Source: Acetobacter okinawensis (lineage in GTDB: Bacteria > Pseudomonadota > Alphaproteobacteria > Acetobacterales > Acetobacteraceae). Taken from it: a DNA stretch of 37,450 nucleotides. The DNA lies in NCBI RefSeq assembly GCF_002153655.1, contig NZ_JOPJ01000005.1, forward strand, positions 1 to 37,450. The letters run 5' to 3'. The stretch's first letter is position 1, and every line of letters starts with the position of its first letter. The position numbers and the translations under genes were made by a program. Of this stretch, positions 1 to 37,450 are shown piece after piece. The notes below the pieces were generated by a model. That model saw only the letters and a list, made by a program, of their open reading frames with translations. It searched no databases and was not told the DNA's origin.

Positions 1-52
1 CGCAAAGGCAGAACCCGCCACACCCACCAGCCCCCCAACGGCCCCGCGTGAC

Positions 53-718
53 ATGACGGACCCGGAAGTCCTGCTTTTTCTGGGTGATCTGGCCCGCGCG
101 TGGCCCGACGCACAGACGGAGCTGCACTACACCACACCCTTTACGCTGCTGGTGGCGGTTGTGCTGTCCGCGCAGGCGACAGATGCCTCGGTCAACCGCG
201 TAACCCCCGCTCTTTTTGCCGCCGCCCCCACCCCGCAGGCCATGGCCGCACTGGGGGATGAGCAGGTGGGCGAACTCATCCGCACAATCGGGCTATGGCG
301 CAACAAGGCCAAAAACGTGGTCGCACTCTCCCGCCAGTTGCTGGCAGAGCATGGCGGGCAGATCCCCCACACGCGTGAGGCGCTGGAAAAACTGGCAGGC
401 GTTGGGCGCAAGACCGCCAATGTGGTGCTTAATGTTGCGTTCAACCAACCCACGGTGCCGGTAGATACGCATGTATTCCGGCTGGCCAACCGCTCGGGCC
501 TTGGGCGTGGCCGCACGGTGGAAGCGGTGGAAAAAAAGCTGGAGGTGCGCATTCCCCTGCCCATGATGCGCGACTCCCACCACTGGCTTATTCTGCAGGG
601 GCGCTACGTGTGCAAGGCGCGCAAACCCGAGTGCTGGCGGTGCGCAGCCCAGCAAAGCTGCCTGTACCCGGACAAGACCCCACTCCCCCGCCCCAAAGCC
701 ACACGCACGGGCGCGTAG
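53..718 (+). CDS. nth: Endonuclease III (DNA glycosylase/AP lyase)
   Basis: Base-excision repair enzyme that removes oxidised pyrimidines and cleaves the resulting abasic site. The 221-residue product has the helix-hairpin-helix LAGVGRKTANV with catalytic Lys120, the catalytic Asp138 in PVDTHVFRL, and a C-terminal iron-sulfur loop with Cys187, Cys194, Cys197 and Cys203 (C-X6-C-X2-C-X5-C). These positions match the E. coli Nth numbering exactly, which supports the ATG at 53. Two points keep the start open: no clear Shine-Dalgarno precedes it, and the frame stays open to the window edge with a Pro/Ala-rich stretch that could be an N-terminal extension. The gene converges on hemH. Confidence 0.95.
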   Translation: MTDPEVLLFLGDLARAWPDAQTELHYTTPFTLLVAVVLSAQATDASVNRVTPALFAAAPTPQAMAALGDEQVGELIRTIGLWRNKAKNVVALSRQLLAEHGGQIPHTREALEKLAGVGRKTANVVLNVAFNQPTVPVDTHVFRLANRSGLGRGRTVEAVEKKLEVRIPLPMMRDSHHWLILQGRYVCKARKPECWRCAAQQSCLYPDKTPLPRPKATRTGA

Positions 719-742
719 GGGACAAGCCCCCTTTTAGACCCG

Positions 743-782
743 CACATAGGCACATAGGCACATAGGCACATAGGCACATAGG
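743..782. repeat. Five perfect tandem copies of an 8-bp unit
   Basis: The unit CACATAGG is repeated five times without a mismatch in the gap between the convergent nth and hemH genes. It is non-coding and could expand or contract by slippage. I see no regulatory or terminator structure in it. Confidence 0.9.
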
Positions 783-806
783 CAGCGCCATGGGCCTCTG
801 GCTGGG

Positions 807-1847
807 TTACAGCCAGCCCTGCAATTCACGACGGACCAGTTTTTCCAGCAGGCTGATGCTGGCCGGGCTGTCGTTCAGGCAGGGCACAAGGGTAAAGGAC
901 TCGCCCCCTGCGTGCATGAACTCCTCACGCACCTCATGGCCGATTTCATCCAGCGTTTCCAGGCAGTCGGCCATAAAGCAGGGGGTGACCACCGCAATGC
1001 GCCTGATGCCCTTGGCGGGCAGGCCCGCAATAAAGGGTGCGGTATAGGGCTCCAGCCACTTTGTCGGCCCAAAACGGGACTGAAAGGTCATGGGCAGGGT
1101 ACTCTCGTCCATGCCCAGTTCGGCGCGCAGGGCGGCCACGGTGCGGGTACATTCGGCCAGATACGAATCGCCCTTGTCCACATACTGCTGTGGCAGACCG
1201 TGGAAGGAGGCCACCACCATCTGGAAGGGCTGCGGCGCATGCACCTGCTCCTCGCGGATGGCAGACGCCACGGCGGTAATAAAATCCGGGTCATCGGGGA
1301 AGGACGGCACGGTGCGGATGGCAGGCTGGTTGCGCAGCTTCATCAACACCCGGAAAAGCTGGTCGTTGGCCGTGGCCGTGGTGGTGGCACTGTACTGCGG
1401 GTACAGGGGCAGGCACACAATACGGTCACACCCACGCTCCATGAGCGAACGCAGCGCCTGCGCAACGCTAGGGCTGCCGTAGCGCATGCCCCACGCCACG
1501 GGCACACCGTCGGCCGCCAGCTGCTCGGCCAGTTTTTCGCCCTGATGGCGGGTGTAGGTGCGCAGCGGGCTCTCATTCCGCTCCGCATCCCACACACGGG
1601 CATAGGCACGGCCACTGCGCGTGGGGCGGGTGGTCAGGATAACGCCCTGCAACAGGGGCTGCCAGAACAGGGGCGAGCCCTCGATCACCCTGCGGTCAGA
1701 CAGGAACTCGGACAGGTAGCGGCGCACAGCGCGGTAGCCCGTCCCCTCCGGTGTACCGAGGTTGAGCAGCAGCACACCCGGCCTGCCCCCCTGTGAGTGG
1801 CCCTGAGTCGCATGCTCGGCGTGTGGCGGAATATGGTGGAAAACCAT
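807..1847 (-). CDS. hemH: Ferrochelatase
   Basis: Last step of protoheme synthesis: inserts Fe2+ into protoporphyrin IX. The 346-residue product begins the family core at GVLLLNLGTPEG (about residue 24). It has the metal-binding SFHG motif with His216 and the CLETLDEI segment with Glu297, equivalent to the conserved His and Glu of other ferrochelatases. An AGAGG ribosome site lies about 5 nt before the ATG. The first ~20 residues (His-rich) are an extension. It follows mutY on the same strand after an 80-bp gap, so the two may be cotranscribed. Heme supply matters for the cytochrome-linked dehydrogenases and oxidases of acetic acid bacteria (family knowledge). Confidence 0.96.
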   Translation of the reverse strand: MVFHHIPPHAEHATQGHSQGGRPGVLLLNLGTPEGTGYRAVRRYLSEFLSDRRVIEGSPLFWQPLLQGVILTTRPTRSGRAYARVWDAERNESPLRTYTRHQGEKLAEQLAADGVPVAWGMRYGSPSVAQALRSLMERGCDRIVCLPLYPQYSATTTATANDQLFRVLMKLRNQPAIRTVPSFPDDPDFITAVASAIREEQVHAPQPFQMVVASFHGLPQQYVDKGDSYLAECTRTVAALRAELGMDESTLPMTFQSRFGPTKWLEPYTAPFIAGLPAKGIRRIAVVTPCFMADCLETLDEIGHEVREEFMHAGGESFTLVPCLNDSPASISLLEKLVRRELQGWL

Positions 1848-1927
1848 GTAACCTCTTTTTTTCTTTATTCTGGCCCAGCCTTAATGGCTGTCCTGCCGGG
1901 TGCGCCGCGCCTGAACACACCGGCTTT

Positions 1928-2995
1928 TCATGCACGATGCAGGAAGTCGTATCCTGCTGTCATACATTTTTGCATAATTGATGGCAGAGATGCCGTTTTG
2001 GCCTGCGCAACCGGCAACAAAAACCCCTGTGCAACATCCGTGTTGGCAAACCGCTCCACGCGTGCCGCGTAAACCACCACATACAGCGTAAAATGCGTAA
2101 ACACGTGTTTGACCACCCCTGCTCTGGCCCACTGCGCGGCCGTCGGGGCCTGCGCCAGCGCCTCGGCCTCGGCCCATGGTTCCGTGCGCCATGCGGTGCC
2201 GGGCAGTTCGGTCATGGCAGCCAGCAGCCCGGTTTCTGGCCGTTTGCGCAGCAGCACGTGGCTTGCCGCATCCATGACCATAAAATGCACGCCATGCCGC
2301 GCCGGGCGTTCCGCCTTGGGCGTCTTGCGCGGTAGCGTGGCCGCTGTGCCCTGCGCATGCCCTGCGCACCCCCCCTGCCACGGGCACAGCCCGCAGGCTG
2401 GCTGGCGGGGCGAACACAGGGAGGACCCCAGATCAAACAGCGCCTGTGCAAAATCGGACGGGCGGGCGCGGGCGGGGGCATCCGCATTCAGCCCGCTGGC
2501 CAGTTGTGCCAGCGTTTTGCGCGCAGCAGGCAACGGGTCCTGCACATTGTACAGCCGCGCCGTAACGCGCTCCACATTCCCATCCACCGGCACCACTGGC
2601 ACGCCAAAGGCAATGGCCGCCACAGCCGCTGCGGTGTAAGCGCCAATACCGGGCAGGGCGCGCAAGCCCTCCACCGTGCGGGGGAACCCGCCAAGTGCCG
2701 CTACGGCCTGCGCACAGGCATGCAGGTTGCGCGCGCGCGAGTAATAGCCAAGCCCCGCCCATGCGGCCAGCACATCATCCCGCGGGGCGGCGGCCAGCGC
2801 CTGCACGGTTGGAAATTTTTCCACAAATCTGAGATAATATGGCCCGACAGCCTTGACCGTTGTCTGCTGAAGCATGATCTCGCTCAACCAGACGCGGTAC
2901 GGGTCTGGTGTCTCCCCCCCCGTGCAGCGCCAGGGCAGGGTGCGGCGGTGTCTGTCATACCAGTGCAGCAGGGCGTGGGCGGGTGGCGTAATCAC
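1928..2995 (-). CDS. mutY: A/G-specific adenine glycosylase
   Basis: Removes adenine mispaired with 8-oxoguanine. The 355-residue product has WLSEIMLQQT with catalytic Glu39, the helix-hairpin-helix LPGIGAYTA near residues 114-122, PVDGNVERV with catalytic Asp138, and an iron-sulfur loop with Cys194, Cys201, Cys204 and Cys210. The C-terminal third is the NUDIX-like domain that recognises 8-oxoG. The start is a GTG at 2995-2993 without an obvious Shine-Dalgarno. It lies only 10 bp from the ATG of the divergent DUF721 gene, so the promoter of each gene must lie inside the other. Confidence 0.96.
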   Translation of the reverse strand: MITPPAHALLHWYDRHRRTLPWRCTGGETPDPYRVWLSEIMLQQTTVKAVGPYYLRFVEKFPTVQALAAAPRDDVLAAWAGLGYYSRARNLHACAQAVAALGGFPRTVEGLRALPGIGAYTAAAVAAIAFGVPVVPVDGNVERVTARLYNVQDPLPAARKTLAQLASGLNADAPARARPSDFAQALFDLGSSLCSPRQPACGLCPWQGGCAGHAQGTAATLPRKTPKAERPARHGVHFMVMDAASHVLLRKRPETGLLAAMTELPGTAWRTEPWAEAEALAQAPTAAQWARAGVVKHVFTHFTLYVVVYAARVERFANTDVAQGFLLPVAQAKTASLPSIMQKCMTAGYDFLHRA

Positions 2996-3000
2996 GGAGG
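2996..3000 (+). promoter_or_regulatory. Ribosome binding site fixing the DUF721 start
   Basis: GGAGG lies 5 nt before the ATG at 3006. It favours this start over an in-frame ATG at 2874 that would overlap mutY by about 120 bp. The site touches the mutY GTG on the other strand. Confidence 0.75.
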
Positions 3001-3005
3001 CTGTT

Positions 3006-3575
3006 ATGACGAAGGAACTTCATTCGGGCAAGGCGGGGGCACCCGCACGGCAGGCCACCACGCAGCGCAGGCCCGCAGCCAGCACACGGGCCAAGTCCCC
3101 TGCCAACAAAAGCGCCACGGAGGACACACCGCCCCCCCGCCGCGTGATGAAGGCGCGCACACTCGCAGCCCTGCTCCCCAATGTAACGGCACCCGCCTTC
3201 CGCCGCCGCTCCCCCACCGGGGCCATGCTGTTTGCCTGCTGGGGCGATGTGGTTGGCCCCGCCCATGCCGCGCTCACCACCCCGCACCGGCTCAGCACCG
3301 GCACGCTGACAGTCGCCTGCGCAGGGCCTGTGGCCATGGAACTGCAACATCAGGCCGACATGCTTATGGCGCGGATCAACACATGGTGCGGGGAGCCACT
3401 GGTCGCGCGGTTACGCTTTGTGCAGGACCCCACGGCAGGCATACGCCGCAAACGCGCACCACGCCCAAGCACCACCCAGACCTGCACCCTGCCCGACATG
3501 GCCGATGAGTCCCTGCGCGTGGCACTGGAGCGGCTGGGCACGGAAATTTTACAAAGCCCGACAAAAAAAACCTAA
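3006..3575 (+). CDS. DUF721 (DciA-like) protein
   Basis: The product has 189 residues. The first ~45 are basic and rich in Ala, Thr and Pro. The DUF721 core follows (about residues 50-140), with a CWGDVVG segment, a TGTLTVACAGPVAMEL strand-helix segment and a following helix. DUF721 proteins include DciA, the ancestral bacterial operator/loader of the replicative helicase DnaB, so that role is possible by family. The low-complexity tail is not informative. In many alphaproteobacteria this gene sits by mutY and is followed by a thioredoxin-fold gene and smc. Here only the mutY linkage is seen. Confidence 0.8.
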   Translation: MTKELHSGKAGAPARQATTQRRPAASTRAKSPANKSATEDTPPPRRVMKARTLAALLPNVTAPAFRRRSPTGAMLFACWGDVVGPAHAALTTPHRLSTGTLTVACAGPVAMELQHQADMLMARINTWCGEPLVARLRFVQDPTAGIRRKRAPRPSTTQTCTLPDMADESLRVALERLGTEILQSPTKKT

Positions 3576-3600
3576 CAAATTTAAGGGGTTATTTCTTTTA

Positions 3601-3620
3601 TTGTCATGGTTTTATGACAA
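3601..3620. promoter_or_regulatory. Perfect 7-bp inverted repeat, possible operator
   Basis: Arms TTGTCAT and ATGACAA are separated by 6 nt in the AT-rich gap after the DUF721 gene. No T-run follows on either strand, so a protein-binding site for the downstream small gene is more likely than a terminator. The function is inferred only. Confidence 0.4.
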
Positions 3621-3740
3621 AACCGCTTAGCGCTTGAAATTGACACATTGTGGGTGTTCTAAGACCCCGCACCAGATGCCCAAGTGGCACCGTGGCGCAA
3701 CAGTCAAGAGCAGAACAGCTTAACTTACAGGATTTATACC

Positions 3741-3965
3741 ATGTTGCGTAAACCCGGCACCACGCCAGGGATTACTACCCCCGCCGCGCTGAAAACCCTG
3801 AGACAGCATGGCCCGGAAACCCTGTCTGACCTCCAGTTTTTAGAAAACTGGACAACACGGCCCCGCTACACGGCTGCCAGCGTACTGCGCGCAAGCCAGA
3901 TCCGCCGGACAAACCCGGACCTGATGAACGATATAACCGCCAGCATGCGCAAACGGGGCAAATAA
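3741..3965 (+). CDS. Small basic protein of unknown function
   Basis: The product has 74 residues, is basic, and lacks a signal peptide or membrane segment. I do not recognise the family. An AGGA-like ribosome site about 8 nt upstream supports the ATG at 3741 over a GTG at 3684 in the same frame. A hairpin terminator follows closely, consistent with a separate short transcript. It is probably a real gene, because the sequence is not a shadow of another frame and stands alone between two well-defined genes. Confidence 0.55.
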   Translation: MLRKPGTTPGITTPAALKTLRQHGPETLSDLQFLENWTTRPRYTAASVLRASQIRRTNPDLMNDITASMRKRGK

Positions 3966-3982
3966 CCGCCGCGCAAACACAC

Positions 3983-4003
3983 TGCCCCCTCGCGGGGGCA
4001 TTT
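3983..4003 (+). terminator. Probable intrinsic terminator
   Basis: A 7-bp G/C stem (TGCCCCC/GGGGGCA) with a 4-nt loop is followed by TTT. It lies 18 nt after the small gene and before the transglycosylase gene. The T-run is short, so termination may be partial. Confidence 0.55.
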
Positions 4004-4036
4004 ACATTCCCCCGCCCAAAAGGGCACCATGGGGGC

Positions 4037-5155
4037 ATGCTGCCGCGTTCCCTTACCTGTGCAGGCCGCCGTGTCTGGCGCAGGGCCTTTTCCCTTGCCG
4101 CTCTGGGCGGGCTGTCCGTGCTGGCCGCCTGCGCGGGACCGGGCAGAACATCGTACAATGCTCCGGGGTCAGCCCTGAACCCGTGGGGGCCTTACATCCA
4201 CGAAGCCTCGGACCGGTTTTCCATCCCGCAATCGTGGATCCGCGCTGTCATGCAGCAGGAATCGGGGGGGCACCAGTATATGAACGGGCATTTGACCCGC
4301 TCGGTGCATGGTGCGGTCGGGCTTATGCAGATCAAGCCTGACACCTATGCCGAGCTTGCCCAGCGCTACCACCTTGGATCGGACCCCTATAACCCGCACG
4401 ACAACATCATGGCGGCCAGCGGCTACATCCGCGAGCTATACGACCGCTTTGGCTCCCCCGATTTTCTGGGAGCCTATAACTGCGGCCCGCAATGCATGGA
4501 CAACCACCGCTCCCGCGGAGCACCCCTGCCCGGTTATGCGCGCACCTACATGGCCGCCATTACCCCACACCTGAACGACCCTGTCCCCGCCAGCACCCTG
4601 CCCGCGCAGCAGCCCTACCCCAGCCCCGTGCAGACCATGCCTGCAAGCACTCCCATACAGTTGGCGCAGGCTGAGCCCCAAACGGCTCCTCTGGCCAACG
4701 GGCAGGCCAGCGCCCCCCCGCTGGCTGATGACACGCTGCCCCCGCCCTACGCCGGGGCTGATGGCCCTGCCCCGGTACTGGACGCCCCCACACAAGCCGA
4801 CTCCGGCACAACGGATACGCAGCCCGCCAGCTACCAGCCCGCCACTTATCGCAGTGTCAGCACCACAGCCCTTGCTGGCCCCGGCATTGTCTGGCGTACA
4901 ACAGGCACCTCGGGCAGTGCCGTCATCCAGATCGGGGCTTTTTCCTCCCCCGCGCGGGCCATGCATGCCATTGCCATTGCGCGGCACTCCTCCGCGGCTC
5001 TCAGCCACGCGCTCAACCAGGTGGAAAAGGTCTCGCCCTCCGGGCGGCCCCCGGTCTGGCGCACACGGCTTGCCGGGCTTCCCTCCGGGCAGACCGACAG
5101 CATATGCACCGCCCTGCGCCAGCAGGGGTTGTCCTGCATTGCCGTCACACCCTGA
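4037..5155 (+). CDS. Lytic transglycosylase lipoprotein with SPOR domain
   Basis: Probably cleaves peptidoglycan strands non-hydrolytically from an outer-membrane anchor. The 372-residue product has a signal peptide ending in the lipobox LAAC (Cys32). A Slt-type catalytic domain spans about residues 45-175, with catalytic Glu75 in MQQESGG, then GAVGLMQIKP and LGAYNCGP. A Pro/Ala/Gln-rich linker of over 100 residues leads to a SPOR-like domain at about 293-372 (starting VIQIGAF), a fold that binds denuded septal glycan. A role in daughter-cell separation is therefore plausible but inferred. The gene appears monocistronic. Confidence 0.88.
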   Translation: MLPRSLTCAGRRVWRRAFSLAALGGLSVLAACAGPGRTSYNAPGSALNPWGPYIHEASDRFSIPQSWIRAVMQQESGGHQYMNGHLTRSVHGAVGLMQIKPDTYAELAQRYHLGSDPYNPHDNIMAASGYIRELYDRFGSPDFLGAYNCGPQCMDNHRSRGAPLPGYARTYMAAITPHLNDPVPASTLPAQQPYPSPVQTMPASTPIQLAQAEPQTAPLANGQASAPPLADDTLPPPYAGADGPAPVLDAPTQADSGTTDTQPASYQPATYRSVSTTALAGPGIVWRTTGTSGSAVIQIGAFSSPARAMHAIAIARHSSAALSHALNQVEKVSPSGRPPVWRTRLAGLPSGQTDSICTALRQQGLSCIAVTP

Positions 5156-5161
5156 AAAGTT

Positions 5162-5176
5162 ACATGACGTTCATGT
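5162..5176. promoter_or_regulatory. Perfect 6-bp inverted repeat ACATGA-cgt-TCATGT
   Basis: A 15-bp dyad 6 nt after the transglycosylase stop codon. It is followed by TTTACTTTTT, so it may be a weak terminator. The short spacer and low GC content equally suit an operator for the downstream regulator gene. Sequence alone does not decide between these. Confidence 0.4.
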
Positions 5177-5301
5177 TTACTTTTTGCTAAAATATTATTT
5201 CTACACAAATCAAGGCTTACAAGCTCCCACCCGACCGGCGTGAATACCCTCAAGGTTCGTGACCGGTACCTCCTCCAAGGTAACCAACGGACCCAGCACC
5301 C

Positions 5302-7314
5302 ATGCACGCCCCACCCAGCCCTAATGGCTCTTTGCCTGACCGTCCGTTGCTGAATATTTTTCTGCTCGGGCACATGCGCGTTATTTCCAGTACCGGACTT
5401 TCCCTCCTGCCAACAGGGACCAAAACGCGCGCACTGCTGGCCATTCTGGCCCTGTCCAACCGGCGGCCTGTGGCCCGCACACGGCTGGCGGAACTGCTGT
5501 GGAGTACGCGCGCCCCCGATCAGGCGCGTGCCTCCCTACGGCAGGAAATCCACCGGCTGATGGACATTCTCTCCCCCCTTGGGCCGGAGGTGCTGGACGT
5601 GCAGCGCCACACGCTGGCCATCCGCCCGGGCCTGACCGATATTGATGTGGAACACGCGCTCAGCACCACAGCCCAGACGATTATGGACCTGCCCAACCCC
5701 CTGCCCCCTTTGCTGGAGGACCTGAGCGCGGTTGATCCGATGTTTGCTATCTGGCTGGAGGAAGAACGTAACCGCCTGCTCGACCACAAGATTATCCAGC
5801 TTGAAGCGCTGATGACCAGCGCCACCGACCCGGCCACCATTATGGCGGCAACGCACAGGCTGCTGCGCCTGACCCCCCTGAACGAAGGCGCATGGCGCGC
5901 CCATATTCAGGCCGCCATGCGTAACAAGGAGGAAGGAGCCGCCCTTTTGGGCGCGGAGACCTGCCTGCGCACGTTCGAGACCACCCTGGGCACCACGCCG
6001 GGGCAGCAGACCATGCACCTGATTACGCAGTTGCGGGCAACACACCAGAACACCACGCAGGCCACACGCCCGCCCAGTGCTACAATACGCCCCCCCTCCG
6101 CCAGCACCAGCCAGCCCACGCCCGAACCACCCCTGCCCACACTGGCCGCCACGGTGTTCCTTAACACTGCCAGCACGCCAGAGCAGGCAGCCGGTATGGC
6201 TCTGGGCGAACAGTTCTGCCGTGAACTGGGGCAGGACATGGCCATGCACGGTGTGCTGGGCGTAAGCGTGCAGGCCGAACCCGCAAGCCCTGCCCTGTTG
6301 CACCCCCTGCCCCTGCTCGGGCGGTGGGACTACCTGATCGGCCTGAGTGTGCTGAGCACCAGCGAGGGCGAGGCAACCTGTCTGTTGCAGGCGTTTGACA
6401 CCCGCACGGACAACACCATCGTGTGGGGCCACAGGCTGCACCTGAGCACCGCCACACTGCACGCCCAGTCCAGCCGGTTTGCAGCCGTACTCCTTTTCAG
6501 CCTGCTCATGGGGGAGGCCCGCAAGGTCGCCAGCAGACCCGTGGCCGAGCTGTCGCCCTTTGGGCAGGGGTTGCGCGCCTTAACCCTGAGCGTCCGCCGC
6601 GACCGCACGGCATACCCCACCATTGAACACCTGCTGGCCGAGGCCGAAAAACGCGCACCAGACAACCAGTTCCTGTTTTTTGTTCACATGCACTACCTGC
6701 TCATGCGCATGTATGAGGAGTGGCGTATGCCCGTGGCCGACTATATCCAGCCCATGCTCTGCATGCTCCGGCGCAACTTTGCCCTGTTCCCCGGCAATAC
6801 GGCCCTCCACTCCATGCTAACAACCACCCTGTTTTACGCCAACCAGACCGAGGAGGCCCTGTTCCTGCATGCGCAGGCGCCACTCACCCAGTCAGCCGAT
6901 TCCCGCGCAAGCACACAGGTGCTCCCAAGCGGGCTGGCCGCCCTGTGCCGGGGTGATGCGGTCAGGGCTGCCCATATTTACAGCGATTTTTTTGGTGTCG
7001 CCCCCACCGCTCCTTTTTTTGCTGCCCCCGATCAGGAGTTTGTGCTGTCCTGTTTTTTAGCCGACCGGCACGAGGAAACACTGCGCCTTGCGCGCGAGAT
7101 CCTGACCACCTGCCCGGACCGCTCAGCCATTCTTGTACCCGCCTTGGCTGCAGCCAACATGCTGGGCCACCAGTCTTTGGCGCAGGATTACCGCCAACGG
7201 CTGCACCGTTTGCAAACCCCGCTGACCCAGCAGACCGTGGAGGGACATTACGGCTACCTGCCCTGCGCCATGCGGCAAAAACTCTGCCGCGCACTCCACC
7301 TGCCCCAACCCTGA
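5302..7314 (+). CDS. SARP/BTAD-type transcriptional regulator with TolB-like and helical-repeat region
   Basis: The product has 670 residues. Residues ~10-105 resemble the winged-helix DNA-binding domain of SARP/OmpR-type activators (KTRALLAILALS, then RTRLAELLW and ASLRQEIHRLMDIL). Residues ~113-255 are helical, like the bacterial transcriptional activation domain (NEGAWRAHIQAAM). After a Pro/Thr-rich linker, residues ~290-420 resemble the TolB-like domain found in adenylate-cyclase-related regulators, and the rest is helical, TPR-like. There is no receiver domain and no obvious ATP-binding P-loop. The target is unknown. The gene sits alone between the transglycosylase and the DUF3576 gene, and could control either or act elsewhere. 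Confidence 0.78.
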   Translation: MHAPPSPNGSLPDRPLLNIFLLGHMRVISSTGLSLLPTGTKTRALLAILALSNRRPVARTRLAELLWSTRAPDQARASLRQEIHRLMDILSPLGPEVLDVQRHTLAIRPGLTDIDVEHALSTTAQTIMDLPNPLPPLLEDLSAVDPMFAIWLEEERNRLLDHKIIQLEALMTSATDPATIMAATHRLLRLTPLNEGAWRAHIQAAMRNKEEGAALLGAETCLRTFETTLGTTPGQQTMHLITQLRATHQNTTQATRPPSATIRPPSASTSQPTPEPPLPTLAATVFLNTASTPEQAAGMALGEQFCRELGQDMAMHGVLGVSVQAEPASPALLHPLPLLGRWDYLIGLSVLSTSEGEATCLLQAFDTRTDNTIVWGHRLHLSTATLHAQSSRFAAVLLFSLLMGEARKVASRPVAELSPFGQGLRALTLSVRRDRTAYPTIEHLLAEAEKRAPDNQFLFFVHMHYLLMRMYEEWRMPVADYIQPMLCMLRRNFALFPGNTALHSMLTTTLFYANQTEEALFLHAQAPLTQSADSRASTQVLPSGLAALCRGDAVRAAHIYSDFFGVAPTAPFFAAPDQEFVLSCFLADRHEETLRLAREILTTCPDRSAILVPALAAANMLGHQSLAQDYRQRLHRLQTPLTQQTVEGHYGYLPCAMRQKLCRALHLPQP

Positions 7315-7503
7315 ACCGCCCCACAGCCACACCCGCCCCAACCTGCCAGCGCACACAGGCCACGCAGACGCTTGGCGGAAAAGAGTTGAAAGGATATGAA
7401 GGCGGACAGGAACACCTGTGCCGCCAGCCAGAGCTGACTTGTTTTTTTATCCGGCGGACCGGGAAAGACGGATACCCCAGCGCCAAGGAGCCACATCAAC
7501 GCC

Positions 7504-8040
7504 ATGCTTCGCCGTCTCATGCCCAGCCATGCCGCTGCAAGTCGTCCCCCGCTTAAGCCACTCCGCAAATGGGTGGCCGCCACCACGGCCATAGCCGGGG
7601 TCAGCCTGTTGAGCGCGTGCTCGCTCTTTGACCGCTCCCAGACCGGAATTGCCACGCCACACAACCACCTGCTGGCAGAAGACCGCGGTGCATCCGGTGG
7701 GGAAGACAGCCTTAAGGGCGGCGTAAACGCCTATCTGTGGCGCGCCGCACTGGATACGCTGTCCTTCATGCCCGTAGCCACGGCTGATGCGGAAGGCGGG
7801 ATTATCCTGACCGACTGGTACACACCGCCCGCAACACATGACGAGCGGTTCAAGATTACCGCCTTTGTGCTGGACCGCCGCCTGCGCTCCGATGCGCTGC
7901 GCCTGAGCGTGTTCCGCCAGCTCAAGCAGGACGGCACATGGGTCGACACCCCCCCCGCCCCCAACACCGCGTCCGATATTGCCACGCGCATTCTCTCCCG
8001 CGCACGCAAGCTCCGCGCCGACAACAACAATCAGGACTGA
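7504..8040 (+). CDS. DUF3576 lipoprotein
   Basis: The 178-residue product has a signal peptide ending in LLSAC (Cys39), so it is predicted to be an envelope lipoprotein. The mature part carries the family segments NAYLWRAALDTLSFMP and GGIILTDWYTPP, and a basic C-terminus. DUF3576 genes commonly precede leuS in alphaproteobacteria, as here (69 bp apart), pointing to a conserved leuS-lptE-holA transcription unit. Its function is not known. An AAGGAG motif lies rather far (about 13 nt) from the ATG. Confidence 0.85.
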   Translation: MLRRLMPSHAAASRPPLKPLRKWVAATTAIAGVSLLSACSLFDRSQTGIATPHNHLLAEDRGASGGEDSLKGGVNAYLWRAALDTLSFMPVATADAEGGIILTDWYTPPATHDERFKITAFVLDRRLRSDALRLSVFRQLKQDGTWVDTPPAPNTASDIATRILSRARKLRADNNNQD

Positions 8041-8109
8041 CACGCCCACCCGTGGCCGTGCCTGCCCTTTCGTCTTTCCCCTAGCCTGCAAGCGTAGATC
8101 CAGAGTCTC

Positions 8110-10728
8110 ATGTCCCAGCCTTCCAGCCCGTCCCCTTCCTATGACTTCAACTCAGTCGAGCCTAAATGGCAGCAGGCATGGGAAAAAGCCGATATCTTCA
8201 CCGTTCCGGATGTCCCTCCGGCGGATAAGCCCAAGTATTATGTGCTGGAAATGTTTCCCTACCCCTCGGGGCAGTTGCACATGGGCCATGTCCGCAACTA
8301 CGCGCTGGGGGACGTCATTGCCCGCTACAAGCGCGCACGCGGCTTTGCAGTGCTGCACCCCATGGGGTGGGACGCCTTTGGCCTGCCAGCAGAAAACGCG
8401 GCGCGCGAGCGTGGCGTGCACCCGCAGGAATGGACGCTCAACAACATTGCCGCCATGCGCGCCACCCTCCAGCGGCTCGGCTTTTCGCTCAACTGGGACC
8501 GCGAGATCGCAACCTGCCTGCCCGAATATTATGGCAAGCAGCAGAAGCTGTTCCTCGACTTCATGCAGGCCGGGCTGGTGGAACGGCGCGAAAGCTGGGT
8601 GAACTGGGACCCGGTGGACCAGACCGTACTGGCCAACGAGCAGGTGGTGGACGGCAAGGGCTGGCGCTCAGGCGCTCCCATTGAAAAGAAAAAACTCTCC
8701 CAGTGGTTCCTGCGCATTACCGACTTTGCCGAGGATCTGCTGGACGGGCTGAAGACCCTTGACCGCTGGCCCGAACGCGTACGCACCATGCAGGAACGCT
8801 GGATTGGCCGCTCGGAAGGGGCAAAGCTCACCTTCTCGCTGCATGAACCCCCGGTTGGGCTGGATACCAACCTGAACGCGGTGGAAGTGTTCACCACCCG
8901 CCCGGACACGCTGTTTGGCATGTCTTTCCTGGCCATTGCACCGGACCATCCGCTGGCCCAGTGGGTGGCTGAACAGAACCCGCAGGCCGCGGATTTTGTA
9001 GCCGAATGTCGCCGCCTTGGCACATCGGTCGAGGCAGTGGAAACGGCGGAAAAACGCGGGTTTGATACGGGCCTGCGCGTTAACCACCCGTTCATGGACA
9101 AGAGCTTTCCCATCTGGATCGCCAATTTTGTGCTGATGGACTACGGCACGGGTGCCCTGTTCGGCTGCCCATCGGGTGACCAGCGCGATCTGGACTTCGC
9201 CCATAAATACGCCCTGCCAGTTACCCCGGTTGTGCTGCCCGAAGGCAAGGATCAGGCGGATTTTGCCATCACCACCACCGCCTATACGGGTGATGGCACC
9301 ATGATCAACTCCGGTTTTCTGGACGGGCAGACCACCGAACAGGCACGCAAGACCGCCATTGCCCGCCTGCAGGACCTTGGCGTGGGCGAAGGTGTTGTCA
9401 ACTGGCGCCTGCGTGACTGGGGCATTTCGCGCCAGCGGTACTGGGGCTGCCCCATTCCGGTCATTCATTGCCCCACATGCGGGGCCGTGCCCGTGCCGGA
9501 CGAGCAACTCCCGGTCAAACTGCCCGAGGATGTGACGTTCGACAAACCCGGCAACCCGCTCGACCACCACCCGACATGGAAGCACACCACCTGCCCATGC
9601 TGCGGCAGCCCCGCCACGCGGGAGACCGATACGTTTGACACGTTTGTGGACAGCTCGTGGTATTTTGCCCGCTTTACCGCACCCCACGCCCCCACCCCCA
9701 CCGTGCGCGAGGCCGCCGATGGCTGGCTGGCCGTGGACCAGTATATTGGCGGGATTGAACACGCCATTCTGCACCTGCTTTATGCGCGCTTCTTTACCCG
9801 CGCGATGCACCGCACAGGCAACCTGAATGTGGACGAGCCATTTGCAGGCCTGTTCACCCAAGGTATGGTCAGCCACGAAAGCTACAAGGACAGCGCAGGC
9901 CACTGGCTCTACCCCGAAGAGGTGGAACGCACGGCTGAAGGCGTGGTCAAGCGCGGCACCACCGAGCCCGTAACCGTGGGCCGGGTGGAAAAAATGTCCA
10001 AGTCCAAGCGCAACACCGTGGCCCCCGTGGCCATTATCGAGCGTTTTGGGGCTGATACCGCACGCTGGTTTGTCCTCTCCGACAGCCCCCCCGAGCGTGA
10101 CATGGAATGGACCGAGGCCGGTGTGGCCGGGGCTGCACGCTTTGCCCAGCGCCTGTTCCGCACGGTCTGCACGGTTGCAGCCAGCGTGCCAGCCACCCCT
10201 GCCTGCCCGGCAGATATGGACCGCAAGGCCGACACCCTGCGCCGCACCACGCACCGCACACTGGCGGCCGTGACCGAAGCGCTGGAAAGCTTTGCCATTA
10301 ACGTGGCCGTGGCGCGCATTCACGAGCTGACCTCCGCTCTGGCGGATGCAGAAAAAGCAGCCAGCGTTGCCGGCATGGATTTTGCCCGGCGCGAGGCCGC
10401 ACACATTCTGTGCCTGCTCTGCGCCCCCATGATGCCGCATCTGGCAGAAGAAATGTTTGCGGCACTGGAGCCCGCCGCAGGCCTTGCCGCCACACAGGCA
10501 TGGCCTACCCCGCTGCCAGACCTGCTGGCGGCCACGCAGGTGACCATTGCCGTGCAGATTCTGGGCAAGCTCCGCGGCACCATAGAAGCCCTGCCAGACG
10601 AGGATGCCGCCGCCGTACTGGCCCGTGCGGAAGCCGAGCCTAACGTGGCGCGGCTTTTGGAGGGCAAACGCATTGTCAAACGCGTGCATGTGCCCAACCG
10701 CATTGTTAATTTTGTAACGGCAGGCTGA
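8110..10728 (+). CDS. leuS: Leucyl-tRNA synthetase
   Basis: Class I synthetase that charges tRNA-Leu. The 872-residue product is of typical length. It has the HIGH-type HMGH (residues 57-60) in [14 protein letters not shown], the editing (CP1) domain in the middle including a TTRPDT motif, a zinc-type Cys cluster around HCPTCG and CPCCG, and KMSKS at 628-632. The anticodon-binding domain ends the protein. The TGA stop overlaps the ATG of lptE by one base, so the two are translationally coupled. Confidence 0.98.
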
Positions 10729-11423
10729 TGACCCCGACCCGCTCCTTTTTCTCCCTTTGCAAGGCCACACTGGCCACAACCGCCCTTATGGCAGCCCCTC
10801 TGCTCCTGAGCGGCTGTGGCTTCCGGCCTTTATACGGGGAGGAAAAGGGGGCGGTGGAGATCTCGTCCGAACTCAAAGACGTTTACGTCGCCAATATTCC
10901 CTCACGCTTTGGCCAGCAGCTCCGCCTGGCCCTTCAGTCCCAGATGGCCAGCGATGGTCCGGAAGACCCGCACAGATACAAGCTTGTGATCCAACCCGGC
11001 CTGAGCGCCGAAGCCGTTGATATCCATGGTGACAACACAAGTGGACGCACACGTATGCTGGCCTCGGCCACTTGGCAGCTCCTGAGCATAGACGCCAACC
11101 CACAACTGCTGGCTCAGGGCAACACGCAGGCCATGGACGGCTATACGAGCAGCTACGAACAGTATTTTGCCCAGACCCTGAACATGGAATCGACCGAAGC
11201 CCGCATGGCGCAGGCACTGGGCGAGCAGGTGACACAGCAGGTCGCTACGTGGTTTAAAACCCGCGCCACCCCGGCTGCCGCGCCCAATGACCGGCCAAAG
11301 GCCTTTTATCCCTCGCCCAACGCCATTCCCGAATCCGAAAAAGCCGCACCAACGGAGCAGGAAGGTGCTGACGCCATTCCCGACATGGCGACCGGGCGCG
11401 CACCGATTGACACCACTTTCTGA
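10728..11423 (+). CDS. lptE: LPS-assembly lipoprotein LptE
   Basis: Outer-membrane lipoprotein that plugs LptD and delivers LPS to the cell surface. The 231-residue product has a signal peptide with lipobox LLSGC (Cys30) followed directly by GFRPLYG, the hallmark start of mature alphaproteobacterial LptE. The position between leuS and holA is the usual one for this gene across Proteobacteria. The C-terminal ~60 residues are low complexity. Confidence 0.92.
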   Translation: MTPTRSFFSLCKATLATTALMAAPLLLSGCGFRPLYGEEKGAVEISSELKDVYVANIPSRFGQQLRLALQSQMASDGPEDPHRYKLVIQPGLSAEAVDIHGDNTSGRTRMLASATWQLLSIDANPQLLAQGNTQAMDGYTSSYEQYFAQTLNMESTEARMAQALGEQVTQQVATWFKTRATPAAAPNDRPKAFYPSPNAIPESEKAAPTEQEGADAIPDMATGRAPIDTTF

Positions 11424-11441
11424 CACAGAGGCGGGCTGGTC

Positions 11442-12455
11442 ATGAAAATAGACGCCCGCGGCACCACCCGCGTTCTGAACGACCCCGGAGCGTGGCGTGT
11501 TATCCTGCTCCACGGGGAGGATACGGGGCTGATCCGTGAACGCGCTTTGCAGGCCACGCAAAGGCTGGCAGGCACGCTGGATGACCCCTTCCGCATTGCT
11601 CTGCTGGACAGGGAAACCCACAACCGGCTGGAGGAGGAGGCAACAGCACTCTCCCTTATGGGTGGTCGCCGTGTTGTGCGTGTGCGCGATGCCTCCGATA
11701 CGCTGCTCAAGCCCGTTGAGCATGTTCTGGCCCAGAACACGGACACGCTGGTCATACTTGAGGCCCCCGGCCTTGCCTCGCGCTCCAAGCTGCGCCAGCT
11801 CATGGAAAAACAGGCCCAGTGCGCAAGCATTGGCTGCTACCCCGAGGAAGGGCGCAACCTCGAATCCTCCATTACCCAGATGCTGAGCGCGCACAATGTG
11901 CGCATTGATGCAGACGCCCTGCACTGGCTGGCCGTCCGGCTGGGTGCAGACCGCGCCGCCGCACGGAGCGAGGTGGAAAAACTGGCCCTCTATGCGGGGG
12001 ACACAGGAACACTGGCACTGGAGGACGTGCGCGCCTGCATTGGAGATGCCGGGAGCGTATCGGTGGAAGATGCAGCGTTTGCTGCAACCGAAGGCAACAG
12101 GACAGAAACCGACACAGCCCTTGAGCGTGCGCTAGCCGAAGGCACCGCTCCCATAGCCATTATTCGCGCCTTTATGGGCCATCTGCACCGCCTGCGCCGG
12201 GTCCGGGCTGCAATGGCAGAGGGGCAGAGCCGGAGTGATGCGCTCAAGACCCTGCGCCCGCCGGTTTTTTTCAAACGCACGGCAAGCTTTGGCCGCGCGT
12301 TGGAGGTCTGGTCCCTGAGCGCACTCACCAAAGAACTGGCGGAGCTGCAAGCACTGGAACTGGCCTGCAAGCAGACAGGAGCCCCCGATGTGCTGCTCTG
12401 CCGCCGCTACATTGCAACACTGGCAGCCCGCGCCGCCCTGTACAGCCGCCGGTAA
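11442..12455 (+). CDS. holA: DNA polymerase III subunit delta
   Basis: Clamp-loader subunit that opens the beta sliding clamp. The 337-residue product has the expected N-terminal fold with LLHGEDTGLIRERA, the middle segment LVILEAPGLASRSKLRQLMEKQA, and a C-terminal collar domain (AIIRAFMGHLHRLRRVRAAM). It starts 18 bp after lptE and ends the DUF3576-leuS-lptE-holA run. Confidence 0.94.
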   Translation: MKIDARGTTRVLNDPGAWRVILLHGEDTGLIRERALQATQRLAGTLDDPFRIALLDRETHNRLEEEATALSLMGGRRVVRVRDASDTLLKPVEHVLAQNTDTLVILEAPGLASRSKLRQLMEKQAQCASIGCYPEEGRNLESSITQMLSAHNVRIDADALHWLAVRLGADRAAARSEVEKLALYAGDTGTLALEDVRACIGDAGSVSVEDAAFAATEGNRTETDTALERALAEGTAPIAIIRAFMGHLHRLRRVRAAMAEGQSRSDALKTLRPPVFFKRTASFGRALEVWSLSALTKELAELQALELACKQTGAPDVLLCRRYIATLAARAALYSRR

Positions 12456-12510
12456 AGCCCTGCTTTTCCCCTTGTCCGGGGCTTGGGCATTCAGTATACA
12501 CAAGCGGTGT

Positions 12511-12819
12511 GTCCGCGTAGCTCAGCAGGATAGAGCACAGGATTCCTATTTAATTGGGCACCATAACTGGAAACATTATGGTGAATCCGCTCAAAGTCGG
12601 GGAACGCTACGGCCTGCAAGGGCCTTGCCAATCCCGAGCCAAGCCACCCTTTGGGGCGGAAGGTGTAGAGACTGGACGGGCGGTGCCTAAAGACCTGTCA
12701 ACACAGGTCCATGGCAAAGGGACAGTCCAGCCCACAAACGCTCCGGCAACGGAGCGGCTGTGAAAACTGTAGTGGGATGAATCCTGGGGCCGTGGGTTCG
12801 AATCCCGCCGCGGACACCA
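12511..12819 (+). tRNA. tRNA-Arg(CCU), split by a group I intron
   Basis: The 5' exon (12511-12547) holds the acceptor strand GTCCGCG, the D arm with GCTC/GAGC, and the anticodon stem CAGGA with loop TT and anticodon CCT. The 3' exon (12780-12819) holds AA, TCCTG, a 5-nt variable loop, the T arm GTGGG-TTCGAAT-CCCGC, the acceptor strand CGCGGAC, discriminator A and an encoded CCA. Joining the exons gives a perfect 7-bp acceptor stem and a 5-bp anticodon stem with loop TTCCTAA. It reads the rare codon AGG. The tRNA is functional only after splicing. Confidence 0.95.
12548..12779 (+). ncRNA. Self-splicing group I intron (IC3-like) in tRNA-Arg(CCU)
   Basis: The 232-nt intron lies directly 3' of the anticodon. 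The 5' exon ends in U and the intron ends in G (12779), as group I splicing requires. A short P1 can form between exon CCU and intron GGG (12556-12558) with the splice-site U.G wobble. P2 pairs 12560-12566 with 12576-12582. P7 pairs GACTG (12670-12674) with CAGTC (12723-12727). P8 is 12692-12709. P9 is 12739-12756, capped by a GCAA tetraloop. The core around GTGTAGAGACT and AGTCCAG resembles the Azoarcus tRNA-Ile intron. No homing endonuclease is encoded. Confidence 0.93.
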
Positions 12820-12846
12820 AACTTTCTTTTCCTGAATGTCAGATGC

Positions 12847-13194
12847 TCATGCAGGGGCCGAAATACCGGGGCACACCCTGGCATGTTGCACACGGTGTAT
12901 GGCGTCCAGCTTGCCTTTTGCGCGCGCAAGCTGCTCCTGCTTGTCCTCATCCAGCATACCGGAGAGCGGCACACCTACGGCCAGCACAGTCCATGTGTCT
13001 GTCTTATGTGCGCGTCTTTGACTGTTATACAGACCCGAGACCTCATCCCCCTGTTTGAGTTCCGCCTCTGCCAGTTGCGGGCAGGTCAGGCTGGCATAGG
13101 CCGTATCGGGCATATACTGGGCCTTGACCTTGTCCGGGCTGGTCGCACAGGCGGACAGGGCGACAACCAGTGTTGAAAACAGGTATTTTTTCAT
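12847..13194 (-). CDS. Small conserved lipoprotein of unknown function
   Basis: The product has 115 residues if started at the ATG at 13194, which has a GAGGA ribosome site 4-5 nt upstream and gives a normal signal peptide (MKKYLFSTL to lipobox LSAC). An upstream ATG in frame would add 17 residues and spoil it. The mature part has two further Cys residues (YASLTCPQL and ARVCPG) that could form a disulfide, and a segment DTWTVLAVGVPLSGM typical of a widespread family of ~100-residue lipoproteins without a known role. It ends close to the tRNA gene on the opposite strand. Confidence 0.72.
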   Translation of the reverse strand: MKKYLFSTLVVALSACATSPDKVKAQYMPDTAYASLTCPQLAEAELKQGDEVSGLYNSQRRAHKTDTWTVLAVGVPLSGMLDEDKQEQLARAKGKLDAIHRVQHARVCPGISAPA

Positions 13195-13505
13195 TTTATC
13201 CTCGTGCGTACTGGGTTTTTCCCATGCTTTGCACTGCATACGCATGGATATGTTCGGGCGGTTTTAACTGCACACACTCCAAAAACACAAGAGAGCAGCC
13301 CTGGAAGAAACCCCACAAAATCTTATGTTAAGTATTAAATAACAAGTTATAAAATAATAAACAAATTGTAGAAAGAATTATGCGTCACAAAAATGTGACA
13401 CGGACATTCCACCTTGCCGGTTCTTGGGAATAATGCTCTAAAACAAGGTATTATATTTTTCACTCTAGAATGTTTGAGCAAATCCGACATTCTGAAAGGT
13501 GACAC
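13195..13505. promoter_or_regulatory. AT-rich divergent promoter region with two dyads
   Basis: A 311-bp gap between divergent lipoprotein genes. The middle (about 13318-13380) is strongly AT-rich, unlike its surroundings. It contains GTCACA-aaaa-TGTGAC (13384-13399) and AGAATGT...ACATTCT with a 13-nt spacer (13467-13493). The second dyad lies just before the AAAGG ribosome site of the downstream gene, so a protein or RNA hairpin there could control that operon. I could not assign a convincing -35/-10 pair. Confidence 0.55.
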
Positions 13506-14606
13506 ATGAAACGTGTAGCTGAAAGAATATTGTGTGGCTCTCTCATTTTATTGACAAGCGGTTGCTACAGTATTGGAAGTTATAAACTCGGAAAAGATCA
13601 GGACCAATACGCAAGTTCCATGATCGAAGCCGGAAAAAGGCAAACACTCTCCAACCTTGTGCGCCTACGCTACGCCGACACACCCGGGTTTTTGGATACA
13701 ACACAGCTGATCTCGGGTTACCAGCTCCAGAGAAATGCTTTTCTTGGTGTTGCATCCGATACTTTTCCCATACGCCCCAATGGCGGCATAGCCGCACAGT
13801 TGCAGGAAACACCGACTTTTACCTTCCAGCCGGTGACGGGGGATGCCTACGCCCATAACTTCCTGCGCCCCTTGCCACCTGCCAGCCTGCTGCCGCTGGC
13901 CATGGGCGGCCTGCCCATAGATGTTTTGCTGCGCCTGTCTGTGCAGTCCATCAATCTTATGAGCAATAATCGTCCATTTTCGCGTAATGCAGGTGACCTT
14001 GATGCCGAGATAGACGCACATAGCGTGGATTTTTTCGGGCTTGTACATGACCTGCGGCTGTTACAAGCAGCGGGTCTTTTGAACATTCAGTTGCAGCAGA
14101 CACCCAGCACCAATGGAAAGGAAGGGGAAAGCAGTCGTGTTTTCCTGAGCATTTCCCCGACATCGGACCCCAACCTCTCCACCATTGTGGAAAAAACCAG
14201 AAAAGCACTCAACTTCTCTCCAAAATATGACCGGATGGAAGTGGTCTATGGTGTTGGTGCCCCCGCTCCGGGGCAGATCAAACTACTGACACGCAGCATG
14301 CTGAGCATACTTGGCCAGATTGCCTACCAGATTCAGATTCCTGATGATGAGGTCTCCTCCGGCAATACGCGCAAATCCGTGGACAGCACCGGCCATGCGG
14401 GCGAAAAACCCCTGATGGACGTACACTCCGGGCGCAAACAGCCTGACAATGCATTTGTCGCCATCCAGTACGACCACTACTATTACTGGATTGAGCGCGG
14501 AGATTTTGAAAGCAAGCTGGCTTTTACAATTACCCAGATGCTGCTTGAACTTTCCAAAACAACCCTTAATCCCGGCGCTGTGGTGACTATCCCCGTCAAC
14601 AAATAA
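13506..14606 (+). CDS. Lipoprotein of unknown function linked to decarboxylase
   Basis: The 366-residue product has a signal peptide ending in LTSGC (Cys20), so it is predicted to be an envelope lipoprotein. I recognise no enzymatic motif. It has a conserved-looking stretch SNLVRLRYADTPGFLDTTQLISGYQLQ, and near the C-terminus a Tyr-rich DHYYYWIERGDFESKLAFTITQMLLEL. It precedes the amino-acid decarboxylase by 80 bp on the same strand without a clear terminator between them, so they are probably cotranscribed. A lipoprotein partner for a decarboxylase/antiporter pair is unexpected, and its role is unknown. Confidence 0.75.
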   Translation: MKRVAERILCGSLILLTSGCYSIGSYKLGKDQDQYASSMIEAGKRQTLSNLVRLRYADTPGFLDTTQLISGYQLQRNAFLGVASDTFPIRPNGGIAAQLQETPTFTFQPVTGDAYAHNFLRPLPPASLLPLAMGGLPIDVLLRLSVQSINLMSNNRPFSRNAGDLDAEIDAHSVDFFGLVHDLRLLQAAGLLNIQLQQTPSTNGKEGESSRVFLSISPTSDPNLSTIVEKTRKALNFSPKYDRMEVVYGVGAPAPGQIKLLTRSMLSILGQIAYQIQIPDDEVSSGNTRKSVDSTGHAGEKPLMDVHSGRKQPDNAFVAIQYDHYYYWIERGDFESKLAFTITQMLLELSKTTLNPGAVVTIPVNK

Positions 14607-14686
14607 CGGGCAGCGCCAGCCCCACCACAAAACCTTAAAAACCGACTTATTTTTCTTCAGTTTTGTATAAAACAGGGAAAACTTCC

Positions 14687-17410
14687 ATGTCTTCCAGCAC
14701 ATCTTGCGACCAGCCCTCACGTTCGCTTATCAGCGCCTCTCTGGCAACGCCCGCCCTGCGCGCGGACCGCTGGCTGGCGGTTCTGGACCTTGCACGCAAA
14801 TGGTCGGCAGCCAACGGCGCAGACATTAAAAAAAATCTCTCCGCAGCACTGGCCAAACTGGATGAGATTGAACGGTTTTTTGCTTATCCCGGCGCGCAGC
14901 TTCTTGAACGGCTCAAAAGCTTTCTGGGCGAGGATGACAACAGGGCCTTCCTGCGGCTGGCCCAGCGTATTTCAACCACCATTGTCTCGCGCAAATACCA
15001 CCGGGATGCCGCATCATGGAACATGGATGACCATGATGACGAACCGCTCAACCGCCTGCCGCAGGCCATAACCCACCTTAAAAACACGCCCTATTTTGAG
15101 GTGCTGAGCGTTGTGCCGCATGCGCCCTCGCGCTGGCCGCTTATTCAGGAAGAAGCACGCGGCGTGCGCCGCCCCGAGGACGATTTTATCTACCAGCCGG
15201 TTATTGTCGGCAACGCGCAGGACGCCCTGACGGGAATCCTGCTCAACCCCGATATCGGGGCGGTTGTCCTGTACGAAGGGCTTGCAGCCCAAAGTGCGGT
15301 AGAAAACCCCCTACTGGCAGCCTTGCAGAGCATTATCGACTTCTCAACCGTGGGGGATGATGAAGCACTGGTGCTGCAACTGGCACAGGCGATTAAAAAA
15401 ATCCGCCCGGAAATGGACATCTACCTGCTAAGCGACAGAAACATTGAAGCGCTGGCAGGCAGGCCCGAAAGCCGCTTTTTCAACCGCATTTTCTACCAGA
15501 TGGAAGAGCCGCTGGAGCTGCACCTGTCCATTCTGGAAGGAATTCGCAACCGGTACAGAACGCCGTTTTTTGACAACCTCAAGCGCTATGCACAGCGCCC
15601 CATTGCCACCTTCCATGCCCTGCCCATAGCGCGCGGCAAGTCGGTCTTTACGTCCAACTGGATCAGCGACATGGGCGAGTTCTACGGCCCCAACCTGTTC
15701 CTGGCCGAAAGCTCCGCCACAACCGGCGGGCTGGACAGCCTGCTGGAGCCGACCGGCAACATTAAAGACGCGCAGGCCATGGCAGCGCAGGCCTTTGGGG
15801 CGGAACACGCCTTTTTTGTCACCAATGGCACCTCCACCAGCAACAAGATGGTGCTCCAAGCCCTGCTGGCTCCGGGCGACATTGTTATTCTCGACCGCAA
15901 CTGCCACAAATCCCACCATTACGGGTGCGTGCTGGCCGGGGCGCAGCCTTATTATGTGGAGGCCTTCCCGCTGGTGGAATACTCCATGTATGGCGGGGTG
16001 CCGCTGCGCACGATCAAGCAGGCGCTGCTGGCCCTTAAAGCCCACGGTGACCTTGCCCGCGTTAAAATGGTGGACCTGACCAACTGCACGTTTGACGGCC
16101 ATGTGTATGACACCCGCCGGGTTATGGAAGAATGCCTTGCCATTAAACCCGACCTGATCTTTTTGTGGGATGAGGCATGGTTCGGCTTTGCCCACTGGTC
16201 GCCCCTGCTGCGCCAGCGCACGGCCATGGGGGCTGCTGCCAACCTGACCGAATACCTTGCAAGCCCGCAGGCTCAGGCCGCATGGGACAGGCAGGCAGAC
16301 GCACTGGGGGACACCCCCGGTGATGAAACCCTGCTGAACACCCGGCTGGTGCCAGACCCACGCGCCGTGCGGCTGCGGGTGTACCAGACCAACTCCGTGC
16401 ATAAATCCATGTCAGCCCTGCGTCAGGGCTCCATTGTACTGGTCAAGGATGTGGACTTTGACCATGTGGAATCCCAGTTCCATGAGGCTGTGTTCACGCA
16501 TGCCTCAACCAGCCCCAACCTCCAGATCATTGCATCGCTGGATGTTGCCCGCAGGCAGATGCAACTTGAAGGCTACGGGCTGGTCAGCAATGCCTTGCAG
16601 ATTGCGCTGGAAATTCGCAAACAGATCAACAGCCACCCGCTGATTTCCAAATACTTCCGTGTGCTCAACAACGCGGAAATGATCCCCGACACGTTCCGCA
16701 CTTCGGGGCTGGCCGATTACAATGACCCCGCCCTGAGCTGGGATAAAGCGCTCCAGTCCATCAAGAATGACGAGTTCCTGCTGGACCCCACACGCATGAC
16801 CCTGTCATGCGGGGCGGCAGGCTTTGATGGCACGACGTTCAAAAACATTCTGGCTGACAAGTTCAACATCCAGCTCAACAAAACATCACGTAACAGCGTT
16901 CTGCTGCAATCCAACATCAACAACAACCGCTCCGATATTGCCTTGCTGATCCGTGTTCTGGTGGACATCGCAACCGATATTGAGAAAAAACTCCTTGATA
17001 ATGACGATGGATATCAGAAATCCTTCGCAAGCAAGGTGCATGAACTGGTGGACGATCTGCCCGATCTGCCCAACTTCAGCCATTTTGATGACCGCTACCG
17101 CGACCAGCCCAACGCCAGCACCCTGCACGGGGATATCCGCCGCGCCTTTTATGATGCGTATAATGAAGCAGAGTGCGAATACATACCGCTGGACAGCCCC
17201 GAAATTGCCCAGCGCCTGCAATCCGGCCCGGCTCTTGTGTCCGCCAACTTTGTTATTCCCTACCCGCCGGGCTTCCCCATTATGGTGCCGGGGCAGGTGA
17301 TTACCCAAGGTATTGTGGACTTTATGCGCAAGCTGGATGTGAAGGAGATCCACGGCTTTAACAAAGCTCTGGGCCTTAAACTGCTCAAGCGTGTTCAAAC
17401 CAAAAGCTGA
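14687..17410 (+). CDS. Orn/Lys/Arg-type PLP decarboxylase, long form
   Basis: Cytoplasmic fold-type I enzyme that decarboxylates a basic amino acid, consuming a proton. The product has 907 residues from the ATG at 14687, which has an AGGGA ribosome site; a TTG 24 nt upstream is less likely. It is longer than the ~715-755 residues of E. coli inducible enzymes. The PLP domain has FFVTNGTSTSNKMVLQALL, DRNCHKSHHYG, LIFLWDEAWFGFAH with the PLP-contacting Asp, and the Schiff-base Lys573 in VHKSMSALRQGS. The substrate (Arg, Lys or Orn) cannot be decided here. A strong terminator follows, then an AspT-family antiporter. Confidence 0.9.
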   Translation: MSSSTSCDQPSRSLISASLATPALRADRWLAVLDLARKWSAANGADIKKNLSAALAKLDEIERFFAYPGAQLLERLKSFLGEDDNRAFLRLAQRISTTIVSRKYHRDAASWNMDDHDDEPLNRLPQAITHLKNTPYFEVLSVVPHAPSRWPLIQEEARGVRRPEDDFIYQPVIVGNAQDALTGILLNPDIGAVVLYEGLAAQSAVENPLLAALQSIIDFSTVGDDEALVLQLAQAIKKIRPEMDIYLLSDRNIEALAGRPESRFFNRIFYQMEEPLELHLSILEGIRNRYRTPFFDNLKRYAQRPIATFHALPIARGKSVFTSNWISDMGEFYGPNLFLAESSATTGGLDSLLEPTGNIKDAQAMAAQAFGAEHAFFVTNGTSTSNKMVLQALLAPGDIVILDRNCHKSHHYGCVLAGAQPYYVEAFPLVEYSMYGGVPLRTIKQALLALKAHGDLARVKMVDLTNCTFDGHVYDTRRVMEECLAIKPDLIFLWDEAWFGFAHWSPLLRQRTAMGAAANLTEYLASPQAQAAWDRQADALGDTPGDETLLNTRLVPDPRAVRLRVYQTNSVHKSMSALRQGSIVLVKDVDFDHVESQFHEAVFTHASTSPNLQIIASLDVARRQMQLEGYGLVSNALQIALEIRKQINSHPLISKYFRVLNNAEMIPDTFRTSGLADYNDPALSWDKALQSIKNDEFLLDPTRMTLSCGAAGFDGTTFKNILADKFNIQLNKTSRNSVLLQSNINNNRSDIALLIRVLVDIATDIEKKLLDNDDGYQKSFASKVHELVDDLPDLPNFSHFDDRYRDQPNASTLHGDIRRAFYDAYNEAECEYIPLDSPEIAQRLQSGPALVSANFVIPYPPGFPIMVPGQVITQGIVDFMRKLDVKEIHGFNKALGLKLLKRVQTKS

Positions 17411-17425
17411 ACAGCCTTCTGCTCC

Positions 17426-17458
17426 GCTCCCGCACCAGACGTGCGGGAGCATTTTTTT
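17426..17458 (+). terminator. Strong intrinsic terminator
   Basis: A perfect 10-bp stem (GCTCCCGCAC/GTGCGGGAGC) with a 5-nt loop is followed by A and seven T. It lies 15 nt after the decarboxylase stop codon and separates it from the antiporter gene, which therefore needs read-through or its own promoter. Confidence 0.93.
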
Positions 17459-17504
17459 GCACAGACCCGGCAAGACTGTCACTTACGGGTAAAGGAGCTT
17501 ACAC

Positions 17505-19193
17505 ATGACAGTGCACTGGATTGCGGAGACGCTACGCGGCTCTCCTGAACTTGCGATCTTTCTGACACTGGCGATCGGCTTCTGGGTCGGGTCGCTCAAA
17601 TTCGGCAGTTTCAGCCTTGGGGCTGTCACAGGCACATTGCTGGCCGGGGTGCTGGTTGGCCAGTTGGACATTGCCATTTCTCCCCAGGTCAAATCCGTCT
17701 TTTTCATCATGTTCCTTTTTGCCGTGGGCTTTGGTGTGGGGCCGCAGTTTGTGCGGGGCATTGCCAATGATGGTCTGCCGCAGGCCATTTTTGCCGTCAT
17801 CATCTCCTTTTTATGTCTGGGGTGCGTGTATATAGCCGCCATTGCATCGGGCTATGGGCCGGGCATGGCCGAGGGCCTGCTGGCGGGGTCGCAGACCATT
17901 TCCGCCTCCATCGGGCTTGCAACCGACGCCATCAACCGCAGTGGCCTGTCGGCGGAGCATGCGCAGGCCGAACTGAACGCCATACCCGTAGCCTATGCAG
18001 TCACCTATCTGTTCGGCACGGTGGGTACGGGCTGGATACTGGCTTTTCTCGGCCCCAAGCTGTTGCGCATCAATCTGGCGCAGGAATGCGAGCGCTATGA
18101 GCGCGACATGAACATCCGCCCCATGGATGGCGGCGCCAACACAGCCTGGCACAGCTACATCGTGCGCGCCTACAAGCTGAAAACTGCTGGGCTCATTGCT
18201 GGAAAAACCGTGGAAGATGCGGAAAAATCGCAAGAGACCCGCATTTTTCTGGAAAATCTGCGCCGGGATGGAAAAATCATCCCCTTTGACAACACCACCC
18301 TCCTGCGCGAGGGCGATATTGTTGCCGTCTCCGGCCCGCATGAAGCCCTGGTCTACTGGTCCAACCATGCCGAGGAGATTGCCGATCAGGAGCTGATAGA
18401 AATTCCCGTGGAAACGGTGGATGTTGTCGTCACCAGCAAAAAGCTGAACGGTAAGCGCCTGATTGACCTGTCCACAGCCCCTTACGCCCGCGGCATTTAC
18501 ATTAACGCCATCCGTCGGGGGTCCATGAATGTGGACATTCCCGTGCTCTCCCAGACCGCCATTAACCGGGGCGACATTATCAACATTACCGGCAGCCGCA
18601 GGCACGTGGCCGATGTTATCAAAAATGTGGGTTATGCGGACCGCCCGACCAATGTCACCAGCATGGTGCTGGTAGGTGGGGGTATTTTTGTGGGTGGGCT
18701 GCTTGGCTCGCTCGTGCTGCCTATTGGGGGGGTGCCTATTACCCTCTCCTCCTCCGGTGGGGCGCTGATCGCGGGGCTTATTCTGGGCTGGCTGCGCGGA
18801 GTTACGCCAAAGCTGGGCAATGTGCCCTCCGCCTCCGTATGGTTCATGAACACGGTCGGGCTGAACATCTTTATTGCGGTTGTCGGTATTTCCGCCGGGC
18901 CAACCTTTATCAAAGGTCTGGAGCAGGCTGGGGTGAGCGTGTTCTTCTGGGGTGTGTTTGCAAGTGCTCTGCCCATGCTGCTCGCCCCCCTGATTGGCAA
19001 ATACATCTTCCGCTTTGACCCTGCAATCAATCTGGGCTGCTGCGGGGGCGCACGCACCAGCACGGCATCGGTCGCCATGGTGGCCGATGTTGCCAAGAGC
19101 AACGTGCCGATGCTGGGCTACACAGTGCCTTATGCGGTGAGCAATACCTTGCTGACCATGTGGGGGCTGGTGATTGTGCTGCTCCTCTCCTGA
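17505..19193 (+). CDS. AspT-family amino acid antiporter
   Basis: Inner-membrane exchanger of the AspT/YidE/YbjL type. The 562-residue product has an N-terminal hydrophobic half (residues ~10-190), two cytoplasmic RCK_C (TrkA-C) domains at about 225-290 and 305-375, and a second hydrophobic half (~385-560) with GGARTSTASVAM near the end. The founding member swaps aspartate for alanine and works with a decarboxylase to generate proton-motive force. By context this one may exchange a basic amino acid for its amine, which is inference. An AAAGGAG ribosome site lies 7 nt before the ATG. Confidence 0.88.
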   Translation: MTVHWIAETLRGSPELAIFLTLAIGFWVGSLKFGSFSLGAVTGTLLAGVLVGQLDIAISPQVKSVFFIMFLFAVGFGVGPQFVRGIANDGLPQAIFAVIISFLCLGCVYIAAIASGYGPGMAEGLLAGSQTISASIGLATDAINRSGLSAEHAQAELNAIPVAYAVTYLFGTVGTGWILAFLGPKLLRINLAQECERYERDMNIRPMDGGANTAWHSYIVRAYKLKTAGLIAGKTVEDAEKSQETRIFLENLRRDGKIIPFDNTTLLREGDIVAVSGPHEALVYWSNHAEEIADQELIEIPVETVDVVVTSKKLNGKRLIDLSTAPYARGIYINAIRRGSMNVDIPVLSQTAINRGDIINITGSRRHVADVIKNVGYADRPTNVTSMVLVGGGIFVGGLLGSLVLPIGGVPITLSSSGGALIAGLILGWLRGVTPKLGNVPSASVWFMNTVGLNIFIAVVGISAGPTFIKGLEQAGVSVFFWGVFASALPMLLAPLIGKYIFRFDPAINLGCCGGARTSTASVAMVADVAKSNVPMLGYTVPYAVSNTLLTMWGLVIVLLLS

Positions 19194-19528
19194 GCACACA
19201 GTCCAGCTCAAACGCCGTGTAAACACCACGGCAACACCCGGCGGGCAGCACCTTTGCCCGCCAATCCAATGGCTATCTGGCCCTGAACCACCGTGCCGCC
19301 ATAAGCCGCTTGCGGCCCCGCACTAGCCAGATACCGCGCGAAAAATCCCCCAAAAACATGGATCGCCGCCCGTGCCGTAGCAAGGGCGCGCACCAGTCCC
19401 CCCCAAAGTGGGGGATGCACGCACAGCCCATGAGGCCCGCGTGCAATAGCTTGTAAAAAACCGGGAAATCCTTTTTATAAACCCGCAACAAATGACTTAT
19501 TTTAAATATGCATTAACGGAATGACCGC
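19194..19528. other. 335-bp non-coding gap with hairpins
   Basis: No convincing gene. It holds an 8-bp stem, GGCGGGCA/TGCCCGCC, with a 7-nt loop (19240-19262) that has no T-run, and a shorter GCCGTG/CACGGC pair just before it; either could end the antiporter transcript in a rho-dependent way. The last ~80 bp are AT-rich and probably contain the promoter of the MFS gene (a TTTATAAA around 19474 is a candidate -10 element). Confidence 0.45.
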
Positions 19529-20806
19529 ATGCCACCGGCCCCGCAACCCGCGCCTTCCTGCCCGCAAAAACCAACAACCGGCAACCAGAAGGCCTATGTT
19601 GTCGCGTGGTTTTTGTGTCTGGTATTTTACTGGTTGCAATACTCCACCCGCTCCGCCCCCAGCGTTATGGTGGGTGAACTGGTCTCGGCCTTTGGGCTGA
19701 CAACCGTGGGGTTGGGGTCCCTGCTGGGGCTGTATTATTACACCTATTCCCTATGCTCCATTATCTCCGGTGCGGCGGTGGACAGATGGGGGGCCAAATA
19801 CACCATTGCCTTTGGCGCACTGGTGCTGGCCACCGGCACATGCCTGTTTGGCTGGGGGAACGAATGGCTGGCAGCCCTTGGCCGCCTGATGCAGGGCGCA
19901 GGCTCGGCCTTTGCCTTTGTGGGGGCTGTGTACCTGGCCGCACGCGGTTTTTCCAAACAGCATCTGGCCACGGCTGTGGGGGTTACCCAATGCGCTGGCA
20001 TGCTGGGGGGCGCCATGGGCCAGTCAACCGTAGCATGGTTGATTCATGATGTTATAAACTGGCATTTTTTCTGGATTGATACGGGTGGCATGATTGCCAT
20101 TGTCGCCGTTTTTATATTTTTCCTCACTCCGTCCGAGCGCAAGGCGGGTGCCACGAGCACGCACCCCGCGGGCTCCATGTTTGCGCCTTACAGGAGTGTG
20201 CTCTCCAACCCGCAGTCCTATTTGTGCGGCCTGTGTTCGGGCCTGCTGTTCTTGCCCACAACCGTTGGCAGCATGACATGGGGCATCAGCTTTTTAACCC
20301 AGAGCTGGCACATTGGGTACCATGAGGCCGTTATGCGTGCCGCCATGGTGCCGGTTGGCTGGATGGTAGGCTGCCCCGCTCTGGGCTACCTGACTGACCG
20401 CATAGGCCGCCGAAAGCCCGTTCTGCTCGGGGGCATTACGGTTATGGCGCTCAGTGTGGCCGCCATTATTTACCTGCCGGGCAACACCTTCCCGCCCTAT
20501 GTTCTGGCGTTTGTGCTGGGGGTGGCCTCCGGTGCCGCGATGATCCCCTACTCCATTATCAAGGAAGTCAATGCCGATGAGGTAAAGGGGAGCGCCACGG
20601 GGGCCATCAATTTTCTGGTGTTTGTCATGAGCGCCATTGTATCGCCCCTGTTTGCCGCCTTTTTGCAGCATCTGGGCCACGGGCAACCCTTAACGGGGGT
20701 GCAGTTCACACAGGCCTTCAGCTTTGGGCTGGCGGGCATTGTACTGGCCGGGGTGCTAACCCTGTTCCTGCGGGAAACAGGGCCGGGCGGCAAACCCAGT
20801 CGCTAA
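19529..20806 (+). CDS. MFS transporter
   Basis: The 425-residue product has a hydrophobic pattern consistent with 12 membrane helices. The loop between helices 2 and 3 has DRWGAKYTIAFG, and the matching loop in the second half has GYLTDRIGRRKPVLLGG, the MFS signature. The N-terminal ~20 residues are Pro-rich and cytoplasmic. The YWLQYSTRSAPSVM start of helix 1 resembles organic-anion-type MFS porters, but the substrate cannot be read from the sequence. It is probably monocistronic. Confidence 0.88.
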   Translation: MPPAPQPAPSCPQKPTTGNQKAYVVAWFLCLVFYWLQYSTRSAPSVMVGELVSAFGLTTVGLGSLLGLYYYTYSLCSIISGAAVDRWGAKYTIAFGALVLATGTCLFGWGNEWLAALGRLMQGAGSAFAFVGAVYLAARGFSKQHLATAVGVTQCAGMLGGAMGQSTVAWLIHDVINWHFFWIDTGGMIAIVAVFIFFLTPSERKAGATSTHPAGSMFAPYRSVLSNPQSYLCGLCSGLLFLPTTVGSMTWGISFLTQSWHIGYHEAVMRAAMVPVGWMVGCPALGYLTDRIGRRKPVLLGGITVMALSVAAIIYLPGNTFPPYVLAFVLGVASGAAMIPYSIIKEVNADEVKGSATGAINFLVFVMSAIVSPLFAAFLQHLGHGQPLTGVQFTQAFSFGLAGIVLAGVLTLFLRETGPGGKPSR

Positions 20807-20984
20807 ATGTATTATTCCAGTATTTACATATGAAAATTAAATCAATTTCTGGCACAACATCCCGGACTTATACGTCAAACCCCGCCCTGCATTATGAGCA
20901 TAGAGATTTTTCAGCATAAATATGCCATAGGGCGTCCATAACAAAGCGAACTTAGGCATATTAGCCGCCATAAGGAAAAGAACC

Positions 20985-21356
20985 ATGATGCTACGGAATA
21001 TCACCGTAAAAACCGTTTTTCTTTTAAGCATTGCGCTATTTGTCCCGCATCCTGCAAAAGCCGAAAGCAATGTTATTGGGCTTGGCAATTTTCTGTGCGA
21101 GAAATACCTGAAGCTGCTGGACATCAACCCGCGCTCGGATGAAAAATTCATGGCATGGGCTCAAGGGTACATCAGTGGTCTTAGCAATGACCTGATGCAG
21201 AGCAACCCCAACATCAACACCAACGACTTTGTCAGCAACATGACCTATGGGTCGGAAAAAATAAAACAGGCCTGCATAGAAAACCCGGAATCCAAGTTCT
21301 ACACGGCAGTAGAAACGGCTTTTCATGATATTGAAAAACATCAGGGCAACGAATAA
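20985..21356 (+). CDS. Small exported protein of unknown function
   Basis: The 123-residue product has a signal peptide with likely cleavage after PHPAKA. The mature domain of ~97 residues is helical with two Cys (NFLCEKY and IKQACIEN) that could form a disulfide, and a WAQGYISGL segment. This recalls small periplasmic HdeA- or Rap1a-like proteins, but the match is weak and I do not assign a function. An AAGGA ribosome site lies about 8 nt upstream. Two adjacent ATG codons start the frame. It converges on the giant gene. Confidence 0.65.
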   Translation: MMLRNITVKTVFLLSIALFVPHPAKAESNVIGLGNFLCEKYLKLLDINPRSDEKFMAWAQGYISGLSNDLMQSNPNINTNDFVSNMTYGSEKIKQACIENPESKFYTAVETAFHDIEKHQGNE

Positions 21357-21403
21357 CGCTGCCCGCACCGTTTTCAACCTGATTCACAGCACCCGTACAC
21401 CCC

Positions 21404-21433
21404 CGTGAATAACCCTGTGGATAATGTGTATAA
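21404..21433 (-). promoter_or_regulatory. Cluster of three DnaA-box-like 9-mers
   Basis: Read on the minus strand, the 9-mers are TTATACACA (21425-21433), TTATCCACA (21416-21424) and TTATTCACG (21404-21412). The first two match the E. coli consensus TTATNCACA, and the third differs in the last base. All have the same orientation within 30 bp of non-coding DNA between convergent genes. Confidence 0.55.
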
Positions 21434-21570
21434 ACTCCACCGGGGCTAACACTTCTCCCCCATAAACGCCCAATACCCGCAGCCTCAGCGGGTCTGCGCG
21501 CATGGGGGTCTCTACTGGACAGCAAGCGCCAGATATCCCCCTGCACAAACAAAGGGAGGGAGCGCAGAGG

Positions 21571-24500
21571 TTAAAACGCCCTTCTATCCAGCAGTTCACG
21601 CGCAGCCCGGCTGTGGGCCATGCTGCCCATACCGCGCAACTGGCTGCGCAGGGCGGGCTTACCCGCCGTAGGAGTTGGCACAGTGTGGACCGCCACATCC
21701 GGCAGGGGTGCAAACAACAGGGCCGATGCACTGTGTTGCAGGTTATCCATGCTTGCATGAATAGCCCGCGGCGTTTCACTCACATCCACCATCTCTGTCA
21801 GGTTGGTCTTGTGGCCCACCACAACATGAACATCCACCTGAGCCTGATGGCCGAACATGTCATGGCCAACAACCTTCAGGTCCATCGTGCCGCCCAATAT
21901 CTCGTTCGGTGGGGTGCCATTGAACACCCGGCCCACGGAATTGAACGACATCCAGTTAGGCAGCGGGCTGCCATCCGCCATGGAAGCCTGTAGTTCCATC
22001 TGACTTTCGGTGCCGTTGGGCGTGATGAACGCCCCCATTGGCACCTCCATTCCCGATTCCGCATCTGTGCTGACAAAGCGGTACACAGACGACCCCTGCA
22101 CCCATGTTTGATGTGCCGCAGACACGCTACGCTCAAACGGGGACACAAAAACCGTTTCAATCGCGTTTGAGGCAAGGGCCAGCCCGCTGGGGTTCCCACT
22201 TTGCATCACACCTGGCAGAGATGGCAGGCCATGAGGGCGCGCATCCGGTATAAAAGTGTGCAGCATGACCGCTGTATGCGAGAGCGTACCGGTGGGGTCA
22301 TGCATCATGGTGCTGACATCCACCCCCGCGCTCACCAGACCGTTCGCCAGCGGCGAACCGCTTTCAATCAAAGCAGCTCCAAGCCGTCCGGGTATGCCCG
22401 CATAGCCGGACACGGGCAAAAAGCTCAACTGCGTATTGCGTGGCAGCACCAACGCGGATGTGGGAGAAACCGTGGTGGGGTCAAGCTTTGTCCATGTTTT
22501 GCCACCATCGCTGGAATAGACCCAGCTCCCTTGGGTTTTGGGGTTTGCCCCATCGCTGATAATGGCCACCCCAACCAACGTATTGGCAACAGAACCCGTC
22601 GGATTGGTAGCCGAACGCTGCTGGTCCGCCTGATCCGAGAATGTCGGGTCAAACAGTTTGCCAACCGTCTGGTTGTATGGGTGCGCGGGATCTACCTCCC
22701 CGGGCATGACAAGCGCCACCGAGCCAGAGGCAACAGGCGCATCATTAACGGCCGCAATCACTGTGGTGAGCGGCACAGAAGCAACACTCAGGGCTGTGTT
22801 CCCTCCGGTGTGGGACACATCAACCCCGGTCTGCGCTATGCTGCTGGTTGCAAGGTCCGCCCCGGTTACGGATACGCCCTGAGCGTTATGGTACAACGGC
22901 ACATCGGTTGAGCTATCGATCAGCGTTGCGGTCAACCCGCCGGGCTGGCCATTAAAGTTGGCCGCAGGCACAAACGCGATCTGTGTAGAGGCAGATAGCA
23001 CCAGCGCGTTCGTGGTGGACACATTTTGGGGTACATCCACCCAGCTTTTTCCGCCATCGGTCGAGTACTGCCAATGCCCCTGCTCGGGTGTTGCCTGGTC
23101 CGACGTAAGAGCCACCCCGGCCAACGTGTTGGCCACCGAGCCCGTGGGGTTGTTGGCGGAATGCTGCTGATCGGCCACATCGAAGAATGTGGGGCCAAAC
23201 AAGGTGCCAATGGACTGCGCGGGGGCTGTTGTATCTTCCCTACCTGCCAGCGGAGGAAGAGCGCCTGTGGCCACGGGCGCATTGTTGTTGGCCGTCACAT
23301 GCAGGTCCAGCGTTTCCGCCGCACTGGAGTACGCTGCACCAGCGGTGTTGATGCCAGCACCCAACGTGCCGACCGCTGGCAATGCAGACGTGCTCCCGTT
23401 GGCAGCACCATCCGACTGGTCCCACGCCCTGAAGGTAAGGGCGTTGCTGATTGTACCGTTCCAGTTGGACTGGGTGGGCTGGAAATAAATCCGGTTCTGC
23501 CCGGTGGAATCCGCAACCAGATGCAGCGCATTCCCCCCGCCCGGTGGCGTTGTAGCACCGTTACCTGCAAAGGCGGTCCATGTTTTGCCCCCATCTGTGG
23601 TGTACAGCCATGTGCCAATGGAGCGGGTTGTTGTGCCATCGGGCTGGCCTGCGGTTGTCTGGGCATCGGTAATGGCAATGCCCGGCGTACGTCCCTGCCC
23701 CGCGGTTGCCTGTGTCAGGTTTGCTCCATCGGGGTCCGTAACATTACCCGGCCCCCCCGTTGCGGTATTCAGCCCAACCAGATCGGAGACTGCGGTACCC
23801 GCCCCCATGCCCGGATTAACGCGCGTTGCCACATCGCGCTCTGCGGTGCTGAGCGAAACAGGAATGGACGGGTCCAGCACGGGGGAGTTGTCAGCCGCCA
23901 GAACCGTTATGGTGCCATTCGTCAGCACCGGATGGGTTGAATTGTTCTCGTACAGCGCGATCTGAACAGTATGTGCGCCTGCGGTCGGCTCGGCAGAGGT
24001 GTTGTAATAGGTCACCGCTTGGAGCGCCGCCTGCCACTGTGCCAGCGTTGTGGTGCCATCAGACGTTATTTTTAATGTCCCATCCGCACCCGTAGAGGTG
24101 CTCAACCCTTCCCCAGAAGGTATGGCAACCGCGAGCACATCCTCACCAGCCTGCCCGCCCGTAATCTTGATGACGGCCTGCTGGATGGAGGTGGGGCTGG
24201 CCCCGCCGGAGGCATCTTGCAGGCTCAGCCCCGGGTAAACCGCCACGGCGGTAGCGGGCAAAGACTGCGGATTATTCTGCTCCTGATACGATGTGGCAAA
24301 AGATGGAGGAGGAATATCCACCGCCGAGAACAGGGGTACGCTGGTAGCCGTGTTCAGGCCCTGTGGGCCGGACGTGGTGGGGTTGTTATCGCTCAGTGTT
24401 GCCCCAATAATGACCTTGCTTAACCCCGGATCACTGCTGCTGCCTGTGTAGGTATAGGTCAGGCCAGCAATCGTCTGGCCAATAAGGGCGGCGGTAGCAT

Positions 24501-27500
24501 TGGCGGCAAAGGTGATTTGCAGCTTACCGCCCGCCTGAGCCAGCGTGCCAACGGCCTGACCATCGACCAGCACAGTCTGCCCGGACAGAACAACACCGGT
24601 TGCCCCTGTGCCCGAACCTGCAAAACTGTCTTCCACGCTGGCTGCGGGTGCATTGTTCACATAACGCTGCACGGTCAGCACTGTGCCGTTGTAGGAATCC
24701 CCCACCTGCCCTGTCTGGGACTGGGCAATAAGCTTATCAATTTCGGCATCTGCGACCGTCACAGAGCCACTACCCAAAGCAACAGGCTGACCATCGGCAT
24801 TGCCCGTTACGGGGATTGCCTGCCCCCAGCCAACCGTGCCGCCGGATGTCAGGGTTGGGGCTGTATCTGGCACGGCATAGGCCATGTTCACATTGTTGAT
24901 GACCAACCCACCCGTAGCGCTGTAGGTCGCTGCGGCCAGCGGAAGTGTGTCAGATGTGGCGGTGACTGCTCCATATCTGTTGGCAATCAGTGTTTCCTGC
25001 GCAGGCAGGCCTGCTGTCCCGGCAGTGGGTACGCTCACTGTCGCAATGTTTGTGGGGGTGCCATAAACCGCAACCAGTGCGGCGTAGCTGCCATCCGTCG
25101 CGTTTGTTGTGACATTCTGCACAAACGGTGTGCTGCCACTGCTCGGGGTCAGTTGCAGGGTCACCCCAAGCCCGGTGTCCAACCCGGCCTTATACGTGCT
25201 GGGGTCATTCCCCAGATTTTGCCACACATGGCCAGAAACCGCAGCCAGCCCCGTGGTTACACTGGTAGTATAGGTATCCACCCCAACAAGAGCACCAGAC
25301 CCATCGCGGCTCTGAGTGACACCCCCTGTTGTGCTCCCCCCCTGCGTTACTCCCTTGAGCGACAACCATGTGGCGGTTGCAGTGCTTAAGGCCGCACCCT
25401 GAGTTTTGTCCGCCAACGCCACTGTGTAGGTGAACTGCTCGGTCGCACCTTTGGCAAGCGTCATTGTGCCTGTCATTGCGTTGGTGCTCATGGCAGGCGC
25501 GCCGCTGCTGGCCCCCGGTGCCACAATATAGAGGGAGCCGGGCACATAGCTCTCATTCTGTGCGGCCAGAGGGTCTGTGAGCGTTACGCCATAGGCTGTG
25601 GCCGTGCCGATGTTTTTAAGCGTTTCCGTGTAGGTGACAGTACCCGCAGCATAATCAATAGCCGAGACATCCTTGGTGAGCACCACCTTGGGCTCCAGCA
25701 CTGCCTCGCTCACCTGCGCGGTGTTAGAGACATGGCTGCCGGAGCTGACCTGCAATTGCGATGTTATGTTTGTACCGCTGGTATTATCCGCACTGTTGTT
25801 AACAGTCGCCTGCATGTCCACTACGGCATAGACCGGAATAGCCTGCATGGCATTGTCCGCCACCGTGCCGAGATTGATGGTGAGCACACCGGTCGCAGGA
25901 TTATAAAGATAATTGGAGCTGGACAGCCCAACCGTGGCCGCCGTGGTTTTAGCGTCTGCCAGACTGGACATGCTCGCCCGCAGGCCGGGTGTGGACATAT
26001 CCAAGTTGGAGGCCGTGACTGCGTTATCGGGGCTGCCCAGCAACAGCTTGATGCTGCTCTGGTCCAGCGTCATGTTTTTGGGGAGCGTAAAGGTCAGGGT
26101 GACGTTGTCATTCTTCCCCTCCGGCACAGATGCAACACCATGCAGGCTTATAATATCCCCTGGCACCACATGCGCGCTGGACTGCGGGTTGCTCAGGCTG
26201 GGAGTGGCCCCTTCCGTGCCGTTGGACTCACCCACAATCCACAGGTCAGCACCCAGCTTAGCCACGGCCGGGGTGGCATTGCTCGTGCTGAAATTGCCTT
26301 GCATGGGTGTTGTGAGTGCTGAGGTTGTGCTGTTCGGCACGGAGGTATAAGTACCTGAATCAGCCACGCTTACGTTGGATTCTGCTGTAATATTACTGCT
26401 GACAGTGCCCATGACATAATACGTCAGCCTGCTGCCACTGGCCAGCCCGCCTGACTGTACTATGTCCTTTTGCATCTGGCTTAGGTCTGTATATGACTGA
26501 CCATTATAATAATATCGGACATTATCCAGATTTTGCGATGTCGGATGAATCGCAATATCATAAGCTGGCACACTGGATGTGTTGTTGAGCGTGACCTTAT
26601 AGGTCAGTGCCTCCCCACTATAGACAGATTCAGTGTTCGGCAGCGCTGTGGCTGTTGTTGGGTCGGTCGGGGTTGTCGTATTGGTTTTTTCCGCCGTAAT
26701 TGTCTCGCTCAGGCTCGGGTCACGCTCGACCACCGTGTCGCTGGTACTCCCCTGATCCGGGGAGTAATGCAAGGTGGCTGTCAGGTTCCCGGTTTTACCA
26801 TCCCCGCCCATGCTGGCGTAATTGGCAGCGTAGGTGAGCGTAATTGTACCCGCAGAAGCACCAGTGTTGGTCACACTTTTACCGAAGTCAAAGGTCAGCG
26901 TGCCATCACCATTATTCTGCACGCTGGGCGTGGCATCACTGCTAAGACCAGCCCCCGCCAGTGTAATGGTGCCGGAATTGCTGACATAGCTTACACCCGC
27001 AGGCAGGGTCACGGTCACCGTTACATCGTCACCCCCGTTGGTAAGCTTACCCTGCGGCACGGTCACGTTTATGGTTGTGGTGCGCCGCTCGCCTGCCACA
27101 ACGGTATTATCGTTTGTGCTCCCCCCATTGAGCGATGCCGTGGCGTTGGCTGTATCCGTGCCAGATGTGTCGGTCACACCGTTTATGGTTGACCCGCTAA
27201 CAGTCTGCGACAGCGTGGGAGACTGCGTGGTCATGGTCGCGGAATCGCTTATATCCGTGGCCACGCCGCCCAGTGGGACCGCATTGGTTACAAAGTTTGT
27301 GCCATTTGCAGTGTTGGTATAGCTGACCACATTGGCCGAAGCATTCAGGGTCGTATCCAGACTGGTCTCTTTGGGGAGGGTCACATCGTAAGCAATGCTC
27401 AGGCTGGCAACGCGCGTTACGGCACCGCTGGCGTCTTTGGTCTGGGCGGCCAGAACCTCCCCGGTTTTGCCTCCATTAACGCTCACCACGGTGGATAGGT

Positions 27501-30500
27501 CCAACCCGGTGGAGGAAAAATAGGCGCTGGTCTGCTCGGCTGTCAGGGCATAAACGCTGCCATCCGATGTTGTGATTGTCAGATTACTGGCAGGCTGGCT
27601 GCTGCCACCCACAGTTGGCGTGCTGCCTCGCACGACCAGATCATACATGCCGCCATCGCCGGTGTTGGTAACCGTAGTGACCACGCGCACGCTCTCGCCC
27701 CCCTGCACGCCGGTCACATTCAGGTTGTCCTGATCAACCAGCCCTGTCTGGTTCGGGTTCCCCCCCGCAGTAAAAATACTGCCGGTGCTGTTGGCATCGG
27801 CATAGTTTGTGGGTTTACCCGCACTGCCTGAGCCATCCACACTATAAGACACATCCGTGGCAGCAGCGTTACTGCTGTTGACCACCGAGACAATGCCGGT
27901 TTTAAGCTCCGCCTGTGGTGAGCCCACCTGCTCTTGCAAAATAACCGATGTTGCCTGCGTGGTGCCCTGACCATTGGTGAAGGTGGACTGCTCCTGATTG
28001 GTCATGAGCAGGCCGTTAGCAAACGGCGCATTGGTCGCCCGCACCGTGAACAGCAAAGAGACAGTCTTGGCGGTAGCCTCGGATACGTGGCTGCTGTCCG
28101 CGAGCTGGAAATCCACATCATTGAGCTGCGCGCTGGACGTCACCCGGTCAATACTCACCGTGGTGGGGGACGTGCTGGACAGCAGATACGTGCCTGCGTT
28201 AGCGCCACTGATATAGCTGCTATCCGGCTGCGCCTGTGCCACCTGATAGGTCGAACTGCCCGAGGCATTGGGGTCGCCTGTGGTGAACAAGGGCTCCGGC
28301 AGGTAAGAGGCCAGATCAAGCCCGTTAAACGTGCCGGTTTGCAGGGTATATGTCGCCTTGTACGTTACAAGGTCCCCCGCCTTGATGGGGGGAATAGCCT
28401 CACCGTCCTTAATCTCCACATTGTTCACACCCACCACGCTCAGGGTTGTCTTGCCCTGTGGCACAGAAAGGCTGGTGTGGGACGTGTCTGTCGCGGTTTC
28501 TGCCGTTGTGCCATTTACCAACACGGGTTGTGGCGTAGTGCCGGTGCCCAGCAGGTTTACTTTTGCAAAAACATCGGACGTCAGCGTATCCGCCTCGGTC
28601 ACCGGATTGGCATTGACGTATTGTGGGTTAACCGTGGTGTAATAAACCAGCTGTCCACTGCCACCTGCAAGCATAAGAGCCGCCTTCAGGTCCTTGTCTG
28701 CAATGTTCAGGGTCATGGTGGTCGTGGTCTTGCCCGTGGCATCGGTAGACGTGGCCCAGATAAAATCCGGGTTGGTTGTGGCCTTGCCATCGGCATTGGT
28801 GCCCAGCTCAACCGTCTGCTGCACCCCCTTTGAATCCTTATAGGTAAAGACGGGTGTCATGGTGGTGGTGTTCAGCGTCTGCCCATCGCTGAGCGTGGCT
28901 GTAATGACCAGCCCACTGGAGCCATAATAATCCGAGTTCTCAACCAGAACGGTGTGTTTGATCACATCATTCGGCAATGCTGCGCCCGTACTATTCAGGC
29001 TGGTGTTGGTCACATCCTCCACTTTTTCCTGAATAGCAAAGGCCTTGGCGTCAAAACTGGTATTGCCCGAGCTGGTGCCAGACCCACTGACCGCAACCGG
29101 GGCCGCATGGTCGAGCGAGCCAACGGGAGCCGTCCAGTTATTGGCGCTGTAGCTGAACTTTAACGCATCCGTTTGTGTAGGTGCTACATTCCCGCTGCTC
29201 GCATCGGGCTGGAGAATACTATTGCCCGCAGCATCCGTAGACCCAACATAGGCCGGAATATCCAGCGTAACAGCACCCGTGGTGCTGGAAAGGCTCGTCG
29301 GCAGGGTTAAGGTCAGGGAGCCACCCGGCTGACCCGCAGTAACATGGGAGGCACTTGGCGTTAACGTCTGGGAGTTGCCCGCCGCATCAGTGTAGGTTAT
29401 CTGCCCACCCGTGTAGATTACCTGATCTGGCAGCGTGACGGTCACGGTGGTGCCCGTAATTGCCGCACCAGCCGTGACAGGAGCCGGGTTGAGGGTAATC
29501 TGGTAATGCTCAGGATACCCCGGGCCTGTCGGGCTTTCATCCTCGCCCACGCTGGTCTGGACCTGAGAGGTCACGTCAAGCAGGTTAATCGAGACCTGAC
29601 GCGTGGCGTCATCCCCCTGCACAGGGGCGGAACCACCGGTTACAGCCGAGTTCCCCAGCGCATACCCCCCCGCCACACCCAGAATGACGTTTTTGCCACT
29701 GGTGCTGCTTAACTGGCTGATGTGGGAAGAATCGCTCGCTTCCGTGCCAAAGGTCGCCACCATATTAATGGTGGGCTGCCCGGAGGTGTAGCTCCCAAAC
29801 GGCAGGCTGGCGGCGTACATGGTATCGCCCGCCTTGAGCCCGGTGGGTGCCGCAGCCCATATGCCCTTGTAATACGCCCCAACCTGACCGGGGTGGCTCG
29901 CATCATCCCCCACCAGTGTAATGGCCTGTGTGGTCAGGGTCTGGATTGTGTTGCCGCTGCTATCCACCATAACAAGCGATTGCAGGGGCGTGCTCTGCTG
30001 GTCATTGCTGGGGGTAAAAATTTCCACATATGGGGAATAGCCAGTCGCACCACCGGTGTTTTTGAACTGTATCGTCTCCTTAAAAGACCCGCCCAGCAAT
30101 GCAACATCGGTTTGGTCCGCACTACCCGTAAAGCTGACATCCGCCGTTGGGTTGGTGTCCAGCACATAATCGTACCCCGCCATGGCCGCGGCCGAGAACG
30201 GGTTCTCCACAGCGCTGGAGGTCATGCCTGCCGTCTGCTCGAGCGTCCAGTCCCCACCAAGCTGGGCCATGCCGGTCTTGTCGGTCGATGCGCCTATGTC
30301 CGCACCCGTCAGGGTGTGCAGGTCATCCACCAGAGCCTTGCCATCCACCCCTTGCCCGACATCACACCCCCAGAACAGAATCTGCCCGCCAGAGGCGAGT
30401 GAATCGCCCCAGCCGGTCACCTGTGCGCTGCTGGCCATAACAGTTGCCGCGTTAATGGTACTGTTGCCCAGCGTTACTTCGCCCGACTGCCCATAGGTTA

Positions 30501-30858
30501 GAAAATTGACTGATTGCAACTCATGCTGTTCAGACAAAACCTGAGAGACAAGGGCCATGCCGTCCCGGTCGGGGGAGACCACAACAACCCCGACCGTATC
30601 CGGCAGGGAGGCGGTCAGGGCTTGCCAGTCCGCCACGCGGGAATCAACAAAAACAACAGATGTCAGCGAATCTGACTTTGTGGTCGCATTATGCCCCTGT
30701 GCGTTTGCGGCCAGCGGCGTGTCCACAGCCGTATTCGTAACAGCGGCAACGGTCGTGCTCTCATGCTCGGCGCCCGGCTCATGGTTGTGGTCATGATGAT
30801 GGGCCGTATGAGCAACGCTTCCGTCAAAAAGATAACGCTGTTCAAGAATAAGGCGCAT
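21571..30858 (-). CDS. Giant repetitive secreted/surface protein with DUF4347 domain
   Basis: The product has about 3,095 residues from the ATG at 30858 (GGAG ribosome site about 10 nt upstream); an in-frame start 57 nt further out would bury the N-terminal motif. In order: LEQRYLFDGS at residues 5-14 (resembles the LEPR-XLL-type motif of giant secreted proteins), a His-rich stretch at ~18-33, DUF4347 at ~66-215 with its hallmark FWGCDVGQG, then over 2,000 residues of Ser/Thr/Gly/Asn-rich beta modules resembling DUF11/Ig repeats, two ~86-residue copies near 2550 and 2732, and a cadherin-like (CADG/He_PIG) domain at ~2917-3020 with LPNWMSFN and FNGTPPN. The C-terminus is basic. There is no Sec signal peptide. 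It is probably an adhesin or matrix protein. Confidence 0.88.
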   Translation of the reverse strand: MRLILEQRYLFDGSVAHTAHHHDHNHEPGAEHESTTVAAVTNTAVDTPLAANAQGHNATTKSDSLTSVVFVDSRVADWQALTASLPDTVGVVVVSPDRDGMALVSQVLSEQHELQSVNFLTYGQSGEVTLGNSTINAATVMASSAQVTGWGDSLASGGQILFWGCDVGQGVDGKALVDDLHTLTGADIGASTDKTGMAQLGGDWTLEQTAGMTSSAVENPFSAAAMAGYDYVLDTNPTADVSFTGSADQTDVALLGGSFKETIQFKNTGGATGYSPYVEIFTPSNDQQSTPLQSLVMVDSSGNTIQTLTTQAITLVGDDASHPGQVGAYYKGIWAAAPTGLKAGDTMYAASLPFGSYTSGQPTINMVATFGTEASDSSHISQLSSTSGKNVILGVAGGYALGNSAVTGGSAPVQGDDATRQVSINLLDVTSQVQTSVGEDESPTGPGYPEHYQITLNPAPVTAGAAITGTTVTVTLPDQVIYTGGQITYTDAAGNSQTLTPSASHVTAGQPGGSLTLTLPTSLSSTTGAVTLDIPAYVGSTDAAGNSILQPDASSGNVAPTQTDALKFSYSANNWTAPVGSLDHAAPVAVSGSGTSSGNTSFDAKAFAIQEKVEDVTNTSLNSTGAALPNDVIKHTVLVENSDYYGSSGLVITATLSDGQTLNTTTMTPVFTYKDSKGVQQTVELGTNADGKATTNPDFIWATSTDATGKTTTTMTLNIADKDLKAALMLAGGSGQLVYYTTVNPQYVNANPVTEADTLTSDVFAKVNLLGTGTTPQPVLVNGTTAETATDTSHTSLSVPQGKTTLSVVGVNNVEIKDGEAIPPIKAGDLVTYKATYTLQTGTFNGLDLASYLPEPLFTTGDPNASGSSTYQVAQAQPDSSYISGANAGTYLLSSTSPTTVSIDRVTSSAQLNDVDFQLADSSHVSEATAKTVSLLFTVRATNAPFANGLLMTNQEQSTFTNGQGTTQATSVILQEQVGSPQAELKTGIVSVVNSSNAAATDVSYSVDGSGSAGKPTNYADANSTGSIFTAGGNPNQTGLVDQDNLNVTGVQGGESVRVVTTVTNTGDGGMYDLVVRGSTPTVGGSSQPASNLTITTSDGSVYALTAEQTSAYFSSTGLDLSTVVSVNGGKTGEVLAAQTKDASGAVTRVASLSIAYDVTLPKETSLDTTLNASANVVSYTNTANGTNFVTNAVPLGGVATDISDSATMTTQSPTLSQTVSGSTINGVTDTSGTDTANATASLNGGSTNDNTVVAGERRTTTINVTVPQGKLTNGGDDVTVTVTLPAGVSYVSNSGTITLAGAGLSSDATPSVQNNGDGTLTFDFGKSVTNTGASAGTITLTYAANYASMGGDGKTGNLTATLHYSPDQGSTSDTVVERDPSLSETITAEKTNTTTPTDPTTATALPNTESVYSGEALTYKVTLNNTSSVPAYDIAIHPTSQNLDNVRYYYNGQSYTDLSQMQKDIVQSGGLASGSRLTYYVMGTVSSNITAESNVSVADSGTYTSVPNSTTSALTTPMQGNFSTSNATPAVAKLGADLWIVGESNGTEGATPSLSNPQSSAHVVPGDIISLHGVASVPEGKNDNVTLTFTLPKNMTLDQSSIKLLLGSPDNAVTASNLDMSTPGLRASMSSLADAKTTAATVGLSSSNYLYNPATGVLTINLGTVADNAMQAIPVYAVVDMQATVNNSADNTSGTNITSQLQVSSGSHVSNTAQVSEAVLEPKVVLTKDVSAIDYAAGTVTYTETLKNIGTATAYGVTLTDPLAAQNESYVPGSLYIVAPGASSGAPAMSTNAMTGTMTLAKGATEQFTYTVALADKTQGAALSTATATWLSLKGVTQGGSTTGGVTQSRDGSGALVGVDTYTTSVTTGLAAVSGHVWQNLGNDPSTYKAGLDTGLGVTLQLTPSSGSTPFVQNVTTNATDGSYAALVAVYGTPTNIATVSVPTAGTAGLPAQETLIANRYGAVTATSDTLPLAAATYSATGGLVINNVNMAYAVPDTAPTLTSGGTVGWGQAIPVTGNADGQPVALGSGSVTVADAEIDKLIAQSQTGQVGDSYNGTVLTVQRYVNNAPAASVEDSFAGSGTGATGVVLSGQTVLVDGQAVGTLAQAGGKLQITFAANATAALIGQTIAGLTYTYTGSSSDPGLSKVIIGATLSDNNPTTSGPQGLNTATSVPLFSAVDIPPPSFATSYQEQNNPQSLPATAVAVYPGLSLQDASGGASPTSIQQAVIKITGGQAGEDVLAVAIPSGEGLSTSTGADGTLKITSDGTTTLAQWQAALQAVTYYNTSAEPTAGAHTVQIALYENNSTHPVLTNGTITVLAADNSPVLDPSIPVSLSTAERDVATRVNPGMGAGTAVSDLVGLNTATGGPGNVTDPDGANLTQATAGQGRTPGIAITDAQTTAGQPDGTTTRSIGTWLYTTDGGKTWTAFAGNGATTPPGGGNALHLVADSTGQNRIYFQPTQSNWNGTISNALTFRAWDQSDGAANGSTSALPAVGTLGAGINTAGAAYSSAAETLDLHVTANNNAPVATGALPPLAGREDTTAPAQSIGTLFGPTFFDVADQQHSANNPTGSVANTLAGVALTSDQATPEQGHWQYSTDGGKSWVDVPQNVSTTNALVLSASTQIAFVPAANFNGQPGGLTATLIDSSTDVPLYHNAQGVSVTGADLATSSIAQTGVDVSHTGGNTALSVASVPLTTVIAAVNDAPVASGSVALVMPGEVDPAHPYNQTVGKLFDPTFSDQADQQRSATNPTGSVANTLVGVAIISDGANPKTQGSWVYSSDGGKTWTKLDPTTVSPTSALVLPRNTQLSFLPVSGYAGIPGRLGAALIESGSPLANGLVSAGVDVSTMMHDPTGTLSHTAVMLHTFIPDARPHGLPSLPGVMQSGNPSGLALASNAIETVFVSPFERSVSAAHQTWVQGSSVYRFVSTDAESGMEVPMGAFITPNGTESQMELQASMADGSPLPNWMSFNSVGRVFNGTPPNEILGGTMDLKVVGHDMFGHQAQVDVHVVVGHKTNLTEMVDVSETPRAIHASMDNLQHSASALLFAPLPDVAVHTVPTPTAGKPALRSQLRGMGSMAHSRAARELLDRRAF
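22410..23211 (-). repeat. Duplicated ~86-codon module in the giant gene
   Basis: Copies at about 22956-23211 and 22410-22665 lie 546 bp apart and share DPTF/GPTF, ADQQ, NPTGSVANTL, GVA and YSxDGGKxW blocks in the protein. The DNA is clearly related but has diverged, so this is an old duplication within the gene. Confidence 0.8.
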
Positions 30859-31165
30859 TTTAACCACTCTCCAAAACACAAGACATAACCGGGGCAGATT
30901 TAAACAAAACAGCACTAAACCAATTGGCTATTTTTCATTTTTCGTATGAATTTATACTGTCAAAGCGAAAAATTGTTCTGCAACAATTATTTAATTTAAC
31001 CTAACAAAAATAAAGTTAGATTAATTATGACATTGACGCAATGGTTAGAAGTGGGGCAATACTCCGGCCCCTTGCCTTTGCCCACATTGCATCTGTGCCG
31101 CGCAGGCTGTGCCCTGCCGCAATAAAATTGAACAGTTTTTAATAAAGAGCGGTTTTATTTCTAAA
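30859..31165. promoter_or_regulatory. AT-rich divergent control region with 18-bp palindrome
   Basis: The 307-bp gap between the giant gene and the divergent TolC-type gene is far richer in A/T than the coding DNA. It contains the near-central palindrome AATTGTT-ctgc-AACAATT (30971-30988). A TATACT (30953-30958, plus strand) is a candidate -10 element, and TTGACA on the minus strand (30963-30958) a candidate -35, but neither has a good partner at normal spacing. A shared regulator controlling both sides is plausible. Confidence 0.6.
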
Positions 31166-32794
31166 ATGAGCAGACACAGTCTTTCGCACGCCCGACCCAG
31201 CCTTGCTCTCTCCTCCATGGCGGTTGGGCTGCTTTTACTGACATCCGCCTGTGGCGTGCGCCCCAAACCGCTGACACTGCACGACCATATTGCCCGTGCC
31301 GATGCAGATCGCGCAGCGGTGGAGGCGCATTATGTGCCACTTAAGGGCGACCTGACCCTTGGCACCGCAATCGCGCGTGCGCTCAAGTTCAATTACGATG
31401 CACAGGTCGCCAAGCTTGAGATCAACCAGCAGGAAAAGCAGGTTGATCTGTCTCTTATGCAGATGTTGCCCCATCTGGCCGCCGATGCAGGCTACACGCA
31501 GCGCAGCAACAACAATGCGGCGGAAAGCATAGATTGGTTTAGCAACCAGCGATCGCTCGATTACTCCTACTCCGAGCAGAAAGCCCACGGCGCAGGCGAC
31601 ATCAGCTTTTCATGGAACGTGATGGACGCCGGGATCAGCTATTTTTCCGCACGTCAGCAGTCCTACCGCGCTCTTGTTGCTGTTGAGCGACGGCGGCGCG
31701 CCATTAATGATCTGGTCAAGGCGGTTACCACCACCTACTGGGAGGCCGCAGCCGGGCAGGTCATGCTGCCCCGTCTGGAGCCGATTATCAAATCGGCGGA
31801 GACCATGCTGGCCGCCTCGCATAGTGCTGCGACGGACCACCTGCAATCGCCCCTGCTGCTTCTGGACTACCAGCAGAATATTATCCAGATTCTGGGGGAT
31901 TTACGCCGCATCCGCGATGAGCTGGTGGGCGCTCGTATCCAGCTTGCCTCGTTTATTGATGTTCCGCAGGACATGCCCCTGCACCTGACCACCCTGCCAC
32001 AGGCCGTGCAGCCCGTTGCCGAGCTGGACACACCAGCCCTTGAGCGTATGGGCCTGATTATGCGGCCTGAACTCCGCATGGAAGTCTACCAGCAAAAAAT
32101 TGCCCGGCAGGATGTGTACAAAGAAATCCTGAAAATGATGCCGGGTATTGGCGCCATCGGTAACGGTAACTTTGATTCCAACGCCCTGCTGTACCACAAC
32201 ATCTGGGGGCAGATTGGTGTGCGTGGCACCATCAACCTGATCAACCTTATTCAGGGCCCGCAGGCAATCTCGGTTGCCAAAAGTGGTGTGCAGATTTCGG
32301 AAATTCGCCGTATGGCACTCAGTGTTGCCGTGTTGACACAGGTTAACCTGAGCATACAAAAATACCGCACATCGCTCGATGGGCTGCAAACTGCGCGTGA
32401 GATCAACACCGTCAGTCTGGATATGGAACGTCTGGCCAATGTGGCTGCAACTGCAGGCGCACAGTCCGAAGGGGACCGGGTGCGCCACCAGATGGCCGCT
32501 CTACTGGGGCAGTTGTCCTATAGCCGCGCTCTGGCACAGACCCATCAGGCTCTTGCCAATATCTACGCATCAATCGGGGTGGACCTTGTGCCCGCCACGG
32601 CCGATATTCAGGACCTTGACCACCTGACAGCACAGGTTGAACACTCCATAGCGGGGTGGCAGGCAGGCAAACTGCCCGATGTCAGCATAACAGACAATAC
32701 GGGCGGAACAGGCACTACTCCCGCACCTGCGCCCACCACCGCGGACAAACCTGTGGCAATGGACCAGACACCAACGTCCTCCATACCCGGCTGA
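31166..32794 (+). CDS. TolC-family outer-membrane efflux lipoprotein
   Basis: Trimeric outer-membrane channel for type I secretion or efflux. The 542-residue product starts at ATG 31166; a GTG at 31109 is in frame but would precede the signal peptide by 19 residues. The signal peptide ends in LLTSACG, suggesting an OprM-like lipid anchor although Thr at -3 is not canonical. Two OEP repeats follow, with coiled-coil segments such as ALKFNYDAQVAKLEINQQEKQ and LNLSIQKY-like helices. The last ~40 residues are Pro/Thr-rich. It is the first gene of the group divergent from the giant gene and is probably its exit channel. Confidence 0.85.
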   Translation: MSRHSLSHARPSLALSSMAVGLLLLTSACGVRPKPLTLHDHIARADADRAAVEAHYVPLKGDLTLGTAIARALKFNYDAQVAKLEINQQEKQVDLSLMQMLPHLAADAGYTQRSNNNAAESIDWFSNQRSLDYSYSEQKAHGAGDISFSWNVMDAGISYFSARQQSYRALVAVERRRRAINDLVKAVTTTYWEAAAGQVMLPRLEPIIKSAETMLAASHSAATDHLQSPLLLLDYQQNIIQILGDLRRIRDELVGARIQLASFIDVPQDMPLHLTTLPQAVQPVAELDTPALERMGLIMRPELRMEVYQQKIARQDVYKEILKMMPGIGAIGNGNFDSNALLYHNIWGQIGVRGTINLINLIQGPQAISVAKSGVQISEIRRMALSVAVLTQVNLSIQKYRTSLDGLQTAREINTVSLDMERLANVAATAGAQSEGDRVRHQMAALLGQLSYSRALAQTHQALANIYASIGVDLVPATADIQDLDHLTAQVEHSIAGWQAGKLPDVSITDNTGGTGTTPAPAPTTADKPVAMDQTPTSSIPG

Positions 32795-32804
32795 ACACGT
32801 CCTC

Positions 32805-32843
32805 ACCGCTCGAACGGGGGCATCCTCCCGTTCGAGCGGTTTT
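32805..32843 (+). terminator. Strong hairpin between tolC-type and hlyD-type genes
   Basis: A perfect 14-bp stem (left arm 32805-32818, right arm 32827-32840; ACCGCTCGAACGGG) can be extended by a G.U and a G-C pair to a 4-nt loop, and is followed by a run of four T. It lies 10 nt after the TolC-type gene. It should reduce or stop transcription into the adaptor genes, or protect the upstream mRNA end. Confidence 0.8.
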
Positions 32844-32875
32844 AAACCCTATCACCCCAACCGTTTTTCTCTTGG

Positions 32876-33811
32876 TTGTTCAGAAAAACAGTTTGTTTTA
32901 CCTCAGTGTCTGGAATTCAGGTGGCTCTATATTCCTTTACCCCCATCCTTGCTGCGTCACTCCTTTCTGGCTTTATCCTGTCCACAGCACAGGCGGCACA
33001 GACAGGGCATGACCTGCCAGTCAGTCAAATTCAGGCTGCCCCAACTCCAGTTCCCTCCCTCACCCCGGCACAAGACCCGGGTGTGGCTCAACCGCTGGCG
33101 CAGGCACTCCCCGCACCCATGCAGGCTTTGGCGCCCACCGCACCCGGCACGCCAGAGGACCGCCCCGCAGTCCAGATTACCGCGCCCACAAACACCCAGA
33201 TTAGTGCTGGCATGGCGGGACAACTGGTGGCGTTTCCTTTGCAGGATGGGGACAGGTTCAAGGCTGGGGATGTGCTGGCCCGCTTTCAGTGTTCACAGCA
33301 GGAAGCCACTCTTGCCCACGCCAGAGCGGAATATGTCAAACATCGGGGGCTGCTGGATGTGCAGACCCGCATGAAGGCACTTGGGCAATGGAGTGTGTCT
33401 GACCTGCATACCGCCGAGGCAGACCTGCAAGCCGCCAATGCCGACCTTAAAATGGCCTTGGCAGTGGTCGCGCAATGCACGATTGAGGCGCCCTTTAGTG
33501 GCCGTGTTTCCAACTTGATGGTGCATGACTACCAGTATCTCTCCCCCGGCACGCCAATGCTGGAAATTCTTGATGATTCAGCGCTCGAATTATCCATGCT
33601 CGTATCTTCCACAGCATTGCGCCACCTCCAGCCCGGAGCGACCTTTCAGGTCTGGATTCATGAAACAGATCGCACTTACGCGGCGCGTGTCACCCGCATT
33701 TCGGGCAAAGTGGACCCGGTCAGCAAAACCGTAAAAATTTACGCACAACTTGTACAGCCCGTCTCCGATCTGCTGCCCGGCATGACTGGCAGCGCTATTT
33801 TGAAAGATTAG
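32876..33811 (+). CDS. Periplasmic adaptor (HlyD/RND-type membrane fusion protein)
   Basis: Bridges an inner-membrane component and a TolC-type channel. The product has 311 residues if started at TTG 32876; a GTG at 32921 with GGA 6 nt upstream gives 296 residues and is equally possible. Both place a signal peptide ending ...STAQA before the mature protein. A Pro-rich linker precedes the lipoyl/barrel-sandwich halves (ISAGMAGQLVAFPLQDGDRFKAGDVLARF and CTIEAPFSGRVSNLMVHDYQYLSPGTPMLEI), which flank a short helical hairpin. A beta-barrel domain follows. It lies 82 bp before the next adaptor gene. Confidence 0.85.
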   Translation: MFRKTVCFTSVSGIQVALYSFTPILAASLLSGFILSTAQAAQTGHDLPVSQIQAAPTPVPSLTPAQDPGVAQPLAQALPAPMQALAPTAPGTPEDRPAVQITAPTNTQISAGMAGQLVAFPLQDGDRFKAGDVLARFQCSQQEATLAHARAEYVKHRGLLDVQTRMKALGQWSVSDLHTAEADLQAANADLKMALAVVAQCTIEAPFSGRVSNLMVHDYQYLSPGTPMLEILDDSALELSMLVSSTALRHLQPGATFQVWIHETDRTYAARVTRISGKVDPVSKTVKIYAQLVQPVSDLLPGMTGSAILKD

Positions 33812-33893
33812 AAGGCTGAACACCCCCCCTCCTACCGGACGCGACAACACGGCGCAGGATATTCGTCAGGCCGACCTGCTCCGGCTGTCTGGC

Positions 33894-35165
33894 GTGCTGG
33901 AATTATGCGCAAGACTTGGCGCATGCCCCGCTGATGAGCTGGATTTTGTTCTGCTCAATGAAAGTGCTGCACTGGTGCGTTACAGCCAGATGGCGCTCTA
34001 CGAAAGTGCGGCAGGGCGCATAAAAGGCGTGTCTGGCGTTGCCGTTTTTGAATCCTCCGCCCCTTATGTCCGTTGGTTGGATGCCGTTTTCAAACACGTG
34101 GGAGATGCCCCAAACACCCCGCGTCCGCTCTCCCCCGCAGATCTGCCCGATGCCCTTGCCCGGCAATGGCCGCAATGGCTGGCAGCCTTTGCCATTATAT
34201 TACCCCTCACCTGCCGCCATAGCCGCATGGGGCTGGCCCTTGTCGCGCGGGAAGAGGCGTGGACAGCAGCGGAAGTGCGCCTTCTGGGCATTCTTTGCAA
34301 CACCTACACGCAGGCTCAGGTTCTGGCCACAATGCCCCGGCTACCTGCTCACCCCCACCGCACACGCCGGGGCTGGATGGTGGGGGCCGGGGTGTTTTTG
34401 CTGGCTGTCGCACTTTTCCCCGTTCATTCGTGGGTTCTTGCGCCTGCCGAGGTTGTTGCCGTGGACCCGGCCTATGTCCGCGCGCCCTTTGCGGGCATTG
34501 TGCGCCAGATTAACGTCCCGCCCAATGGAGCCGTTAGCGCAGGCACAAGCGTTGTCGAGCTTGAGCGGGGCGAACTGGAAAGCCAATATCAGGTTGCCAA
34601 CAAGGCATGGCAGGTCGCTCGCACGGAATATGACGAGGCCGTGCAGGCCGGGATTTCCGACCCCAAGGCCCGCGCACAGGCTGCACAGTTACGCGGACGG
34701 ATTGACGAGCAGGTCGCCCAGATGCGCTATCAGGCCGAGCAGTTGCAAAAAACCTCCATTCCCACGCCCATATCCGGCCTTGCACTCTATAATGACCCGT
34801 CAGAATGGGTCGGCCGCCCGGTCGAGGCGGGAGAGCGTATTCTCATGGTCGCTCCAGAGCTCTCCCACCGGATTGAAATTCGCCTGCCTGTGACCGAAAT
34901 CGGTCATTTTGAAATCGGCTCCGCAGTGCGGTTTTTTGATAACGTACACCCCGACCACCCCGTGGATGGGCACCTTATTTTTGCCTCCTACGGCTCCAGC
35001 CTGACCTCCACCGGTACACTGGCCTACACCCTGCGCGCTGATATGGAACGAGATATGCGGATGGGCCTTAAAGGCACCGCACGCATTTATGGGCCACGCC
35101 ACATGCTGCTCACATGGGCTTTGCGTAAACCTCTTAGCGTTCTGCGACAGTGGCTTTCGTTCTGA
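33894..35165 (+). CDS. GAF-like/HlyD fusion adaptor, membrane anchored
   Basis: The product has 423 residues from GTG 33894. Residues ~1-145 resemble a GAF-type domain (FVLLNESAALVRYSQMALYE, then RMGLALVARE), predicted cytoplasmic. One membrane helix (161-178, WMVGAGVFLLAVALF) leads to HlyD-type periplasmic domains: barrel-sandwich half YVRAPFAGIVRQINVPPNGAV, a coiled-coil hairpin, and its return IPTPISGLALYND. The frame is open and protein-like upstream to 33804 (ADLLRLSGVLELC belongs to the same helix) but has no ATG, so the true start may be a rare codon further 5'. The stop overlaps the M50 gene. Confidence 0.78.
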   Translation: MLELCARLGACPADELDFVLLNESAALVRYSQMALYESAAGRIKGVSGVAVFESSAPYVRWLDAVFKHVGDAPNTPRPLSPADLPDALARQWPQWLAAFAIILPLTCRHSRMGLALVAREEAWTAAEVRLLGILCNTYTQAQVLATMPRLPAHPHRTRRGWMVGAGVFLLAVALFPVHSWVLAPAEVVAVDPAYVRAPFAGIVRQINVPPNGAVSAGTSVVELERGELESQYQVANKAWQVARTEYDEAVQAGISDPKARAQAAQLRGRIDEQVAQMRYQAEQLQKTSIPTPISGLALYNDPSEWVGRPVEAGERILMVAPELSHRIEIRLPVTEIGHFEIGSAVRFFDNVHPDHPVDGHLIFASYGSSLTSTGTLAYTLRADMERDMRMGLKGTARIYGPRHMLLTWALRKPLSVLRQWLSF

Positions 35166-37306
35166 AACCCGAAGGCACCCCTCCCCCAGCTTCCCCCACG
35201 CCACCGGGCGCGGCCCAACCATGGCCCGCCCTGCGCGATGACCTGGAGCTACTGCGGGGGCCGGTTTTTGCCGGGGCACCCACGTGGACCCTCTATGACC
35301 CGGCCCGGCACCGCTATATCCGCCTGGGCTGGATGGAAATGGAAATTCTCCAGCGCTGGCAACTGGCGGATGCCCCCGCTATTGCCGCAGATATTGCAAC
35401 CAACACCCCCCTGCGGCCAACGGTGCAGGATGTCTTATCCATGCGCACTTTTACCCGTCAGGCGGAGTTGACCACTGCCAGCCATGCGTCCGACAGCGCA
35501 CATCTGGCGGCGCGCGCCAAACCGCCGGGCCTACTCAAATGGACCTTGCACCACTATCTGTTTTTTCGGATACGCCTGTGTAACCCAGACCGTTTTCTCG
35601 GGCAGTGTGCATCGCACATGCACTGGGTGTTTACACGCCGTTTCTGCAAAGTTCTGGTTTTGCTGATTCTTTGTGCGGCCATGCTGATTGCGCAGCAATG
35701 GGCCACATTCAGCCAAGGATTTGCGCGCCTTTTAACCCCTGAAGGCACATTGGGGGTCGCCTGCGCACTGGCACTGAGCAAAGTTATCCACGAGTTCGGC
35801 CATGGGCTTGCCGCCCGCTTTTACGGCTGCCGGGTGCCTGCAATGGGGGTCGCTTTTCTTGTACTCTGGCCCGTGTTGTGGACCGATACAACAGATGCAT
35901 GGCGTTTACGCCGTGCGCGTGAAAGGCTGGTCATAGACTGCGCGGGCATGGGGGCCGAAATTACACTGGCAGCCTGTGCGTCCATTTTGTGGAGTATTCT
36001 GCCTGATGGCGCCCTGCGTGATGCTGTTTTTACACTCAGCAGTTCTACATGGATTCTAACACTTTCCATCAACCTTAGTCCGCTCATGCGCTTTGATGGG
36101 TACTATATTCTCTCTGACCTGCTTGGTATTCCCAACTTACAGGAGCGCGCCTTCGCATGGACACGCTGGCAGACCAGACAATTCCTGTTCGGCACTAACA
36201 CGCCCCCGCCTGAGCCGTTCTCGCGCACGCGCGGGCGCATGCTCCTTGCTTATAGTGCTGCAAGCTGGCTCTACCGGTTTTTCCTGTTCACCGGCATTGC
36301 CCTTGTGGTTTATCACGCCGTGTTCCGAGCGCTGGGCGTATTGCTCATGGGCATAGAGCTTTGGGTGTTTCTGGCCCGCCCCATTTTGGGCGAAGCAGCA
36401 CAATGGCTCAAACAAATGCGCTCCAACCACACACACTGGCGGGCACGCACCACTGCGGGCGTTGTTGTGCTGCTGGGTGTGCTTATGGCGGTGCCATGGA
36501 GCGGGCGGTTACGCGCACCAGCCTTACTCCGCGCCACTCAGCAGGCCGACCTGTACACAAATGGAACTGGCATTGCCACGGAAGTCCCTCATGAGCATAT
36601 GTCTTTCAACAAGGGACAAATTATTCTGGCACTCCGCTCCACGGAACTGGAACATGATGCAGCCGTTGCCGCTGCGCGTCTGGTTGCCCTTAATGCCAGC
36701 CTGTCCGGGAGCGTGTTCGACCCCACACAAACCATGGCGCTCGATGACACGATAGAGCAGATTTCCCGTCAGGCTGCTGAGCAGGGGCGTATTCAAACGG
36801 CCTTATCTTTCCAGCAAATATCTGCTCCTTTTTCTGGTATTCTGGTTGATGTTCCTCCCGACCTTCATATTGGCGACACGCTGCACCACCACGAAAAAAT
36901 CGGCACACTCATCAGCCATACCGGCGCCACCATAGAGGCTTATATTGGCGAACAGGACACGGATCGTTTTAAAGTCGGAGCGGCGGCAATTTTCTATCCC
37001 GACAGGGTGTCTTCTGCGCCGGTATATGCGCGCGTCACAGCGATTTCTGCTGCGTCTTTACCTGAACTGGACGCATCCGAGGTTGCCTCGGTCTATGGTG
37101 GCCACGTTCAGGCGCACAAAATACAGGACGATCGCTTACAACCCGACCGTGCCACATACAGGGTGACCCTTGAGCCAACCACGATAAAGAACGAGCCTGC
37201 ACAACGCAGCACAGGGACAATCAGTATTCAAAGTCGCCCGTTATCCACGCTTGTGCGTATCTATCGTAAAACCATAGCCCTGTTTATGGGAGAAGCTGGT
37301 TTTTAG
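35150..37306 (+). CDS. M50 zinc metalloprotease-HlyD fusion protein
   Basis: The product has 718 residues from a GTG that overlaps the previous gene by 16 bp, so it is translationally coupled. Residues ~28-95 resemble a PqqD-like peptide-binding domain (WTLYDPARHRYIRLGWMEMEILQRW). The multi-helix membrane domain carries the zinc motif HEFGH at 214-218 and the third ligand Asp316 in NLSPLMRFDGYY, both intact, as in site-2-protease family M50. After a further helix near 430-450, residues ~455-718 resemble HlyD-type lipoyl and beta-barrel domains (ISAPFSGILVDVPPDLHIGDTL). It likely acts in the inner membrane in export or processing of the giant protein (inference). Confidence 0.85.
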   Translation: MAFVLKPEGTPPPASPTPPGAAQPWPALRDDLELLRGPVFAGAPTWTLYDPARHRYIRLGWMEMEILQRWQLADAPAIAADIATNTPLRPTVQDVLSMRTFTRQAELTTASHASDSAHLAARAKPPGLLKWTLHHYLFFRIRLCNPDRFLGQCASHMHWVFTRRFCKVLVLLILCAAMLIAQQWATFSQGFARLLTPEGTLGVACALALSKVIHEFGHGLAARFYGCRVPAMGVAFLVLWPVLWTDTTDAWRLRRARERLVIDCAGMGAEITLAACASILWSILPDGALRDAVFTLSSSTWILTLSINLSPLMRFDGYYILSDLLGIPNLQERAFAWTRWQTRQFLFGTNTPPPEPFSRTRGRMLLAYSAASWLYRFFLFTGIALVVYHAVFRALGVLLMGIELWVFLARPILGEAAQWLKQMRSNHTHWRARTTAGVVVLLGVLMAVPWSGRLRAPALLRATQQADLYTNGTGIATEVPHEHMSFNKGQIILALRSTELEHDAAVAAARLVALNASLSGSVFDPTQTMALDDTIEQISRQAAEQGRIQTALSFQQISAPFSGILVDVPPDLHIGDTLHHHEKIGTLISHTGATIEAYIGEQDTDRFKVGAAAIFYPDRVSSAPVYARVTAISAASLPELDASEVASVYGGHVQAHKIQDDRLQPDRATYRVTLEPTTIKNEPAQRSTGTISIQSRPLSTLVRIYRKTIALFMGEAGF

Positions 37307-37358
37307 AGCGCAGTGTCCACAAGCTTATGCTCGGCCCTGTTGTCTGGCATAAGCCTCC

Positions 37359-37375
37359 CCACGCTCAAAGCGTGG
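37359..37375. promoter_or_regulatory. Perfect 7-bp inverted repeat CCACGCT-caa-AGCGTGG
   Basis: A stable hairpin with a 3-nt loop 53 nt after the M50 gene. No T-run follows. It may stabilise the 3' end of the mRNA or be an operator. Confidence 0.35.
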
Positions 37376-37431
37376 AAGAACATTCCATTTATTTCCACTG
37401 CATTTCCTGCGCCCTTTTCCGGTCACAAAAA

Positions 37432-37450
37432 AACCCGCCTCAACGGGCGG
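37432..37450. terminator. Terminator cut by the window edge
   Basis: A run of A (from 37427) precedes CCCGCC-tcaa-CGGGCGG, the usual form of a bidirectional intrinsic terminator. The expected T-run lies beyond the window. It probably ends the TolC/HlyD/M50 operon. Confidence 0.6.

Follow-up and report, generated by a model that had tools for sequence, protein, structure and literature searches.

The window, which is the whole stretch of DNA analysed here (37,450 bases, the entire contig C96 of an Acetobacter-like genome), encodes a giant surface protein divergently from four export genes, and we lean towards reading the locus as a dedicated system that exports giant surface proteins without an ABC transporter, guided by a short N-terminal leader. 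The initial annotation had proposed dedicated secretion or surface display, and this remains the best reading, because relatives show no consistent ABC or RND neighbour and the association of the giant with the export genes is very strong; that the giant is exported is what we infer from these observations. More tentatively, the locus may represent an undescribed Gram-negative secretion class, in which a fusion of a RiPP recognition element (RRE), an M50 protease and an HlyD adaptor reads an LEPR/LExRxxFD leader, and in which a SecA-type motor works with a TolC-type conduit and no ABC transporter.

The giant lies on the minus strand in an intact open reading frame (21571–30915), which from the ATG at 30858 encodes 3,095 residues (21571–30858), in line with the roughly 3,095-residue LExRxLFDG/DUF4347 protein first annotated. 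The leader is followed by a DUF4347 domain (residues 68–233; 30160–30657, minus strand; PF14252, E 2.8e-46, 157.7 bits against a gathering cut-off of 24.6 bits) and by a long region with a match to DUF11-type repeats. The protein begins with MRLILEQRYLFDG, a start shared with Gluconacetobacter and Komagataeibacter relatives, and contains the motif LEQRYLFDG (residues 5–13; 30820–30846, minus strand), a candidate export signal judged from sequence. The leader consensus is ALEPRxMFDGAA, and the version in the window giant is LILEQRYLFDGS. This N-terminal motif is of the same kind as that of the LEPR-XLL domain (NCBIfam NF012209, LEPR-8K), for which no export route was found assigned in those parts of the open-licence literature that were consulted. 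The window giant gives no match to NF012209 at E 1e-3 (cut-off 17 bits); among nine window-type relatives scanned, one exceeds the cut-off (20.6 bits) and five match below it, and one giant of a sister branch matches above it (E 3e-8, 32.9 bits). N-terminal hydropathy was rejected as a discriminator, since over the first 80 residues cassette-linked giants overlap with other giants and are not separable from them, in a comparison whose row for L003 rests on a wrong small frame.

Beyond the divergent intergenic region (30859–31108) stand the four export genes, all on the plus strand and placed where they were first annotated. A TolC-family outer membrane factor (OEP; 31109–32794; Pfam OEP E 8e-23) is followed by a periplasmic adaptor of the HlyD/RND_mfp type, assigned by profile matches (32876–33811), the start codons of both being uncertain. 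The third gene (33894–35165) encodes an N-terminal region, one hydrophobic segment (residues 165–183) and an HlyD region. Its label GAF-HlyD is apt for the family, because Pfam recognises a GAF domain in 11 of 27 aligned members; in the window copy Pfam recognises HlyD only. The fourth gene (35150–37306) overlaps the third by 16 bases and encodes the RRE-M50-HlyD fusion. HlyD-superfamily matches are found in three window proteins; the type I specific models TIGR01843, for these, and TIGR01844, for the outer membrane factor, match only below their cut-offs.

The N-terminus of the fusion is predicted to fold as an RRE (residues 24–110; 35219–35479), with a three-stranded sheet and three helices in the model (Foldseek probability 1.00, best E 0.015). 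This assignment is carried by the structural match, because Pfam PqqD, tried as sequence evidence for the RRE and rejected, picks up just one of the 23 members (E 0.021). The M50 domain, matched by Pfam in 23/23 members, shows the hallmarks of a site-2 protease: the HExxH zinc motif HEFGH (residues 214–218; 35789–35803) and, distally, N308, P311 and the zinc-ligand motif D316-G317. His214, Glu215, His218, Asn308, Pro311, Asp316 and Gly317 are unchanged across the 23 aligned proteins. The C-terminal part is modelled as an HlyD/MacA-like adaptor region (residues 450–697; 36497–37240).

Across 397 Pseudomonadota genomes, DUF4347 is present in 64 of 69 with M50-HlyD and in 23 of 328 without it, so that the giant is very strongly associated with the export genes; kinship was handled in the Fisher tests solely by collapsing to genera. 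Copies of M50-HlyD are undercounted, with the best two or four candidates per genome scored; it took SecA to reveal two sister-branch loci in G031 and one in G275. Two genomes hold M50-HlyD and no DUF4347 (G564 and, with a partial match, G539). Within genomes, 45 of 94 strong M50-HlyD matches have a DUF4347 protein within 40 kb among the places listed; linkage was therefore rejected as the sole test, and a test of the leader motif was added.

An automatic rule, which takes frames of at least 1,000 residues with a readable start at most 600 bases from a cassette gene, gives the motif in 29 of 40; we took the other 11 for antisense frames, for the second parts of giants split across frames, or for genes with no relation to the giant, such as the sensor kinase of L140. 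Some cassettes also have other large, motif-less frames in their neighbourhood (2,489 residues in L015 and 2,100 in L144). In a hand list made after the automatic rule, with starts fetched from the same contig added, all 57 cassette-adjacent giants with a readable start carry LExRxxFD[GA]; the 57 include close relatives (among them eight loci from Gluconacetobacter and Komagataeibacter), giants split across frames (L006, L028, L162), short pieces cut off where the retrieved sequence ends (L136, L163) and giants that lie some kilobases away from the cassette (L147, L150). The motif occurs in 0/25 DUF4347 proteins of genomes without window-type M50-HlyD, a set that includes uncertain starts (L124, L132, L202, L211), genomes that also have a sister-type M50-HlyD (L126, L134) and genomes with a weak match to the M50-HlyD family (L210, L211). 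Outside both sets stand loci whose giant runs off the contig, loci in which frame calling gave no DUF4347 frame (L215, L216, L218), five M50-HlyD loci without an adjacent giant (L140, L152, L153, and L155 and L247, which are both cassettes of G082), two loci that have the leader, with M50-HlyD on other contigs (L203, L214), and the exception L204, which has the leader but no M50-HlyD match in its genome (G425, a 480-contig assembly). The motif is missing from L060, whose genome has a cassette.

Judged by these sequences, the N-terminal LExRxxFD motif marks the partner of the cassette better than DUF4347 does. Four cassette genomes negative for DUF4347 nevertheless encode a giant with the leader, and DUF4347 as the defining partner was rejected, given leader-bearing giants without the domain and leaderless DUF4347 proteins where window-type M50-HlyD is absent.

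In the mechanism that we propose, the leader would replace the usual export signal. The RRE domain, taken as cytoplasmic, would bind it, and the M50 membrane domain would engage it, probably trimming or gating. The HlyD part of the fusion, the two other HlyD adaptors and the TolC-like channel would together form the conduit to the cell surface. If true, LEPR-XLL-type giant proteins would gain a pathway, and TolC/HlyD conduits an example that needs no ABC, RND or MFS pump; the RRE, familiar from small peptide natural products, would take on a part in secreting proteins thousands of residues long, and Gram-negative surface display would acquire a SecA paralogue. No description of this combination of parts was found in the open-licence papers searched. 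The hypothesis is directly testable, with one short leader, one binding domain and four genes in cultivable acetic acid bacteria.

The energy source had been called unclear, and the window cassette itself contains no ATPase; a concrete candidate can now be named by analogy with the sister branch, whose M50-HlyD proteins are about 21% identical to the window type and whose giants carry LEPR-XLL-like leaders. In 11 sister-branch loci the gene for M50-HlyD has a short SecA-like ATPase gene as its neighbour, and four sister loci lack it. No SecA paralogue or short SecA-like ATPase lies beside M50-HlyD in the window cassette, and the window genome (G000) holds one SecA, a 955-residue frame on contig C99. 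With no ATPase in the window cassette, a role for SecA there is extrapolated from the sister branch, where energy would most likely come from the dedicated SecA-type motor; in the window type housekeeping SecA, or another source, may supply it. The accessory Sec system (SecA2/SecY2) exports serine-rich repeat adhesins in Gram-positives. The sister branch resembles it in pairing a giant surface protein with an adjacent, dedicated SecA paralogue, but differs in being Gram-negative and in its M50-HlyD and TolC partners, and the window cassette differs further in lacking the paralogue.

The same SecA-like motors, together with the intact M50 zinc motif, would also suit a two-step variant of Sec export. 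Here an unusual signal would let housekeeping SecYEG/SecA bring the giant into the periplasm, M50 would remove or release its N-terminal leader at the inner membrane, and HlyD/TolC would serve only for outer membrane passage or surface holding. Although compatible with the missing ATPase of the window cassette, this scheme appears unlikely: hydropathy shows no strongly hydrophobic stretch within residues 1–80 of the window giant, and three adaptors with TolC resemble a through-envelope conduit. Most of its parts are common to it and the best explanation.

The leader-guided, ABC-independent reading also has to be weighed against export through a standard type I ABC transporter whose gene lies elsewhere, with the cassette as an accessory adaptor set. 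Like type I systems (HlyB-HlyD-TolC, LapBCE), the window has a TolC-family factor, HlyD-family adaptors, dedicated adjacent genes and a giant repeat-rich surface protein; unlike them, it has no dedicated ABC transporter, the RRE-bearing fusion standing in its place. The type I secretion signal is C-terminal, whereas the candidate tag here is N-terminal. The window proteins scanned include no ABC or RND gene, so that the absence of both up to 37,306 stands as annotated, and no RND pump lies beside the adaptors as in tripartite efflux; past 37,450 the assembly cannot be read, because the contig stops there. A conserved neighbour was sought in 70 cassette loci of relatives, and an ABC or RND gene as constant neighbour was rejected: an ABC exporter gene lies near one (L151, adjoining the cassette, missed by the ABC pattern search and picked up by Pfam), RND-like frames cluster in three (L005, L007, L168), and the further proteins scanned from the ATP-binding cluster to which the L151 exporter belongs are importer-type or membrane-less ABC proteins. 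PrtD or LssB type transporters over cut-off occur somewhere in 8/12 cassette genomes tested, and ABC-type frames with Walker A and signature motifs lie near the cassette-less DUF4347 loci L122, L124, L125 and L126. Yet these ABC-linked DUF4347 proteins lack the leader, and G000, G041, G048 and G107 have no PrtD, LssB or HlyB over curated cut-offs, G041 having sub-threshold full-length ABC matches (one at 572 bits against 693 needed for LssB). Export by such a transporter is quite improbable.

The RRE is the leader-binding module of peptide-natural-product enzymes. The fusion shares an N-terminal RRE fold, as predicted, and an M50 domain with HExxH with leader-recognising RiPP enzymes (the lasso-peptide B1 RRE; EpeP/YydH and daptide M50 proteases), of which EpeP is described as believed both to cut its peptide and to export it (PMC10885120); it differs in its proposed substrate, a giant protein in place of a small peptide, and in its make-up, with the protease fused to an HlyD adaptor and standing with TolC. 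That the cassette exports a small RiPP or other product, with the giant a mere neighbour or receptor, is quite improbable: these RiPP-typical domains, a match of M50-HlyD, below cut-off, to NF041824, the daptide protease model (E 2.1e-44), and the five loci lacking an adjacent giant fit such a role, but no modification-enzyme family recurs beside the 70 loci (frames of at least 100 residues, a range above precursor peptides), and the leader occurs, too, on giants that lack DUF4347 and on those DUF4347 proteins that are located elsewhere in cassette genomes.

The window constitutes the entire contig C96 of a genome of 2.72 Mb in 147 contigs. Its giant protein, encoded on the minus strand and starting with MRLILEQRYLFDG, matches DUF4347 at residues 68–233, and the ~2,860 residues C-terminal to this domain include a DUF11-type repeat match. 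About 250 bases separate the giant start from the export genes on the opposite, plus strand, which follow in the order OEP/TolC, HlyD, second HlyD and M50-HlyD, the last overlapping the second HlyD gene; an N-terminal GAF domain is found in 11 of 27 relatives of the latter. The M50-HlyD is nearest to proteins from Acetobacter, Gluconacetobacter and Komagataeibacter. The initial annotation described a four-gene export locus without an ATPase beside the DUF4347 giant, and the present data agree: all four genes were identified, and none carries a Pfam or NCBIfam ATPase domain.

The association of such giants with the export genes, as implied by that reading, is strong. Among 397 Pseudomonadota genomes, DUF4347 occurs in 87 and M50-HlyD (profile threshold E 1e-150 or better) in 69, with DUF4347 present in 64/69 M50-HlyD genomes vs 23/328 others (Fisher 7e-48). 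When the same tables are collapsed by hand to genus level, the counts are 35/37 with M50-HlyD vs 18/195 without (Fisher 9e-26). A full-length strong M50-HlyD match is present in 17 of 249 Acetobacteraceae genomes, 16 of which carry DUF4347 (the exception is genome G564). In the other 232, DUF4347 occurs in 17, in several cases as a short or weak match; two further genomes, G520 with and G539 without DUF4347, have partial M50-HlyD matches. The sample contains five further genomes of that genus to which the window belongs, none of which has M50-HlyD or DUF4347, and the locus is therefore sporadic near its own genus.

A single scan of genome contigs with M50-HlyD yielded 37 loci. Their hosts include Gluconacetobacter, Komagataeibacter, Novacetimonas, Reyranella, Trinickia, Caballeronia, Paraburkholderia, Rhodopila and uncultured Rhodospirillales. 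The order OMF, HlyD, GAF-HlyD, M50-HlyD is kept wherever the contig is long enough, frame breaks aside. The giant ORF at these relatives' cassettes is divergent in acetic acid bacteria and otherwise collinear upstream. DUF4347 was detected in 23 of 25 tested genomes with scan loci; in both others the locus starts at a contig end. Individual fetched loci vary: the giant gene lies within the export operon at L138 (genome G269), flanked by HlyD and GAF-HlyD, and between a preceding M50-HlyD and a following OMF gene at L145, L158 and L166; giants at L054, L184, L186 and L190 carry a tandem pair of DUF4347 domains behind the leader; and the cassettes L140, L155 and L247 (genomes G043, G082) have no adjacent giant.

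The N-terminal leader marks cassette-linked giants better than DUF4347 does. Five genomes have M50-HlyD but no DUF4347. In four of them (G107, G194, G213, G269) the cassette comes with a giant bearing LEPRLLFDG, LEPRLLLDA, LEPRMMFDA or LEQRFVFDG close to its N-terminus; in G082, neither of the two cassettes has a neighbouring giant. By a scripted check over a hand-made list, LExRxx[FYL][DE][GA] lies within the first 140 residues of 57/57 cassette-adjacent giants with a readable start, and within the first 200 residues of 0/25 DUF4347 proteins whose genomes lack window-type M50-HlyD; a cruder automatic listing of cassette-adjacent large ORFs gave 29/40. The background is 16 matches among 1,796 other ORFs of at least 300 aa in the fetched loci, including giants on separate contigs. 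The consensus of 68 distinct leader segments is L-E-P/A/Q/R-R-hydrophobic-M/L-F-D-G/A-A/S, its L, E and R being set by the search pattern itself. A slightly looser pattern matched 46 of 50 fetched DUF4347 loci, some of these 46 lying away from any cassette (e.g., L040–L043); the others are L057, with its start cut off, L063, from a genome without M50-HlyD, L088, with the sister-type variant LEPRMLFAAD, and L060, a true exception. Genome G425 has the leader and no M50-HlyD match.

No ABC ATPase consistently accompanies the cassette. When 824 ORFs (at least 100 aa) from 70 cassette loci were clustered, the families that recurred widely were those of the cassette and the giants; next in frequency were one group that includes sensor kinases (8 loci) and one of ATP-binding proteins (6 loci). 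One member of the latter, at L151, is the lone ABC exporter, next to a further HlyD-like ORF; the remaining members are importer-type or membrane-less ABC proteins. Among 12 cassette genomes tested, the window's own genome, G041, G048 and G107 have no LssB-, PrtD- or HlyB-type match over the cut-off, G041 having a full-length LssB match below it (572 of 693 bits); the other eight have an LssB- or PrtD-type ABC over the cut-off.

The data are most simply read as a system that secretes giant surface proteins, in which the leader would guide the giant into a TolC/HlyD conduit without an ABC transporter. The outer parts of the cassette are like those of type I secretion, but the ABC transporter that defines that family is missing; the recognition domain is reminiscent of RiPP maturation, whereas the substrate proposed here is a giant protein. 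In the excerpted texts, tripartite systems are described with ABC, RND or MFS transporters (PMC8277102), the M50 protein EpeP is described as a likely protease and exporter of a small peptide (PMC10885120), and LEPR-XLL is named in a Vibrio genome paper whose excerpt gives no export route (PMC10868602); excerpts on DUF4347 in Burkholderia thailandensis (PMC12322963) and Asaia secretion (PMC12502724) do not bear on mechanism. No description of such a combination of parts was found in the open-licence library searched.

Gene linkage in the distant sister branch of M50-HlyD makes a SecA-type motor a candidate energy source. The sister proteins are ~21% identical to the window type, and the N-terminal domains of both branches align (hhalign probability 85%, E 6.6e-6). 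Leaders of sister-branch giants include LEPRFLLSAD, LEERLLLSAD and LEDRILLSAE, and the LEPRFLLSAD giant, the one scanned, matches LEPR-XLL (NCBIfam, E 3e-8). A SecA-like protein of 655–762 aa adjoins the sister M50-HlyD, with a SapC gene in between at L177; in genome G415 the order is OEP, HlyD, LEPR-XLL giant, HlyD, M50-HlyD, SecA-like. All 11 short SecA paralogues found in 42 genomes sit at sister loci, the giant start having been read at 4 of the 11, and those checked have a Walker A pattern (6/7) and a DEAD motif (7/7). None was found in 12 M50-negative genomes or in 4 of 12 sister-type genomes. Among 18 window-type genomes only G031 and G275, which also carry sister-type loci, have any; the other 16, among them the window's own, gave none. 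SapC-type genes recur by clustering at the SecA-type loci L176, L177 and L198 (Pfam SapC for the first two). In G031, one DUF4347 giant (L246 and L240, G031:C1:2687182-2731572) has an open frame spanning 14,920 aa, carries the leader LEPRFMLSGE and ends, by coordinates, just before a GAF-HlyD, M50-HlyD and SecA-like set.

Part of the DUF4347 proteins in cassette-less genomes begin directly with the DUF4347 domain, and an ABC-type ORF lies near four such loci (L122, L124, L125, L126). Others have N-termini that look Sec-like by eye (L121, L129, L130, L131, L134). The giants at L129, L130 and L134 also have a C-terminal hydrophobic tail resembling a sorting signal; these features of the giants at L121, L129, L130 and L134 point to a third export route for the domain.

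Elsewhere in the window, an Orn/Lys/Arg decarboxylase, an Asp-Al_Ex exchanger, an MFS transporter and an HdeA-like protein are encoded consecutively at 14663–21356, a likely acid-stress cluster. A 670-aa protein (5302–7314) has a BTAD-type transcriptional activator match and sub-threshold TPR matches, and a leucyl-tRNA synthetase gene lies downstream of it.
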